Below, in pieces: positions 1-64,000 of a stretch of 64,000 nt of DNA. Source of the stretch: Paludisphaera soli (GTDB lineage: Bacteria; Planctomycetota; Planctomycetia; Isosphaerales; Isosphaeraceae). Position 1 is the first letter of the stretch, and every line of letters begins with the position of its first letter. Both the position numbers and the translations under genes were made by a program. The stretch covers positions 124,001-188,000 of the forward strand of contig NZ_JAALJI010000010.1 of assembly GCF_011064595.1 (NCBI RefSeq). Reading direction: 5' to 3'. The notes below the pieces were generated by a model. The model ran no database searches. It had not been told where the DNA came from and was given only the letters and a program-made list of their open reading frames with translations.

Positions 1-450
1 CTCTACGAAGGGCGGGTCTGCGTCCTCACCCCCTCTCCCCGCACCGCCCTCGATCGCCTGGAACGGGCCCGGAGTTTCTGGTCGGGCCTGGGCTGCCGGA
101 TCGTCGAGATGGGCCCCGCCGAGCACGACGAGGTGGTGGCCTACACCAGCCACCTGCCCCACGCCCTGGCGGCCTCGCTGGCGGCCACCGTCCCCGCAGA
201 CTGGCACCCGCTGGCGGCGGGCGCCTTCCGGGACTGCACCCGCGTGGCCGCCGCCGACACCGAGCTCTGGACGGCCATCTTCCGCGACAACCGCGGCCCC
301 CTGATGAACGCCGTGGGCAAGCTCCAGGACCGCCTCTCCTCGCTCAAGTACGCCCTCATGAACGACGACGAGGAGTCGATCCGCCGCTGGTGGAGCGACG
401 CCCGCGCCCGCCGCTCGTTGTTCGAGGCCCAGCAGCCCCCCGGGCCCTGA
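1..450 (+). CDS. tyrA: Prephenate dehydrogenase, C-terminal part (5' end outside window)
   Basis: The reading frame is open from base 1 and ends at a TGA at 448-450, leaving about 149 residues of a C-terminal domain. The segment containing TSHLPHALAASLA matches the helical dimerisation domain of prephenate dehydrogenases, where a THLPH-type motif is typical. It is followed by a conserved-looking RDCTRVAAAD stretch and a long amphipathic helix. The enzyme would oxidatively decarboxylate prephenate to 4-hydroxyphenylpyruvate in tyrosine synthesis. The NAD-binding Rossmann half lies upstream of the window, so dehydrogenase subtype (prephenate or arogenate) cannot be judged. The next gene begins about 90 nt downstream on the same strand. 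Confidence 0.8.
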   Translation, partial: LYEGRVCVLTPSPRTALDRLERARSFWSGLGCRIVEMGPAEHDEVVAYTSHLPHALAASLAATVPADWHPLAAGAFRDCTRVAAADTELWTAIFRDNRGPLMNAVGKLQDRLSSLKYALMNDDEESIRRWWSDARARRSLFEAQQPPGP

Positions 451-541
451 CCCCGCCGCCCGAGAGGGCGAGCCGACAGACCGACCGCACCCCCGCGACC
501 GAACGAACGTCGAAACCTCCTCTTGTGTGTTGAAATCAAGC

Positions 542-3409
542 ATGCTCTGGCACCTCGACATCGAGCCCGCGTCCGATCAGCCCGACTCGACCGGCCTCCG
601 GGCCTCCCAGGAAGCCGTGGAATCCGGACTGCCCGGTCCTTGGCGCATCGCCTCCAGCCGCGGCTATCTCGTGGAGGGGGGCCTCACGGCCGACGACCTC
701 CGCGACGCCGCGCGCCAGGTCCTCGTCGACCCGGTCGTCGAGACGTTCCGCGTCGCCCCCTGCCCGGCCGCCGACGGCCCGTCCGCGACCGTCGTCCACG
801 TCTCCCCCAAGCCGGGCGTGACCGACCCCGAGGGCGAAAGCGCGCTGGGACTTCTGGGCGACCTGGGCTTCGCCGTCGAGGGGGTCCGGAGCATCCGCAG
901 CTACCGCATCGAGGGGCCCGCCGAGCAGCTCCCCCGGCTGATCCAGCGCGTCCTGGCGAACGACGCCGTCGATCAGGTCGTCGTCGGCCCCCTGAACCTG
1001 GATCGGCTGGGCGAGGGCAAGCCTTACGACTTCGCGCTGGTGACGGTGCCGATCCTCGCCATGGACGACGCGGCGCTCGTCAAGGCGAGCAAAGACGGCC
1101 AGCTCTCGCTCAGCCTGGCCGAGATGCGGACCATCCAGGCCCACTTCCGCGACCAGGGCCGCGACCCCACCGATTGCGAGTTGGAGACGATCGCCCAGAC
1201 CTGGAGCGAGCACTGCTCCCACAAGACGCTCCGGGGCCGGATCGACTTCGACGGCAAGCCGATCGACAACCTGCTGAAGCGGACGATCTTCGCCGCGACC
1301 CAGGAACTCGACCTCGACTGGCTCGTCAGCGTCTTCTCCGACAACGCCGGCGTCGTCCGGTTCGACGACGAGTACGACGTCTGCTTCAAGGTGGAGACCC
1401 ACAACCACCCCTCCGCCATCGACCCCTTCGGCGGGGCGAACACGGGCATCGGCGGCGTCATCCGCGACGCGCTCGGGACCGGACTGGGGTCGAAGCCGAT
1501 CTGCAACACCGACGTCTTCTGCGTCGCCCCGCCCGACCTCGCGCCGGATCAGCTCCCGGCCGGCGTGCTCCACCCGAAGCGGGTGCTCAAGGGGATCGTC
1601 GCGGGCGTGCGGGACTACGGCAACCGGATGGGCATCCCCACGGTCAACGGCGCGCTCGCCGTCGACCCGGCCTACCTGGCGAATCCGCTGGTGTTCTGCG
1701 GCACCGTCGGCGTGCTCCCGCGCGGCAAGGCGTTCAAGAGCGTTGAGCCCGGCGACAGGATCGTCGCCATCGGCGGCCGCACCGGCCGCGACGGCATCCA
1801 CGGCGCCACGTTCAGCTCGGTGGAGCTGACCAGCGAGAGCGAGTCGCTCTCGGGCGGCTCCGTCCAGATCGGCAACGCCATCACCGAGAAGATGGTCCTG
1901 GACGTCATCGTGCGGGCCCGCGACCTCGGCCTCTTCCGCGCCCTGACCGACTGCGGCGCGGGGGGCTTCAGCTCGGCCGTCGGCGAGATGGGTGCCGACC
2001 TCGGCGCCGTCGTCGACCTGGAGAACGCCCCGCTCAAGTACCAGGGCCTCTCCTACACCGAGATCTGGATCTCCGAGGCCCAGGAGCGGATGGTCCTCGC
2101 CGTGCCGCCGGAGCATTGGGAGGCGTTCCGGGACCTCTGCCAGATGGAGGGGGTCGAGGCGACCGACCTCGGCGAGTTCGTGGCCACCGGCCGGCTCACG
2201 CTCCGCTACCACGGCGAGATCGTCGGCGACCTGGCGATGGACTTCCTCCATGACGGCCGCCCCGACGTGGTCCGCTCGGCCACGTTCACGCCCCCCCCGG
2301 CGCGGGCGATCGAGCCGCCGGCCTCGGCCGACTTCACGGCCGACCTGCTGGCGATCCTCGGCCACTGGGACGTCTGCAGCAAGGAATGGATCGTCCGCCA
2401 GTACGACCACGAGGTCCAGGCGCGGACCGTCGTCAAGCCGCTGGTCGGCGAGCGCGAGGACGGGCCGGGCGACGCCTCGGTGATCCTCCCGGTCGTCGGC
2501 TCGCATCGCGGCCTGGCGATCTCGTGCGGGATCAACCCGCGCTACGGCCGGCTCGACCCCTACGCGATGGCCGGCTGCGTGATCGACGAGGCCGTCCGCA
2601 ACTGCGTCGCCGTCGGGGCCGACCCCGACCGCATCGCCCTGCTCGACAATTTCTGCTGGGGGAGCCCCGAGCGTCCCGAGACGCTCGGCTCGCTGGTCCT
2701 CGCCGCCCAGGCCTGCCGCGACCTGGCGCTCGCCTACAAGACGCCGTTCATCTCGGGCAAGGACAGCCTCTACAACGAGTACTCGCACGAGGGCCGGAGC
2801 CTGGCCATCCCGCCGACGCTCCTCATCAGCGCGATCGGCCAGGTGCCCGACGTCCGCCGCTGCACCACGATGGACTTCAAGGCGGCGGGCAACCGGATCG
2901 TCGTCGTCGGGGAGACCCGCGCGGAGTTCGGAGGCTCCCTCTTCGCCGAGGCCCGCGGCCTCGAAGGGGGCGTCGCGCCCAGAGTCGAGCCCGAGGTCGG
3001 CCTGGCGACCTTCCGGGCGCTCCACAAGGCGATCGCGGCCGGGCTGGTCCGGAGCTGCCACGACCTCAGCGAGGGGGGCCTGGCCGTCGCCCTGGCCGAG
3101 TCGGCGTTCGCCGGCGAGATCGGGGCGAGCGTCTCCTTGCGAGGCGTCCCCCGCGACGCCGCCGCGGCCACCGACGCGACCTTGCTGTTCGCCGAGTCCC
3201 CCTCGCGGTTCCTGCTGGAAGTCGAGCCGAAGAACCTCGAAGCCCTGACCGCGACGCTCCGGGGCCTGCCGTTCGCCGAGATCGGCGAAACGACGGCGGC
3301 CCACGGCGGCCCGCCCCGGCTCGTGGTCGAAGGGATCGACGGGGGCCGCGTGATCGACGCCTCGCTGGATGAAATGGCGGCGGCCTGGCGTCGCCCCTTG
3401 AATTGGTGA
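542..3409 (+). CDS. purL: Phosphoribosylformylglycinamidine synthase, PurL with fused PurS-like N-terminus
   Basis: This 955-residue protein is the synthetase subunit of FGAM synthase in purine biosynthesis (FGAR + glutamine-derived ammonia + ATP to FGAM). Residues about 83-150 read as a PurS domain (KPGVTDPEGESALGLLGDLGF, then an ASDxxD-like end). The first 75 residues look like another small alpha/beta PurS-like unit. The catalytic part carries WSEHCSHKT and ETHNHPSAIDPFGGANTG, which are hallmark PurL motifs for ATP and substrate binding. It is longer than the small bacterial PurL (about 740 aa) because of the N-terminal fusion. I place the start at ATG 542, giving MLWHLDIEPA. GTG 527 is an in-frame alternative, and no strong ribosome site decides between them. 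The glutaminase subunit purQ follows after one intervening gene. Confidence 0.92.
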   Translation: MLWHLDIEPASDQPDSTGLRASQEAVESGLPGPWRIASSRGYLVEGGLTADDLRDAARQVLVDPVVETFRVAPCPAADGPSATVVHVSPKPGVTDPEGESALGLLGDLGFAVEGVRSIRSYRIEGPAEQLPRLIQRVLANDAVDQVVVGPLNLDRLGEGKPYDFALVTVPILAMDDAALVKASKDGQLSLSLAEMRTIQAHFRDQGRDPTDCELETIAQTWSEHCSHKTLRGRIDFDGKPIDNLLKRTIFAATQELDLDWLVSVFSDNAGVVRFDDEYDVCFKVETHNHPSAIDPFGGANTGIGGVIRDALGTGLGSKPICNTDVFCVAPPDLAPDQLPAGVLHPKRVLKGIVAGVRDYGNRMGIPTVNGALAVDPAYLANPLVFCGTVGVLPRGKAFKSVEPGDRIVAIGGRTGRDGIHGATFSSVELTSESESLSGGSVQIGNAITEKMVLDVIVRARDLGLFRALTDCGAGGFSSAVGEMGADLGAVVDLENAPLKYQGLSYTEIWISEAQERMVLAVPPEHWEAFRDLCQMEGVEATDLGEFVATGRLTLRYHGEIVGDLAMDFLHDGRPDVVRSATFTPPPARAIEPPASADFTADLLAILGHWDVCSKEWIVRQYDHEVQARTVVKPLVGEREDGPGDASVILPVVGSHRGLAISCGINPRYGRLDPYAMAGCVIDEAVRNCVAVGADPDRIALLDNFCWGSPERPETLGSLVLAAQACRDLALAYKTPFISGKDSLYNEYSHEGRSLAIPPTLLISAIGQVPDVRRCTTMDFKAAGNRIVVVGETRAEFGGSLFAEARGLEGGVAPRVEPEVGLATFRALHKAIAAGLVRSCHDLSEGGLAVALAESAFAGEIGASVSLRGVPRDAAAATDATLLFAESPSRFLLEVEPKNLEALTATLRGLPFAEIGETTAAHGGPPRLVVEGIDGGRVIDASLDEMAAAWRRPLNW

Positions 3410-3493
3410 CCGCACCTGGAGCGTCCCTCGCCCGGACGCCAGTTTATGGATGAATCGCCCGCGCCCGGATCGAGAACTTGGGGGCCTCCGGAG

Positions 3494-4333
3494 ATGTTAA
3501 GGTTCGTCACATTCGTCGACGGTTCCAACCTGGACGGGGTGCTCAAGCATCTCAACCTCCGGGTCGACGACTACGGCGCGTTCTATCGCCACGTCTTCGA
3601 GCAGAGCGTGCAGTACTGGGGCCGGACGTTCGCCGAGGGCTCGCCCTGGCCGACCGCCCAGCACTCGCGGATTTACTGGTACGTCGTCGGCAAGATGGAC
3701 GAGTGGGACCTCAACGACCCCAAGGCCGAGTCCCGGCTCCGGGCCCGATTCGAGATGAACCCGAGGCTTCGCGACGCCTACGTCGAGGACGTCCTCCGCA
3801 GCCGCCCCGACCTGCCGGCGGAACGGCGCATCGAGGAGGCCTGGAGCATCTGCTTCGCCGAGACCCGCGAGTGGTACGACGGCAAGCGCCGGGCGCTGGA
3901 GCGGAAGAAGCGGTTCTACCACGGCGTCCAGTCGGCCACCGATTTCGTCGAGATCCGCCAGGAAGGGCACTGGAAGGTGGATCTGCTCCACCACACCGTC
4001 AACGAGAAGGGGCTCGACACCAGCCTCGCCGTCGACATGGTGGCCCTCCAGGACACCTACGACACCGCCCTGCTGATCTCGGGCGACGCCGACGGCATCC
4101 CCGGCATCAATTACGTGAAGGGCCGGGCCAAGCACGTCGGCGTCGCCGAGTTCCGCAAGGGCTCGCCGGCCGACTTCCCCGGCAAGGGGACCTCTTCCCG
4201 CCTCAAGATCGCGGCCGACTTCGTCGTCCAGGTCTACGAGGCCGACCTGCTGAGGCGCAACCTGGCCTACCGGGCCGCCGAGCCCGACTATCAATCGTCC
4301 TCGTCGTTCGGCTCGACCGACCCCTCCTACTGA
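3494..4333 (+). CDS. NYN-domain (LabA/DUF88-like) protein
   Basis: The 279-residue product begins MLRFVTFVDGSNL. An Asp in a VDGSN strand end is the typical first metal-binding motif of NYN/PIN-like ribonuclease folds. A second acidic strand, ALLISGDADG, lies near residue 200 and is followed by a strand leading to KHVGVAEF, the usual NYN order. A long charged helical insert (about residues 60-150) is unusual for minimal NYN domains. It lies between purL and purQ on the same strand with gaps of 84 and 54 nt, so it is probably cotranscribed with them. RNA cleavage or RNA binding is inferred from the fold only. An upstream ATG at 3446 would add 16 residues. I prefer 3494 because the fold starts there. 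Confidence 0.72.
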   Translation: MLRFVTFVDGSNLDGVLKHLNLRVDDYGAFYRHVFEQSVQYWGRTFAEGSPWPTAQHSRIYWYVVGKMDEWDLNDPKAESRLRARFEMNPRLRDAYVEDVLRSRPDLPAERRIEEAWSICFAETREWYDGKRRALERKKRFYHGVQSATDFVEIRQEGHWKVDLLHHTVNEKGLDTSLAVDMVALQDTYDTALLISGDADGIPGINYVKGRAKHVGVAEFRKGSPADFPGKGTSSRLKIAADFVVQVYEADLLRRNLAYRAAEPDYQSSSSFGSTDPSY

Positions 4334-4387
4334 TCGAGCGATCGGCGTCGGCCGATCGTCGGTGCTTCTCAAGGGACTTTGACCGTT

Positions 4388-5164
4388 ATGGCCACGCCTC
4401 GCGTGATCGTGCTGAGGGCGCCCGGGACCAACTGCGACGAGGAGACGGCCGAGGCCTGGAACCTCGCCGGCGCCCGCGCCGAATCCTGGCACGTCGGCCG
4501 CCTGCTCGAAGAGCCGCATGCGCTCGACCTGTTCCAGGTCCTGACCCTCCCCGGCGGCTTCTCGTACGGCGACGACCTCGGCGCCGGCCGCATCCTTGCG
4601 ACCCACCTGGCCCGCGGCCTGGGCGACGCCCTGCGACGGTTCCACGACCGCGGCGGGCTGATCCTGGGCGTCTGCAACGGCTTCCAGGTCCTCGTCCGCT
4701 GCGGCCTGCTCCCCGGCGGCGAGGCTCCCTGCCCCGCCACACTCGCCCACAACGACTCCGGCCGCTTCGAGGCCCGCTGGGTCAAGCTCCTGCCGAGCCC
4801 GGGAGTCTCGCCGTTCGTCTCGTTCGACGAGCCCCTGGAACTCCCCGTCGCCCACGGCGAGGGCCGCTTCCTGCTGTCCGACCCGAAGGTCCTGGAGGCG
4901 CTCGACGATGCCGGCCGAATCGTCCTGAAATACGCCGACGCGACCGGCGCGCCGACCCAGGACTACCCCGCCAACCCGAACGGCTCGCCCCGCGCCGCCG
5001 CCGGAATCTGCGACGCGACCGGCCGCATCTTCGGACTGATGCCCCATCCCGAACGCTTCGTCTCCCCGCTCCACCACCCCCGATGGACGCGCCTCGGCGA
5101 CGCCCTCGGCCATGAGGGACACGGGATGAAGATCTTCCGAGGAGCGGTCGCGGCCCTGGCCTGA
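4388..5164 (+). CDS. purQ: Phosphoribosylformylglycinamidine synthase glutaminase subunit PurQ
   Basis: This 258-residue class I glutamine amidotransferase supplies ammonia to PurL. It starts MATPRVIVLRAPGTNCDEE, the normal PurQ N-terminus. It shows the oxyanion/PGGFSYGDDL segment, the nucleophile Cys in LGVCNGFQ and the His/Glu of the triad in GLMPHPERF near the C-terminus. Length matches bacterial PurQ. The ATG at 4388 has a purine-rich AAGGGA about 12 nt upstream. It converges with the downstream hydrolase gene, leaving only 19 nt between stops. Confidence 0.93.
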   Translation: MATPRVIVLRAPGTNCDEETAEAWNLAGARAESWHVGRLLEEPHALDLFQVLTLPGGFSYGDDLGAGRILATHLARGLGDALRRFHDRGGLILGVCNGFQVLVRCGLLPGGEAPCPATLAHNDSGRFEARWVKLLPSPGVSPFVSFDEPLELPVAHGEGRFLLSDPKVLEALDDAGRIVLKYADATGAPTQDYPANPNGSPRAAAGICDATGRIFGLMPHPERFVSPLHHPRWTRLGDALGHEGHGMKIFRGAVAALA

Positions 5165-5183
5165 CGGCGACGCCCTCGAACCC

Positions 5184-6122
5184 TCAGCGAGCCTCGGCCC
5201 TGGCGACGAGATCGAGGATCGCTCGATTCATCCGACCTCCGCCGAGGTCGAGGTAGTCGTTGTGCTCGGCCTGGTCGAGCACCAGCGTCATGGGCTCCCT
5301 GGCCGTCTCCTTCAGGCGCTCGAACATGGCGAACGGGACGAGCGGGTCGCGGCGACCGTGGCCGAGGAGGATCGGGCAGTCCAGCGCGCCGATCTTGGAC
5401 AGGCTGTCGAACTTGTCCGTGAAGAAGCCGGCGGGCGGGGCGATCGGGAAGAAGGTGCGCGACATGTCGCGGACGCTCGTGAAGGTGCTGAACGCGAATA
5501 GGCCGGCGACCTTCTCTCGTGAAGCCAGGTCGATCGCCACCGCCCCTCCCAGCGACCAGCCCCCGGCGAAGATCCGATCGGCCGGGAACCCGTGCTTGAG
5601 CAAGAACCGATGGCAAGCTTGCGCCGTCTGGCGGCAGCCCGCTTCCGACGGCTTGCCGCCGCTCATCCCGTAGCCGAGGTAGTCCGGGATGATCACGTTC
5701 AGGCCGAGCCTTCGGAACCGATCGAACTCGACCGACGAGTAGGCCAGGCACATCGCGTTGCCGTAGAAGAAGACGAGCGCGGGCCGCGACGCCGCGTCGG
5801 CCAGCGGCCGGCCGTCGGCGGCCTGCGCGGCGCCGAACAGGGCGGCCACCTCGCCGCCGTCGGTCGGCAGCCGGACCAGCTCCTCGCCCGGCCCGGCGCG
5901 GACGACGGCCTCGGGGCGGCCCTGGGACGCGGAGCCGGGGAAGATCATGCTCGCCTGGAGGGCGTAGAGGGATGCGAAGAAGCCCACGAAGATCAAGCCC
6001 GTGAAGAGGAGGAGTCGACGCGCCAGGCGGAGGAGCCGAGCCCTGGGCGTCGGCGAGGCACCGACGGCCGGCGGGGCCTCGCCGACGTGTTTGGTGACGG
6101 CGGCTTCCGCGTCGATCGCCAT
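5184..6122 (-). CDS. Membrane-anchored alpha/beta hydrolase (Bem46/S33-like)
   Basis: The protein has about 312 residues. It carries one N-terminal hydrophobic segment (about residues 35-60, LLLFTGLIFVGFFASLYAL) that would anchor it in the cytoplasmic membrane. An alpha/beta hydrolase domain follows. The nucleophile elbow is GWSLGGA, the acid is probably the Asp of GRRDPLVP, and the base the His of AEHNDYL. All three are in the expected order, so it looks active. The family includes thioesterase- and peptidase-like enzymes of unknown substrate. The start at 6122 (MAIDAEAAV) is chosen over 6146, which would only add eight residues. It reads downstream of spoVG but a terminator separates them. 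Confidence 0.8.
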   Translation of the reverse strand: MAIDAEAAVTKHVGEAPPAVGASPTPRARLLRLARRLLLFTGLIFVGFFASLYALQASMIFPGSASQGRPEAVVRAGPGEELVRLPTDGGEVAALFGAAQAADGRPLADAASRPALVFFYGNAMCLAYSSVEFDRFRRLGLNVIIPDYLGYGMSGGKPSEAGCRQTAQACHRFLLKHGFPADRIFAGGWSLGGAVAIDLASREKVAGLFAFSTFTSVRDMSRTFFPIAPPAGFFTDKFDSLSKIGALDCPILLGHGRRDPLVPFAMFERLKETAREPMTLVLDQAEHNDYLDLGGGRMNRAILDLVARAEAR

Positions 6123-6209
6123 GGCGAGGCTCCCCGGGTCCAGCAAGCTCCGACGTCTGTCGTCGCAATGATTATGGGCGTGTCGCCCGGCGCGACGCCA
6201 GCGAAAACG

Positions 6210-6245
6210 AAAAAAGCCGGGGCCGACGCTCGGGCCCGGGGGCTT
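6210..6245 (-). terminator. Rho-independent terminator after ispE-spoVG
   Basis: Read on the minus strand, the segment forms a GC-rich stem (AAGCC, a short bulge, GGGCC pairing with GGCCCCGGCTT) followed at once by a run of six T. It sits about 50 nt downstream of the spoVG stop codon, so it should end the ispE-spoVG transcript before the hydrolase gene. The stem has one mismatch and a bulge. Confidence 0.65.
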
Positions 6246-6293
6246 CGCGTCGGACTCGGCTTGAGGGGGCTCGTCGCGGACGGGCGGGGACGC

Positions 6294-6935
6294 TCAGATC
6301 CCGTTGCCGAACGCCGCGTCGCCGCGATGGTTCTCGGAGGCAACGCCTTCGGGGGCGCTCTCCTTGCGGTGGGCGACGTGGGGGCCGCGGAGGATCGACT
6401 GGCCGCCCCGGGCGTGCTGGGTGTGGCCGCGGAGCGGGCCGCGACGCAGCGGCGGCTCGCCGCCGGCGAGGGCGGCCGGGGACTGGGCCTCGTACGGGAC
6501 GTCGTAGTCGTCGGTCTCGTAGTCGTCGTAGCGCGAGACGTAGCCCGGCATCTTGGCGCGCTCGAGTTCCTCGGCGTACGAGGCGAGCACGGCGGCCTGG
6601 ATCTTCTCGCGGCACATCGAGTTGATCGGGTGGGCGATGTCGGCGTGCAGCTTGGCGCGGCCGTCCGCGTCGCGGAGGGCGCGGTTCTCGTCGAGCCGGC
6701 ATCCGCAGTGGTTGCAGAAGCGGCTGCGCAGGTGGTTCTTGGTGCCGCAGTTGTGACAGCGGTCGGTCAGCTTCCGCGAGGGCATCGCGACGAAGAAGCC
6801 CTTGGCGCCCTCGATGATCTTGAGGTCCCGGATGACGAACATGTCGTCGAACGTGATGCTGCAGAAGGCCTGCAGACGCTCGTTGCTCCCCGAGTTGTCT
6901 TCCATGAGCTTGATGCGAACTTCGGTGATCTCCAC
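6294..6935 (-). CDS. spoVG: SpoVG-family protein with inserted zinc ribbon
   Basis: The 213-residue product begins with the SpoVG signature ([12 protein letters not shown], then [21 protein letters not shown] and FVAMPSRKL) and resumes it at [15 protein letters not shown]. Ordinary SpoVG proteins are about 85-100 residues. Here some 40 residues with two CxxC pairs (CHNCG and CNHCG) are inserted between the two halves, probably binding zinc. An unrelated, disordered Arg/Gly/His-rich tail of about 80 residues follows. SpoVG proteins bind nucleic acids and regulate gene expression in Firmicutes. Its role here is not known. The start is GTG 6935, chosen because AAAGGAG lies about nine nt upstream and the conserved domain starts there. 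It follows ispE by 29 nt. Confidence 0.88.
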
Positions 6936-6964
6936 AGCCGGTACTCCTTTACGAGGCGTTCTGC

Positions 6965-7843
6965 TCAGGGGCCGCAGGTCACGACCCGGACCCATCCTAG
7001 TCCGAGCGGCTTGAGGGCGTCCGCGGCGCGCTCCGCCGAGGCGGCGTCGCGGCCGAGGCCGAAATAGGCGGAACCGCTGCCACTCATCAGGGACCCGCAC
7101 AGGTGCGGGCCCAGATTCGCCAAGGCGTCCCGCAATCCGGCAAGCTCCGGGCGGATCGTCTCGGCGACGGGCTGGAGCCGGTTGAACAGGCTCCGTCCCA
7201 GCTCGACCGGATCCCCGGCCGCCAACGCGGCGAGGGCCGGCCCGATGGGCTTGGGCGTTTCGGGCGGTCTCAGGCGATGATACACGTCGGCCGTGCTCAG
7301 GCCGACCTTCGGGGCCACCAGGACGAAGTGCAGGGGGACCGGGAGGGACACGGCTTCCACCAGCTCGCCCCGACCGCGGCAGACCGCCGTCGGGCCGTTC
7401 AGGAAGAAAGCCACGTCGCTGCCGATCCGTCCCGCCAGCTCGGCGAGCCGTTCCGGGGGCGTCCCCAGGTTCCAGAGGCGGTCCAGCGCCACCAGCGTCG
7501 CCGCCGCGTCGCTCGACCCGCCGGCCAGGCCCGCCTGGGCCGGGATCGCCTTCTTCAAGGCGATCCGCGCCCCCGACCGACAGCCCGACTCCGACATCAG
7601 GAGCTCGGCCGCACGCACCACGAGATTCCGGCCGTCGACCGGCAGGCTCGGGTCGTCGCACGCGAGTGCGATCCCCCCGCCCTCCTCCTCGCGGAAGGTC
7701 AGCTCGTCGAACAGGTCGACCGCGACCATCAGCGATTCGATCTCGTGGTAGCCGTCGGGCCGCCGCCCCGCCACCTCCAGGAACAGGTTCAACTTCGCCG
7801 GCGCGAGGACTTCCACGCCCCCGGCGATCGAACGGACGATCAT
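6965..7843 (-). CDS. ispE: 4-diphosphocytidyl-2-C-methyl-D-erythritol kinase
   Basis: This 292-residue GHMP kinase phosphorylates the 2-hydroxyl of CDP-methylerythritol in the MEP isoprenoid pathway. It has the N-terminal [11 protein letters not shown] motif with the [10 protein letters not shown] substrate loop, the glycine-rich ATP loop [15 protein letters not shown] (a PxxxGLGGGSS variant), and the C-terminal SGSGSAYFG motif. Length and motif order are normal. AAGGAG is present about 11 nt upstream of ATG 7843. It forms an operon with spoVG, the same neighbourhood found in many Firmicutes. Confidence 0.93.
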
Positions 7844-8323
7844 CGCTCGAACGCTCCTTCACCCATCGCCGACCCCAGCAGGGACGACCCGGATCCGCGA
7901 GCCTCGACGCGATCGACGATCTCGAGAAAAACCAACGCCGGGGCCGCTTCTCGTACGAACCAGTATGATGAGCGGTCTTCGGTGTTCAAAGCGGCTTCCT
8001 CGCGTTATCGCGGCCCTGCCAGGGCCTCGTTCTGCGGAGTTTCTATCTGGTCGCCCGATTCCGGGCAAGATCGAAAATCCGCTTAAGTCGAAATCGCGTC
8101 GGCATTCGCGACGACGGACTTTTACTTTTTTTCAAAGCCCCGGGATCGCCCCCGATCGGCCCTTGAAAACTCTCCGTCGAACGCTCTACCGCCCTCGCCG
8201 GACCCCCCGACTTGCCCCTCGCGCCAACCGCTGCCAAGATGAGACGAGGACCGGGAGCCCCCCTTCCCCACGCCTTGCGGGCCCGTCGAGGGCGGCCCGA
8301 GTCGAGCCGAGAGCGAGCCGCCC
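7844..8323. other. 480-nt divergent intergenic region
   Basis: No gene is supported here. It separates ispE (minus) from the AraM-like dehydrogenase gene (plus). It contains a short A/T-rich patch around 8120-8135 and one weak minus-strand promoter candidate, listed separately. I see no structured RNA that I recognise. Confidence 0.6.
7962..7989 (-). promoter_or_regulatory. Candidate promoter for ispE-spoVG
   Basis: On the minus strand TTGAAC is followed after 16 nt by CATACT, each four of six matches to the sigma-70 consensus. The predicted transcript start would leave a leader of about 110 nt before the ispE ATG. Confidence 0.3.
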
Positions 8324-9679
8324 ATGAATCCCGACTCCCTGCTCGAAACCGCCCTGAAGGCCGCACGCGATACCCGCAAACTGGCGATCGGCCAGGGGAC
8401 CCGCCATGAGGCCCCCGCGCTCTTCGAAGCGATCTTCGGCCGCCGGCCGGCTCAGATCGTGGCCGACCCGAACACCTGGGAGGCCGCCGGCCGCGACGTG
8501 GTCGCCGCCTTTCGGGGCGCCGGGCACCCCTGCCCAGGGCCTTTTGTCTTCGGTGCGGACGTGTATGCCGGCATCGAGGACGCCGACCGTCTCGAGGCCG
8601 CGCTCGCGGGCGTGGACGCGATCCCGGTGGCCGTCGGTTCGGGGACGATCAACGACCTGACCAAGCTGGCCGCGCACCGACTGGGTCGGCCGTACATGGC
8701 CGTCGCCACGGCGGCCTCGATGGACGGCTACACGGCCTTCGGCGCGTCGATCACGCGGGGGGACTCGAAGCAGACTTTCGACTGCCCCGCGCCGGCTGTC
8801 GTCGCGGCCGACCTCGACGTGATTGCGAAGGCCCCGGCCGGCATGAACGCATCGGGATACGCCGACCTCCTGGCGAAGAACGTCGCGGGGGCCGACTGGA
8901 TCCTCGCCGACGCCGCCCGGGTCGAGCCGATCGCCCCCGCCGTCTGGGAGATCGTCCACGAGAATCTGAAGTCGTGGGTCGCCGACCCCTCGGGCGTCGC
9001 GCGCAACGATCCGGAGGCCCTCCGCGGCCTGGTCGCTGGATTGATGATGAGCGGGTTCGCGATGCAGGCGCACCGCACCAGCCGGCCGGCCTCGGGCGCC
9101 GACCACCAGTTCAGCCACCTCTGGGACATGCAGCGCCACGCGTTCCAAGGGGCGGCCCCTTCGCACGGCTTCAAGGTCGGGATCGGCACGCTGGCTTCGC
9201 TGGCCCTGCATCAGGATCTGCTCGCGCGTGATCTTGAGCATGCCGACGTGGAGCGGGCCGTCGCCTCCTGGCCGACCTTCGAGCATGAGGCACGTCGGAT
9301 CGTCGAGCTGTTCGGCCCCGGCGAACTGGCCGCGAAGGCCGTCGAGGAGACGCGCGCCAAGCATCCCTCGCCCGACCAACTTCGTGAGCAGCTCCTCCGC
9401 CTCGGCCAAGCCTGGCCCGAGGTCCGAGACCGCCTTGCTCGCCATCTGATCCCATTCGACGAGGTTCGCGCCCGCCTCCGCCAGGTCGGCTGTCCCGACC
9501 GACCGCAAGAGATCGGCATCCCGGCCGATCGACTACGCGTCTCTTACGAGCAGGCGTCCTCTATCCGACGCCGTTTCACCGTGCTGGACGTCGCCCGTCG
9601 GTTCGGGGTGTTCGAGGATTCGATGCGGGCGATCTTCCGGCCAGGCGGCCCGTTCGAGGACGCGTCGCCCTTCATGTGA
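8324..9679 (+). CDS. araM: sn-glycerol-1-phosphate dehydrogenase (AraM/EgsA-like)
   Basis: The 451-residue protein belongs to the metal-dependent iron-alcohol-dehydrogenase/dehydroquinate-synthase-like superfamily. The cofactor-binding PVAVGSGTINDLTKLAA and TAASMDGYTAFGASI are close to AraM, the bacterial sn-glycerol-1-phosphate dehydrogenase. Metal ligands appear intact: Asp in GYADLLAK, His in SGADHQFSHLWD and His in SHGFKVGIGTL. The reaction would be dihydroxyacetone phosphate to glycerol-1-phosphate with NAD(P)H, made in the cytoplasm. Length fits AraM-type enzymes with their C-terminal helical extension. It is transcribed alone. Its end overlaps the convergent membrane-protein gene by 8 nt. 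A related second enzyme lies at 16707-17759. Confidence 0.8.
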   Translation: MNPDSLLETALKAARDTRKLAIGQGTRHEAPALFEAIFGRRPAQIVADPNTWEAAGRDVVAAFRGAGHPCPGPFVFGADVYAGIEDADRLEAALAGVDAIPVAVGSGTINDLTKLAAHRLGRPYMAVATAASMDGYTAFGASITRGDSKQTFDCPAPAVVAADLDVIAKAPAGMNASGYADLLAKNVAGADWILADAARVEPIAPAVWEIVHENLKSWVADPSGVARNDPEALRGLVAGLMMSGFAMQAHRTSRPASGADHQFSHLWDMQRHAFQGAAPSHGFKVGIGTLASLALHQDLLARDLEHADVERAVASWPTFEHEARRIVELFGPGELAAKAVEETRAKHPSPDQLREQLLRLGQAWPEVRDRLARHLIPFDEVRARLRQVGCPDRPQEIGIPADRLRVSYEQASSIRRRFTVLDVARRFGVFEDSMRAIFRPGGPFEDASPFM

Positions 9680-10352
9680 AGATGCAGTAGAAGAACCCCC
9701 CGCCCAGACGCCAAGCGCGACGCAGCTCTCCGCCGAACCAGAGCCGAACCTCCTCGAGATCCGGATCGTCCCAGCGCGAGGGTTTCCGCCCCACCGGCCC
9801 CATGCGGAGCACTTCCTCGGACGGGTCATAGGCGATCGCGGTCCAGTTGTCGAGGATCCCGCCGGGCAGGGGAAAGGCGATCCGTAGGGGGGGGCCGGGC
9901 TCGACCTCGTAACTCACGCCGTCAATCTTGGATCGGCCCGAAGTCGGGTCCGGCCTCTTCATAAGTTGGGCGACGATCCTCTCGTAGTTGCTGCGGTTCC
10001 GAGCGAAGTCCAGGCGGACCTGGGCCCAATTCCCGGACGCCGCGAGGTGGGGCCAGAGGATGGGCGAGACGATGAGGACGAGCACCACAAAGCCCCCGGC
10101 CGCAACCGCCGAGCGACGACCTTCCGGCGTCCAGTTGTGCCAGAGGCACCACCCCAGCAGGACGACGCCGGCCAGAGTCCACAACCCTCGCGCGACCCAA
10201 TCGAGCGGGAGGAACGGCTCGGAATACGCGAAAGCGAAGAACGCGGATGTCGCGCCGCCGATCGACCAGACGCCGGTCGCGGCCAGCAGCGTGCGTCCAG
10301 GTCGATGCTGTTCGGCTGCGGCTGGTCCGATATCCGATGTCTCCCGGTCCAT
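9672..10352 (-). CDS. Hypothetical membrane protein, last gene of metal efflux operon
   Basis: I do not recognise this 226-residue protein. Three hydrophobic segments lie in the first half (about residues 22-45, 55-72 and 85-105). They are followed by a soluble domain of about 120 residues with LDNWTAIAYDPSEEVLRMG, which resembles short uncharacterised planctomycete proteins. It starts 19 nt after the stop of the RND pump gene on the same strand and may be cotranscribed with it. Its stop codon lies inside the end of the convergent araM-like gene, an 8-nt overlap. No catalytic motif is seen. Confidence 0.6.
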   Translation of the reverse strand: MDRETSDIGPAAAEQHRPGRTLLAATGVWSIGGATSAFFAFAYSEPFLPLDWVARGLWTLAGVVLLGWCLWHNWTPEGRRSAVAAGGFVVLVLIVSPILWPHLAASGNWAQVRLDFARNRSNYERIVAQLMKRPDPTSGRSKIDGVSYEVEPGPPLRIAFPLPGGILDNWTAIAYDPSEEVLRMGPVGRKPSRWDDPDLEEVRLWFGGELRRAWRLGGGFFYCIFT

Positions 10353-10371
10353 AGGCTCGGCTCCAGTTGGG

Positions 10372-13300
10372 TTACGCCCCGAAGTGGCTGTGCTCCTTCG
10401 GCGCGAACCAGGGGTAGATCGAGGGGAGCACGAGGGAAGTCAGCAGGGTGGCGGTGAAGAGGCCGCCGATGACGACGGTGGCGAGCGGGCGCTGGATCTC
10501 GGCGCCGGGGGTCGTGGCGAGGGCCATGGGGATGAAGCCGAGGCCGGCGACCAGCGCGGTCATGAGGATCGGCCGGAGGCGGACGATCGACGCCTCCCGC
10601 GCGGCCTCGTGGGCTTCGTGGCCCTCGGCTCGCAGGTGCTCCACGGCGCTGACCCAGACCAGGCCGTTGAGCACGGCCACGCCGAAGAGGGCGATGAAGC
10701 CGACGGCCGCCGAGATCGAGAACGGCAGGCCCCGGGCCGCCAGGGCGAAGACGCCGCCGGTCGCCGCCGTGGGCACGGCGGTGAAGATCAGGAGCGACAG
10801 CCGCACCGACTTGAACGAGCTGTAGAGCAGAAGAAACAGCAGCACCAACGCGACCGACGCGACGATCAGGAGCCGCTTCTCGGCCGATTCCAAATGCTCG
10901 AACTGGCCGCCCCATCGCAGGATGTATCCGGCGGGCAGCTCCACCTGTTCCGCGATCGCCCGCTGGGCGTCGTGCACGAAGCCGGCCAGGTCCCGCCCCC
11001 GGACGTTCACGCCGACGTACACCCGTCGCTCGATGTTCTCGCGCTCGACCTCGCTGGGGCCTTCTTCCATCGCGATGTCGGCCAGGTCCTTGAGCGGGAT
11101 CGGCCGGCCCATCGCGTCGATCACCCGGATCGAGCCGATCTTCTCGGCGTCGTCCCGCCACGAGAGCGGCAGGCGGATCTGCAACGGGCGGCGGATCTGG
11201 CCTTCGAACACCGTCCCGACCGTCGTTCCGCCGAGCGCCGCGACCACGTCGAGCACGTCCGACGCCTTGACCCCGTAGCGGGCGAGCTGGTCGCGGCGGA
11301 CCTCGATCTTCAGGAGCGGGAGCCGCCCCGCCGAGGGGACCTTCACGTCGTGCGCGCCGGGGATCTTCGCCAGCACCCTTTCGACCTCGGCCGCCTTGCG
11401 GCGCAGGACGTCGAGGTCGGGGCCGTAGATCAACGCGGCCACGTCGCTCTTGACGCCCGCCACCAGCTCGTTGACCCGCATCTCGATGGGCTGGCTGAAC
11501 CCGAACTTCACGCCCGGGACGTTTTGCGAGAGGGCCTCGTCCATGTCCTCGATGAGCTGGTCGCGAGTCATCCCCTCGCGCCACTCCTCGCGGGGCTTGA
11601 GCATCGTCCAGACGTCGGTCTGGTGGACCCCCATAACGTCGTTGGCGATCTCGGGCCGCCCGGTCTTGCAGAAGACGGTCCGCACCTCGGGGAAGCCCAG
11701 GAGGATCTCCTCGATCTGGGTGGAGACGGTCACGGCCCGCTCAAGGGGGGCGGAGGGGATCTGGACGGCCTCGATCAGGAGGTCCCCCTCGTTGAGCTTG
11801 GGCATGAACTCGGCGCCGAGGTTGTAGGCCACCGGGAGGCTGGTCGCGACGAGCGTCAGGGCCGTCCCCATCGCGAGCAGGGGCCGGGCGAGGAAGGCGT
11901 CGAGGATCGGCGTGTAGAGCTTCTTGAGCCCGCGGATCAGCCAGATCTCCTTCTCCTGCGGCCTGGAACTGAGGCCCATGGAGGCCATGACCGGCATGAA
12001 GGTCAGCGACAGGACCAGGGACCCAGCGAGCGCGAAGATTACCGTCAGGGCCATCGGCCGGAAGAGCTTCCCCTCCTGGCCCTGGAGGGCGAGGATCGGT
12101 AGATACACGATGGTGATGATCAGCTCGCCGTACATCGTCGGCTTGCGGACCTCCACGGCGGCGTCGAGGACGATCTCCTCCTTGGGGCGCGTCCCCCCCT
12201 CGTGGGCGAGCCTCCGCACGCAGTTCTCGATCATGATGACGGAGCTGTCGACGATGAGGCCGAAGTCGATCGCCCCCAGGCTCATCAGGCTGGCCGAGAC
12301 GCCGGTGAGGTACATCACGTCGGCGGCGAAGAGCATCGACAGGGGTATGGCCATCGCCACGATCAATCCGCCCCGCAGGTTCCCCAGCATGGCCAGCAGC
12401 ACGAGGATGACCAGCACGCCCCCTTCGGTCAGGTTGTGCAGCACCGTGTCGAGCGTGTCGCGGATCAGGTGGGTGCGATCGTACAGGGCTTCGATCGTGA
12501 CCCCCTTGGGGAGCGTCTTCTGCAGTTCGGCGATCTCGGCCTTCACGTCCTCCACCACGCGTCGGCCGTTCTGGCCGATGAGCATCATCACCAGGCCGAC
12601 GACGACCTCACCCTGGCCGTCGCGGGTCGCCAGGCCGGATCGGATCATCGCCGCGGGGTGGACCGACGCGACGCTGCCGATGGTCACCGGGACGCCGTCG
12701 CGCTCGTCGACCACGATGGCCGCGATGTCCTCGGCCGACCGCGCCTGGCTGACACCCCGGATATAGCGGGCCTCCCCCTCGTGGACGAGGTAGCCGCCGC
12801 CGACGTTGGCGTTATTGTCGCGGAGCGCCTGGAAGAGGTCGGTGATCGAGAGACGGTACGCGCCCAGCCGGTCGGGGTCGACCTCCACCTGATACGTCTT
12901 CAGCTCGCCGCCATGGGCGTTGATCTCGGTGACGCCGGGGACCTTGCGGAGCTGATAGGCGACGAACCAGTCGAGGATCGAGCGCAGCTCCATCGCCGTG
13001 ACCGACGAGCCGGCCTCGGCCTTCACCTGGAACTGGAAGACCTCGCCCAGCGCCGTGGCGATCGGGCCCAGGCCGGGCTTGCCGTAGTTCTGCGGGATCG
13101 CCTCGGCCGCGCGGGGGAGCCGTTCGCTGACGAGCTGGCGGGCGCGGAGGATGTCGGTCCCCTCGTGGAACACGATCGTCACCACCGAGATGCCGAACTT
13201 GGAGACCGAGCGGATCTGCTCCACGTCGGGCAGGCCGCTCATGGCCGACTCGACGGGGAACGACAGCAGCGACTCCACCTCCAGCGGCGAGAGCGCCGGG

Positions 13301-13458
13301 GCCTCGGTGATGACCTGGACCTGGACGTTGGTCAGGTCGGGAACCGCGTCGATCGGCAGGTGGAGCGCCGCGAAGACGCCCATCGCCGCGACCAGGGCCG
13401 TGCCGGTGAGCACGAAGAATCGGTTGTTGAGCGACCACTCGATGATGGCGTTGAGCAT
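10372..13458 (-). CDS. czcA: CzcA/CusA-family heavy-metal RND efflux pump
   Basis: The 1028-residue protein has the normal length and layout of an inner-membrane RND transporter: N-terminal membrane helix, two large periplasmic loops and two six-helix blocks. The proton-relay motif of the heavy-metal branch is present in TM4 (GAIDFGLIVDSSVIMIENCVR). The periplasmic segment SQPIEMRVNELVAGVKSDVA is typical of CzcA-type pumps. I do not see the methionine clusters that would argue for CusA-like copper or silver transport, so zinc, cobalt, cadmium or nickel is likelier, by inference. It follows the adaptor gene by 75 nt. No TolC-type outer-membrane gene is in the operon. Confidence 0.9.
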   Translation of the reverse strand: MLNAIIEWSLNNRFFVLTGTALVAAMGVFAALHLPIDAVPDLTNVQVQVITEAPALSPLEVESLLSFPVESAMSGLPDVEQIRSVSKFGISVVTIVFHEGTDILRARQLVSERLPRAAEAIPQNYGKPGLGPIATALGEVFQFQVKAEAGSSVTAMELRSILDWFVAYQLRKVPGVTEINAHGGELKTYQVEVDPDRLGAYRLSITDLFQALRDNNANVGGGYLVHEGEARYIRGVSQARSAEDIAAIVVDERDGVPVTIGSVASVHPAAMIRSGLATRDGQGEVVVGLVMMLIGQNGRRVVEDVKAEIAELQKTLPKGVTIEALYDRTHLIRDTLDTVLHNLTEGGVLVILVLLAMLGNLRGGLIVAMAIPLSMLFAADVMYLTGVSASLMSLGAIDFGLIVDSSVIMIENCVRRLAHEGGTRPKEEIVLDAAVEVRKPTMYGELIITIVYLPILALQGQEGKLFRPMALTVIFALAGSLVLSLTFMPVMASMGLSSRPQEKEIWLIRGLKKLYTPILDAFLARPLLAMGTALTLVATSLPVAYNLGAEFMPKLNEGDLLIEAVQIPSAPLERAVTVSTQIEEILLGFPEVRTVFCKTGRPEIANDVMGVHQTDVWTMLKPREEWREGMTRDQLIEDMDEALSQNVPGVKFGFSQPIEMRVNELVAGVKSDVAALIYGPDLDVLRRKAAEVERVLAKIPGAHDVKVPSAGRLPLLKIEVRRDQLARYGVKASDVLDVVAALGGTTVGTVFEGQIRRPLQIRLPLSWRDDAEKIGSIRVIDAMGRPIPLKDLADIAMEEGPSEVERENIERRVYVGVNVRGRDLAGFVHDAQRAIAEQVELPAGYILRWGGQFEHLESAEKRLLIVASVALVLLFLLLYSSFKSVRLSLLIFTAVPTAATGGVFALAARGLPFSISAAVGFIALFGVAVLNGLVWVSAVEHLRAEGHEAHEAAREASIVRLRPILMTALVAGLGFIPMALATTPGAEIQRPLATVVIGGLFTATLLTSLVLPSIYPWFAPKEHSHFGA

Positions 13459-13533
13459 GATCTTCCCAGGAGACGGCGGGGGGCGGGCGCGGAGGGGCCA
13501 ACGGGCGGGTCGGGCCGAGGTCGGCGAGGGGGG

Positions 13534-15093
13534 TCAGTCCTCGTCGGCCTCGTTCTGGAGGATCAGCTCGCTCTTGAGGACGAAGGCGCCCTTGGCGACG
13601 ACGACGTCGCCTTCGGCCAGCCCCGACTTCACCGCGACCCGGTCGCCGACCTGGCGGCCGACCTCGACGTGTCGCAGCGTGAAGCTCGGGGCGTCGGCCG
13701 GTCCGTCTTGGGGACGGAAGACGGCGGTCCGGCCCTCGATCTCGACGAGCGAAGCGGCGGGGACGGTCAACGCCGGCTCGCTCGTCGGCCCGTCGAAGAG
13801 GATCCGCGTGAACATCCCCGGCCTCAGGAATCCGCCGGCGTTGCCCGTCTTCGCCAGCAGCGGCACCGTGCGGGTCGTCGGGTCGAGCAGCGCGCCCACG
13901 GAGAGTACGCGGGCCTCGAAGTCGCGATCGGGGAAGGCGGCGGTCGTGAGACGGACCAGCCCCCCCTCGATGGAGGGGATCTTGGCGAGGTCGGATTCGG
14001 GGATGTTGGCGGTGACCCAGACGTCGGACATGTCGGCCACGACGAAGAGCATGTCGATGGGGTCGGCGCGCTGGCTGGGGACGGCCGTCTTGGTGATGAT
14101 CGTGCCGTCGAACGGGGCCTCGATGCGGTAGGCGGTGACGTCCTCGTCCTTGGCGGCGACCTGCGCCTGTTCGGCGTGGTCCAGCAGGCTCTGGATGTCC
14201 TCGTCGACTCCCAGGATCCGCAGCCGCTGGCCGGCGTCGACGACGGCCGACTCGGCGAGCTGCCGCGCCTGGTCGGCCAGGCGTCGCTGCTGCTCGGCGT
14301 CGAACCGGGCCTGCTCGATCATGGAGAAGAGCTTGGCCTGGAGCCCCTGCCGGGTGTGCTTGGCGACGATCGCCGGGTGTTCGCCGATCACGTCCTGGCC
14401 GCGGAGCTTGAGCGTCTTCTCCTCCTCATGGCTGGCGATGTCGAACTCGGAGTAGGTCTGCAGCAAAATGGCGCGGAACGAGCCGAGGGGTTGGTCCGCG
14501 AATTCCTTCTCCAACACCTCCGGGTCCACTCCCTTGATGATCTCGGGAATCAGCCGGGCGACCGTGGCGGCGATCTTGTCCTTCCACTCGAACTCGATGC
14601 GCGCGGTCAGCAGCTCTCGCTGGCGGGCGCGGAGGTTGAGCCGCGCGGTGCCGACGTCGGGGCTGTCGAGCGTGACGAGGGGGTCCCCCTTCCTCACCTT
14701 CTGGCCGAGCACGGCGTGGACCTCGCGGACGATCCCCGCGGCGCGCGAGCGGACCTCGACGCGGCGGTCGGCGTCGACCTCGATCCGGCCGGCGACGCCG
14801 AGTTCACTGGGCAGTTCCTCGGCGCGGACCTTGTCCGTGGTCAGCCCGGCCGCCTTCAGCTTGGACTCGGAGACGCTGACCGTCGCCGGTCCGCCGTGCG
14901 AGGGGGGCGGGACGTCGACGGCCGTCGCGACGGCCGGGCTCGCGGCCGCGCCGATCCGGGTGAGGTGGCCGGGGAAGTCCAGCGTCAGGTGCAACGCCAG
15001 GACGACCAGCAAGACTCCGGCCGTGATCCACGGCGCCACGGCCCTCCAGGAACGGAGGGCCGACGTCGGGTGCTGAGAAAGGGCGAAAGACAT
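13534..15093 (-). CDS. czcB: RND efflux periplasmic adaptor (HlyD/CzcB family)
   Basis: This 519-residue membrane-fusion protein has one N-terminal hydrophobic anchor (about residues 20-45). A biotinyl-lipoyl half motif follows (RSRAAGIVREVHAVLGQKVRKG), then a long helical hairpin region (about residues 150-320), the returning lipoyl half (YRIEAPFDGTIITKT) and beta-barrel and membrane-proximal domains. It would link the CzcA-like pump to an outer-membrane channel. The helical hairpin is longer than in many CzcB proteins, which accounts for the size. It lies between the His-rich protein and the pump gene on the same strand. Confidence 0.88.
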   Translation of the reverse strand: MSFALSQHPTSALRSWRAVAPWITAGVLLVVLALHLTLDFPGHLTRIGAAASPAVATAVDVPPPSHGGPATVSVSESKLKAAGLTTDKVRAEELPSELGVAGRIEVDADRRVEVRSRAAGIVREVHAVLGQKVRKGDPLVTLDSPDVGTARLNLRARQRELLTARIEFEWKDKIAATVARLIPEIIKGVDPEVLEKEFADQPLGSFRAILLQTYSEFDIASHEEEKTLKLRGQDVIGEHPAIVAKHTRQGLQAKLFSMIEQARFDAEQQRRLADQARQLAESAVVDAGQRLRILGVDEDIQSLLDHAEQAQVAAKDEDVTAYRIEAPFDGTIITKTAVPSQRADPIDMLFVVADMSDVWVTANIPESDLAKIPSIEGGLVRLTTAAFPDRDFEARVLSVGALLDPTTRTVPLLAKTGNAGGFLRPGMFTRILFDGPTSEPALTVPAASLVEIEGRTAVFRPQDGPADAPSFTLRHVEVGRQVGDRVAVKSGLAEGDVVVAKGAFVLKSELILQNEADED

Positions 15094-15343
15094 CGAGAAC
15101 GACTCCGCTGACGAACCGCCGAAAGGGCCTCATCCACATCCCGTCGTTGACGGGCGCGCGAGCACGAGGCGGCTCGACGCGCCGGATGGCGTGCGGTCGG
15201 GCGGCCGGGCTCGCGGATGGGACGTCGATCCCGAAGCGTGCCAGGCGCGAGCCCGTCGTGCCGCGAGTCGGCCGGACGGCGAAGCTCAGCCATCGAAGAC
15301 TTCGGAAAGATACGCGCGAACGCACCCGGCGCGCCCGAGAGGC

Positions 15344-15871
15344 TCAGCAGTTCCAGCGCGCGAGGCGCGAAAGCCCCACGGAAGGGGCGAGGCAACGGGA
15401 CTCCGTCCCCCGCAGTATGGACGGCGAAATCGCCGGAGGAGGATGGTCGAACCAGGCCGCATGGCCGGTGACGAGGTCGATCGCGAGACTGGAGAGCAGT
15501 CGCCCGACGTCGCGGCCGCGGTCCTCGCGTGCGATCAGGGTCGCGGCGGCGGGCTCGGGCTGGGGGGCGTCCCCCTCGTGGGCGTGCAGGCTGGGCGTGG
15601 TTCGGGCGTCGCCGTCGAGCAGCGAGGGGTCGAGGGATTTGGGCAGGAGCCAGTGCCAGTGCAGCACGGCCACCCCTTGACCGTCGCAGTCGCCCGCCTG
15701 GGGGTGCCAACGCAGCAGATGATCGTGCTGCGGGCAGATCTCGCCGGCCCCGTGATGGTGCCGAATGATGTGGAAGTCGGCCTGGGGGAGCGGAATCTGG
15801 AGCAGTCCGGGGATCAAGAACATGATCCCAAGGACCCGGGCGACCAGGATTGTCGACCGATTCCGGCTCAT
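15344..15871 (-). CDS. His-rich, membrane-anchored protein heading the metal efflux operon
   Basis: This 175-residue protein is not in a family I can name. It has one N-terminal hydrophobic segment (about residues 8-26) acting as signal or anchor. A short region rich in His and Cys follows (HIIRHHHGAG, CPQHDH, HWHW), which suggests metal binding on the outer face of the inner membrane. The C-terminal part is low in recognisable features. It is the first gene downstream of a well-formed promoter and precedes the adaptor gene by 250 nt on the same strand. A metal-binding accessory role is inferred from composition and position. Confidence 0.62.
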   Translation of the reverse strand: MSRNRSTILVARVLGIMFLIPGLLQIPLPQADFHIIRHHHGAGEICPQHDHLLRWHPQAGDCDGQGVAVLHWHWLLPKSLDPSLLDGDARTTPSLHAHEGDAPQPEPAAATLIAREDRGRDVGRLLSSLAIDLVTGHAAWFDHPPPAISPSILRGTESRCLAPSVGLSRLARWNC

Positions 15872-15890
15872 GAGGTTGGGACTTCCCGTT

Positions 15891-15945
15891 CGGAAGGGTC
15901 CGACTCGTCGGCGGGTACGCTGCCTAGGTATTATGAACCCTTCCG
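15891..15945. promoter_or_regulatory. Inverted repeat around the -10 region of the metal efflux promoter
   Basis: CGGAAGGGT at 15891-15899 and ACCCTTCCG at 15937-15945 form a perfect 9-bp dyad flanking the predicted -10 element. A second small dyad, CCGACTCGTCGG, lies at 15900-15911. The placement fits an operator for a metal-responsive repressor or activator, but no regulator gene is in the neighbourhood. Confidence 0.35.
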
Positions 15946-15958
15946 CTTACCCGGTCAA
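15930..15958 (-). promoter_or_regulatory. Sigma-70-like promoter of the metal efflux operon
   Basis: On the minus strand TTGACC is followed after exactly 17 nt by CATAAT, each five of six matches to consensus. The start point would be near 15923, about 50 nt before the ATG of the His-rich gene. Confidence 0.6.
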
Positions 15959-16011
15959 GTCGACGAGCCGAGGCTCGACGGCGCGTCGTTTCTCGCCGAG
16001 TCCGAACGCCC

Positions 16012-16710
16012 ATGGACCAAGACCCCCGCCCCGCCCCGCCCCGCCGCTCGCTCCTCGTCACCGACTTCGACGGCACCCTGACCCGCCACGACTTCTACCA
16101 GTTGGCCATCCAGGAATTGCTCCCGACGGATTTGCCGGACTACTGGGGAGACTATCGAGCCGGACGGCTAACCCACTTCGAGGCGCTCCGGGACTACTTC
16201 TCCCACATCCGCGCGGACGAGGCGACGGTCCTGGACGTGGTCCACCGGATGCAGTTGGAGCCCCGGCTGGCCGAATGCCTGAAGGAGCTGGACGGGGCGG
16301 GCTGGGACGTGGTCGTCACCTCGGCCGGCTGCTCCTGGTACATCGAGATCCTGCTGGCCGAGGCCGGCGTGGACCTCCCGGTCTACTCCAACCCCGGCCG
16401 GTACGAGGAAGGCCGGGGGCTGATTATGGAGCCCCCCCCGCCCGGGCCGTTCTTCAGCCGCGAATTGGGGGTCGACAAGGCGGGCGTCGTCCGCAAGGGG
16501 CTGGAGGAAGGCCGGCGGGTCGCGTTCGCCGGCGACGGCTTCCCGGACCAGGAGGCCGCGAGGCTCGTCCCCGAATCCCTCCGTTTCGCGCGGGGCGACC
16601 TGGCCCGCGCATTGACGGAAGGAGGGCTGGGTTTCATCCCCTTCGATCGCTGGTCGGAAGTCGCCCGGGCGCTCGCCGCGCCGGGACGCGGGACGGAGGC
16701 GGTCCTTTGA
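16012..16710 (+). CDS. HAD-superfamily phosphatase (MtnX/SerB-like subfamily IB)
   Basis: The 232-residue protein has the HAD nucleophile motif DFDGTLT near residue 18, a motif II Ser in VVTSAGCSWY, a Lys in VDKAGVVRKG, and the acidic motif IV FAGDGFPDQEAA. A small helical cap lies between motifs I and II, as in MtnX and phosphoserine phosphatase-like enzymes. All catalytic residues are present. The natural substrate is not readable from sequence. Its stop overlaps the TTG start of the next gene (TTGA), so it is translationally coupled to a glycerol-1-phosphate dehydrogenase homologue. The substrate may therefore be a polyol or sugar phosphate related to that pathway. Confidence 0.78.
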   Translation: MDQDPRPAPPRRSLLVTDFDGTLTRHDFYQLAIQELLPTDLPDYWGDYRAGRLTHFEALRDYFSHIRADEATVLDVVHRMQLEPRLAECLKELDGAGWDVVVTSAGCSWYIEILLAEAGVDLPVYSNPGRYEEGRGLIMEPPPPGPFFSRELGVDKAGVVRKGLEEGRRVAFAGDGFPDQEAARLVPESLRFARGDLARALTEGGLGFIPFDRWSEVARALAAPGRGTEAVL

Positions 16711-17759
16711 GCATCAAGACGCAGATCGCCATCCCCTCGCTGGTCCGGGTCAAGTCGGGCGCGCTCGATCGCCTCGGCCTTTATCTGGAGCGGAACGCCC
16801 ACCGCCACGCGATGGTCCTGGTGAGCCGGGGCATGGTCCCCGCCTACGTCGACCGGGTCCGGGAATCGTTCGAGTCGCACGGCGTCGCCTGCGACGACTG
16901 GATCGAGGTCGACGACGCCTCGTTCGAGCGCGCGACCGAGCTGTTCGCCGGAGTCCGCAAGGAGATCAAGGCCGTCGTGGGGCTGGGGGGCGGCAAGGCG
17001 CTCGACGTGGCCAAGTACGTCGCGTTCCTGGCCCGGCTCCCGTATTACGCGACGCCGACCTCGCTGTCGAACGACGGCTTCTGCAGCCCGCAGTCGAGCC
17101 TGACCGTCCGGGGCCGTCGTAAGTCGCTTGCCGCGGCGCTGCCTTATGCCGTGGTGGTCGACCTGGACGTCTGCAAGGACGCCCCGAAGGCCCTCTGGCT
17201 CTCCGGCGTCGGCGACCTGGCCTCGAAGATCACCGCCATCCGCGACTGGAAGCTGGCTTTCCACGCGGTCGGCGAGCCGGTCGACGACTTCGCCGCGCTG
17301 CTGTCCGACGCCACGGTGTACCAGTTCCTGGGCCGTCCTTCGATCGACGTCGACGGGGCCCGGCTGCTGAGCACCTCGCTGATGCTCAACGGCGTGGCGA
17401 TGGAGATCTGCGGATCGTCGCGGCCGGCCAGCGGCGGCGAGCACCTGATCTCCCACGCCCTCGACGCCCTCGTCGAGCGTCCCCGACTGCATGGCCTCCA
17501 GGTCGGCGTCGCCACCTACCTGACGAGCCTCCTCCAGAAGAACGAGAGCGAGCGGATCGACCGCCTGTTCGACGAGACCGGCTTCTGGGCCCTCGTCCGC
17601 TCGGATCCCTTCTCCCGAGACGAGTGGTCGAAGGCCATCCGCATGGCCCCGTCGATCAAGGAGGATTTCTATACCGTCCTTTCTCAAGAAGGGGCCGTCG
17701 AACGGGCGATCTCTCTCCTGGACGAGGACGAGAAGCTGAAGCCCTGCTTCGTCGCCTGA
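16707..17759 (+). CDS. Glycerol-1-phosphate dehydrogenase-like protein (archaeal EgsA type)
   Basis: This 350-residue protein has the family's cofactor loop VVGLGGGKALDVAKYVA and ATPTSLSNDGFCSP. Metal-site motifs are SGVGDLASKITAIRDWKLA (Asp), SSRPASGGEHLISHALD (His) and LHGLQVGVATYL (His). The GDLxSxxTAxxDWKLA arrangement is the one seen in archaeal sn-glycerol-1-phosphate dehydrogenases. The length also fits the archaeal type better than AraM. The start is TTG 16707, overlapping the HAD phosphatase gene by 4 nt. I infer NAD(P)H reduction of dihydroxyacetone phosphate or a close analogue. Confidence 0.72.
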   Translation: MSIKTQIAIPSLVRVKSGALDRLGLYLERNAHRHAMVLVSRGMVPAYVDRVRESFESHGVACDDWIEVDDASFERATELFAGVRKEIKAVVGLGGGKALDVAKYVAFLARLPYYATPTSLSNDGFCSPQSSLTVRGRRKSLAAALPYAVVVDLDVCKDAPKALWLSGVGDLASKITAIRDWKLAFHAVGEPVDDFAALLSDATVYQFLGRPSIDVDGARLLSTSLMLNGVAMEICGSSRPASGGEHLISHALDALVERPRLHGLQVGVATYLTSLLQKNESERIDRLFDETGFWALVRSDPFSRDEWSKAIRMAPSIKEDFYTVLSQEGAVERAISLLDEDEKLKPCFVA

Positions 17760-17881
17760 TCCGCGCAGGGATCGCACGCCCACTGAGATTGACAGCACGC
17801 GGAAGATAGGCAAACTATCCCGTCGCTCGACCGGGATGGATCGGCCTTTGCCGGACGGGAAGTCCGGCGGAAAAGCCAGGG

Positions 17882-19018
17882 ATGGCCATGAACCAGACGC
17901 TGCGAATCGTCGCCGCGAGCGCGCTCGCGCTCGCCCTGACCGCCCGCGCCGGCGTCGTCGCCGGAGAATCCCCCTCGCGCGCCGCCAGGGCGAAGGCCGA
18001 GGAGCCGCCGGCTCCGCACGCCCGCGTGGCCCGCTACGAGATCGGCTCCGGGCCCCGCTCCTACTTCCTTTACGAGCCGGACGGCCCCAGGCCCGAGCGC
18101 GCCCCGGTGGTCGTCTTCCTCCACGGCTGGTTCTCGGTCAACCCGGCCATCTACGGCGCGTGGATCGACCACCTCGTCCGCAATGGGACCACGGTCGTCT
18201 TCCCTCGCTATCAGAACGACCTGGGGACGCTGCCGCGTGACTTCCTCCCCAACGCCCTGCACGCCGTCCGCGACGCCATGGCCGTCCTGGAAGGGGGCCG
18301 GGACCACGTCCGGCCCGAGCCAGGCAAGTTCGCGATGATCGGCCACTCGGCCGGGGGCAACCTCGCGGCGCAGCTGACAGCTCTCTCGGCCGACCGGAAC
18401 AGCGGCCTCCCCGAGGTGAAGGCCACCCTCGTCTTCTTCCCCGGCGAGGTCGTCCCCAGCCGCGAGCCCCTCCTCAGCCTGATCCCCGAGAAGACCCTGC
18501 TCGTGGTGGCCGTCGGCGAGGAAGACGTCCTCGTCGGCGACCTCCGGGGCCGCCAGATCTTCACTCAGGCCACGGCCGTCCCGCGCTCGCGGAAGAGGTT
18601 CCTGCTCTACCGGTCCGACCGCCACGGCTTCCCCCCTCTGATCGCCGAGCACACCGCCCCCTCCGGAGCGAATCCGAAGCTCGACAACGGCGAGGGCATC
18701 CTGCGCAATCTCCAGCTGAGCATGGGCGACGTCAACGCGCTCGACCGCGCGGGGTTCTGGCGGATCGCCGACGAGACCCTCGAAGCGGCCTACGCCGGGC
18801 GCACCCTGGACGAGGCCGCCGCCGACCCCGACGCCTTCACGCACCTGGGCTACTGGAGCGACGGCCGCAAGGTCACCCCCCCCGTCATGGCCGACAGCCT
18901 CGACGCCGTCCCCCGCGTCATCCTCTCCAACGGCATCCGCCTGATCCCCTGGGAATGGCCCATGAAGCCCGCCGAATCCCCCCGCGTCGAGGCTCAGGAG
19001 ACGGCCCAGCTCAAGTGA
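17882..19018 (+). CDS. Exported alpha/beta hydrolase
   Basis: The 378-residue protein has an N-terminal signal peptide (about residues 4-27, ending near AGVVAGE). Its alpha/beta hydrolase core has the oxyanion VVVFLHGWFS and the nucleophile elbow IGHSAGGNLAA. A likely catalytic Asp is in VGEEDVLVGD and a His in SDRHGFPP. The arrangement resembles PET-hydrolase-like and dienelactone-hydrolase-like enzymes. The substrate is not known. ATG 17882 or 17888 could be used. It is a single gene between the G1PDH-like gene and the histidine kinase gene. Confidence 0.76.
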   Translation: MAMNQTLRIVAASALALALTARAGVVAGESPSRAARAKAEEPPAPHARVARYEIGSGPRSYFLYEPDGPRPERAPVVVFLHGWFSVNPAIYGAWIDHLVRNGTTVVFPRYQNDLGTLPRDFLPNALHAVRDAMAVLEGGRDHVRPEPGKFAMIGHSAGGNLAAQLTALSADRNSGLPEVKATLVFFPGEVVPSREPLLSLIPEKTLLVVAVGEEDVLVGDLRGRQIFTQATAVPRSRKRFLLYRSDRHGFPPLIAEHTAPSGANPKLDNGEGILRNLQLSMGDVNALDRAGFWRIADETLEAAYAGRTLDEAAADPDAFTHLGYWSDGRKVTPPVMADSLDAVPRVILSNGIRLIPWEWPMKPAESPRVEAQETAQLK

Positions 19019-19199
19019 CCCGGCCGCCGCCGATCGCCGGGTCGTCGACGACCCGGAAAACGCCCCGCCGCCCCCCATCCTCCCCGGTCCCACCCCCCTC
19101 CCGGCCGATCGCCGCCGGGCCGTCGACAAACTGATTTCGACGCCGGCCCGAGCCGATACGAAAGGTGGTCGCCAACCCAGCACAGGAGGTCGCGGGGCT

Positions 19200-20072
19200 A
19201 TGTCGCGCATGACGAAATCCGACACCGAACGACGCGTCCAGCCCGATCCGCCCGCGGTCCACGACCGGAACGAGGGCGAGCCCGATCATTCGCCCTCGAC
19301 GCTGGATCAGGTGGAGGCCCTCCGCCGGCAGGTGACGGCCCTCCAGCGGATCAGCAGCCTGGGGATCCTGGCCGGCGGCGTCTTCCACGAGCTGAACAAC
19401 GCCCTGACCCCGATCCTCAACTACGCCAAGCTCGGACTCCGCAACTCCGACCCCGACTACCGCGAGCGGGCGCTGAAGCGGATCCTTGAAGGCGCCCAGC
19501 GGGCCACGACGATCACCGGCAGCATGCTCGGCCTCTCGCGGCCCGGCCGCGATCCGAGCCATCGCGAGGCCGTCGACCTCGGCCGCCTGATCGACGACGT
19601 GCTGCGGCTGGTCGGAAAGGACCTGAGCCGCAACCGGGTCCGGCTGGACCTCCAGATCGCCAGCCATCCCTTCGCCAAGGTCAACGCGACCCAGATCCAG
19701 CAGGTGCTCATCAACCTGCTGATCAACGCCCGCCAGGCCATGCCCGACGGCGGCGTCGTCCGGCTCCGGCTGGCCGTCGACCCCTCGGGCCGGATGGTCG
19801 AGCTGAGCGTGGCCGATCAGGGCGAGGGGATCGCCGCCGAGAACCTCCGGCGCATCTTCGAGCCCTTCTTCTCCACCAAGTCCGGCCCCGACGCCGCCGG
19901 GCTGGGGGGGACGGGCCTCGGCCTGGCCGTCTGCCGCGACATCGTGGAGGCCCACCACGGCCGCATCCGCGTCGAGAGCCGTCGCGGCCGGGGCTCCACG
20001 TTCACCCTGCTCCTCCCCGCCTGCGCGTCCCCCGCCGACGCTCCCTCCGCGAACCACGCGGGAGCCGCCTGA
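19200..20072 (+). CDS. Sensor histidine kinase without membrane sensor
   Basis: The 290-residue soluble protein has a short coiled-coil (about residues 38-50), then an H-box (GVFHELNNALTPILNYAKL) with the phospho-accepting His. The ATPase domain follows, with N-box (LINLLINARQAM), G1 (VADQGEGI), F-box (IFEPFFSTK) and G2 (GGTGLGLAV). It lacks transmembrane helices or a PAS domain, so its input is probably a protein partner. No response regulator is adjacent. The nearest single-domain receiver is 4.7 kb downstream. Its end is 14 nt from the convergent dinG-like gene. Confidence 0.87.
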   Translation: MSRMTKSDTERRVQPDPPAVHDRNEGEPDHSPSTLDQVEALRRQVTALQRISSLGILAGGVFHELNNALTPILNYAKLGLRNSDPDYRERALKRILEGAQRATTITGSMLGLSRPGRDPSHREAVDLGRLIDDVLRLVGKDLSRNRVRLDLQIASHPFAKVNATQIQQVLINLLINARQAMPDGGVVRLRLAVDPSGRMVELSVADQGEGIAAENLRRIFEPFFSTKSGPDAAGLGGTGLGLAVCRDIVEAHHGRIRVESRRGRGSTFTLLLPACASPADAPSANHAGAA

Positions 20073-20086
20073 GGCGATCGAATCGT

Positions 20087-22087
20087 TCAGGCCGATCGGC
20101 CCGGGCTCGGACCCGGTAGCCGGTCGAACGTCTGCGTGTCCACGATCCTCGGGCACTCGGGGAGCGAGCTGAGGAACGTCTTCCCATAGGGCTTGGTCAG
20201 CACGCGGGGGTCGAGGATCGCCACGATCCCCCGGTCGGTGCGGGTCCGGATCAACCGGCCGAAGCCCTGCTTCAACTTGATGACGGCCTCGGGGATCTGG
20301 TACTCCACGAACGGGTTCCCGCCCCGCTTGCGGATCTCCTCCAGACGAGCCTCCAGGAGCGGGTGGCTCGGCACCGAGAACGGCAGGCGGACGATGATGA
20401 CGTTCGAGAGGCTCTCGCCCGGCACGTCGACCCCCTGCCAGAAGCTGTCGGCGCCGAAGATCACGCTGTTCAGGTCGCTCTTGAACGCCTCCACCATCTT
20501 CGACCGCGGCAGGCCGTCCCCCTGCGCGAAGACGGCGATGTTTCGCTCGGCCAGCCAGGGCGTCAGCGCCCTCGCCGCGGCCTCCAGCATCTTGTACGAC
20601 GTGAACAGGACGAAAGCCTTCCCCTGGCTCCGCTCCAGGTAGAAGGCGATCGCGGCGATCACGTCGCGTTCGAAGTCGAGCGGTTGGGTCGACGGGTCCG
20701 GCAGGTTCCGCGCGACGTGGATCTCCGCCTGCTTCGGGTAGTCGAACGGGCTCCCCAGCGCGAGCGTCTCCGCCCGGGTCAGGCCGAGCCGGGCCTTCAG
20801 GAAGTCGAACTTCGGCGGCGAGCCCACGCAGAGCGTCGCCGAGGTCAGGACGCAGGTCGGCGTCTGCTCGAACAGCAGCTTCCTGAGGGTCGGGCCGACG
20901 TCCAGCGGGGCCGAGGCCAGCCGCACGCGCCGCCGGGGCCCGGACTCGGATTCCACCCAGTAGACCTGCTGCTCGATCCCCTGCCTCACCCAGCCCTGGA
21001 CCTGGTCCGCCAGGGCCTCGCAACGCTCGCCGGCGGAGGACAGCTCGATGTGGTGCTCGGCCGACTCGATCGACTCCGCCCCCCGGTCGATCGCCGTCGA
21101 GAGCTTGCGAAGCTCCTCCGCGAGCGCCAGCGACACCTCCATCGGACGCCGGACCCGCGCCGTGGGCGTGGATTGCCGGGCGTGCCACTGGCCGACGGCC
21201 TCGAAGAAGTCCTCGGCCGCCGTCCGCGCGCGGCGGACCTGGGCGACGGCGTCGGACAGGCCGTAGAACGCCAGCGAGCCCTTCTTGGTGCGTTCGTTGT
21301 AGAGCCGCGAGAGCGTGTAGTCGACGCCGACGTTCGACAGCTGGATGCCCAGGTGCTCGCCCGCGACGGCCTCCAGCGTGTGGGCCTCGTCGAAAATCGC
21401 CACGTCGTACTCGGGGAGCAGGCCGTAGCCCGAGGCCCGCATCGCCAGGTCGCTGACGAACAACGCGTGGTTGACGATCAGGATGTTGGCCGTCCAGACC
21501 CGTCGGCGGGCCTGGAAGTAGAAGCACTCCTTGTGTCGCGGGCACTCGCGGCCCAGGCAGTTGCCGTTCTCGCTCTGCACGGCGTCCCAGACCGAGGGCA
21601 GCGGCTTGAAGTCCAGGTCCGACCGGGTGCCGTCCTGGGTCTTGCCCGCCCAGAATCGCATCTCGGCGAGTTGGTCGAACTCCTCGGGCTTGTGGAAGGT
21701 CGAGCCGGCCCGCGAGGCCGCCACGTCCATCCGCCGCAGGCTGACGTAGTTCCCCCGCCCCTTCACCAGAACGGCGGTGAACTCCTGGGGCATGATCGAC
21801 CGCAGGAACGGCACGTCCTTGCGCAGGAGCTGCTCCTGCAGGGCGATCGTGTGCGTCGAGACGACGACCTTCTTCTTCAGCTCGACCGCCGCCAGGATCG
21901 CCGGCACGAGGTAGGCGAAGCTCTTGCCGACCCCCGTGCCGGCCTCGACCATGAGGTGGCCGCCCTTCTCGATGGAGCGGGCCACGGCGTCGGCCATGCG
22001 GAGCTGCTCGTCGCGGACCTCGTAGCTGGGGAGCCGGCGGGCCACCGCGCCGTCGGGGCCGAGGATCGCGGCGGGGTCCAGTGCCAT
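20087..22087 (-). CDS. dinG: DinG/XPD-like ATP-dependent DNA helicase
   Basis: The 666-residue superfamily 2 helicase carries Walker A (EAGTGVGKS), DEAH box (FDEAHTLE), motif with GADSFWQGVD and the C-terminal QGFGRLIRTRTDRG motif VI. Three cluster cysteines have the spacing C-x4-C-x5-C (21524-21562). At the position where DinG proteins usually have the first cluster Cys (GRGNYLC) this protein has Ser (GRGNYVS, codon 21740-21742). It may therefore bind an altered iron-sulfur cluster or none. Family members unwind 5' overhang DNA and R-loops. It is monocistronic or coupled to thiSG, whose gene starts upstream with a 31-nt gap. Confidence 0.88.
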   Translation of the reverse strand: MALDPAAILGPDGAVARRLPSYEVRDEQLRMADAVARSIEKGGHLMVEAGTGVGKSFAYLVPAILAAVELKKKVVVSTHTIALQEQLLRKDVPFLRSIMPQEFTAVLVKGRGNYVSLRRMDVAASRAGSTFHKPEEFDQLAEMRFWAGKTQDGTRSDLDFKPLPSVWDAVQSENGNCLGRECPRHKECFYFQARRRVWTANILIVNHALFVSDLAMRASGYGLLPEYDVAIFDEAHTLEAVAGEHLGIQLSNVGVDYTLSRLYNERTKKGSLAFYGLSDAVAQVRRARTAAEDFFEAVGQWHARQSTPTARVRRPMEVSLALAEELRKLSTAIDRGAESIESAEHHIELSSAGERCEALADQVQGWVRQGIEQQVYWVESESGPRRRVRLASAPLDVGPTLRKLLFEQTPTCVLTSATLCVGSPPKFDFLKARLGLTRAETLALGSPFDYPKQAEIHVARNLPDPSTQPLDFERDVIAAIAFYLERSQGKAFVLFTSYKMLEAAARALTPWLAERNIAVFAQGDGLPRSKMVEAFKSDLNSVIFGADSFWQGVDVPGESLSNVIIVRLPFSVPSHPLLEARLEEIRKRGGNPFVEYQIPEAVIKLKQGFGRLIRTRTDRGIVAILDPRVLTKPYGKTFLSSLPECPRIVDTQTFDRLPGPSPGRSA

Positions 22088-22118
22088 GCTTCGAGTCGTC
22101 CATGGTAGGGGGAGAGGC

Positions 22119-23162
22119 TCAGTTCCGCCCGATCAATCCCTGGGTCGGGCTCGAGGCGCTGGCGTAGAGCTTCCTGGGGATCCGTCCCGCCCCGGCGGCG
22201 AGCCGACCGGCCTCGATCGCCAGCCGCATGGCGTGGGCCATCCGCAGCGGGTCGGCCGCGCCGGCGATGCCGGTGTTCAACAGGACCCCGTCGCAGCCCA
22301 GCTCCATTGCGAAGGCCACGTCGCTGGCGGTCCCCACCCCGGCGTCGATGATGACGGGGTAGCTCGGGTCGTCGGCCTTCAGGTCTTCCAGGATGATCCG
22401 GATGTTGTTGGGGTTGAGCACCCCCTGCCCGCTGCCGATCGGGCTCCCCGCCGGCATCACCGAGGCCGCGCCCGCCTCCTTGAGGCGACGGGCCATGATC
22501 GGGTCGTCGCTGGTGTAGCAGAGGACCTGGAAGCCCTCCGCGACGAGCACCTTCGTGGCCTCGAGCGTGGCGACCGGGTCGGGGAGCAGCGTGCGGGGAT
22601 CGGCGAGCACCTCGAGCTTCACCCAGTCGGCCCCGGGGTTGCCCAGCCCCTGGAGCAGCTCGCGGCCCAGGCGGGCGGTGCGGAGCGACTCCTCGGCGTT
22701 GAAGCAGCCGGCCGTGTTGGGGAGGATCGTGAACCGCTTCGGGTCCAGGAAATCCAGCAAGCTGCGGCCCTCGCGGTCGACCAGCCGCTCGCGGCGGACG
22801 GCGACCGTCACCACGTCGGCCCCGCTGGCCTCCAGGCAGTCGCGCATCAGCTCCAGCGTCGCATACTTGCCCGTGCCGACGAACAGCCGGCTGCGCACGG
22901 TGTGCGAGCCGATCGTCAGCGAGGGGGCCGCGACGCCGTCGACCTCGGCCGAGGGTTCGGGGCCGCCGCCGCCGACCAGGGTGACGATCTCGATGGCGTC
23001 GCCCGGCGCGATCTCGGTGTCGGCGTGGCGTGAACGGACGACGAGGTCGCGATTGCGCTCGACCGCCACGTGTTCGGGCTTCAGTTCCAGCAGGCCGAGG
23101 AGTCGGGCGACCGTCAAGGCGTCCGGCACGTCGCGCTTCTGACCGTTGAGCGTGATCTCCAC
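22119..23162 (-). CDS. thiG: ThiS-ThiG fusion: sulfur carrier plus thiazole synthase
   Basis: About 347 residues. Residues 1-68 are a ubiquitin-like ThiS domain ([18 protein letters not shown], ending in IVTLVGGGG). After a short linker, residues 85-340 are ThiG with the Schiff-base Lys in DWVKLEVL, phosphate-binding loops ([12 protein letters not shown]) and [17 protein letters not shown]. ThiG makes the thiazole phosphate moiety of thiamine using sulfur from the ThiS C-terminal thiocarboxylate. In this fusion the Gly-Gly end is internal. The start is GTG 23162, with a GGTGGGA ribosome site. I found no TPP-riboswitch-like sequence upstream. Confidence 0.87.
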
Positions 23163-23665
23163 GATCGATCCCACCGCCTTGCGACCCGCCTCCCGCCGAC
23201 GAAAGCCCGAGGAATTCGGCCCCCGAGCCCCGCGCGCCGGCGGTTCGCCCCCTGAGTTGGAGAGCCTTGAAAGTCGTCCGACCCGCCGGACGCCCCGGCC
23301 TTCGGAATCGAATGGTCTCATCGTATCGGCCCGGTCGCTTGAGGGTCAAGCGTCCCGGACCCTGCGGACCCGGCTCCGACCCCGGTTGCGTGGCGACGGC
23401 GACCGCCGCGGGGAAGCCCCGACCGGGGCGTTATCCCGGATACGGAACGATCCTTAGGGAGTGTGGCTATAACCTGCCTGACATAGCTTGCATTGCGACC
23501 TCACGAATGAAGCTTATTTTCGCCTCATCGGCCCGGACGCAGCCGTCGCGAGGGCCTTGTTTCCGGCCCCGCGCACGCCCATCATTGATCTGCTGCGAAG
23601 GGTCCGACGGCCGCGCGACCTCCGCGCGGGCCCGCGGATCGGCCGCGACGACGGAGGGCGTCACG
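23163..23665. other. 503-nt divergent intergenic region
   Basis: No gene is supported between thiSG (minus) and the DUF2780-like gene (plus). A weak plus-strand promoter-like pair (TTGCGA, 16 nt, TATTTT at 23493-23520) is the only regulatory candidate. I looked for the conserved thiamine-pyrophosphate riboswitch core and did not find it. Confidence 0.5.
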
Positions 23666-24142
23666 ATGAGCGATGCGCTGCAGGATCTCGCGAAGGCGGC
23701 GGGCGTTGACCTCGACTCGATCGAGAAGACGTTCGGCGGCCTGCTGGCCTTTCTCAAGACGAAGCTGGACCCCGAGACCTTCGCGACCGTGGAAACCGAG
23801 GTCCCAGACGCCGGCCGGGTCTCGGACGCCTACGCGGACGAGCCGGGAGGCATCCTCAGCAAGGTCACCGAGCTCGCCGGCTCGCTGCTCGGCTCGGGCG
23901 GCGGCTCGGCTACCGACCTCCTGGGGAGACTCGTAAAGCTGGGCGTCCCGGCGGGTGCCGTCACGGCGATCCTGCCCCACATCCTCAAGTTGTTCAGCAC
24001 CTATCTGACCCCGGACATCCTCCGCAAGATCGCCGAGGCGCTCCCGGCCATCCCGGGCGTCGACGTCGCCTCGCTCCTGGGCACCCCGCCGGGTGCCGTC
24101 GCCGACTCGTCCCCGGAGACCGATCCGTCGGCCGGCGGCTGA
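23666..24142 (+). CDS. DUF2780-like helical protein
   Basis: The 158-residue product starts MSDALQDLAKAAGVD and is almost entirely alpha-helical by composition. The pattern LLAFLKTKLDPETFATVETEVPDA resembles DUF2780 proteins, which typically have an xxLxPxxFxxLxxxxPG element. A Gly/Ser linker (GSGGGS) separates it from a second helical half (VPAGAVTAILPHILKLFSTYL). There is no signal peptide and no catalytic motif. GGAGGG about nine nt upstream supports ATG 23666. Its function is not known. Confidence 0.65.
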   Translation: MSDALQDLAKAAGVDLDSIEKTFGGLLAFLKTKLDPETFATVETEVPDAGRVSDAYADEPGGILSKVTELAGSLLGSGGGSATDLLGRLVKLGVPAGAVTAILPHILKLFSTYLTPDILRKIAEALPAIPGVDVASLLGTPPGAVADSSPETDPSAGG

Positions 24143-24721
24143 CCGAACCATCCCTAAGGCAAAACGCGCCCGCCCGAGTTCCCCGCCGCGCGGATCGGTG
24201 CATCCTCTTCCATTAGGGGATGGTCCGCGAGTCTGGGGACGTTCGAACTCCGCACCACGCCCGGCCTTCCGAAGAAGGTTGTCATCTCAGAGTGATCGGA
24301 GGAAGCGTCGTCAAAGCATTTCGCGCCGAACGAACCCAATCTCCAAGCCCGAAAAATCCGTGCAAACCGTTTCCAGGCTGGATTTTGTGTCAAATGGCTT
24401 CGTTCTCAGGCGTCCGCGAACGAAGCCAATCGCCTTCGGCCTCAGCACGAATGCAGCCGGGAGGCAAAAACCGCTTCACGACGCGAACATCACGGTTTCC
24501 CACCCGGATGGAGAACCAATCGAAGCCAATTGCGGGACCCTTGCACGGGTCGATGGACGGGTGGGGAGATGTCCGACGGCAAGGTCGGCGGGAGGGATCG
24601 GCGCGGGAACGGCCAGCGTCCGGCATGGCGGATCGGGCGGCTAAGAGGGTATGCTGAAGGCGTCGTCGGCGAGGCCTGACGACGGCCCGATCACGATTCC
24701 TGGAGATCGGTGGGGTACGCC
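24143..24721. other. 579-nt intergenic region with short repeats
   Basis: This stretch is clearly less GC-rich than its neighbours and I can support no gene in it. It holds three near-identical 10-mers of the form CGAA(C/G)CCAAT at 24331, 24421 and 24521 and one inverted copy that makes a hairpin, listed separately. Confidence 0.6.
24395..24428. repeat. Hairpin of inverted GAACGAAGCCA repeats
   Basis: TGGCTTCGTTC at 24395-24405 and GAACGAAGCCA at 24418-24428 are a perfect 11-bp inverted repeat around a 12-nt loop. Related direct copies lie at about 24331 and 24521. It may be a member of a dispersed intergenic repeat family, which is inference. Confidence 0.6.
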
Positions 24722-25099
24722 GTGGGCGCGATCATCGTACTGGCCGAGGACGAGCCCGATCTGCGGGCCCTCTACGCCGAATACCTGCGACGCTGCGGCT
24801 ACATTGTGTGGGAGGCCGCCGACGGCGCGGAGGCCACCGCGCTGATCCGCGAGCATCGCCCCGACCTCCTGCTGCTGGACCATTGGATGCCGGTCCTCAA
24901 CGGCCTGGAAGTCCTCGAGCAGCTCCGCGACTCCCGCGAGGCCATCGGCCTGAAGGTCGTCATGCTGACCCATCAGCGCGACGCCGAGACCCGGCTGGAG
25001 GGCTTCGCCCTGGGGGTGGCCGCCTACTGGACCAAGGACCTCTCGCTGGCCGAGCTGGGCACGAAGGTCCAGATCCTCCTGGACTCAGCCTCCACCTAG
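24722..25099 (+). CDS. Single-domain response regulator receiver (CheY-like)
   Basis: The 125-residue protein is a receiver domain alone. The acidic pair is in VLAEDEPDL, the phospho-accepting Asp in LLLLDHWMP, the Thr in VVMLTHQRD and the Lys in YWTKDLS. All canonical residues are present. There is no output domain, so it must act on a partner protein. I use GTG 24722 (MGAIIVLAEDE), with GGTGGGG about seven nt upstream. GTG 24710 would add four residues. No kinase gene is adjacent. Confidence 0.83.
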   Translation: MGAIIVLAEDEPDLRALYAEYLRRCGYIVWEAADGAEATALIREHRPDLLLLDHWMPVLNGLEVLEQLRDSREAIGLKVVMLTHQRDAETRLEGFALGVAAYWTKDLSLAELGTKVQILLDSAST

Positions 25100-25175
25100 C
25101 CGGCCTCGACGCCCCGCCCGGACGCCTCGGCTCGGCCCGGTCCCGGAGTCGGGATCGACCTCACTCGGATTCGCC

Positions 25176-26570
25176 ATGCTCGACCCTTACCAGGACGCCC
25201 TGGGCTACCTCTTCAGCCGGCTGGACTACGAGCGCGAGGGCATGCCCAGGACGCTCGCGGAACTCGGATTGGGGCGTATGCGCAGGCTCCTGAAGCGGCT
25301 GGGCGACCCGCATCGCGGACTCCGGATCGTCCACGTCGCCGGCACCAAGGGGAAGGGCTCGACGGCCGCGATGCTGGCCGCGGCGCTGTCCGCCTCGGGC
25401 TTCCGGACGGGCCTCTACACGTCCCCCCACCTCGAACGACTGGAGGAGCGTTACCGGATCGACGGGGCGGCGATCGCCTCCGACGAGATGGTCGCCCTGG
25501 TCGACGAGGTCCGCTCGGCGGTCGAGACGATGGAGGGCGACGGGGACGACCCCCGGAGCCTGGGGGCGACCTTCTTCGAGATCACCACCGCGATGGGCCT
25601 GCTCCATTTCGCGCGACGCGGCGTCGGGGCCGTCGTCCTCGAGGTCGGCATGGGGGGCCGTCTGGACTCGACGAACGTGGTCCGGCCGCTGGTCTCGGTG
25701 ATCACCAGCATCGCGCTGGATCACACCCGCCAGCTCGGCGACACCCTGGCCGCGATCGCCGTCGAGAAGGCCGGGATCATCAAGCGGGCGACCCCCGCCG
25801 TCAGCGGCGTGCAGGAGCCCGAGCCCCGCGAGGCGATCCGCCGGGTCGCCGCAGCCCGTCGCGCACCGTTCCGCGAGATCGACGCCGACTTCCACCACGA
25901 AGCCTTCGCACCGACGGCCCCGCCGACCCGGCCGACCCCCGGCCGCGCGACGGTGCGGACCTGGCGGACGGATTGGGGCGTCCTGGACGTGCCTCTCCTC
26001 GGCCCCCACCAGGCCCACAACATGGCCGTGGCCCTAGCGGGGCTGGACGCCCTGGCCGAGGCTGACCCGACCCTGGCCGTCGATCGCGAGGCCGTGGTCC
26101 GGGGCTTCGCGGGGCTGACCTGGCCGGCGCGGGTGGAGGTCATGGGATCGAGCCCCTGGCTCGTGGTCGACGGCGCCCACAACGTGGCCTCGGCCGAGGC
26201 CCTAGCGAAGACCCTGCGGGACCACTTCCCCCCCTGCCCGCGCACGCTGGTCTTCGGCACCACCCGCGACAAGGACCTCGGCGGCCAGCTCCGGGCGCTC
26301 TTGCCGATGTTCCGGGACCGGGTCGCGACCCGATACGTCCAGAACCCCCGGGCCGTGCCGGCGGAGGAGGTCGCGGCGGCGGCCGAGGCCATCGACGGCC
26401 GCCCCATGAGGGTCGCCCGCGACCCGGCCGAGGCCCTGGCCCTGGCCCGGAGCCTGACCGGGCCCGACGGGCTCATCTGCGTCACCGGCTCGCTGTTCCT
26501 CGCCGCCGAGGCGCGGGCCGTCGTCCTCGGCCGCGAGCCGGCCCCCGCCGCCGGCCGGGCCTGGAAATGA
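25176..26570 (+). CDS. folC: Bifunctional dihydrofolate/folylpolyglutamate synthase
   Basis: The 464-residue Mur-ligase-like enzyme adds glutamate to dihydropteroate and folates. The P-loop VAGTKGKGSTAAML (about residues 55-68) is a typical FolC signature. TSPHLERLEERYRIDG, EVGMGGRLDSTNVV and DHTRQLGDT follow in family order, and the C-terminal domain starts near WPARVEVM and has VDGAHNVASAEAL. Length is slightly above the usual 420-440 because of a long linker (about residues 245-265). It leads a same-strand array with the DUF423, ACT and UPF0210 genes. Confidence 0.92.
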   Translation: MLDPYQDALGYLFSRLDYEREGMPRTLAELGLGRMRRLLKRLGDPHRGLRIVHVAGTKGKGSTAAMLAAALSASGFRTGLYTSPHLERLEERYRIDGAAIASDEMVALVDEVRSAVETMEGDGDDPRSLGATFFEITTAMGLLHFARRGVGAVVLEVGMGGRLDSTNVVRPLVSVITSIALDHTRQLGDTLAAIAVEKAGIIKRATPAVSGVQEPEPREAIRRVAAARRAPFREIDADFHHEAFAPTAPPTRPTPGRATVRTWRTDWGVLDVPLLGPHQAHNMAVALAGLDALAEADPTLAVDREAVVRGFAGLTWPARVEVMGSSPWLVVDGAHNVASAEALAKTLRDHFPPCPRTLVFGTTRDKDLGGQLRALLPMFRDRVATRYVQNPRAVPAEEVAAAAEAIDGRPMRVARDPAEALALARSLTGPDGLICVTGSLFLAAEARAVVLGREPAPAAGRAWK

Positions 26571-26596
26571 GAGCGGACACCGGAGGACCATCGACG

Positions 26597-27040
26597 ATGA
26601 ACGACGGATTCTGGCTGCGGATCGGCGCCGTCTGGGGCTTCCTGGCCGTGGCGATGGGGGCCTTCGGCGCCCATGGGCTGAAAGATCGACTGGAGGCGAC
26701 GGGGCGGCTCGCCAACTTCGAGACGGCGGCCCAGTATCATATGTACCTGGCCCTGGCGCTGGTGGCCGTGGGCCTGCTCCAGGCGGCGGGCCGATCGGGC
26801 CCCGCTCTGTCGATCGCGGCGTGGTGCTTCCTGATCGGCTCGGCGGTCTTCTCGGGTACACTTTACGCTCTGAGCCTCTCGGGCCTGCGATGGCTCGGGG
26901 CGATCACGCCGGTCGGCGGCGTGCTGATCCTCGTCGGCTGGGCGGCGCTGGCCGTCGCGGCCGGGACGGCGGGCGGGCGTCCGGGCCCCGCCGCGGGCGA
27001 TCGCGAGCCCGTCGCGACCGCGTCCTTCAAGGAATTCTGA
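26597..27040 (+). CDS. DUF423 small membrane protein
   Basis: The 147-residue protein shows the DUF423 (YgdD-like) N-terminus: an early helix ending in GAFGAHGLKDRL, then FETAAQYHMYLALALV. There are four hydrophobic segments (about residues 7-25, 50-70, 78-98 and 105-125). Function in this family is unknown. I choose ATG 26597 because GGAGG lies 11 nt upstream. An upstream ATG at 26567 overlaps folC by 4 nt and would add ten residues. Confidence 0.85.
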   Translation: MNDGFWLRIGAVWGFLAVAMGAFGAHGLKDRLEATGRLANFETAAQYHMYLALALVAVGLLQAAGRSGPALSIAAWCFLIGSAVFSGTLYALSLSGLRWLGAITPVGGVLILVGWAALAVAAGTAGGRPGPAAGDREPVATASFKEF

Positions 27041-27063
27041 CGAAAGGCGATCCCAAACCGGCC

Positions 27064-27663
27064 ATGAGCAGCTACATGATTTCCGTCACCGCGGCCGACC
27101 GCGTCGGCATCGTCTACTCGGTGACGGGGGCCTTGCTCGACCTGGGCGGCAACGTCCTGGAGCTGAGCCAGACGGTCATGCGGGGGTACTTCACCATCAT
27201 CCTGGAGGTCGATTTCCCCGCCCCCAAGACCCGCGACCAGATCGTCGAGGCGATCCACGAGCGCGGCAAGCGGTTCGAACTCCAGGTGCAGGTCACCGAG
27301 ATCAAGCCGGGCCCGGCCGAGCCCCAAACGCCGGCCGGCGAGCGGTTCATCCTGACGGTCCTGGGCGACGACAGCCCGGGGATCGTCCACAGCATCGCCG
27401 GCTCGCTGGCGGCCCACGGGGCGAACATCGTCGACCTCCACGCCCGGGTCGACGGCACGCGGTTCTCACTGGTCATGGAGGCCCTGATCCCCCACGACCT
27501 GACGCCGGCCGCGATCCGATCCGAGCTGGAGCGCTACGGACGCGCCCACAAGCTGGAGGCCTTCGTCCAGCACGAGAACATCTTCGCCGCCACCACCGAG
27601 CCCAGCCCGGTCCGCCTCAGCGCGGCCCTTCGAAGCCAAGGAGACAGCCTTGCATCGCACTGA
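27064..27663 (+). CDS. Double ACT-domain protein (GcvR/UPF0237-like)
   Basis: The 199-residue protein consists of two ACT domains. The first begins MISVTAADRVGIVYSVTGALLDLGGN and the second FILTVLGDDSPGIVHSIAGSLAAHGAN, each with the DxxGIV turn that forms the ligand site. ACT pairs of this kind sense amino acids or regulate partner proteins. The end overlaps the UPF0210 gene by 14 nt. That pairing (ACT protein plus UPF0210) is recurrent in bacteria and points to a shared, still unassigned role. Confidence 0.83.
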   Translation: MSSYMISVTAADRVGIVYSVTGALLDLGGNVLELSQTVMRGYFTIILEVDFPAPKTRDQIVEAIHERGKRFELQVQVTEIKPGPAEPQTPAGERFILTVLGDDSPGIVHSIAGSLAAHGANIVDLHARVDGTRFSLVMEALIPHDLTPAAIRSELERYGRAHKLEAFVQHENIFAATTEPSPVRLSAALRSQGDSLASH

Positions 27664-29026
27664 AGACGTCCTGGCCACCCTCAGCATGATTCGCCAGCAC
27701 AAGCTGGACGTCCGCACGGTGACGATGGGCATCGACCTGGCCCCCTGCGCCTCGCCCGACGTCGCCGTCCTCTGCGACCGCATCCGGGCCCGGCTGATCC
27801 ACTACGCCGGCCGGCTGCGGGCCGTCTGCCGCGAGGTTGAGGCCCGCTACGGCATCCCGATCGTCAACCGACGGATCGCCGTCAGCCCCATCGGCCGGAT
27901 CGCCGCCGGCCAGAAGGCCGAAGGGCTCCTGGCCGTCGCCCGGACGCTGGACGCCGTGGCCGCCGAGGTCGAGGTCGACCTCGTCGGCGGCTTCACGGCG
28001 CTGGTGCAGAAGGGCTGGACCGACAGCGAGCGCCGGCTCATCGCCGCGCTGCCGGAGGTCCTGTCGACGACCAAGCGGGTCTGCTCCTCGGTCAACGTCG
28101 GGACCACGGCCGCCGGGATCAACATGGACGCCGTCGCCGCCCTGGGGCACGTCCTCAAGGAGACGGCCGAGCTGACCCGCGACCACGACGGCTTCGGCTG
28201 CGCCAAGCTCGTGATCTTCGGCAACGCCCCCAACGACAACCCGTTCATGGCGGGCGCCTTCCACGGTGCGGGCGAGACCGACTGCGTGATCAACATCGGC
28301 GTCAGCGGGCCGGGGGTGGTCAAGGCGGCCGTCGAGGACCTGGTCGCACACGCCCCCACGAGGCCCACGCTCGGCGACATCGCCGAGGAGATCAAGAGCA
28401 CGGCCTTCCGCGTGACCCGCGTGGGCGAGCTGATCGGCCGCGAGGTCGCCGCCCGGCTGGGCGTGGCCTTCGGAATCGTGGACCTCTCCCTCGCCCCCAC
28501 GCCGCAGATCGGCGACAGCGTCGGCGAGATCCTCCAGGCGATGGGCGTCTCGCGGCTGGGCGGGCCGGGCTCGACGGCCGCGCTGGCGCTCCTGAACGAC
28601 GCTGTGAAAAAAGGGGGGAGCTTCGCCAGCTCCAGCGTGGGCGGGCTCTCCGGGGCGTTCGTCGCCGTCAGCGAGGACGCGGCGCTCGCCCGCGCCGTCG
28701 AGGTGGGCGACCTGACCCTGGCCAAGCTCGAGGCCATGACGGCGGTCTGCTCGGTCGGCCTGGACATGATCGCCGTCCCCGGCGACACCGACGCCGAGAC
28801 CCTCTCGGCCCTGATCGCCGACGAGGTCGCCATCGGCGTCATCAACCACAAGACGACGGCCGTCCGGGTGATCCCCGTGCCGGGCAAGAAGGCCGGCGAA
28901 CGCGCCGTCTTCGGCGGCCTCTTCGGCGAGATGGACATCCTCGCCATCCACGCCGCCGGCGGCTCGGCCGAGTTCGTCCGCCACGGCGGGCGCATCCCTG
29001 CCCCGCTCTCCAGCCTCCGCAACTGA
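27650..29026 (+). CDS. UPF0210/DUF711 family protein
   Basis: The 458-residue protein matches the UPF0210 (PFL-like) family: LDVRTVTMGIDL, GIPIVNRRIAVSPIG, FGNAPNDNPFMAGAFHG, VINIGVSGPG and MIAVPGDT are family-like blocks. Members resemble glycyl-radical enzymes in fold but have no accepted reaction. The start is TTG 27650 inside the ACT gene. AAGGAG lies about seven nt before it, so translation is likely coupled to the ACT-domain partner. Length is normal. Confidence 0.85.
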   Translation: MHRTEDVLATLSMIRQHKLDVRTVTMGIDLAPCASPDVAVLCDRIRARLIHYAGRLRAVCREVEARYGIPIVNRRIAVSPIGRIAAGQKAEGLLAVARTLDAVAAEVEVDLVGGFTALVQKGWTDSERRLIAALPEVLSTTKRVCSSVNVGTTAAGINMDAVAALGHVLKETAELTRDHDGFGCAKLVIFGNAPNDNPFMAGAFHGAGETDCVINIGVSGPGVVKAAVEDLVAHAPTRPTLGDIAEEIKSTAFRVTRVGELIGREVAARLGVAFGIVDLSLAPTPQIGDSVGEILQAMGVSRLGGPGSTAALALLNDAVKKGGSFASSSVGGLSGAFVAVSEDAALARAVEVGDLTLAKLEAMTAVCSVGLDMIAVPGDTDAETLSALIADEVAIGVINHKTTAVRVIPVPGKKAGERAVFGGLFGEMDILAIHAAGGSAEFVRHGGRIPAPLSSLRN

Positions 29027-29178
29027 TCGGCCCGGGGGCGGTCCGGCGCCGGTGCGCCAGATCGCCCCACTTCGCCTTGGCAGGGAGGGACTCCAGGGGT
29101 AGACTCCCGGACGCACGATCTCGGGCTGGACGAGCAGCCCGGCATGGACGCAGGATCGCATCTAGGAAGGATGATGTC

Positions 29179-29940
29179 ATGGTGACGCCGACGCGGATCG
29201 CTCGCGGCCTGGGCATACTCGGCGTGATCGCCTTCATGGCGGTGGCGACGGGCTCCTCGATCGCCACCTCGAACCTTCAGGACGACCCCGCCGCGGCACT
29301 GGCCCCGGCCCTCCCGGCAGGCCTGGACGACCCGACGCCGGCGCCCGGGACGCTCGACCCCGCGCCCGCCCTCCCCGACGCCGCGCCGGCGCCCACGAAG
29401 CCGGAGCCCCTGAAGGACCTCCCCGCCGCGCCCGACGAGCCCGCGCTCAAGCTGGACATCCCGCCCGCCCCCGCGACGACCCCGCGACCGACGGCCGCGC
29501 CGGCCCCGATCGACGAGCCGGCCGCCAACCCGCTGCCGCCCGCCCGCGAACGCGAGCCGATCGCGGCACCCGAGCCGATCGCGGTGCCCGAGCCGGCCCC
29601 GGCCGCCCGGCCCCGCCCCTCGGCCGACGACCCGGACGCGAAGGCCCGCTCGTTCGTCGAGCGGAACCGCAAGGAGGCCGACGAGCAGCTCAAGGCCCTC
29701 CGCGAGGAGGCCGCCCAGCTCAAGGCCCGCCTGGGACGCGTCGAGGCGGGCATCCGCCGCTGGGAGTCGCTCGCCGAGGCGCTCGATCGCAGCGAGGACC
29801 GCGCCGCCATGCGGAACCCGGCCGAGGTCCGCGGCCGGTCCGAGGTCCAGCAGTACATCGTCCCCGGCCGGGCCCCCGTCATCATCCAGTCCCAGCCGGT
29901 CACCCGCTCGGACTACGTCCCCGCCCCCCTGCCCCGCTGA
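29179..29940 (+). CDS. Exported Pro/Ala-rich protein with coiled coil
   Basis: I do not recognise a family. The 253-residue product begins with an uncleaved or cleaved hydrophobic segment (about residues 10-30). About 120 residues dominated by Pro, Ala, Asp and Glu follow, likely disordered and possibly spanning the periplasm. Next is a charged coiled coil (about residues 160-205, ADEQLKALREEAAQLKARLG) and a short C-terminal tail ending PAPLPR. AGGAAGG about eight nt upstream supports ATG 29179. It converges with the ABC transporter operon. Confidence 0.65.
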   Translation: MVTPTRIARGLGILGVIAFMAVATGSSIATSNLQDDPAAALAPALPAGLDDPTPAPGTLDPAPALPDAAPAPTKPEPLKDLPAAPDEPALKLDIPPAPATTPRPTAAPAPIDEPAANPLPPAREREPIAAPEPIAVPEPAPAARPRPSADDPDAKARSFVERNRKEADEQLKALREEAAQLKARLGRVEAGIRRWESLAEALDRSEDRAAMRNPAEVRGRSEVQQYIVPGRAPVIIQSQPVTRSDYVPAPLPR

Positions 29941-29959
29941 CGGCGAAACGCCCGGGAAC

Positions 29960-30706
29960 TCACGCGGCCCGGACCTCCGCCAGGAGGCTCCGGGTCGCCT
30001 CGTGCGCGGGGGCGTCGAACACCCGGCCCGGCTCCCCCGACTCGACCACGCGGCCCTCACCGAAGACGTGCACGACGCTCGCGACCTTGCGGGCGAAGCC
30101 CATGGCGTGCGTCACCACGATCATCGTCTGGCCGTCGCGCGCCAGGTCGGTCATCACCCCCAACACCTCGCCGGTCATGCGCGGGTCGAGGGCGCTGGTC
30201 GGCTCGTCGAAGAGCATGACCTCGGGGCCCATCGCCAGGGCCCGCGCGATGGCCACCCGTTGCTGCTGGCCTCCCGATAGCTCCCTCGGCCGCGCGTCCA
30301 GGCGATCGGCCATGCCGACGCGGTCCAGGAGCGCCCGGGCTCGCTCGACGGCCTCATTCCGCCCCATCCCCAGCACTTGGACGGGGGCCTCGATCACGTT
30401 CTGCAGGACCGTCTGATGGGCGAAGAGGTTGAACGCCTGGAAGACCATACCCATCCGTCGGCAGACCCGTCGCGCCGCCCTCGCGTGCTCGGCCGGGGTC
30501 TGCTCGGCGGTCAGCTCCAGGTCACCGATCGCGACCCGACCGGCCTGGAATCGCTCCAGGCCGTTCAGGCACCGCAGGAACGTGCTCTTGCCGCCGCCGG
30601 AAGGCCCGATGAGGCAGGCCACATCCCCCTTCGCGACCGCGAGGTCCACGCCGCGGAGCACCTCGACGACCCCGTGGCGCTTGACCAGCCCTTCGACCAC
30701 GATCAT
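29960..30706 (-). CDS. glnQ: Polar amino-acid ABC transporter ATPase
   Basis: The 248-residue ATPase has Walker A GPSGGGKST, Q-loop, signature LSGGQQQRVAIARAL, Walker B VMLFDEPTSALD and H-loop VVTHAMGFA, all of the GlnQ/HisP class. The start ATG at 30706 overlaps the stop of the permease gene (ATGA), so it is coupled to it. Length is normal. It energises the fused binding/permease protein encoded just upstream. Confidence 0.9.
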   Translation of the reverse strand: MIVVEGLVKRHGVVEVLRGVDLAVAKGDVACLIGPSGGGKSTFLRCLNGLERFQAGRVAIGDLELTAEQTPAEHARAARRVCRRMGMVFQAFNLFAHQTVLQNVIEAPVQVLGMGRNEAVERARALLDRVGMADRLDARPRELSGGQQQRVAIARALAMGPEVMLFDEPTSALDPRMTGEVLGVMTDLARDGQTMIVVTHAMGFARKVASVVHVFGEGRVVESGEPGRVFDAPAHEATRSLLAEVRAA

Positions 30707-32301
30707 GCGAGCCCCCCCTTCACGCCTTCGGCGCCCAGTCGGCGTTCGGACCATCGCGAGAACCAGGAAAGCGGCAGGCTCATCGCCAGGTAGATCGCGG
30801 CCGTCGCCGCGGCGAATTCCACCACGCCCCCGGTGCTGTTGGCCAGGATCGAGTACTGCTTGGTCAGCTCGACCAGCGTGATCACCGAGCAGACCGAAGT
30901 GTCCTTGAACAGGGCGATGAAGTCGTTCGAAACCGGCGGGATCACCAGGCGGACCGCCTGCGGGATCACGATCCGCCGCAGCGCCGTCCAGCGCGACATC
31001 CCGAGCGCCAGGGCCGCCTCCATCTGCCCGCGGGGGACCGCCTGGAGCCCCGCCCGGTAGATCTCGGCCTCGTAAGCCGAGTAGTTCAGGGCTAGCCCGG
31101 CGATCCCCGCCACCCAGGGGGGGAGGCGGAGCACGAAGAACAGGACGTAGAGCTGGAGCATCAACGGAGTACCCCGGATCAGCTCGACGTAGGCCGCCAG
31201 CAGGCCGCGAAGCCAGCCGGGCCCGTACATCCGGCCCAGCGCGACGGCCAGGCCGATCGCCATCGCCAGCGGCATCGAACCGAACGAGAGCCCGAGCGTC
31301 ACCCGGGCCGCGTCGAACAGCCGGCCTCGATACCGCGCCAGCAGCTCCCAGCCCCTGGCCGAGAACTGGCCCGAGGCCGGCGCGATCGGGCCGGCGAACT
31401 CGGTCAACTCGCGCTGCAGGTCGTTCCAGATCCCGTATTTCTCGTAGATCCGCCGCAACTCGCCCGAGGCCGCGAGCCGGCCGATCCCCTCGTCCAGGGC
31501 GTCCCTCAGCGCGGCGTCGGCCTTCCGCGTGTAGATCACGTAGTACCCCCGAGAGACGGGGGGGCCGATGGCTTCAAGGCCTGGGAAACGGTCCTTGTAG
31601 AAGAGGGCGGCGGGGACGTCCTGCAGCGTGAGGTCGTACTGGCCGTTCTGGGTCGCGAGCATGGCGTCGGTCGCGCCGTCGAAGCGGACGACCTCGATCG
31701 TCGAGCCGGCCTCCTCCTCCGCGAAGACGTCGGCCGCGGAGCCGACCAGGACCCCGACACGCCAACGGCGGCCGTCGGCGCGGGGCCTCTTGAGGTCTTC
31801 CCACGACCCGATCGAGCCCCCCGTCGGGCCCATGAGCTGGAGTTGGTAGATGTAGTAGGGCCGGGTGGCGAGGTAATCGCGAGAGCGGACCTCGGTCCAC
31901 TCGTAGCCGTTGACCACGGCGTCGAACCGGCGGGCGTCGAGGACGGAGAGGAGCTTGTCCCACTGGCCCTGAGAGAACTCGGCCGACGCGCCGAGGCCGC
32001 CGGCCAGCCGCTCCATCATCTCGACCTCGAAGCCCGTCACCGAGCGTGGCGAGGCGGGGTCGGGGAACGCGTAGGGCCCTCCCCCTTCCATGTCGCTGCC
32101 GTATCGGAGGATCTTTCCCGCACGGACGTCTTGGAGCGCGTCCGCGTGTGCGACGGGGGCGAGGGCGAGGGCGGCGAGGGCCGCGAGGATCAGGGGCGAC
32201 GAGGAGGATCGCGGCGGGACGCGCCGGGTCGTCGAGGTGGTCGGGCGTGGGGCGGGGCGGGCGGAGGCGTCGGATTCCGATGCGGCAGGCTCTCCTTCCA
32301 T
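30703..32301 (-). CDS. ABC amino-acid transporter: fused solute-binding and permease protein
   Basis: About 532 residues. Residues 30-55 are a signal/anchor helix (PLILAALAALALAPVAHA). Residues about 60-280 are a family 3 solute-binding domain (KILRYGSDMEGGGPYAF, VTGFEVEMMERLAGGL, GVLVGSAADVFAEE). Residues about 310-530 are a GlnP-type permease with the EAA loop AALALGMSRWTALRRIVIPQA. The binding domain is therefore tethered to the channel. The ATG at 32301 has AAAGGA eight nt upstream. An ATG at 32337 would overlap the preceding gene by 4 nt and remains possible. Confidence 0.87.
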   Translation of the reverse strand: MEGEPAASESDASARPAPRPTTSTTRRVPPRSSSSPLILAALAALALAPVAHADALQDVRAGKILRYGSDMEGGGPYAFPDPASPRSVTGFEVEMMERLAGGLGASAEFSQGQWDKLLSVLDARRFDAVVNGYEWTEVRSRDYLATRPYYIYQLQLMGPTGGSIGSWEDLKRPRADGRRWRVGVLVGSAADVFAEEEAGSTIEVVRFDGATDAMLATQNGQYDLTLQDVPAALFYKDRFPGLEAIGPPVSRGYYVIYTRKADAALRDALDEGIGRLAASGELRRIYEKYGIWNDLQRELTEFAGPIAPASGQFSARGWELLARYRGRLFDAARVTLGLSFGSMPLAMAIGLAVALGRMYGPGWLRGLLAAYVELIRGTPLMLQLYVLFFVLRLPPWVAGIAGLALNYSAYEAEIYRAGLQAVPRGQMEAALALGMSRWTALRRIVIPQAVRLVIPPVSNDFIALFKDTSVCSVITLVELTKQYSILANSTGGVVEFAAATAAIYLAMSLPLSWFSRWSERRLGAEGVKGGLA

Positions 32302-32333
32302 CAACTGGGTCCTTTCCGGCCGTCGGCCTTCGA

Positions 32334-33593
32334 TCATTCGGGGGCGGGCGTGGTCGATTCCTCGGAAGGCTGGCGCGGCGTGGGGCCTTCGGCGGGAGGC
32401 CCGCCCTGGCGTCGGGGCGAACGACCTGCGACCCCGGTCGCCGAGCGGGCCCGGGGGTCGGGCATCAGCCGCGTGAGCCGGCCGACGTAGAATCGGTGGC
32501 CCCGCCACTGGACGTGGCTGTTCAGGAGGGCGTCGAACCAGAGCGGCAGGAGCATCAGGTCCTTGATCGGGCTGTAGATCAGGTGCCGGAGCTTGGGGAA
32601 CGATCCCCCCAGCCACCGGGCCTGCACCGCGTCGCGGGCCATCCCGAGCCCGACCAGTCCGAGCAGGCCGCCCCAGGCGATGCCCGACTCGCCCGAGAAC
32701 GCCCAGACCAGGCCGATGGTCGTCAGGTTCGCGAGCGGCTCGGCGACGAACGCCGGCAGGGCCAGGCGGCGGCGGATCTTGAACCAGCGCGAGTGCCGGT
32801 TGAGGAACCAGGTGAAGCCCCGGCGGCGGTTCACGTTCTCGATGACGTGGTGGCTCAGTCGGATCGAGTAGCCGGCCTTGCGGACCCGCATGCCGATCAC
32901 CTGATCCTCGGCCAGCAGGTTCCGGACCGCCGCGAACCCGCCGATCGCCTCCAGGACCGAGGCCCGCAGCATCATCGACTTGCCGACGACGCAGGTCACG
33001 CCCAGCACCGAGGCGAGGGCCATGCCGCCGGCGATGTAGCCGTTGAGCTGGAGGTTCTCCATCACGGCCCCCCCCTGGATCTCCCCCTCGCCGACGAAGA
33101 GGTTCGTCACCAGGCCCACGCTAGGCTCGGCCAGGTGGCAGGCCGTCTCGCGGAGGTACGAAGGGCGGGCGCGGACGTTGGAGTCGCTGATGAGGAGCAC
33201 GTCGTGGCGACGGAACGGCTCCATCGCCGCCAGGCTCTCGACCTTGGGGTTGAGGCCGAACGGCGGGCAGCCCACCACCAGCCGGGCGTCCTGCTCCGGA
33301 TGCTCTTCCATCAGCTTGCGGACCACGGCCGCCGCCGGGTCGGCGGGGTCGGCCACGCAGAAGAGGAGCTGATAGGTCGGGTAATCCAGGGCGAAGAAGC
33401 TGGCGAGGTTGGTCTCCAGCTCCTCGTCAAGCCCCTTCAGGGGCTTGAAGATCGTGACCGGCGGGGTATGATCCGGGAGGCCGCGAGGGCGGCGGGTGAT
33501 CCAGAAGAGGCAGCAGGTCGACGCCAGCGTCGTCGCCACGGCGACGGCGGCCACGAGCCCGAGCAACAGGTCGGCGGTCTGGATCGACGTCAT
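32334..33593 (-). CDS. Ceramide-glucosyltransferase-like glycosyltransferase (GT21/HpnI-like)
   Basis: About 419 residues. An N-terminal membrane helix (residues 7-33) precedes a GT-A domain with PVTIFKPLKGLDEELETN, ISDSNVRARPSYL (DxN metal motif), NLLAEDQVIG (catalytic acid) and RHSRWFKIRR (the R-x-x-R-W motif of GT21). C-terminal membrane helices follow (about residues 275-335). These enzymes transfer sugars to lipids such as ceramide or a hopanoid precursor. The lipid here cannot be told. The start 33593 is chosen by the domain. The gene heads the operon with the amino-acid transporter. Confidence 0.85.
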   Translation of the reverse strand: MTSIQTADLLLGLVAAVAVATTLASTCCLFWITRRPRGLPDHTPPVTIFKPLKGLDEELETNLASFFALDYPTYQLLFCVADPADPAAAVVRKLMEEHPEQDARLVVGCPPFGLNPKVESLAAMEPFRRHDVLLISDSNVRARPSYLRETACHLAEPSVGLVTNLFVGEGEIQGGAVMENLQLNGYIAGGMALASVLGVTCVVGKSMMLRASVLEAIGGFAAVRNLLAEDQVIGMRVRKAGYSIRLSHHVIENVNRRRGFTWFLNRHSRWFKIRRRLALPAFVAEPLANLTTIGLVWAFSGESGIAWGGLLGLVGLGMARDAVQARWLGGSFPKLRHLIYSPIKDLMLLPLWFDALLNSHVQWRGHRFYVGRLTRLMPDPRARSATGVAGRSPRRQGGPPAEGPTPRQPSEESTTPAPE

Positions 33594-33928
33594 GCTCACC
33601 CCGAACCCGGCGAAGCGGCCGGCGGCCGCCATCCATGGGAGGATCGCCCCGGCGTCGCGGTGGGATCGCCGAGGCTCCCGGTTCCCCCGGATACGGCCTC
33701 GTCGAGATTCGACGCCGTCGCACTCCCTAGATCATAACGTCGGCGACGATTTCGACCAATCCGGCTTGCGACGGTTCTCGGGATCTTCCGGAGCCTTTCT
33801 CCGGCCCTCCACCCGCAAGCGGAAAAGCGCGGCTCCCGTGCGCCTCTCGTGAAGCCCCCGGCGGCGGCGTGGTAAGCTTGGGTCTTGGCGCCGACGCGTT
33901 CCCGATCGATCGAGGAAGGGAGACTTCG
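33594..33928. other. 335-nt divergent intergenic region
   Basis: No gene is supported. It holds a minus-strand promoter candidate (listed) and a short perfect hairpin CCGGAG-CCTTT-CTCCGG at 33788-33804. The plus-strand pcm operon starts at its right edge. Confidence 0.5.
33731..33759 (-). promoter_or_regulatory. Candidate promoter for glycosyltransferase-ABC operon
   Basis: Minus-strand TTGGTC, 17 nt, TATGAT: the -10 matches five of six consensus bases and the -35 three. It would give a leader of about 130 nt. Confidence 0.38.
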
Positions 33929-34744
33929 ATGAGACGACGCTCCAGGGTGGGAGGGCCGCCGGCCCTCGCGGGGTTCTTCACGCCGCTGGTCCTCCTCGCC
34001 GTCGGGATCGCCGCCCTCGCCCAGGCGCCGGCCAGCCCGCCTGCGGAGGAGGATCCGACGGCCCGTCCCCGCAACCGGATGGTCCAGCGCCACCTCGTCG
34101 AGCGCGGGATCAAGGATCCCCGCGTCCTGGACGCCTTCCGGACCGTCCCTCGCCACAAGTTCCTGCCGCCGGGGACCAACCGCCAGGCCTATGACGACGA
34201 GTCCATCCCGATCGGCGAGGGGCAGACGATCACCCCGCCCTACGACGTGGCCTTCATGACCGAGGTCCTCGAACCCAAGCCGACCGACAAGGTCTACGAG
34301 GTCGGCACCGGCTCGGGATACCAGTCGGCGATCCTCTCGCGGCTGGTGAAGGACGTCTACTCGGTCGAGATCCATGCCCCCCTCGGCGAGCGGGCCGCGA
34401 AGGTCCACAAGGAACTCGGCTACACCAACATCCACACGAAGGTCGGCGACGGCTACGAGGGCTGGCCCGACGCCGCCCCGTTCGACGCGATCATCGTCAC
34501 CTGCGCCCCCCAGCGCATCCCCGGGCCGCTGGTCGAGCAGCTCAAGGAAGGCGGTCGCATGGTGATCCCCCTCGGCGACCGATTCACCCAGAGCGTCCAC
34601 CTGGGGATCAAGCGCGACGGCAAGCTGGTCATGAAGGAGCTGAAGCCCACCCTGTTCGTCCCCATGACCGGCAAGGCGCTACGGGAGACGGCCGAGCCCA
34701 AGGCCGCCGAATCGACCCAGCCCGCCCCCAAGGCCGAGCGATGA
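33929..34744 (+). CDS. pcm: Exported protein-L-isoaspartate O-methyltransferase
   Basis: The 271-residue protein has a putative signal peptide (about residues 10-32, ALAGFFTPLVLLAVGIAALA). The PCMT fold follows: RVLDAFRTVPRHKFLP, GEGQTITPPYDVAFM (substrate loop), motif I VYEVGTGSGYQSAIL, and FDAIIVTCAPQRIP. SAM-binding residues look intact. PCMT repairs isoaspartyl residues by methylation, usually in the cytoplasm. An export signal is unusual since SAM is cytoplasmic. AGGAAGGGAG about eight nt upstream supports ATG 33929. The stop overlaps the next start (ATGA). Confidence 0.85.
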   Translation: MRRRSRVGGPPALAGFFTPLVLLAVGIAALAQAPASPPAEEDPTARPRNRMVQRHLVERGIKDPRVLDAFRTVPRHKFLPPGTNRQAYDDESIPIGEGQTITPPYDVAFMTEVLEPKPTDKVYEVGTGSGYQSAILSRLVKDVYSVEIHAPLGERAAKVHKELGYTNIHTKVGDGYEGWPDAAPFDAIIVTCAPQRIPGPLVEQLKEGGRMVIPLGDRFTQSVHLGIKRDGKLVMKELKPTLFVPMTGKALRETAEPKAAESTQPAPKAER

Positions 34745-37662
34745 GCGGACGTCCGGCAACGCCGCGGAGATCCCCCGTGAACAAGTCGATGCCCGTCACC
34801 TGGTCGCTCGCGATCGGCCTGATCTTGGCCCTCTCCTCGGCGGGCGCCGCCCAGCAGCCGACCGGCGAGATCCTCCGGCCGCCACCCCCCCCCCGCGACG
34901 ATCTGGAGCTGGACGCCAACGGCGACGGCGTGCCCGACGGCTGGTACAACGCCCGGGACGCCGCGATCGAGCAAGCCGGCGGCGCGGCCGGCCCACGCTT
35001 CGTCCGCTTCGCCTGCGAGCGTCGCGGCCGCCCGGCCCGCCTCAGCCGCGCCTTCGGGGTGGACGGACGTCAGGTCGAGGCGATCGTCCTGGGCCTGTGG
35101 GTCCGCCTGAAGGACGTCGAGTACGGCGAGCGCGGGGGCGAGGAGCCGAGCCTCCTCATCGACTTCCTCGGCGACGAGTTGAGGCACCTCTCGCGGGGCA
35201 CGATGGGCCCCTGGACGCGCTCGGTGGGCGACCGCTGGACCCGCGTCGCCAAAAGGATCGCCGTCCCCCCAGGTGCGCGCGACGCCATCATGTCGGTCGG
35301 CCTCATGGGGGCGGCGGGCCGCCTCGACGTGGACGGCCTGACGTTTGAAATGGTCCCCCGCCGATCGGTCGAGACCACGAACCTCGTGGTCAACGGCGAT
35401 TTCGAGCTGGGCGACCCGGTGCCGGCCTACTGGATCGTCAACAACGACGCCGCCCGGACGTCACCCGGACGCGAGTCCGACACGGCGATCGAACTGTCGC
35501 GATCCGGCGCGCGGGTCCTGAGCGGGCTGGCCCTGCCGGTCGAGGGCTTCGACGCCCTGGAGCTTTCGCTCTACGCCAAGGGGCAGGGCCTTCGCGGCTC
35601 GGGGGGTGCCGCCGCGGCCTTCTACTTCCTCGACGCCCAGGGCGAGCCGCTGGGGGGGCGCCGCGGCGGCGCACCGGCGTTCCAGTGGGCCGGCACGTTC
35701 GACTGGCGACCCCAACGCACGGTGGTCCCGGTCCCCCGCGGCGCCGTGCGCGCCGTGGTCCAGCTCGAGAAGTCCGACGGCGTGGGATCGCTGCGGGTCG
35801 ACGACCTGCGTGTCACCGCCGCGCCGAATCCCGAACTCGGCTCCTGGGGCCCTTACCAGGCCGCCGACGACGTCATCGGCTGGCACGAGCACCAGTCCGC
35901 CGCGGAGATCGCCGCCGGCTCGGCCCTCGATTTCTCGTTCCTGAGCCCCTCGCCGGCGGGCTCGAAGGGGGCCGTGGTCGTCAAGGACGGCCGGCTCGCC
36001 TTCCGCGAAGGCGGGCGGGCCCGGTTCTTCGGCGTCCAGCTCCTGCCTCCGACCGCCTTCCAGGAGTTGGAGAAGTCCGACGCCCTGGCCGACCGCCTGG
36101 CCCGCTCGGGCGTGAACCTCGTCCGGATCGGCGAGCTGGACACGCCGCTCGGCCCCGACCGGAGCCTCCTCGACGACGCCCGGGACGACACCAAGGAGTT
36201 CGACCCGATCGCCCTGGAGCGGCTCGACCACCTGATCGCCGCCCTGCAAAAACGCGGGATCTACGTCGCGCTGGAGCTGCTGGGCGGCCGTCGATTCCGG
36301 GCCGAGGACGAGGTGAAGGCGGCCGGGCTGCTCCCCGCCGGCGGGGGGCCCGCGGCGCTCCTCGACCCCGGCATCGGCAAGCTCGCGCGGGACACTTCCG
36401 TCGCGTTCCTGTCCAGGCGCAACGCCGAGACCGGCCGCACGCTCCTGGACGACCCCGGCGTGGCGTGGGTCACGCTCGCGGGCGAGGTCTCCCTGTTCGA
36501 CCTCATCGACCGGCCGGATTCGCTCCCCGCCGTTTATGGGGCGGAGCTGCGGGCCCGGGCCGAGAAAGCGCGGGGGGTCTCCGGTCGTCGGCTCTGGCAG
36601 TCGATCGAGTCGGCTCACTACTCCGGCTGGGCCGCGAGCCTGCGCAAGGCCGGCCTGAAGGCGCCGCTGGCCGGCGTCTCGCACTGGCGGCGAGAGCCCG
36701 AGTTCGCGGCCTCCCTCTCCGCGACGGGCCTGGACCTGATCGACGACCGCCTGTACTGGGCCCCTCCCCTCTGGTCCGACCCCGAGTTCCGCTCGCAGCT
36801 CTGGGCGGCGGACGGCGGGCTCGCGGCCGGGGCCTCGCGCAAGCAGGTGGAGGGCAAGCCCTACGTGGTGGGGCAGTGGTGCCCGCAGACCCTGGGCGCC
36901 TGGGCCCTGCCTCACGAGGCCGCCGATCAACTCCTGGCCTCGGCCACGGCCTTGCACGAGGATTGGGACGCCCTGGTCCGACGGGGCGTCTTCATCCATC
37001 CCAAGGTCTGGGGCGAGGGCCCCGTCGGCACCGTGGGCGTCGAGGACATCTTCCAGATCCCCGAGGTCGCCAACGGCGTCCCCCAGGTCTTCGCCCTGTG
37101 GCCCCACGCCGCATCGATCCTGCTCCGCGGGCGGGGCGAGGCCGCGACTCCCCACGACTCCGGGACGGCGCGCAACACACCCCGGCGGCGGGGCCCCGTG
37201 CCGGGATGGGACCACGATCGCGGCCGGCTGGTCGTCGACACGCCCTACACCCAGGGGATCGCCGGCTGGAACGGCGGCGAAGGGGCGGATTTCCCCACGC
37301 TCGGCGTCTCCGCCGAGTCGCCGTTCGCGGTCGTCGTGGCCTCGTCGGCCGGCCCGAAGCCGATCGCCGAGGCCGAGCGTCTGCTGGTCACCACGATCGC
37401 CCGCGTGGAGCCCACCGGCTACCGCTGGGTCGACCCCTGGAAGCGCGAGACCTCCGACCCGGGCCGCCCGCCGTTCCTCCAGGAGCCCGTCCGGGCGCGA
37501 GTGGAGTGGCGGCGCAAGGGGACGATCAAGGCCTTCGCCCTCGACGCCTCCGGGGCCCGGGCGAAACCCGCGACGGTCGAGCCCCTCCCCGACGGCGCGG
37601 GCGTCGCGCTGATCGTCGACGGTCGATCCGCCGCGATCCACTGGGAGTTGATCGCCGAATGA
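34741..37662 (+). CDS. Large exported glycoside-hydrolase-like protein
   Basis: The 973-residue protein has a signal peptide (about residues 17-37). It contains a calcium-loop-like DANGDGVPDGW near residue 58 and two lectin-like jelly-roll regions (about 60-210 and 215-370, the second starting NLVVNGDFELGDPVPAYW as in CBM4/9 modules). A TIM-barrel-like region (about 430-750, LARSGVNLVRIGELDTPLG) resembles clan A cellulase-type enzymes. At the place where these enzymes have Asn-Glu (NEN) it reads LAGEVSL, so the Glu is kept and the Asn is lost. Its start overlaps pcm by 4 nt and its end overlaps the epimerase by 4 nt. Confidence 0.68.
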   Translation: MSGRPATPRRSPVNKSMPVTWSLAIGLILALSSAGAAQQPTGEILRPPPPPRDDLELDANGDGVPDGWYNARDAAIEQAGGAAGPRFVRFACERRGRPARLSRAFGVDGRQVEAIVLGLWVRLKDVEYGERGGEEPSLLIDFLGDELRHLSRGTMGPWTRSVGDRWTRVAKRIAVPPGARDAIMSVGLMGAAGRLDVDGLTFEMVPRRSVETTNLVVNGDFELGDPVPAYWIVNNDAARTSPGRESDTAIELSRSGARVLSGLALPVEGFDALELSLYAKGQGLRGSGGAAAAFYFLDAQGEPLGGRRGGAPAFQWAGTFDWRPQRTVVPVPRGAVRAVVQLEKSDGVGSLRVDDLRVTAAPNPELGSWGPYQAADDVIGWHEHQSAAEIAAGSALDFSFLSPSPAGSKGAVVVKDGRLAFREGGRARFFGVQLLPPTAFQELEKSDALADRLARSGVNLVRIGELDTPLGPDRSLLDDARDDTKEFDPIALERLDHLIAALQKRGIYVALELLGGRRFRAEDEVKAAGLLPAGGGPAALLDPGIGKLARDTSVAFLSRRNAETGRTLLDDPGVAWVTLAGEVSLFDLIDRPDSLPAVYGAELRARAEKARGVSGRRLWQSIESAHYSGWAASLRKAGLKAPLAGVSHWRREPEFAASLSATGLDLIDDRLYWAPPLWSDPEFRSQLWAADGGLAAGASRKQVEGKPYVVGQWCPQTLGAWALPHEAADQLLASATALHEDWDALVRRGVFIHPKVWGEGPVGTVGVEDIFQIPEVANGVPQVFALWPHAASILLRGRGEAATPHDSGTARNTPRRRGPVPGWDHDRGRLVVDTPYTQGIAGWNGGEGADFPTLGVSAESPFAVVVASSAGPKPIAEAERLLVTTIARVEPTGYRWVDPWKRETSDPGRPPFLQEPVRARVEWRRKGTIKAFALDASGARAKPATVEPLPDGAGVALIVDGRSAAIHWELIAE

Positions 37663-38612
37663 CGACCATCGTCACCGGAGGCGCGGGATTCATCGGCTCG
37701 CACCTCGTCGACCGCCTGCTCGACGACGGTCGCGAGGTCGTCGTCGTCGACGATTTCGACGCCTACTATCCCCGCGCCGTCAAGGAGGCGAACTTGGCCG
37801 CGGCGCTCGCGCGGCCCGGCTGCCGCCTGGTGGAGCTGGACGTACGCGACGCGGCCGGCGTGGGTGCCCTGGTCCGGGAGACGCGTCCCGAGGCCATCGT
37901 CCACCTGGCCGCCCGCGCCGGGGTGCGCCCCAGCATCGCCGCGCCGGCCCTCTACACCGAGGTCAACGTCTTGGGGACGGTGAACTGGCTGGAGGCCGCC
38001 GCGCGGCTCGACCCCCTGCCCCGGTTCGTCTACGCGTCCAGCTCGAGCGTCTACGGCGACCGTGACGAGGGACCGTTCCGAGAGAGCGACCCCGTCGACC
38101 GGCCGGTCAGCCCCTACGCCGCGTCGAAGCGGGCCTGCGAGCTGATGGCGCACGCGTTCCACCATCTCCACGGCCTGCCGATTACCGGCCTCCGGTTCTT
38201 CACCGCCTATGGGCCGAGGAACCGGCCCGACCTGGCGGTTTCGCTGTTCGCGGACCGGATCGAGCGCGGAGAGCCGGTCGTGATGTTCGGCGACGGCGGC
38301 ACCCGGCGCGACTACACCTACGTCGGCGACATCGTCGACGGCGTGGCGCGCGCCATCGACCGTTGCGAGGGCCTGAAGCTCTACAACCTGGGGAACTCCC
38401 GTCCGGTCGAGCTTCGGGAGATGATCGAGACCCTCGCCGCGGCCCTGGGCAAGCCGGCTCTCATCCGTCTCGCCCCGGAGCAGCCGGGAGACGTCCGACA
38501 GACCTTCGCCGACGTCTCGCTGGCCGCCCGCGAACTGGGCTACGCCCCGAGCACGTCGCTCCGCGAGGGCCTGGACCGATTCGTGGCCTGGTATCGTTCG
38601 CCGAGGAGCTGA
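37659..38612 (+). CDS. NAD-dependent nucleotide-sugar epimerase (UDP-glucuronate 4-epimerase-like)
   Basis: The 317-residue short-chain dehydrogenase has the N-terminal TGGAGFIGSHL NAD motif, VVVDDFDAYY, HLAARAGVRPS, catalytic Ser/Thr in YASSSSVYG and Tyr-x3-Lys in PYAASKRACE. The substrate side FFTAYGPRNRPDLAVSLFADRI is typical of GalE/CapI-like UDP-glucuronate 4-epimerases. Length is normal. ATG 37659 overlaps the previous stop (ATGA). It probably supplies an activated sugar for a cell-surface polymer. Confidence 0.87.
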   Translation: MTTIVTGGAGFIGSHLVDRLLDDGREVVVVDDFDAYYPRAVKEANLAAALARPGCRLVELDVRDAAGVGALVRETRPEAIVHLAARAGVRPSIAAPALYTEVNVLGTVNWLEAAARLDPLPRFVYASSSSVYGDRDEGPFRESDPVDRPVSPYAASKRACELMAHAFHHLHGLPITGLRFFTAYGPRNRPDLAVSLFADRIERGEPVVMFGDGGTRRDYTYVGDIVDGVARAIDRCEGLKLYNLGNSRPVELREMIETLAAALGKPALIRLAPEQPGDVRQTFADVSLAARELGYAPSTSLREGLDRFVAWYRSPRS

Positions 38613-38662
38613 GCCCGAAGCCTTCGAGTCGAGGATGGAGAGCGTACGGCCGGAAACGACGA

Positions 38663-38705
38663 ACCGCGTCGGGCGCAACCCCCGAAAAGGGTCCGCCGAC
38701 GCGGT
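38663..38705. terminator. Nested hairpin between convergent genes (bidirectional terminator)
   Basis: ACCGCGTCGG (38663-38672) pairs perfectly with CCGACGCGGT (38696-38705). A smaller ACCC/GGGT stem with an AAAA-bearing loop is nested inside (38678-38692). It lies between the epimerase and hup genes, which converge. No T-run follows. Confidence 0.5.
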
Positions 38706-38738
38706 CGGTGGATCGAGGCGACGAGGAGGGACGACGGC

Positions 38739-39110
38739 TCAGATGAGGTCCTTGAGGGCCTTGAGCGGGAGGACCTTGACGACCTTGCGCGCCGGCTTGG
38801 CCTTGATGGTGATCTGCTCCTTGGTCGCCGGGTTGAAGCCCGGGCGGGCCTTGGTGGCCGGTTTGTGCTGGACCTTGATCTTCAGCAGGCCGGGGATGAC
38901 GAACAGCCCGGGGCCCTTCTTGCCGATCTCCTTCTCGATCAGCTCGGACATGGCCTCGAACACGCCGGCGACGTCCTTCTTGCTCAGGTTCGTCTTGGCG
39001 GCGATGGCGGTGAAGATCTCGGTCTTGGTCGCGGCCTTCGCGGCGGTCTTGGCGGCAGGGGCCGGGGCCGCCTTCGCTTCCGCGGCCTTGGGAGCGGCTT
39101 TCTTGGCCAT
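38739..39110 (-). CDS. hup: HU-family DNA-binding protein with Lys/Ala-rich N-terminal tail
   Basis: The 123-residue protein has a typical HU core (about residues 30-120): TKTEIFTAIAAKTNLSKKDVAGVFEAM, then VIPGLLKIKV and the DNA-binding arm ARPGFNPATKEQITIKAKP with its family Asn-Pro turn. The first 28 residues are rich in Lys, Ala and Pro (KKAAPKAAEAKAAPAPAAK), like histone H1-type tails. This makes it about 30 residues longer than normal HU. It should bend and compact DNA. A purine-rich AAGGGTGA precedes the ATG. It is a single gene. Confidence 0.88.
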   Translation of the reverse strand: MAKKAAPKAAEAKAAPAPAAKTAAKAATKTEIFTAIAAKTNLSKKDVAGVFEAMSELIEKEIGKKGPGLFVIPGLLKIKVQHKPATKARPGFNPATKEQITIKAKPARKVVKVLPLKALKDLI

Positions 39111-39261
39111 TGCAGGATCACCCTTTTCCAGAAAGATCGACGCCGAACGTCTTGCGAGCCGGTCGATTCCCCCCTCCCCGTTGAAGAGCGGTCGTCGTGG
39201 CTCCTGCCGATCGTTTTCGACGATTATGCCGCAAACCTCCAGAGAAAATCAGGGCCCCCCC

Positions 39262-39282
39262 CCGAAAATCCAGGGTTTTCGG
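39262..39282 (-). terminator. Hairpin downstream of the 69-aa gene
   Basis: CCGAAAA and TTTTCGG form a perfect 7-bp inverted repeat with a 7-nt loop, about 80 nt after the stop of the small gene. A second small CCCG-AAAA-CGGG hairpin lies nearby (about 39318-39333). Both could end that transcript before hup. No clear T-run is present. Confidence 0.35.
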
Positions 39283-39363
39283 CGATTTTCCCGCTCTCGC
39301 CCCGCTTGGCCCCCCGTTTTCGGGCGTTTCGCGGGGGATCGCCGCGCCTCCATCGCCCTCCCC

Positions 39364-39573
39364 TCAGACCGCGACGGTCGGCCGCAGCGGAGCGAAATCC
39401 ATCAGGAACGTCCCCGTGGCGGACATCATGTCGACCATGAAACCGTCCCGAGCATAGGCCTCGGCGCTCCGCGAAGCCTGCCCGAAGTCGGCGAAGACCT
39501 GGCGCATCAGGCGGGTGCCGTCGCTGATCCGCAGGATGATGGTCGGGCTCTGGGACCGCGTCTCGTTCCTCAT
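39364..39573 (-). CDS. Small hypothetical protein, 69 aa
   Basis: I do not recognise a family. The protein begins MRNETRSQSPTIILRISDGT and ends PLRPTVAV. It reads as one strand-turn-helix unit followed by MMSATGTFLMDF. No membrane segment or Cys motif is seen. Support comes from the ribosome site AGGAAGGTGA immediately upstream of ATG 39573 and normal high-GC codon use. It lies between hup and the esterase gene, both also on the minus strand. Confidence 0.55.
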   Translation of the reverse strand: MRNETRSQSPTIILRISDGTRLMRQVFADFGQASRSAEAYARDGFMVDMMSATGTFLMDFAPLRPTVAV

Positions 39574-39893
39574 GTTCACCTTCCTCGCCGACTCCCGAAT
39601 GCGAAGGCCCGGGTTCCTTGCGGCGACCCCGCGACGAACCTTCGCCGATTCCCTTGGCCCGAGGGCCCAGGGGCGTCGCTCCTCCCCATCCGCCGGGGAG
39701 GACGCATCCTCGTCCACCATGTACGCAAGCTCGGGCCAGTTGTGCCGCTCCTGGCCTGATGTTTCACGAATTCCACGCCATGTTGCGCCAAGGCGGCGCA
39801 AGCGGCGGCCAGGAGAGTGGATCAAGCGTCGCGTACGGCGACCCTCGGCCGCTCTCAGGGCCTTCGACGAGACACCCCAGTCGGGTCCTCGGA
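39574..39893. other. 320-nt intergenic region
   Basis: No gene or site is supported here. Reading frames across it are open on both strands but have no ribosome site or family features. Confidence 0.5.
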
Positions 39894-41519
39894 TCAGAGG
39901 CGGGGGGCGGCGGGCTTCAGGGGGGGCGTGAACGCGGGGACGCCGTGCGGCCTCACCCTTCGCTTGTACACGATGTTGCCGCTGGCGGCGTAGAGAACAT
40001 CGAAATCCGGCCCGCCGAACGACACGGCGGCGGCGGCCCCTCGGGGGGTGGGGATGATCGCATTGACCCGACCCGCCTGGTCGCAGACCTGGACGCCCAG
40101 GCTCGTCGCCGCGTAGAGCCGGCCGTCACGGTCCACGCAAAGGCCGGCCGTCCCGGCGTCGCGCGCGTCGTCCGGGAGATGGAGATGGTAATAACGCTGG
40201 CCGTATCGGAGCGAGAGGTCGGGCTGGACCTGGAAGCTGTAGACCCAGCGGCTGGCCGCGTCGGCGACGTACATCAACGATTGGTCCGGCGAGAGGGCCA
40301 CGCTCCCGGCGTCGGGCAGCCCGGTGTTCGAGACGACGGGCTCGCCCTCGGGCGATCGGGCCTCGACCTGCCGGCCGCTCGTGGACGTCTCGCCGGGCCC
40401 GGGGAACAGCCGGAAGCGGACTCCGTCGTTCCGCGTGAGCCGCCCGAGGAGCGCATCGACGATCGCCTCGGGCCGATCCTCGACCGGCTCGGCGCGACCG
40501 TCGCCGATCCGGGCGATCCGCGACGCCGAGGCGTCGCTCACGAAGACGTCGCCCGCGGGGTCCACGGCCATCGAGGCGGCGGCCGCGCCCTCGGCGGCGA
40601 CCGTCCAGCCCTCGCCCGGGATCAGGATCTCCTGGAGCTTGTCCGACCCCGGCCCGGCCTGGATCGGCGTGGGCCAGCCTTTCCAGAGCCATCGCATGGC
40701 CTCGGGAAAGATCTCCGTGGCGTGCTTGGAGCTGTGCCCGCCGTCGCCCCAATCGTGGGCGACCTCGTATCCGGCGAAGGTGAGCGCCCTCTCCATCTCC
40801 TGGTTGGCCATCCACCAGTCGCCGCCGTAGATGTTCAGGTCGTTGGAGCCGTCTTCCAGGAAGACGCGCAACGGCTTCGGCTCGTACTTGCGGATGAGCG
40901 TGGGATAGTCGTTGCCGCCCCGCAGGCCGACGTAGGTGCCGATGGCGCTGAAGACCCGCCGAAAGGCCGAAGGACGCTCCCAGGCGGCCGTGAAGGCGCA
41001 GATCGCCCCGCTGCTGGATCCGCCGATCGCGCGGTCGTTCCCGTCCTTCGAGAGACGGACGGGCCGGCCGTCCTCCGCCTGGTGCTTCTCGACCTCGGGC
41101 AGGAGTTCCTCGGTCAGGAACCGGACGTAGGCGTCGCCGAGGCCGTCGTATTCGAGGCTCCGATTGAAGCGGTCGAGGGCCGCGTCGGTCGGGGCCTTCA
41201 CCCGGCCGTGCATCACGAACACGCCGATGAGAACCGGGATCTCTCCCTTCGCGATCAGCTCGTCGAAGACCGCCGGCGCGTTGTACTGCAGGCCGTCCTG
41301 GCAGACGAACAGGCACGCGGGCTTTGATGGGTCGTACTGCTTCGGGATGTAGATCCAGTAGTCCCGCGTCGTCCCCGGGAAGACGGTGCTCGACCCGAAC
41401 GCATGCTTCTGCACCTCCCCTTTCGGGACCTCATCGGCGGCGACGGCGGCCGAGGCGATCGTCGCCAAAAGGATGATCGGGAGGGCGAGTCTCGGCCGTG
41501 CCATCGGTCGTCGCATCAT
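39894..41519 (-). CDS. Exported esterase fused to SMP-30/gluconolactonase-like propeller
   Basis: The 541-residue protein has a signal peptide (about residues 10-28). An esterase domain of the Fes/esterase D type follows (about 30-280): DYWIYIPKQYDPSKPACLFVCQDG, nucleophile GGSSSGAICAF, and an Asp/His pair (DGSNDLN, GGHSSKHATEIF). The second half (about 300-530) has repeated strands such as AVDPAGDVFVSDASASRIARI, ALSPDQSLMYVADAASRWVY and CVDRDGRLYAATSLGVQV, the pattern of an SMP-30/gluconolactonase beta-propeller. It would act outside the cytoplasm on a sugar ester or lactone, by inference. ATG 41519 is used. Confidence 0.82.
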   Translation of the reverse strand: MMRRPMARPRLALPIILLATIASAAVAADEVPKGEVQKHAFGSSTVFPGTTRDYWIYIPKQYDPSKPACLFVCQDGLQYNAPAVFDELIAKGEIPVLIGVFVMHGRVKAPTDAALDRFNRSLEYDGLGDAYVRFLTEELLPEVEKHQAEDGRPVRLSKDGNDRAIGGSSSGAICAFTAAWERPSAFRRVFSAIGTYVGLRGGNDYPTLIRKYEPKPLRVFLEDGSNDLNIYGGDWWMANQEMERALTFAGYEVAHDWGDGGHSSKHATEIFPEAMRWLWKGWPTPIQAGPGSDKLQEILIPGEGWTVAAEGAAAASMAVDPAGDVFVSDASASRIARIGDGRAEPVEDRPEAIVDALLGRLTRNDGVRFRLFPGPGETSTSGRQVEARSPEGEPVVSNTGLPDAGSVALSPDQSLMYVADAASRWVYSFQVQPDLSLRYGQRYYHLHLPDDARDAGTAGLCVDRDGRLYAATSLGVQVCDQAGRVNAIIPTPRGAAAAVSFGGPDFDVLYAASGNIVYKRRVRPHGVPAFTPPLKPAAPRL

Positions 41520-41701
41520 CGTGCGCAGTCCTGGGAAGGGGGAACGCCTGGGGAGCGCGGCGGGTCCCGGACGAGGTTCGAGAAGATCGAACTCGATCGG
41601 AACGGCCGATGATTTTAGCCCGGTGATCGCCCGGGCGAAAGGGAGGGCCGCAGGTCGGGCCCGGCAAGGCGAAATGAGGTGAGAGGAGGGAGAAACGGCA
41701 A

Positions 41702-41775
41702 TGGGCGCACCAGGATTCGAACCTGGGACCTTACCCTTATCAGGGGTACGCTCTAGCCAACTGAGCTATGCGCCC
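41702..41775 (-). tRNA. tRNA-Ile (GAT)
   Basis: The minus strand folds as a complete cloverleaf: acceptor GGGCGCA/TGCGCCC, D-arm GCTC-GAGC, anticodon arm TACCC-CTGATAA-GGGTA with anticodon GAT, and T-arm CCAGG-TTCGAAT-CCTGG. The discriminator base is A. The 3' CCA is not encoded. Confidence 0.97.
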
Positions 41776-41794
41776 TTTGCTTGCGACAGGTAAC

Positions 41795-41822
41795 AATGTA
41801 CCCGAAACCCAGGGTGAGTCAA
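41795..41822 (-). promoter_or_regulatory. Promoter of tRNA-Ile
   Basis: Minus-strand TTGACT (five of six) and TACATT (four of six) are separated by 16 nt and end 19 nt before the tRNA 5' end, a normal distance for a tRNA gene. Confidence 0.55.
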
Positions 41823-41825
41823 CCA

Positions 41826-41856
41826 CCCAGTCCTCTGCCGACTGAGATATCCCGAT
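41826..41856 (-). pseudogene. tRNA-like 5' fragment upstream of tRNA-Ile
   Basis: The minus strand reads TCGGGATATCTCAGTCGGCA and then GAGGACTGGG. TCTC-AGTCGGCA-GAGG is a good D-arm (41832-41847) after an acceptor-like start. No matching anticodon arm with T-arm or 3' acceptor strand follows, and the -35 box of tRNA-Ile lies just beyond it. It looks like a truncated tRNA relic. Confidence 0.4.
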
Positions 41857-41880
41857 TCCCGCCGCCGGTGGATACGAAAC

Positions 41881-41917
41881 GACCCGCCCGGCGGATTCAA
41901 GGTCCGCCGGGCGGGTC
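41881..41917 (-). terminator. Strong hairpin terminator after DUF1559 pseudopilin gene
   Basis: GACCCGCCCGGCGGA and TCCGCCGGGCGGGTC form a perfect 15-bp stem around a 7-nt loop, about 60 nt after the stop. On the minus strand it is followed by CGTTTCGT, a weak T-rich tail. Confidence 0.7.
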
Positions 41918-41980
41918 ATGGGGGCCCGTCGTCTCGTTCAGGCCGTCATCGTTCCAGGCCGGTCGTCGCCCGGCGTGGAC

Positions 41981-43234
41981 TTAGTTGATGAACGCGTCCT
42001 GGCTGACCGGCTGCTGCTTGTAGGGGACAGGGAGCTTGCTGCCGGCGGGGGTCAGGATCTTGGCATACACGACGCCGTCGATCGAGTTCTGGATGAACCG
42101 GACGGAGCCGTCGCAGAAGGCGAAGTTGCTGCCGTTCGGGTGCCCGCTGGTGACGAACGGGAAGGTCCCCTTGATCGTCAGGGCCTGGCCGTAGCCGATG
42201 TTCTCGAAGTTGCCGACCCGATTGGCGGCCGCCCAGGTCGTGGCGTCGGTGGAGTTGGTGCCATCGGCCAAGGCCGTGTTGCACGCGCCACTGGCCCCAC
42301 AGATGTCGTCGGAGCCCATGAACAGGGCGAAGGTCGGCCAGGGGGCGGCCCAGTTGCTCTCGACCATGCCGGAGTACGCCGTCCCGGTCGAGTAGCCGAC
42401 CAGCGTGCTCTCGCCGATCAGGACGGTCGAGCCGGAGCCGTCGACGATGCTGGCGGTGGTGGTCTTCGTGCCGCCCCAGCCCGGGTTGCGTCCGCTGAGG
42501 GCGCCGGGGATGTCGGTGACCGTGTCGATCCCGTTGTTGTTGCTGTAGATCGAGTTGATGAACATGACGCCGAGCTTCTGGTTGACGCCCTGGGCCAGCG
42601 CCCCGGCGGAATCCCAGCTGAGCGCCTGGCTCTGGCTGCCGCCGGCCGAATCGCCGTCCATCGTGAAGCCCTGCCACCGCAAGGGGGCGGCCGCGTACCG
42701 GGCGAAGCCGCCGTTGGCGGCGTAGCTCAGGTTGCCCTCATTCGGGGTGAAGTTGGAGTCGTCCGGGCATCGCAGGATGGCGAGGGCCGTCCGGGAGATG
42801 AGGGCGTTCGGCGTCGACGTGCCGGGGGCCGTCGTCGCCAGGTAGTTCAACTCATGCGTCCAGTTGTTCGCCAGGTCGGCCTGGTCGAGATCCTGGAGGA
42901 TTTCGACGACCCAGCTCTTGGCCGCGCGGGGGGCGATGGTCGTGGCGTTGGGGGCCTGGGCCTCGTAGAGGACCGACTCGTTCGCCGCGTCGTGCGCGGG
43001 CGTGACCGGATATTCGAAGAACGTGCCCGCCGCCGGGTAGGCGCCCTTGCGGATGGCGTAGTTGTTGAGCGCCAGGCCGATGTTCTTGAGGTTGTTCTGG
43101 CACTGGGCGCGGCGGGCGGCCTCGCGGGCCGACTGGATGGCCGGCAGCAGCAGGCCGACCAGGACGCCGATGATGCTGATGACGACCAGCAGCTCGATCA
43201 GCGTGAAACCTTGGCGACGACGACGGGGCTTCAT
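41981..43234 (-). CDS. DUF1559 pseudopilin (H-x9-DG type)
   Basis: The 417-residue protein starts [18 protein letters not shown], a type III prepilin signal with Glu at +5, followed by the long N-terminal helix. It carries the DUF1559 pattern [26 protein letters not shown]-type segment and, near the C-terminus, the family hallmark H-x9-DG ([13 protein letters not shown]). These proteins are abundant in planctomycetes and are processed by prepilin peptidase. AAAGGA nine nt upstream supports ATG 43234. It has its own promoter candidate and terminator, so it is probably a separate transcript from the pseudopilin operon. Confidence 0.9.
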
Positions 43235-43277
43235 GAAGGCTGTCCTTTCACTAGACGGGGAGAACGAGACTACCGGA

Positions 43278-43307
43278 ATCGTATCCAAACATCGACCCCT
43301 AAGACAA
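43278..43307 (-). promoter_or_regulatory. Candidate promoter for DUF1559 gene
   Basis: Minus-strand TTGTCT (four of six), 18 nt, TACGAT (four of six), about 45 nt before the start codon. Confidence 0.33.
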
Positions 43308-43314
43308 TACGTTC

Positions 43315-43344
43315 GGCCCGGGCCCCTGTGACGAGGCCCGGGCC
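43315..43344 (-). terminator. GC hairpin after the giant pseudopilin gene
   Basis: GGCCCGGGCC occurs twice (43315-43324 and 43335-43344). As it is self-complementary, the two copies pair as a 10-bp stem with a 10-nt loop, starting 11 nt after the stop codon of the 1994-aa gene. No T-run follows. Confidence 0.5.
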
Positions 43345-43355
43345 CCGGGCCGGGC

Positions 43356-46300
43356 TCATTCGATCGTCCGACGGTACAGGACGGCGGCCTGGTAGGCCCC
43401 CATCGACTCGGGGTCGAAGCCCGTGAGCTTCAGGCGGTCGACCACGAAGAAGCTGCGATAGCGAGTGTTCTCGGCCGTGGAAGCCCCGATCTCCGGCCCC
43501 AGGATGTCGAAGGCCGCCTGGGGGTAGGTGGGATCACCGACCATCGCGATGTCCCCCTCCCGCTTCACCTCGAAGAACCCGACCGTGATCCAGACCGCGA
43601 ACTGGTGCGTCCGCACGGTGGTCAGGTTCATGACCCGCTGCATCAGCTCGCCCCGGAAATACGGGTGCTGGGTCTGGTTGACGCCGCCGCCGCCGCGACC
43701 GAGGGAGATCTCGGGGTAGCCGGTGGGGGTGTTGGCCTGGGGGATGAAGACGCTGGTCGCGCCGTCGTTGAGGTTCACCGTCGGCCCGCTCGTGACCGTC
43801 ACGATGGGAGGGAGCCCGCCGATCGTCGGGTTGTTGGCCCCGGCAGGTCGAATGCGGTTGATCGAGCCGTCTCCGAGGACGCTGGCGTTGCTCTCTGCCG
43901 AGCCGTCCGGGATCTGGAAGAGCCGACGCGTGGGAATGGCCGGGGGCAGCACGGTAGCGGCGGCGGTGCTGATCGGGCCGACCACCCGGTTGTAGCCGGG
44001 GAACAGGGCCAGGTTCCGGACGCCCGGATCGTTCGTGGTGGCGGGGTCGACGACGGGGTCGGAGAAGAACGAAGGCGGCAGCGACGCCGGCCGCATCGAC
44101 GTGGCGTCCACGTCCGGGAACGTGAGCGACCGGAAGGGACGCTCGGCCGGGATCTTGGTCAGGTAATCCGGGTGGGCGGAGTTCACCGGGGGGGCCGGCG
44201 GCGTGATCGCGGCGTTCTGCCCGGTCACCCCCTCGCCGAATCCGAAGAGGAAGCCCGACCCGCCGTGCCGCGCCCAGAGGAACTGCGCGAAGGCCGCCTT
44301 CATCCGATTCGCCAAACCGCCCGCGACGGGATCCGGGGCGACCGTCCCCACGTTCTGCATGGGGTGGGCGTACGCCGGGGCCCCGTTGTCCCGGGTCCCG
44401 GTGACGACCATCGGGATCGTGGGATAACCGGCAGCCAGGGGCCCCGTCCAGAGTCCCCCTGTGAATTCCGTCAGGCCGACCGCGGCCGGCAGAGGCAGCT
44501 GATATGGGTTCATCAGCTGCTGCAGGAAGGTGGGGACGGCCCCCGACATATCCTGCTTGCCGAGGAGGGCGAGGAAGACCTCCTCATCGATGATCAGGTT
44601 CAGGTTGAGCTGCCCCGCCCGGAGGTCCTGACGGGCCCAGTCGAAGTTCGTCCCCGCCGCGACGGTGCCGATCGCGCCGGCCATCTGGCTGGGGACCTCG
44701 AAGAACTCGAACATCCGGAACCAGCCGTCGCTGGCGTAGCCGCCCACGGTCGCCGGTGCGGTCGGGGTCGTGTAGAGCGTATCCGCGATGCCCGAGGCCC
44801 CGGCCGCCGTGTAGAAGAATTTGTCGACCAGGTAGGGGAACGTGTGGGGCCTGACGGGGTTCGCCGTCGCCTCGAAAGTGAACGGCTGGGCCAGCTCCGC
44901 CGTGGCGAACGGGCTCGCGACGGTTGGCGTGAGGATCGGCCTCGTGATCGCGTTGCGGCTGGTAGTCAGCACGCCGGCCGCCGCGTTGGCGAGTCCCACT
45001 CGCTGGGGTGACAGGGGATCCCCCGAGGGGGCGAACTCCGCGAAGTGCTTGGTGAACAGGCCGGGGGCCACGCCGGGCACGAGGGTCAGCTCGAAGGGGC
45101 TCGTGAAGTCGCGGTCGTGGAACGGGAAGAGGTCCCAGTACTCGGCCGGGTTCCCGCCGACGATCGTGCCGTCGTTCGGGAGGCCTAAGGTGTGATAGAT
45201 CTGGCCGAGGGAGACTTGGGGCCCCTGAGAGCCGGTCTGCTGCGTGGCGCTGGTCCCGTAGTTGATGACCCCTCCCAGGGTGGTCACCGGCGCGGCGATC
45301 TGGTTGGTGTAGCCGTAGCGGGGGTCGATGTTGCCTCCCACGGCACCGTTCACCGGAACGGCCTGGCCGCCGCGATAGGGCTGGAGACGCTGATACGAGA
45401 AGATGTCATTGGTGCCTTTAAGGGTGACGATGTCCACCCGGTCGGGCTCGTCCGACGGAGTGGGGTTGGGATCGGTCCGCACGGTGCCGCCGGCATCGAT
45501 GTAAGGGAACCGCATGCTGTCCACGACGACCATCGGATTGTCGTCCGAGACCGGGGCCATCGGATTGGCGGGGCGGCGCAGGCAGACCCAGTAATACGTG
45601 GCCTGCCCCGCCGTCCGGGGGATCTTGATGGGCCGGGTCGTGGTGCGCGTGCCGTCGATCTGCTTCGGGAGCACCCCGAACGGCAGGGTGAAGCCAGCCA
45701 CGGCCCCGTTCATCGGGTCGTGGTCCGCGGCCAGCGTGAAGAGGTTCGCGGTGGCGGGGAGGCTGGTCGCCACCGGGATGGTCTCGCTGTCGGCCTCGGT
45801 CCCGGCGCCGGGGAAGGCGTTCGCGATCGTCGCAACGTACTTCGGGTCGGCCGCCGTGCCGAAGAAGTCGACGGCCGTCGCCCCCTTCTGACGGGGAAGA
45901 GGATTCAGGACGGCGTTGGTCGCCGGCGTGAAGGCGGCCGGGTGGAGGGGCGTCAGGCTGTGGAGCGTGGAGCCCGGCTGGAGCTGACCGTTGAAGGGGT
46001 CGGGACGGCTGCCGGGGGTGTCCTCGGTGAAGATCAGGTCCCAGCAGGCGCCGTCGTAGGGGGCGCCTGCGGCCGAGTTGAACCCGCTCAAGTTGACCTG
46101 GCCGGCGTTGTTCGCGGGCGTCCCGGTCTCGGGCTTGGTCAGCGTGTTCACCAGCTCCACGAAGAACCGGCCGGTGTCCACGCCCGACCCGACGCCCTCC
46201 TTACGGGCATAGGAGTAGGCGAGCACCTCGTTGATCGCGACCGGATTGAACTCCATCCCGAACTGCTCGAGCGGCGTGATGCCCGTCCCCGAGGTGAACG

Positions 46301-49300
46301 TGAGCATCGGGAGCGTGTTCAGCGGCGTCAGCGTGCCGATGGGCGCGAAGTTGACGTCCGGGTTGACCCACTTGGTCATCGTGCAGTCGGGGTCGCGAAA
46401 GTCGACCAGGTTGACGAGGTACTGGCCGAGCTGCGCCAGCTCCTCGGGCGTATCGACGGACCGCGGCGGCAGCACGGTCTTGAGGAGTTGATAGGCGTCG
46501 GTGATCCACTTGCGGCGGATCGGCTCGTTGGGGTCGTTCGAGACCGGCAGCGGCATGTTCAGGTTGATCTTCCGCCCCCGCTGTGCCAGGGCCGGCGTGT
46601 AGGTGGTCGGCGAGATCGACGCCATGTTGGCGTTGGTCGTGGGCGACGCGAATCGACGGTTGTCGGGAAACTGCGGATCGCCCGCGGCGTGGGGCGGGAC
46701 GTCCAGCGGCCGGTCGAAAGCGTACGGCGGGTTGTCGTTCGTCCAGGCGTAGGCGTTCGTCTCCCACGACTCGACGGCGAAGAGCCGACGCCGCCGAAGC
46801 GCGTCCAGGTCGTTGAGGAAACTGATCGGCGCCAGCGAAGCCAGCCGGCTGCCGAGCGCCGGGCCGTCGACGTCCTGACGGCGGTAGAGCCACTCCAGGT
46901 CCGCGTTGCTGAACGGCGAATCCAGGTTCGGGTTGAGCTTGTAGAGGTTCAACTCGTCGGCCTCGTTCAGGCCGTCGGACCGGCTGTCCACCGCGACGTT
47001 GACCACGGTGCCGGAGTCGTCGGTGTAGCTGTAGTTGTAGTCGACGCCCGAGTTGATCTTGTTGTCGTAGGTCGGCATCTGCGTGGGCGTGCCGACCGCG
47101 TCGGTGGCGGGCGGGGGGAAGGTCTTGTAGGCCAGCATGCCGCCGGAACGCTGCGGGGTGCCGCGGGTGTTCGGGTTGAGAAACGCCTCGTAGCCGTGGA
47201 GGATGTTGTTATTGTGGGCGACTCTCGCGCCCAGGTTCGCCAGGCTGGCCATGGCCGCCGGATAGGGGTCGCCGTTTCCCCAGGGGTAGCCGATCTGGCC
47301 GGTGCCCGGGTCGATCTGCCCGGGGAGGCCGGGGGGGCGATAGTAGCCGCGATACTCGACGCGGCCCCAGTAGTCGCCTCCGCTGCCGCCGCCGCCCCGG
47401 GAGTTCCAGCGGCTCACCGAGCCCGACCCGTTCAGATCGACCGGCGTGAGGAACCGTCGCATCCGCTCGACCGGCAGCAGCAGCGCGCCGGCGGCGTCGT
47501 AGAAGTCGGAATCGCCCCGCTCGCCGAGCCGTCCGGTCGCCCCGGCCGGGTAGGCGTCGAACGAGTTGAAATCGTCGTCGGCCGCGTCGGCCGGGACGCC
47601 GCTGGAGTTGTAGTCGTAGACGCTGATCGAATAGCCCGGCCGGACCTCGTTGCTGTAGTTCGCACCGAGGGGGGCGTAGGAGCCGCCGGGGACGGAATCC
47701 GGCTCGCCCCAACGGCCGGCGACAGGGTTGGTCGTTCGGACGACGGGGTTCGGAGCGACGGGAGGCCTGTTCCCGGCGTTATCGACGTCGCCGGCGTCGG
47801 CCTTGCCGTTGGGAAGCGAGGTGTAGCGAGGGATGGTCTGCGCGACGTCTTGCCAGCCCATCTGCACGGGGTCGACGTCGCCGTTGACCTGGCCGGTGGT
47901 GTCCGGCGCGTCGGGGTTCGCCTGCGGCCGGGTGCCGGCCACGATGTTGCGAAGCTGCGTGAGGCGGACGTCGAGGGCCGAGGCGTCGGCCTGGGCGTAA
48001 CCGGAGGCGAACGCGTTCTGCAGGCCGTAGGTCGGGTCGACCTCGCTGACCGAATTGCCGAGGTTCGACGCGTGGGTGGCGTTGCTTTCCTCGCCCGTGG
48101 CCCGCCCCGCCAGGTTGCCGGCGGTGTTCAGCGGGATCCGGCCGTTGAGGCCGACGACCATGAAGGCGAAGAGGGGCTTGTAGAGCGTCCCCTGGGCGTT
48201 GCGGCGGGCGGGGTAGCCGAGGTCGACCCAGACCGAGTCGGTGATCCCGTCGCCGTCGTTGTCCACGTCGTAGGTGATCTTGCCGGTGGTCGGGCTGGGG
48301 ATCAGGTCGGGGAAGGTCGCCGGGTCGTGGCCGTCGGATGCACGCGGGCGGAGGATGCGGGACAGGCTGGTGCGGTCCGGCAACTCCCAGTCGTTCAGGC
48401 CGGCCGCCGGGTAGCGGATGTTGGCGGGGCGGTGGAACGACGGGATGATCAGCTGGCCGTCGGCGCTCTGCATCGCCAGGAACCAGTTTTCCAGGTCGAC
48501 GGCGTCGTAGTCCTCGTCCATCCCAACCGCGCCGGGGGAGTCCAGGTTGTACCGGAAGTTGCCGAACTTCGCGTCGACGTTCTTGCCGGCCCCGTTGAAG
48601 GCGTGCAGCCAGCGGCCGTCGAGGATGAAGCGATACTCGGTCGTGTAATTCGTGCCCAAGGTGTTCAGGAGCGCGCTGGCGGGGGTCACCGTGGTCGTGG
48701 CCACGGGGAGGTTGCTGGGGTTGAAGAGTCTGGTCGACGCGTCCGTCGGCGCGATTGCGACCGAGAGGGTGCGGGGATTGGTCGAGCCCGAGACGAAGCC
48801 GCCGTCGGCCACCACCTCGAACGTCTGGCCGATCACGCCGGTCGAGCCGGGAGGCGCGGTGCCGTTGTAGGCGACGCGGATCGTCCACCGCGTGAAGTCA
48901 TACCCGTAGAAGGCCGGGTCGCCCTCGGCGAGGTTCGTCGTCAGGATGTACCGGTTCGGCAGCGCATCCGGGTCGATCCGGGTGATGTAGAACAACGCGT
49001 TGTTCCCCGGGGCGGTGCGGGCGCCGTCGGGGCGGGCCTCCAGGTAGCCGTTGCGGTTGGAGTCGTTGCCGTACATGTCGCGGGCCAGGCTGTGGCCGCG
49101 GATGGCCGAGCGGGCGTCGTTGGTGTCGCTGATGAGCTGCGACAGGGCGAAGTCCATCAGCAGTTCGCTCTGGGGCTGGATCTTCGACTGGGCGAAGCTC
49201 CGGCTGGCGATCCGCGACTGCCCGGTGAACGTGGCGAACGTCACGCCGATCACCGCCATCAGCCCCAGCACGCCGAGGACGAGGATCAGGATGACCCCCC

Positions 49301-49340
49301 GCCGCTCGCGACGTCGCATTCGATACGCACTGGTCGTCAT
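43356..49340 (-). CDS. Giant GspK/PilX-like minor pseudopilin, 1994 aa
   Basis: The N-terminus ([30 protein letters not shown]) is a prepilin-like signal and transmembrane helix without the +5 Glu, as in GspK. About 1950 residues outside the membrane follow, rich in Asn, Pro, Gly, Thr and Asp. Calcium-loop-like pieces occur ([11 protein letters not shown] near residue 95, [12 protein letters not shown] near residue 365). GspK proteins are about 320 residues, so this is six times normal. I see no catalytic domain. AAGGGGG lies just upstream of ATG 49340. It is the last gene of the pilus-like operon, 102 nt after the GspJ-like gene. Confidence 0.75.
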
Positions 49341-49442
49341 GGTCGTCCCCCTTGCTCCCTCGACTCGCCGCCGTCCGGCTTCCGCCCGTGCCTGGTTTCG
49401 ACGCCTTCGGGCGTCCGCGCGTTCCGAATTTCTTCGTGGACG

Positions 49443-51668
49443 TCAGAGCTTCTCGGTGAAGTCCTGACGGATGGTGAGGATCTTGATGCGTTGATTGGTC
49501 GGGTCGGCCACCCGCACCTGGACCTGGATCCCCCGCAGCGGGGCCGGGTACGGCGCCGGGTAGGACGGGTAGATCGGCGGCGAGAACGGCGGCCCGTGGG
49601 GGAAGCCGTCGATCGCCCGCACGCCCGTCGCCGGGGCTTTGCTGTAGGTCGTCGACCACGAGTCCCACACCCGCCGCAGGCGGATGAGGCCGGGGGCGTT
49701 GTCGCCGATGTTGCCGTCGTAGGTGGGGTACGTAGACCCGTAGAAGCCCGCCGCGACGGCCCCGTACTGGGAGTCGAACCGGTAGTCGTTGATCAGCGGC
49801 GGCATCCGGCCCTCGTGGGCGAACGTCTGGTCCAGCACGTTGTACGCCGAGCCGTTGATCAGGGCGTAGGCGTTGGGGCCGAAGGCGCCGGCGAATGCGT
49901 CGAAATTGCCGTACAGATACGGCAGGTTTTCATTCGTGCCGAGCGAGGGATTCGCCCCGACGCTGGTGGCCGGACCGGCGATCCGCAGGTCGTCGCCCCA
50001 GCCGAGGTCGGCGTAGTCGGCGAGGGCCGGGTCGAAGGCCTTCACGTCGAAGCTGCGGACGTTGGTGAGGATCAGGTCGTCCTCCCAGCTGTTGTCGGCC
50101 CAGAGGGGATTGGTCGGATCGCCGGCGAAGTAGCCCGAGTTGGCCCCGGTCCCGTCCGTGAACAGCTGCGCCTTACGCACCCCACGCCAGTCGGCCGTCA
50201 TGGGGGGGAGGAGCTGGTTCCCCGCGATGTTCGCACCCCGCTCGACATGCCCGGAGAGGGTCTCGCCGGCGTTCGCCGGGATCGCGTTGGAGGGGAGCAG
50301 GCCGTTCGGGAAGGCGTGGCCGACTCCCGGCTGATTGACCTGGAAGGTCGGGTCGTTCCACTCCGGCGCCAGGGTCTCCCGCCAGGTCGGGAACTGCCAC
50401 AGCGTCTGGAGGTTGCTCCAGTTCTGGCCCGTCACGGTGGGCGCCGGGGCGTTGTCGCCCAGGTCGAGCGGATTGTGGTTCAGGTTGAGCAGGTAGTTGA
50501 TCGGGTCGGTGTCGAACTGGTAGATCGTCGTGCCGTCGCCGTTCGTCGCCCAGGGGGCGGGTGCGTGGATCCAGCCGGGCGAGTAGTTCGCCAGGGCCTG
50601 GGCCTGCGAGTAGGCGCCCCGGAAGACATACGGGAAGGCCAGGCTGTAGCGTCTCGGATAGAGGTTGCCGTTTCCGGTGATCGCCGGCCTGTTAAAGACG
50701 TTCCAGAGGACGCGCGTCGTCGACCCGCCCGCGACGGAATCTTCGATCATGTTGGGGTAGAGCGTCGGATACCAGTCCGGCACATTGTCGCCGTTGAAAT
50801 CGTCGGGGATGCCGTCGGGGATCAAGCCGCCGGCCAGGTTCACGAAGTCGTCGGCGAACCGAGGCATGGCGAAGCGGTTGTGGCGGTCGGTCAGGTCCGC
50901 GAGCGAGTTCAGGACCACCGAGTTGTTGGCGCCGTTCGTGGACGGCAGGCCGCGTGCCGCCGGCCGAGCGGAGAGGTCGTTGACCCCCTGCCAGCTCACT
51001 TGGAGCCCACCGAGGTCGGGCGGGAAGAACGCCCAGGGAAACGTCGGCGCCCCGGAACTCGTCGAGGCCACGTAATAACCCAGATTCCAGGTGGCGGCGG
51101 CTACCTCGGAAAATGAGGGCACGATCCGGGACTGCAGCTCGGGGGCCACCAGCAGGACCCGCCTGTAGAGGTTGCCGTTGCGGAGGAAGTAGATGACCTC
51201 GGCGTACTCGCTGGTGACGGTGATCGGCCGCGAGGCGCTCCGTTCGGCCGGAGTCAGCAGATCCATGTACAGGGTGGTCGTCAGCACGTTAGCCGGCTTG
51301 GCCCACATTCGGCCCGTGAACGGGCGGCCGGCGGGGGCTTTGACGGTCAGTCGGATATAGTCGTCGATGTCCTCGCCGTCGTTGTCGGCGTACTCGTTCT
51401 CGCCGTACTCGAAGTAGCCGCGTTGGTCCTTGGGGTCGTTGGGCGGGGTGAACTTGGCCGTGGCGCCGGCGAGGTCCGAGCGCAGGGTGGAGTCGAGCCG
51501 GCGCAGGTCGTCGTCGAGCCGCTGGTACACCTGGGCGGCGTTCATCGAGCCGGTCGCGGCCTGGAAGATCTGGACGACGAGCGCCATCATCAGCAGGAGC
51601 ACGGCCAGCGTGACCAGCATCTCGACGAGCGTCACGCCTCGTCGGCGGCGGCGGAGATTCGCGTTCAT
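49443..51668 (-). CDS. GspJ-like prepilin, 741 aa
   Basis: A type III signal (RRRRRGVTLVEMLVTLAVLLLMMALVVQ, Glu +5) starts the protein. A helix then continues as AAQVYQRLDDDLRRLDSTLRSDLAGA, close to GspJ/PilW minor pseudopilins. The body of about 690 residues is mostly strand- and loop-rich, with a DFNGDNVPDWYP motif near residue 290. Normal GspJ is about 200 residues. ATG 51668 has GAAGG about 11 nt upstream. GTG 51686 is an alternative. It lies 155 nt after the GspI-like gene. Confidence 0.8.
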   Translation of the reverse strand: MNANLRRRRRGVTLVEMLVTLAVLLLMMALVVQIFQAATGSMNAAQVYQRLDDDLRRLDSTLRSDLAGATAKFTPPNDPKDQRGYFEYGENEYADNDGEDIDDYIRLTVKAPAGRPFTGRMWAKPANVLTTTLYMDLLTPAERSASRPITVTSEYAEVIYFLRNGNLYRRVLLVAPELQSRIVPSFSEVAAATWNLGYYVASTSSGAPTFPWAFFPPDLGGLQVSWQGVNDLSARPAARGLPSTNGANNSVVLNSLADLTDRHNRFAMPRFADDFVNLAGGLIPDGIPDDFNGDNVPDWYPTLYPNMIEDSVAGGSTTRVLWNVFNRPAITGNGNLYPRRYSLAFPYVFRGAYSQAQALANYSPGWIHAPAPWATNGDGTTIYQFDTDPINYLLNLNHNPLDLGDNAPAPTVTGQNWSNLQTLWQFPTWRETLAPEWNDPTFQVNQPGVGHAFPNGLLPSNAIPANAGETLSGHVERGANIAGNQLLPPMTADWRGVRKAQLFTDGTGANSGYFAGDPTNPLWADNSWEDDLILTNVRSFDVKAFDPALADYADLGWGDDLRIAGPATSVGANPSLGTNENLPYLYGNFDAFAGAFGPNAYALINGSAYNVLDQTFAHEGRMPPLINDYRFDSQYGAVAAGFYGSTYPTYDGNIGDNAPGLIRLRRVWDSWSTTYSKAPATGVRAIDGFPHGPPFSPPIYPSYPAPYPAPLRGIQVQVRVADPTNQRIKILTIRQDFTEKL

Positions 51669-51823
51669 GCGGCGGTAGACCTTCACGACTGGGCCCCTGC
51701 ACTGGGTGGCCCGCCCGTCCCCGAGGCGGGGAAGCCGCGACGGGCGGAGAGCGGGTCGGACGATCGCGGCGAAGACGAGGCGACGCGGCCGCGATCGTCG
51801 AGATCGGCGAATGGATCGATCAA

Positions 51824-53308
51824 TCAGTGGATGACGATGGTCTGCGGGATGACGTTGACGACGTGGGGCGCGATCAGGGCCGCGTTCACGACCGCCGGGC
51901 TCGGCGTGGCGCCCGCGGTCATCGGCGTCCGGGCGCGGAGGGCCGAGTTGACCTGGACGATCATCCGGCGGAAGCCGCCGGTCACGTTGGGGTCGCCCGC
52001 GAAGCCCGGATCGACCACCGCCGGCGTCGTCTTCACGACCTGATACCAGAACGCCCGCTGCGCCGGGGTGTTGTCCCACTTGCCGCCGTTGAGCGGGTTC
52101 GGCACCCCGACGAAACGGCCAGTGTCGTCCGTCTGGACGACGGTGCCCTGGGTGTTGAGGGCGACGAGCTGCTGACGCTCGTAGGTGACGTCGCAGATCC
52201 AGTCGCCGGTCTTCACGATCGGGTCGGCCATCGTGGCGGGCCAACGCAGCAGCACGGTGCGGTCGGCCGCCGACCCATAGCCGACGGGCCCGAACGCCGC
52301 GACGTTCGTGCTGTAGCCGAAGACCGCCTCCACCACCGTCTCGTCGGCCGGCTTGACGATCGTCACGGAGGAGTCGAGCGGACTGGGCATCGATTCCAGG
52401 TCGAAGGCCCGGTTCTCATAGATCACCAGGTCCCCCTCGAAAGTGGCGGCGTTGCTGGAGCTGCCGAGCCGGCCGGTGAAGATCCAGGAGAACCGCCAGT
52501 CGTTGACCGACGCGCCGGTGCCGCTGATGGTCCGGTCTGGGAGGATCGGGCTCAGGTTCGACGGGTTGTTCATCTCGTTCCAGACCACGTCCTCCGGCGA
52601 CACGAAGATCGACGGCACATTGTTGGTCGTCTGCATGAAATAGATCGGGAACGTGTTTCCAGCTCCATCGGTGTAAGTGGAGCGGACCCGGCCGTTGAAG
52701 TTCGTCAACCGCTGGAGCCCGTGGGCGCTCGGGGCGCCGCCGTCGGGATCGTTGCGGACGAAGCCGATCCCGGAGCCGAAGCGGGCCTCGGGTACCACGC
52801 CGGCCCCGGCGGGATCCTGCGGATACAGCGTCATCTTGTATCGCCAGAGCGGATCGTAGGCGAATGGGAGCCCGGCGCTGCCGCGGATATGGAAGAGGGA
52901 GTTGCCCGCGTCGAGCCCCACCAGGTCGGTCAAAGCGGCACCGGCGTAGACGTCCCCGCCGTAGCTCGCGGCGTCCTGCAGGAGCGGGTTGAAGAGGCCG
53001 TCCGGCGTCCTGACGCTGACCTGGCAAGGGTACCAGGAGCTGAAGCCCGCATAGAGGTTCAGCAGATCGGCATAAACGAACGACTGCGCGTTGACGAGGT
53101 TCCGCGCGGCCATGTCGGCGGCGGCCGACTCGAACAGGAGGGCCGAGCGTGACTGCCTCTGGGCCTCGCGGAGCCGCAGCAGGCCGATCGGGAACAGTGT
53201 GGCGATCGAGACCAGCCCGACCCCCAGGATCATGATCCCGATCAGGATCTCCGTCAGGGTGATGCCCGACCGGCCCGGCCGGTCGCGATGGTCGCCGGGG
53301 CGGATCAT
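51824..53308 (-). CDS. GspI/PilV-like prepilin, 494 aa
   Basis: The signal RSGITLTEILIGIMILGVGLVSIATLFPIG (Glu +5) with a following REAQRQSRSALLFESAAADMAA helix matches GspI/PilV minor pseudopilins. The extracytoplasmic part is about 430 residues, against about 100 in normal GspI. It starts ATG 53308, overlapping the stop of the GspH-like gene (ATGA), so it is coupled to it. No enzyme motif is seen. Confidence 0.8.
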   Translation of the reverse strand: MIRPGDHRDRPGRSGITLTEILIGIMILGVGLVSIATLFPIGLLRLREAQRQSRSALLFESAAADMAARNLVNAQSFVYADLLNLYAGFSSWYPCQVSVRTPDGLFNPLLQDAASYGGDVYAGAALTDLVGLDAGNSLFHIRGSAGLPFAYDPLWRYKMTLYPQDPAGAGVVPEARFGSGIGFVRNDPDGGAPSAHGLQRLTNFNGRVRSTYTDGAGNTFPIYFMQTTNNVPSIFVSPEDVVWNEMNNPSNLSPILPDRTISGTGASVNDWRFSWIFTGRLGSSSNAATFEGDLVIYENRAFDLESMPSPLDSSVTIVKPADETVVEAVFGYSTNVAAFGPVGYGSAADRTVLLRWPATMADPIVKTGDWICDVTYERQQLVALNTQGTVVQTDDTGRFVGVPNPLNGGKWDNTPAQRAFWYQVVKTTPAVVDPGFAGDPNVTGGFRRMIVQVNSALRARTPMTAGATPSPAVVNAALIAPHVVNVIPQTIVIH

Positions 53309-54804
53309 GGTGCGTCTCCCTGTTCGCCGAGCTGGGGCGCGTGGTAGGGCTGGTTCACGTTTGCCACGTTGAACAACGGGCGGTCGGTCGTGATCAGGTT
53401 CCCCGTCCGGGTGAAGAGCGTGAGCAGTCGCATCTCCCCCTTCAGGGACGGCAGCGTGGGATTCGAGCCCATCAGGACGTCGTACGCGTTGGGGGTGCCC
53501 CCGGCGTTCTGCCCCACCGGCATGGGGAGCAGGAAGGGGTAGCCGGAGACGAGGGGGACGGCCGACGGCGGCGTGGTCGACGTGTCCACCACCACCTCGG
53601 CCAGGTCGCTCCGCTCCGCCAGCCAGATGTGATAGAACGACGCCGCCATCCCATACGACGAGGGGCTCGAATACTGCATCGCCGGCACCACCTTCCCGGT
53701 GGAGTCGAGCAGGATGTCCACGGTCCCCGAGGAAGGGTCGACCGGCAGCCGCGAGCGCTCGCGCGTCGATAGGAATGAAGTCGTCAGGTCCACGACCACG
53801 TTCGAGGGAAGCACCGTCTCCCGCGCCCCCGGCGAGGGGACCGGGCGGCGGATGATCGTGTAGGGCACGCCGCCTTCGTGGAGGTCGCCGAATACCCCTC
53901 GAGTGACGGGGAGTCCCGCCGAATCCGCCGTGAACCCCGACGGCCAGTATTCCGGCTCCGACCATTCCCCGAGGTCGTCGATCAGGCCGTTGAGGTTGTT
54001 GTCGACGCCGTCCTGGCCGTTGTCGATGTAGCCGTCCTTGTCGTCGTCCACGCCGTTCACGACGAAGAGGATCTCGGGCTTGAAGGTGCTGGCGCCGCTC
54101 GGGGGGGTGCCGAACGTCGGTCCGTTGGCAGGGTCCATGTTGATGAACCCCTCGGGATTCGGCACGTCCACCGGCCCCACGACCGTGAAGAACGGCCCGG
54201 TGTTGTTGACCTGGATCTTGTCCCCCTTGCGGACGTTCCAGTACCAGGACGTCGGATTCTCATACGGATAGGTGTCTGAAATCGGCTCGTGAGTAAAGAC
54301 GCCCTGGACGATCATCAGGACGTTGCCGTTGGGATAGACGTCGAACGAGGAGACCCCGGGGAAAGTCCCGTCCGGCGAGGGCGGAGTCACCCACGGCCAC
54401 CCGCCCGTGAAGGCCGTCTGGAATCCCTGCCGGAACGCCAGGACGACCGCCCCCTCGCGGTACCCCGGCGGTTGCTCGATCGGGATGAACCGGTTCGAGG
54501 CCAGGGTTCGGAAGCGATTGATGCCGCCGGGCGAGCCCGGATCGATCCCGTTATAGGTCGTGTCCGGGAGGAAACGGATGCCGTGCGGCGTGTTGCTCCG
54601 CAGGGCCGAGTCGCGGGCGGCGATCAGGCCCCCCTGGACGATCCGGGCCGACTCGCTGACCTGGCGGTGGCTGATCGCCGGGATGATCACCGGGAGGGCG
54701 ACCGCGGCGATGATGCCGACGATCAGCAGCACGACGAGCAGTTCGACCAGCGTGAAGCCGGGACGGGGCCGACGATCGGACGGCGGCGTTGTGGGGCGGT
54801 TCAT
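53305..54804 (-). CDS. GspH-like prepilin, 499 aa
   Basis: PGFTLVELLVVLLIVGIIAAVALPVI is a classic type III signal. The next segment (ARIVQGGLIAARDSALRSNT) matches the GspH/FimT N-terminal helix. The large body includes an acidic double calcium-loop-like region (DDDKDGYIDNGQDGVDNNLN near residue 255). Normal GspH is about 170 residues. The start is 4 nt after the GspG-like stop. Confidence 0.82.
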   Translation of the reverse strand: MNRPTTPPSDRRPRPGFTLVELLVVLLIVGIIAAVALPVIIPAISHRQVSESARIVQGGLIAARDSALRSNTPHGIRFLPDTTYNGIDPGSPGGINRFRTLASNRFIPIEQPPGYREGAVVLAFRQGFQTAFTGGWPWVTPPSPDGTFPGVSSFDVYPNGNVLMIVQGVFTHEPISDTYPYENPTSWYWNVRKGDKIQVNNTGPFFTVVGPVDVPNPEGFINMDPANGPTFGTPPSGASTFKPEILFVVNGVDDDKDGYIDNGQDGVDNNLNGLIDDLGEWSEPEYWPSGFTADSAGLPVTRGVFGDLHEGGVPYTIIRRPVPSPGARETVLPSNVVVDLTTSFLSTRERSRLPVDPSSGTVDILLDSTGKVVPAMQYSSPSSYGMAASFYHIWLAERSDLAEVVVDTSTTPPSAVPLVSGYPFLLPMPVGQNAGGTPNAYDVLMGSNPTLPSLKGEMRLLTLFTRTGNLITTDRPLFNVANVNQPYHAPQLGEQGDAP

Positions 54805-54808
54805 GATC

Positions 54809-56500
54809 TCAGCCTCCCGATCCGGCGCTGGCGGTGACGGTGTGGTTGCTCACGTCGTCCTGGCCCGCGTCCCAGATCTGGAACGAAGGCCCGGTCGGGT
54901 TCAGGTTGAGGGTCGCCGGGATCGTCGGCGGCGAGCCGGTGAAGACTTCGCTGGGCTGGAACTGCGCGGCGTTGTTCTCGAACGAGATCAGGCCGGCGAC
55001 CGCGTCGCGGACGGTGCCCAGGGAGAGCGGGTTGGGATACATCGCCACGCCGAGTTGCTGGTCCGGCCCCCCCGAGAGGATCAGGGGCTTGCTGGAGAAA
55101 GCCCGACGATACCCGAGCCCCGGGATGCCGCCGCGATCCCAGTACTTGCCGCCGTCGGTCGGCGAGGCGGTCGAGTACTCCATCGGCTCGGTGAGCCTGT
55201 GGAAGTAATGCTCGAAGCTCAGGACTCCGAGGCTGGAGTTGATCGGGCTCCCCGGCGGCGTGAGGGCCGGGCCGGTGAGCTGCGGATACGCGGCGTTCTG
55301 CGATTCCAGCCACCACGAGGGGGACATGAGGTTCTGGTTCGGGTCGAGCGCGTCCTGCTCGCGGGACTCGAAGATCGAGGCGTAGGGGCGGAGGAACCGG
55401 AGCGGGGCGGTGGAGTCGGTGAGGTCGGGGCCGATGTTCTGGCCGCGCTGGGAGTCGGAGTGGTAGAAGAGCGGCCAACGGAAGAACTGGAGCGGCTTGC
55501 CCCAGGCGTCGACGAACTCGGGCAGGCCGTCACCGTCGGTGTCGCGGACCTCGCGGTCGCTGAAGTCGTCCGCGTTGAAGATCGAGCCCAGGGGCCCCTG
55601 CCCCTCGACCAGCAACGCGTAGAGCATCTCCGAACGGGCCGTCTCGTGCGTGTGCTGGCTCAGTCGGGCAAGGACGTCGGCCTCGTTCGAGGAGTCCACG
55701 CCCTCCCCCCACTCGTCGATCAAGCCATTGCCGTTGTTGTCGACCAGGTCGTAGCCCGCGGGCAGGTAGCCGAGATTCTTGTAGATGCCCGCCGCCACCG
55801 CGTAGGAGGCCCCGTAGATCCCCCGGCCGGTCAGGCCGAGCTGGGGGTTCGATGAGTAGAAGACTCCGTTGTCCAGATTGCCGTCGCCATAGCCGGGCAC
55901 CCACGCGCCCGCACCGTTGCGAGGCCCCTGCACCGCATGGCCCAGCGGCAGGATGAAGTTGCCCTGGGCCGTGATCGGGGTCCCCGGGTAGGGCTGCGAG
56001 GCGAAGTCGATGGGATAGTCCGTCGCGGCCGGCGTGCCCGAGAGCCCGGCCTGGATCACGAACACGTCGGGCATCTCGCTCTTCATGTAGTCGGCCGTGG
56101 CGAACGCCAGGGCTCGGCCGGTGGTCCGGACCTTCGTGGAGGGGTACTCCGAAGGGAGCAGCAGGGCCGGCGGGGTCATCCGCGGGAGGCCGTCGTCCTC
56201 GGTCCCGCCGAGGTACACCCCGCCCAGATAGCCGTGGCTGAAGTTGGGGTCGGGACGGAGCTGCATGAGGGCGTCGAGGCGGTCGTTGAGGCCCGACTCC
56301 AGCTTCAGGATGAGGGCCTGGGTGGCTCGGACCTCGGCCTGGCGGATGCCGTCGCGCGAGGCGATCAGGATGAACGTGACGAGGATCCCGATGATCGTCA
56401 TGACGATCATCAGCTCGATGAGCGTGAACCCGCGCCTCGGGGGGGCGCCCCGCGGGTCGAGGATCGTCTGTCGGGGAGGGGTCGTCATGTTCGCATCCAT
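54809..56500 (-). CDS. GspG-like prepilin, 563 aa
   Basis: RRGFTLIELMIVMTIIGILVTFIL is a type III signal and transmembrane helix with Glu +5, followed by RQAEVRATQALILKLESGLN, the GspG/PilA-like helix. Calcium-loop-like motifs DNNGNGLIDEW (about residue 255) and DTDGDGLPEFVD (about residue 322) lie in the body. Normal GspG is about 140 residues. The start may be ATG 56500 or ATG 56488. Both have weak ribosome sites. It ends 4 nt before the GspH-like gene. Confidence 0.82.
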   Translation of the reverse strand: MDANMTTPPRQTILDPRGAPPRRGFTLIELMIVMTIIGILVTFILIASRDGIRQAEVRATQALILKLESGLNDRLDALMQLRPDPNFSHGYLGGVYLGGTEDDGLPRMTPPALLLPSEYPSTKVRTTGRALAFATADYMKSEMPDVFVIQAGLSGTPAATDYPIDFASQPYPGTPITAQGNFILPLGHAVQGPRNGAGAWVPGYGDGNLDNGVFYSSNPQLGLTGRGIYGASYAVAAGIYKNLGYLPAGYDLVDNNGNGLIDEWGEGVDSSNEADVLARLSQHTHETARSEMLYALLVEGQGPLGSIFNADDFSDREVRDTDGDGLPEFVDAWGKPLQFFRWPLFYHSDSQRGQNIGPDLTDSTAPLRFLRPYASIFESREQDALDPNQNLMSPSWWLESQNAAYPQLTGPALTPPGSPINSSLGVLSFEHYFHRLTEPMEYSTASPTDGGKYWDRGGIPGLGYRRAFSSKPLILSGGPDQQLGVAMYPNPLSLGTVRDAVAGLISFENNAAQFQPSEVFTGSPPTIPATLNLNPTGPSFQIWDAGQDDVSNHTVTASAGSGG

Positions 56501-56570
56501 CTCCGGCCTTCGCGACGGGCCCGGGACGTTCCCGAGCCCGCGTGGGGATCCAGTAAGCCAGGTCCGCCGA

Positions 56571-57755
56571 TCAGTCGAGCCGGCCGCCGTGGAAGTTGGT
56601 CAGGTTGTCCTTCTCGCGGCTCCGAACGTTGGCCTCGTTGAGCGGCGTGCCGTCGGACTTGACGGTGTTCGCCGCGTCGTAAGGCAGCACGCCGGTCGTC
56701 GCGTTCGGCTTGTACTGCCCCCCCGGCCCGAACTGCCCGTCGACCCCGGAGGAGATGAGCTGATAGGTCTGGGGGTTGACGTAGCCCACCGTCGCCGCGT
56801 TCGTGGTGGAGGTCGTGTACGGGTTCGGCGACGGCGAGACCGCCAGGTTGGAGGTCGTCGGGCTCGCCGAGGTCCGCACGGGGAACCGGACGTTGAACCG
56901 CGAGAGGATCGGCGCGACCAGGTTGCCGTCCGCCTCGGTCGGGAAGTTGACGTCGTTGGGGTCGTAGGCGTTGTTGCCGTAGGAGCTGAAGTAGGCGATG
57001 AAGTTGATCTGGTCGTTCCCCAGCGAGTTCCCGAGCGAGTCCAGGTAGCCCGGGAACGCCAGCGGGTCGGCCGGGTTCACCGCCTGGAGACGTTCGGCGG
57101 AGAACTCGAAGGTCGGCGTCTCGCGATTGGCGCTCACGAAAGAGGCGGGCTGGGCCGCGTCGACGCGCGAGGCGGGGATGAACGGGTTCGTGGGGTTTTT
57201 GGCGAATCCGGTCATGCTGAAGCCGGTCTCGGTCTTCTGGGGGAGGCCGCCGAGGAAGAAGACCAGGGCCTGGTGGCCTTCGAGGATGTAGGGGGTGGCG
57301 AAGTCCCGGACGCCGTTGCCGTTGAAGTCGTACCACTGGCTGTCGGTGGCCGTCCACACGGCGCCCGAGGTGCTGAAGTTGACCTTCGGGAAGAGCTTCC
57401 GCATGTACATCAGCGAACGCTGGGCGAGCTGGCCGCGGGTCATGTCGGCCGAGCCGTTCGCCGGGGCAAGGGCGGCGGCGTCGCCGGTCTGGAAGTAGCC
57501 ATTCTCGTACAGGATCACGCGGCTGGGGGGGTAGTCGCCCCTCGCCGACTTGAACGACGCGAGGGCCTGGTCGATCTGCTTGATGTTGGCCGAGGCGGCG
57601 GTGTTCTTGGCCGTCCGGACCGCCCCGTTGATCGCCGGCAGGAGGAGGGCGATCAGGATCGAGAGGACGACGAAGACGACCAGCAGCTCCACCAGCGTGA
57701 AGCCGCGCCGGTCGGGGCCGGTCGGGGTGCGTCGGCGGGTCGAGGGGCGAGTCAT
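56571..57755 (-). CDS. GspG-like prepilin, 394 aa
   Basis: Signal RRGFTLVELLVVFVVLSILIALLLPAI, Glu +5, then ASANIKQIDQALASFKSARGDYPPS, the closest match in this operon to a major pseudopilin GspG (helix ending in a YPxS turn). The body carries DFNGNGVRDF (about residue 145). GGAGG lies about ten nt before ATG 57755. It is the first prepilin gene after gspF. Confidence 0.83.
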   Translation of the reverse strand: MTRPSTRRRTPTGPDRRGFTLVELLVVFVVLSILIALLLPAINGAVRTAKNTAASANIKQIDQALASFKSARGDYPPSRVILYENGYFQTGDAAALAPANGSADMTRGQLAQRSLMYMRKLFPKVNFSTSGAVWTATDSQWYDFNGNGVRDFATPYILEGHQALVFFLGGLPQKTETGFSMTGFAKNPTNPFIPASRVDAAQPASFVSANRETPTFEFSAERLQAVNPADPLAFPGYLDSLGNSLGNDQINFIAYFSSYGNNAYDPNDVNFPTEADGNLVAPILSRFNVRFPVRTSASPTTSNLAVSPSPNPYTTSTTNAATVGYVNPQTYQLISSGVDGQFGPGGQYKPNATTGVLPYDAANTVKSDGTPLNEANVRSREKDNLTNFHGGRLD

Positions 57756-57888
57756 CGGTCCGGGCCTCCGGGGAGCCGGGGCGAGGGCGAAGGCCGTCGC
57801 GGCGGGTCCGTTCTCATATCAAAGTATGACGCTTCGCGAAAGTTTCAAGCGTCGGGCCGGATCCGCCGGCCCGACGCGGGGCCCGGCC

Positions 57889-59133
57889 TCAGCCCGAGAG
57901 CTTGGTGATCAGGGTGATCAGCGGGAGGAACAGGGCGATGACGATGAAGCCGACGATGCCGCCGAGGACGACGATCATGATCGGCTCGAGGAGGCTGACG
58001 AGCGACTCGACCGCCACCTCTACTTCCTCGTCGTAGTTGTCGGCGATCTTGTTGAGCATGGTGTCCAGGTCGCCCGTCTCCTCGCCGACGTCGATCATGT
58101 TGACGACGATGTCATCGACGATCCGCGCCTCGCGGAGCGGCTGGGCGATCGTCTCGCCCTCGCGGATGCTCTCGTAGATGCGGGTGAACGCCCGCTCGAA
58201 CACGGCGTTGCCGGCCGTCTCGCGGACGATCGAGAGCGCCTCCAGGATCGGCACGCCGGACTGGACGAGGGTGCCGAGGGTCCGCATGGTCCGGGCCACG
58301 GTCGACTTCTCGGCGATCGTCCCCATGACCGGGATCATGAGCAGGACGCGGTCGCAGACGTAGGCGCCGGTCTTGTTGCGGTAGAGGAGCTTGATGAACA
58401 TCCAGATGAACAGGGGCGTCAAGAACACGATGTAGAAGTACTTGATCAGGAAGTGGCTGGCCTCGATCAGGACCTTCGTCATGTTCGGCAGGGGGACGCC
58501 GAAGTCGTTGAAGATGGCCTCGAACTTGGGGATGATGAAGTAGAGGATGAAGCCCACGATCACGCAGGCGACGAAGATCACGACGATCGGGTAGACCATC
58601 GCGCCCTTGATCTTCCGCTTCAGCGACTGGGCCTTCTCCTTGAAGTCGGCGAGGCGCTGGAGGATGGCCTCGAGGGCGCCGCCGGCCTCGCCCGCCTTGA
58701 TCATGTTGCAGTAGAGCCGGTCGAAGGCCTTGGGGTGCTTGGCGAAGGCCTCGGAGAGGGTCTGGCCGCTCTCGATGTCCTCCACCACGTCGCCCAGCGC
58801 GTTCTTGAGCACGCCCGGCTTGCACTGGCCTTCGAGGATCTTGAGGCTGCGGAGGATCGGCAGGCCGGCGTCCTGGAGCGTGGAAAGCTGCCGCGTGAAG
58901 GTGCAGAGCTGCTTGGTCGAGATCCGGCCGATCGTGAACGACTTCTTCTTCCGCCGGCCCCCCTTCTTGGCCGTCGCCGACTTGCGGGTCTTCTTGGCCT
59001 TCTCGGAGATCTTGGTGACGAAGAAGCCCTTCTGGCGGATGAGCTGCTGGGCCTCTTCCTGGGTGGCGGCGTCGATGGCGTCCTTCACCTCGCGCCCGGT
59101 GTGGTCCATCGCTTCATATTGGAACGTCGGCAT
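57889..59133 (-). CDS. GspF/PilC inner-membrane platform protein
   Basis: The 414-residue protein has two GspF domains: FTRQLSTLQDAGLPILRSL (first) and MRTLGTLVQSGVPILEAL (second), and three hydrophobic helices (about residues 185-210, 235-260 and 385-410). The N-terminal YEAMDHTGREVKDAI is also family-typical. A Lys-rich stretch (about residues 45-65) is unusual. AGGAG precedes ATG 59133. It anchors the ATPases and pseudopilus at the membrane. Confidence 0.92.
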   Translation of the reverse strand: MPTFQYEAMDHTGREVKDAIDAATQEEAQQLIRQKGFFVTKISEKAKKTRKSATAKKGGRRKKKSFTIGRISTKQLCTFTRQLSTLQDAGLPILRSLKILEGQCKPGVLKNALGDVVEDIESGQTLSEAFAKHPKAFDRLYCNMIKAGEAGGALEAILQRLADFKEKAQSLKRKIKGAMVYPIVVIFVACVIVGFILYFIIPKFEAIFNDFGVPLPNMTKVLIEASHFLIKYFYIVFLTPLFIWMFIKLLYRNKTGAYVCDRVLLMIPVMGTIAEKSTVARTMRTLGTLVQSGVPILEALSIVRETAGNAVFERAFTRIYESIREGETIAQPLREARIVDDIVVNMIDVGEETGDLDTMLNKIADNYDEEVEVAVESLVSLLEPIMIVVLGGIVGFIVIALFLPLITLITKLSG

Positions 59134-59198
59134 CGGCTTTCTCCTGCCGCGGGCGTTGGTGCGTGGTTCGTCGTGTCCGCGTGGGGTGGTTCGGGGCG

Positions 59199-60914
59199 TC
59201 AGACCTCGGTCATCGTCTCGCGCATGATCTCTTCGATGCTGGTCCGGCCCTCGTGGATCGCCTCGAGTCCGGCCTCGCGGAGGGTCTTCATGCCGTACCT
59301 GCGGCAGGCCTCGCGGAACTCGTCGAGCGAGACCTCGGCCACGATCATCTCGCGGAGGATGTCGTTCATGACGATCAGCTCGTAGATCCCCTGCCGGCCC
59401 TTGTAGCCTGTGTTGTTGCAGCGGTCGCAGCCCTTGCCGTAGAACCATTTCTGGCCCGCGGCCTGCTCCGGCGTCAGGCCCAGCTCCATGATCACCTCGG
59501 GGCTGGGCATGAACTCGGTCTTGCAGTTGACGCAGAGCCTCCGCACGAGTCGCTGGGCCAGCACGGCCTCGACGGTGGCGGTGATGAGGAACGTCGGCAG
59601 CCCCATGTCGCGGAGCCGAGTGACGGCCGAGGGGGCGTCGTTCGTGTGCAGCGTGGTGAAGACGACGTGGCCGGTGAGCGACGCCTGGATCGAGATCTCG
59701 GCCGTCTCCAGGTCGCGCGTCTCGCCGACCAGGATCTTGTCCGGGTCTTGCCGCAGGATCGACCGCAGGCAGGCCGCGAAGGTCACGCCGATCTCGGGAT
59801 TGATCGGGACCTGGACCAGGCCCTCGATCTCGTACTCGACCGGCTCCTCGGTCGTGATGATCTTGTCCTCGATCTTGTTCAGCTCGTTCAGAGTGGCGTA
59901 GAGGGTGGTCGTCTTGCCCGAGGAGGTGGGCCCCGTCACCAGGATGATGCCGTTGGGCTTCTCGATGACCTCCAGCCAGCGCGTCAGGGTGTCGCCCGGC
60001 ATCCCCAGCCGCTTGAGGTCGAGCTGCACGACCGAGCGGTCGAGGATCCGGAGCACCACGCTCTCGCCGAACATGGTGGGCAGGGTCGAGACCCGGATGT
60101 CCACGCTGTTGCCGCCGAGGGCGAGCTGGATCTTGCCGTCCTGGGGGAGCCGACGCTCGGCGATGTCGAGGTTGGACATGACCTTGATGCGGCTGGAGAT
60201 CGCCGGCGCCAGGTGTCGCGGCGGCGGGACCAGCTCGTACAGGATGCCGTCCACCCGGTACCGCATCTTGTACTCTTCCTCGAAGGGCTCGAAGTGGATG
60301 TCCGAGGCCTTGTCCTTGATCGCCAGCAGCAGCACCATGTTCAGGAGCTTGCGCACCGGCGCGGCGTCGGCCATCTCCTCGATGGCCTCCAGGTCGATGG
60401 TGTTCTCGTTCCGCCCGGCCATCTTCTGCAGGCCCTTGTCCTGCTCGATCTGCTTCACCACGTCCTGGATCGACTCGTGGTGGCCGGCGTAGATCCGCTC
60501 GATCGCGGCGGTCACCTCGGCCTCGGTCGAGACGACCCCCTTCACCGGCACCCCCAGGAAGAGGCCCAGGTCGGCCAGGGTCGAGGGGTTCTGAGGCTCG
60601 GCCATGGCCACCGTGACGCTCTTGTCCTTCTTGCTCTGCGAGATCGGCACGACCTTGAAGGCGGTCGCCATACCCTCGTTGACCAGCTCGGTCAGCTCGG
60701 CGGGGATCGTCGTCTCCCCCAGCCGAATCACCTTCATCCCGAGCAGCTCGCCCAGCGCCTTCTGGACGTGGTCCTCCTTGGCCAGGCCCAGCCGGACGAT
60801 CACCTTGCCGATCAGCTCGCCGGCGCCGCGCTTCTGCTCCTCGAGGGCGCGCATCAGCCCTTCCTCGTCGAGGTAGCCCATGTCGACCATGATCGTGCCG
60901 AGCCGTCGCGCCAT
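59199..60914 (-). CDS. GspE/PilB assembly ATPase with MshEN domain
   Basis: The 571-residue hexameric ATPase has an MshEN-type N-terminal region (ALGELLGMKVIRL, about residues 50-150), Walker A GPTSSGKTTT, Asp and Walker B boxes (ILVGETRDLETAE), HTNDAPSA and the zinc motif CVNC...CDRC in the C-terminal part. Family members extend the pilus or pseudopilus and may bind cyclic di-GMP through MshEN. It follows pilT and precedes gspF on the same strand. Confidence 0.92.
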   Translation of the reverse strand: MARRLGTIMVDMGYLDEEGLMRALEEQKRGAGELIGKVIVRLGLAKEDHVQKALGELLGMKVIRLGETTIPAELTELVNEGMATAFKVVPISQSKKDKSVTVAMAEPQNPSTLADLGLFLGVPVKGVVSTEAEVTAAIERIYAGHHESIQDVVKQIEQDKGLQKMAGRNENTIDLEAIEEMADAAPVRKLLNMVLLLAIKDKASDIHFEPFEEEYKMRYRVDGILYELVPPPRHLAPAISSRIKVMSNLDIAERRLPQDGKIQLALGGNSVDIRVSTLPTMFGESVVLRILDRSVVQLDLKRLGMPGDTLTRWLEVIEKPNGIILVTGPTSSGKTTTLYATLNELNKIEDKIITTEEPVEYEIEGLVQVPINPEIGVTFAACLRSILRQDPDKILVGETRDLETAEISIQASLTGHVVFTTLHTNDAPSAVTRLRDMGLPTFLITATVEAVLAQRLVRRLCVNCKTEFMPSPEVIMELGLTPEQAAGQKWFYGKGCDRCNNTGYKGRQGIYELIVMNDILREMIVAEVSLDEFREACRRYGMKTLREAGLEAIHEGRTSIEEIMRETMTEV

Positions 60915-61271
60915 GCCCTCGCCCCCGATCGATTCACGCGCGGGACGTCCCCGGGAGGCCCCAGGGGGCCCCCTTCCACGCCTCGTCGTCGGACCTGTCT
61001 GTCGTTGGTGTCGAAGAGAAGAAGATCGCGAGGGGCCGGAGCGGGCCCGCTCGCTTCGCGTCGCGGATGGTCTGGGATTCTCGTGGCGGTCCGGCGGAGG
61101 CCGGCCGCGGAGGCCGGCGTCGAATCCGCCGCAAGCCCCGATCACCCTTGAGGTCCAATCGTGCTTGAACCTATTTCAACGTGTACATCTCAGATACTCG
61201 GACCCGGACGCCGTGTGACACGCCGAGCCGGGCCGTTCGCCGTTCGGAGCGACCTGGGAGGCCGCCCTCGA
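60915..61271. other. 357-nt spacer between pilT and GspE-like gene
   Basis: No gene is supported. A perfect 7-bp hairpin GCCGGCC-GCGGA-GGCCGGC lies at 61100-61118, made of two GGAGGCCGG repeats. An upstream A/T-rich segment (61140-61200) may hold a promoter, but no clear -35/-10 pair is seen. Confidence 0.5.
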
Positions 61272-62384
61272 TCACTCCTCGCCTTCCTCCTCGCCCTCCT
61301 CCTCGTCGAAGATGCCCTTCTTGGCGTTCTCGATCCGCTCGCGGAGTTCGTTGACCTTGCGCGACTTGTAGAGGACCTCCTGCTCCTCGACGAGGCCCTG
61401 CTTCCAGAGGTTGAACAGGCTGTCGTCGAGCAGGATCATGCCGTGCTTGCGGCCCGTCTGGATCGAGGAGTCGATGCGGTACGTCTTGTTTTCGCGGATC
61501 AGGTTCGAGATGGCCGGCGTCACCACAAGCATCTCATAAGCGGCCACCAGCCCCTTGGGCTTCCTGGGGATGAGCGCCTGGGCCAGCACGCCGATGATCG
61601 CCACCGACAGCTGAGTACGGATCTGGTCCTGCTGCTCCTTGGGGAAGACGTCGATGATCCGGTTGACCGTCCCTTCCGCGGAATTCGTGTGCAGGGTCCC
61701 GAAGACGATGTGGCCGGTCTCGGCCGCCGTGATGGCGGCCTGGATCGTCGCCAGGTCGCGCATTTCGCCGACGAGGATGATGTCGGGGTCCATACGAAGG
61801 GCCCGGCGGATGGCCTCCGGGAAGTCGGGCACGTCGATCCCGATCTCGCGCTGGTTCACAAGCGACTTCTCGTGCTTGTGGAAATACTCGATCGGATCCT
61901 CGATCGTGATGATGTGCCGGTCCATGTTGTGATTGATCCAGTTGATCATCGAGGCCAGGCTGGTCGTCTTGCCCGAGCCCGTGGGCCCGGTGACCAGGAT
62001 CAGGCCGCGAGGCCGCTGGATCAGCTCTTCCATGACGGCCGGCAGGCCGAGCTGCTGGAACGTGAGGAATTCGTTCGGGATTCGACGGAGCACCAGCCCG
62101 ATATTGCCGCGCTGTTTGAAGACGGCCACGCGGAACCGGGCCATCTCGCCGAAGGCGAAGCCGAAGTCCGTGCCGCCGACCTCTTGAAGCTCCTGCTGGC
62201 AGCGTTCCGGCGTGATGCTCTTCATCAGCGCCACGGTGTCGGGCGGCTCGAGAACCTTCGTGGCCAGGGGGCGCATGTGCCCGTGCAGCCGAAGCATGGG
62301 CTGGCTGCCGACCGTCAGGTGCAAGTCGCTGGCCCGCTGCGTGCAGACCGTTTGGAGGAGTTTGTCGATGAGGATCGTGCCCAT
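61272..62384 (-). CDS. pilT: PilT-like retraction ATPase
   Basis: The 370-residue ATPase has the PilT layout: N-terminal QRASDLHLTVGSQPMLRLHG, Walker A GPTGSGKTTS, ILVGEMRDLATIQAAITAAETGH, GTLHTNSAEGTVNRIIDVFP and a C-terminal ISNLIRENKTYRI region. A Glu-rich tail (EEEGEEEGEE) follows. It would depolymerise a pilus, so the locus may be a true retractile pilus as well as secretion-like. A good promoter lies 160 nt upstream. Confidence 0.92.
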   Translation of the reverse strand: MGTILIDKLLQTVCTQRASDLHLTVGSQPMLRLHGHMRPLATKVLEPPDTVALMKSITPERCQQELQEVGGTDFGFAFGEMARFRVAVFKQRGNIGLVLRRIPNEFLTFQQLGLPAVMEELIQRPRGLILVTGPTGSGKTTSLASMINWINHNMDRHIITIEDPIEYFHKHEKSLVNQREIGIDVPDFPEAIRRALRMDPDIILVGEMRDLATIQAAITAAETGHIVFGTLHTNSAEGTVNRIIDVFPKEQQDQIRTQLSVAIIGVLAQALIPRKPKGLVAAYEMLVVTPAISNLIRENKTYRIDSSIQTGRKHGMILLDDSLFNLWKQGLVEEQEVLYKSRKVNELRERIENAKKGIFDEEEGEEEGEE

Positions 62385-62691
62385 GCCGCCACTGGCCTCC
62401 CCTGATTTGCGATGGATCGTCGACTGGTCGTCGGATCGACTTCTTGCTGGAGTTGACTTTGTCCTGAAGACCAGGCGTCCATCGAATTCCTGAGGTCCGT
62501 GCGGAAGTTAGGCGAGCGAGCCCTAAACCTCTCGGCCTGTCTCATTATTTCGATCTGGCACGACTGGATCAAGCGCGCAAGTCCTTGGAATGCTCCCATT
62601 CTCGCCGCCTCGGCTCGATCCGGAGGCCCACGGGAAGGGTCCTTGCGCGATCCTTCCGAGACCTGATCGGCTCGAATCCCGCCCGGGTAAA
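62385..62691. other. 307-nt spacer between two ATPase genes
   Basis: No gene is supported. The segment is less GC-rich than its surroundings and contains the minus-strand promoter listed separately. Confidence 0.55.
62544..62572 (-). promoter_or_regulatory. Sigma-70-like promoter for pilT and downstream cluster
   Basis: Minus-strand TTGATC (four of six), 17 nt, AATAAT (five of six). The leader to the pilT ATG would be about 150 nt. Confidence 0.5.
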
Positions 62692-64000
62692 CTACTTTTT
62701 CTCGGCGGCCGGCTGGGGAGTGGGCTGCGCGTCATGCTGAGTGATGCGTAGGACCTCGTCCAGGGTCGTGATGCCCTTGATGGCCTTGATCACGCCGTCC
62801 TCGAACAGCGTCCGCATCCCCTGCTTGCGTGCCACTTTACGGATCGCCATCGTCGACTCGCCCTTGAAGGCCATCTCGCGGACCTGGTTGCTCATGATCA
62901 TCAATTCGTAGATGCCGAGCCGGCCCCGATAGCCCTTCTTGTTGCAGTTCGAGCAGCCCTTGCCCTTGGCGAAGTTCGCTTTCTTGGCCAGCTCGGGACG
63001 CAGCCCGAGACCCGCCAGAACATGGGCCGGAGGCTCGTATCGGACCTTGCACTTGGGACAGACCTTCCGCACCAAGCGTTGAGCCAAGACTGCAAGCACG
63101 GAGCTGGCTACGAGGAAGGGCTGGATACCGACGTCGACCAGGCGTGTAATGGCACTGGGCGCATCGTTCGTATGCAATGTACTGAAAACCAAGTGTCCGG
63201 TCAGCGACGCTTGAATGGCCGTCTCCGCGGTCTCCAGATCGCGGATTTCGCCCACCAGCAGGATGTTCGGGTTCTGCCGAAGCATCGCCCGGATGATGCG
63301 GGCGAAGGTCATCCCGATCTTCGCTTTCACCTCGCACTGGTTCACACCGGGCAGGTAGTACTCGACCGGATCCTCGGCCGTGATGATCTTGACGTCGGGC
63401 CGGTTGAGTTCATTTAGCGCGGCGTAGAGGGTCGTAGTCTTGCCGGACCCGGTAGGTCCGGTGACCAAGAGGATGCCGTTGGGCCTGCGGATGAGCTGCT
63501 TGAACTTGCCGAAGTCGTCGTCCGAGAACCCCAGGTCCTGGAGGCTGACCTTGATGTTGTCCCGGTCCAGGATCCGCATGACGACCGACTGGCCATGCGT
63601 GGTGGGAAGGATGCTGACCCGCAGGTCGATATCCTTGCCCGCGACGTTGATCTTGATGCGGCCGTCCTGGGGTCGACGCTTCTCGGCGATGTCGATCGAC
63701 CCCATGATCTTGAGGCGGCTGACCATCGCGCCGAGCAGTCGGCGAGGGGCCGAGTCGCGTTCCATGAGCACGCCGTCGACCCGGTAGCGGATCCGGACCC
63801 GCTCGGCGAACGGCTCGATGTGGATGTCCGACGCACGGCTGCGGACGGCCTCCTCAATGATGAGGTGGACCAGCCGGATGACGGGGGCGTCCCCTTCTTC
63901 CAGGGTATTGGTCGTGCTCCGTTTGCCCCCTTCCCCGTCCTCCATGAAGTCCATCTGCGTGTCGGTCCACTCGCCGAGCATCGTATCGACCGACTCGGTC
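62692..64000 (-). CDS. Second GspE/PilB-type ATPase (5' end outside window)
   Basis: The frame is open to the right edge, with about 435 residues visible. It shows ASDIHIEPF, RYRVDGVL, Walker A GPTGSGKTTT, ILLVGEIRDLETAE, LHTNDAPSA and zinc-type CPKC...CSNC, then a C-terminal Pro/Gln/Ala tail. It is distinct from the 59199-60914 ATPase, sharing only family motifs. The N-terminal domains that would show whether it has an MshEN region are not in the window. It is the most upstream pilus gene seen. Confidence 0.92.
   Translation of the reverse strand, partial: TESVDTMLGEWTDTQMDFMEDGEGGKRSTTNTLEEGDAPVIRLVHLIIEEAVRSRASDIHIEPFAERVRIRYRVDGVLMERDSAPRRLLGAMVSRLKIMGSIDIAEKRRPQDGRIKINVAGKDIDLRVSILPTTHGQSVVMRILDRDNIKVSLQDLGFSDDDFGKFKQLIRRPNGILLVTGPTGSGKTTTLYAALNELNRPDVKIITAEDPVEYYLPGVNQCEVKAKIGMTFARIIRAMLRQNPNILLVGEIRDLETAETAIQASLTGHLVFSTLHTNDAPSAITRLVDVGIQPFLVASSVLAVLAQRLVRKVCPKCKVRYEPPAHVLAGLGLRPELAKKANFAKGKGCSNCNKKGYRGRLGIYELMIMSNQVREMAFKGESTMAIRKVARKQGMRTLFEDGVIKAIKGITTLDEVLRITQHDAQPTPQPAAEKK

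Follow-up and report, generated by a model that had tools for sequence, protein, structure and literature searches.

The 64,000-nucleotide stretch of Paludisphaera soli DNA analysed here (the window; the genome as a whole measures 7.97 Mb) carries on its minus strand a run of genes encoding a filament-assembly motor followed by prepilin-like proteins. The run begins with ATP1 (62692..64000), an assembly ATPase of the PilB/GspE family (T2SSE 2e-137; GspE 587 bits, slightly below the cut-off) that is truncated by the window end at 64000: in the genome the reading frame carries on beyond this point, and relatives encode a protein of ~580 amino acids (aa). It is followed by the retraction ATPase PilT (61272..62384, 370 aa; TIGR01420 449 bits against a cut-off of 319), by ATP2 (59199..61145, start codon uncertain), a second PilB-type ATPase with an MshEN domain (PilB 613 bits, slightly below the cut-off; MshEN 2e-14), and by the PilC/GspF inner-membrane platform protein (57889..59133, ~414 aa), which has two T2SSF domains (8e-71) and a GspF score of 408 bits against a cut-off of 424. 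Then come, where the preliminary description had placed them, six open reading frames separated by -4 to 155 bases: p1 (56571..57755, 394 aa), p2 (54809..56500, 563 aa), p3 (53305..54804, 499 aa), p4 (51824..53308, 494 aa), p5 (49443..51668, 741 aa) and the giant K (43356..49340, 1994 aa). Directly downstream of K, and loosely associated with the set, lies a gene for a 417-aa DUF1559 prepilin (41981..43234, minus strand; PF07596 4.5e-37 plus N_methyl), which begins right after K in some relatives too. Elsewhere in the window, apparent ThiS-ThiG (22122-23345) and PurS-PurL (362-3406) fusions are each encoded in a single frame.

The six proteins had been described as having normal prepilin N-termini; this holds for p1-p5, all of which have a class III prepilin N-terminus with Glu5, while that of K is GspK-type and lacks Glu5. 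The Pfam N_methyl model scores above its cut-off in p1, p2, p3 and p5, and at 17.3 bits against a cut-off of 21.2 in p4, where the GITLTE motif is nevertheless present. Apart from this methylation motif, Pfam detects in p1-p5 only a sub-threshold T2SSG in p1, and NCBIfam matches are restricted to the N-terminal region; none of the giant-pilin bodies searched yielded a carbohydrate-binding domain or any other recognised one. The description of the soluble bodies as enlarged is supported. The genome contains 117 N_methyl prepilin matches in total, far above the needs of one filament machine.

Profile comparison, class-wide alignment and gene position together assign p1-p4. In hhalign, p1 matches E. 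coli GspG with 98.4% probability (E 6e-15) and p2 with 97.3%, in both cases over the N-terminal part only. The p1 protein retains a YPP stretch after the helix and the signature SxGxDGxxGxGG...DNxTNF; p2 has DxDGDGxxEFxDAWGxP and SAGPD...DNIxN, and a C-terminal segment of the SxGxDGxxG...DNxxN type is common to the two. As judged by these motifs, GspG hallmarks are retained at both ends of p1 and p2. The match of p3 to GspH (96.1% over 66 residues) extends past the helix and includes the ARDxAxxxGxPxGVR block, and we refer to p3 as GspH/FimU-like. For p4, hhalign gives just 43.5% against GspI, and the PilV model TIGR02523 scores 4e-4, under its cut-off; this sub-threshold match and the position between H and J hint that p4 may be GspI/PilV-like.

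The clearest view of how a subunit has been enlarged comes from p5, which matches GspJ by profile with 88.5% probability. Its AlphaFold model contains a confident helix (residues 14-67) and strands at 86-175, 532-546 and 713-736, interrupted by two segments modelled at low confidence, ~184-525 and ~565-705 (~340 and ~140 residues). While plain Foldseek gave no useful match, VIA structure comparison returned seven pilin-fold entries with Z scores of 9.5-11.2, among them EpsJ, XcpW, GspJ and Thermus TTHA1219, spanning model residues 43-741; the next-ranked row has a Z score of 4.3. In the model, then, p5 is a GspJ/PilW-type pilin with two long insertions inside the globular domain, and the extra size would therefore sit within an ordinary pilin fold. 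The same plan may extend to the other enlarged subunits.

In the K protein, the first 34 aligned residues match E. coli GspK, at a low probability (24.5%, E 8e-4); K has no Pfam or NCBIfam match, T2SSK included, and a profile of residues 800-1130 aligns to E. coli GspK with 0.1% probability. These scores rule K out as a T2SSK member. Membership of TIGR02600 (Verru_Chthon cassette protein A; cut-off 332 bits) is likewise rejected, with no match in the P. soli genome and, in one K of the class, a match of 21 bits to model positions 1-47 alone. On sequence, K is GspK-like in its N-terminus only. The subunit order G,G,H,I,J,K put forward in the preliminary description accordingly stands for G, G, H and J, is weak for I (p4), and applies to the N-terminus alone for K. 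Conservation in K is concentrated in blocks at ~1-100, 255-460, 800-1130 and 1880-1994, the second of which contains a DxDNDGDGxxDSVW loop; parts of the alignment have low occupancy. A model of residues 1-1200 reached a pLDDT of 58.5, and a fold search with it in the PDB brought up nothing but weak beta-barrel matches to residues 94-249, whose best Z of 6.4 is too low to interpret; GspK was not among them, an absence that carries no weight. In profile searches of the PDB, whole-length K had no match and residues 800-1130 had one, at chance level.

The six-gene giant-pilin set is real. The order ATP1-PilT-ATP2-F-p1-p2-p3-p4-p5-K is repeated in several families of Planctomycetia, with PilT 65-99% identical among syntenic loci; in Pirellulales-type loci p5 is placed after K. 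A profile of K residues 255-460, searched against genomes of the class Planctomycetia, finds K in 159 of the 177 good genomes (173/198 overall, 103/109 genera), nearly always once per genome and in frames mostly of 1250-3231 aa; in the named loci, K measures 1295-2621 aa (median 1836). A conserved set of large bodies, which the preliminary description had expected to see if its proposal was sound, is thus what the class displays. It had also named two ways in which the set could be spurious, and both are contradicted. Frame errors joining separate genes, or another sequencing artefact, are ruled out because, in tens of related genomes, every gene occurs as one uninterrupted full-length reading frame and the order is kept (for K, 53 of the 59 sampled genomes match); low-complexity tails absent from relatives are excluded because only 0-3% of 30-mers have an entropy below 3 bits and because invariant residues are found throughout K, from G15 to D1968 in the 25 class members compared.

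Several variants of the arrangement were seen. In Singulisphaera-type loci (L095, L096, L140, L151), p2 is missing between p1 and p3 and the remaining operon is intact; a 1295-aa K-like protein (locus L186) has no pilin genes around it. Outside Planctomycetia, the phylum is rich in giant GspK-like proteins, frequently in several copies: other planctomycete classes encode many proteins of 1000-2100 aa that have only the Verru_Chthon GspK-like N-terminus in common, and in one such genome (G083) four K-like giants, in frames of 1312-1393 aa, lie within 20 kb (contig C25, 11.5-31 kb).

A loop of the form DxDxDGxx[DE] is present in 25/25 p2 and 36/39 K sequences and in at most 0.4% of shuffled ones. 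In p2 and K these loops resemble calcium-binding loops and may act as such.

The rest of the machine was sought in the P. soli genome, which encodes two prepilin peptidases and has two secretin matches. One secretin has PF13629, a Tad/CpaC-type N-terminal domain. The other (PF00263 over the cut-off), whose frame spans at most 1560 aa, lies on a different contig from the giant-pilin locus, in a row consisting of PilM (PF11104), two unassigned proteins and the secretin itself. As the only non-Tad secretin found in the genome, it probably serves the giant-pilin locus. Its C-terminal part is present in 77 of 78 good class genomes, in frames mostly of 1200-2200 aa, and it scores below the cut-off for both PilQ (TIGR02515) and the Amuc_1098 family (85 bits against 750). 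PilM scores over the cut-off for TIGR01175 (167 bits against 133) and below it for the Amuc_1101 family (210 bits against 650). By these scores, this PilM and this secretin are relatives, not members, of the Amuc_1101 and Amuc_1098 families. PilT is in the operon of nearly every syntenic locus long enough to reveal it; GspL (PF05134) was not found in the P. soli genome, with a positive E. coli control, and PilY1 had no match there, the control genomes being equally silent. The presence of PilT and PilM, with GspL not found, favours a type IV pilus over a type II secretion system (T2SS), and we consider it very probable that a type-IV-like pilus architecture is nearly universal in Planctomycetia. 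The PilM-type protein next to this secretin and the two unassigned proteins after it (L123 1329-8098, contig C90) contain Met/Gly-rich stretches of the MMGGMMGSMMG kind, which are odd for a pilus basal body. The genome also has a separate, odd T2SS-like cluster (L119, contig C117, ~86-96 kb), in which a run of several GspF-like genes precedes about four prepilin genes.

How might such a machine work? In the mechanism that we propose, p1-p5 and K, once cleaved by prepilin peptidase, would be built into a filament by the PilB-type ATPases and PilC/GspF, with PilT as the retraction motor. The shaft would be built from the GspG-type p1/p2 or from DUF1559 pilins, and p3-p4-p5-K would form a priming or tip complex with K outermost. 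The preliminary description had suggested a thick pseudopilus or a tip structure; an enlarged tip or priming complex seems the likelier of the two, given that the H, I, J and K subunits are minor ones. Elsewhere among bacteria, filament assembly is primed by the minor-pilin complex, which is located at the tip (PMC7541494). As the large segments would be inserted into the globular pilin heads, they should face the periplasm or the outside, where the tip bodies could bind polymers, with the calcium-type loops helping to hold their folds. Extension and retraction through the unusually large secretin would then capture polymers and pull them toward the periplasm. In Myxococcus, bulky fusions at the tip jam the pilus, and the block may lie at the secretin (PMC7541494). 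A giant tip would therefore call for an unusual pore, and the secretin, with its exceptional length, might be what matches such a tip.

Published work bears on the function of the machine. The 12-nm pili-like fibres found at the crateriform structures of Planctopirus and Gemmata bind gold-labelled dextran, and dextran builds up in the periplasm in an energy-dependent manner, the authors speculating about a link between uptake and the crateriform structures (PMC5394234). In Verrucomicrobia, the MUL2 locus (Amuc_1099-1102, beside the Amuc_1098 secretin) has been described as a mediator of glycan attachment, and uptake is dependent on mul genes (PMC13174399, PMC4960237). Minor-pilin tip complexes are able to bind glycans (PMC9934059). 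Taken together, the dextran-binding fibres, the MUL2 glycan pilus, the tip location of minor pilins and the glycan-binding tips make a polymer-capturing pilus with an enlarged tip complex the most likely role, and the dextran-binding planctomycete fibres are perhaps its route of capture. By this analogy we tentatively attribute a polymer-capture function to the locus, a proposal that falls somewhat short of an even chance. Our best overall reading, also held with less than even confidence, is a class-wide type-IV-like pilus with an enlarged priming/tip complex that captures polymers; in it, the architecture of the filament, the position of the tip and the binding and uptake of polymers are all predicted features. 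Counting against this reading are the bodies searched, in which no carbohydrate-binding domain turned up, the low-confidence models of K and of the p5 insertions, and the location of the secretin away from the giant-pilin locus.

The strongest competitor, although unlikely, is a T2SS whose subunits have been enlarged for the wide planctomycete periplasm, such that a short pseudopilus bridges this space and recruits exoenzymes, with nothing displayed outside. The G,G,H,I,J,K order and the GspJ, GspG and GspH character of the subunits fit it, and it is compatible with a giant secretin, the giant bodies needing no passage through the pore. Planctomycetales reportedly have a 45-nm periplasm and extended periplasmic parts in the outer-membrane proteins of their T2SS, as Mahajan and colleagues are said to have described in Genome Biol Evol in 2020, which would also count in its favour. 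It is, however, poorly reconciled with the operon's own PilT, a component that T2SS lack and that nearly all syntenic loci long enough to reveal it contain, with a PilM of the pilus type and with the GspL result.

An ordinary type IV pilus for adhesion, twitching or DNA uptake, with large adhesive minor pilins and no part in nutrient uptake, is quite improbable in our view. The type IV pilus core is there, and pilins of modular build, onto which adhesive modules have been grafted, are widespread (PMC8179133); the indirect evidence that speaks against such a pilus is the resemblance of the basal body to the glycan-uptake pilus of Verrucomicrobia, and the binding of dextran by planctomycete fibres. 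Finally, non-functional drift, in which unrelated insertions are tolerated in pilin loops, would account for the variable length of K, the low occupancy of parts of its alignment and the poorly modelled insertions, but is rendered highly improbable by the class-wide invariant residues throughout K, the recurrence of the calcium-type loop in p2 and K and the minimal content of low-complexity sequence.

If the locus does encode a polymer-capturing pilus, a bolder version can be sketched, which as a whole we think doubtful: a class-wide polymer-import pilus in which the crateriform fibres end in a giant H-I-J-K tip, the ~200-kDa outermost subunit grips polysaccharides and PilT retracts it through the giant secretin, all as one ancestral machine shared with mucin and fucoidan uptake in Verrucomicrobia. 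A giant-pilin locus that is nearly universal and mostly single-copy is a concrete candidate both for the passage of macromolecules across the planctomycete outer membrane and for the source of the proteins that make up the dextran-binding crateriform fibres, and one that can be deleted in the genetically tractable Planctopirus limnophila, in which three pilQ-like genes are dispensable (PMC11958385). Were the link to Akkermansia MUL2 true, foraging on mucin in the gut and the uptake of polysaccharides in the environment would be tied together by a single ancient machine across these phyla.

The preliminary description took the locus for an undescribed system, which goes too far: the motor, platform and basal body are those of a recognisable type IV pilus-like machine (PilT, PilM, PilQ-like secretin), parts of which already carried pil gene names in the annotation of Rhodopirellula baltica (PMC2754498), and oversized pilins are known (PMC8179133). 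With the type IVa minor pilins FimU-PilV-PilW-PilX and PilY1, the planctomycete system has in common the H,I,J,K order, PilT, PilM, the PilB/PilC motor and a K/PilX-type subunit without Glu5, although the planctomycete subunits are roughly 2-10 times larger. With GspG-K of the T2SS it shares the gene order F,G,G,H,I,J,K, the GspJ fold of p5 and the G and H signatures; it differs by PilT, by GspL not being found and by a K without a T2SSK match, and its bodies are far larger than those of T2SS pseudopilins (120-320 aa).

The Akkermansia MUL2 pilus (Amuc_1098-1102) is similar in its basal body, PilM resembling Amuc_1101 and the secretin Amuc_1098, and here a row of PilM, two genes and the secretin is found; the planctomycete secretin and PilM are longer, however, and a giant pilin set is not reported for MUL2 in the literature examined. 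In a sister phylum, the Verru_Chthon cassette proteins A-D (TIGR02600, TIGR02598, TIGR02599, TIGR02596), which lie in tandem, comprise a prepilin-like set with one very large GspK-like member (a 1296-position model), having the N-terminal helix region alone in common with the planctomycete set. The modular pilins (S. sanguinis PilB/PilC, CofB, GspK) likewise couple a pilin module to an additional functional part that probably sits at the tip. In S. sanguinis PilB/PilC this extra mass is terminal, whereas in p5 it lies within the fold, and all six planctomycete subunits are enlarged together. We found no paper on a class-wide set of this kind in the literature searched, most subscription journals being outside it. 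What appears to be new, then, is that a mostly single-copy set found throughout the class has all six of its subunits enlarged at once and retained alongside PilT.
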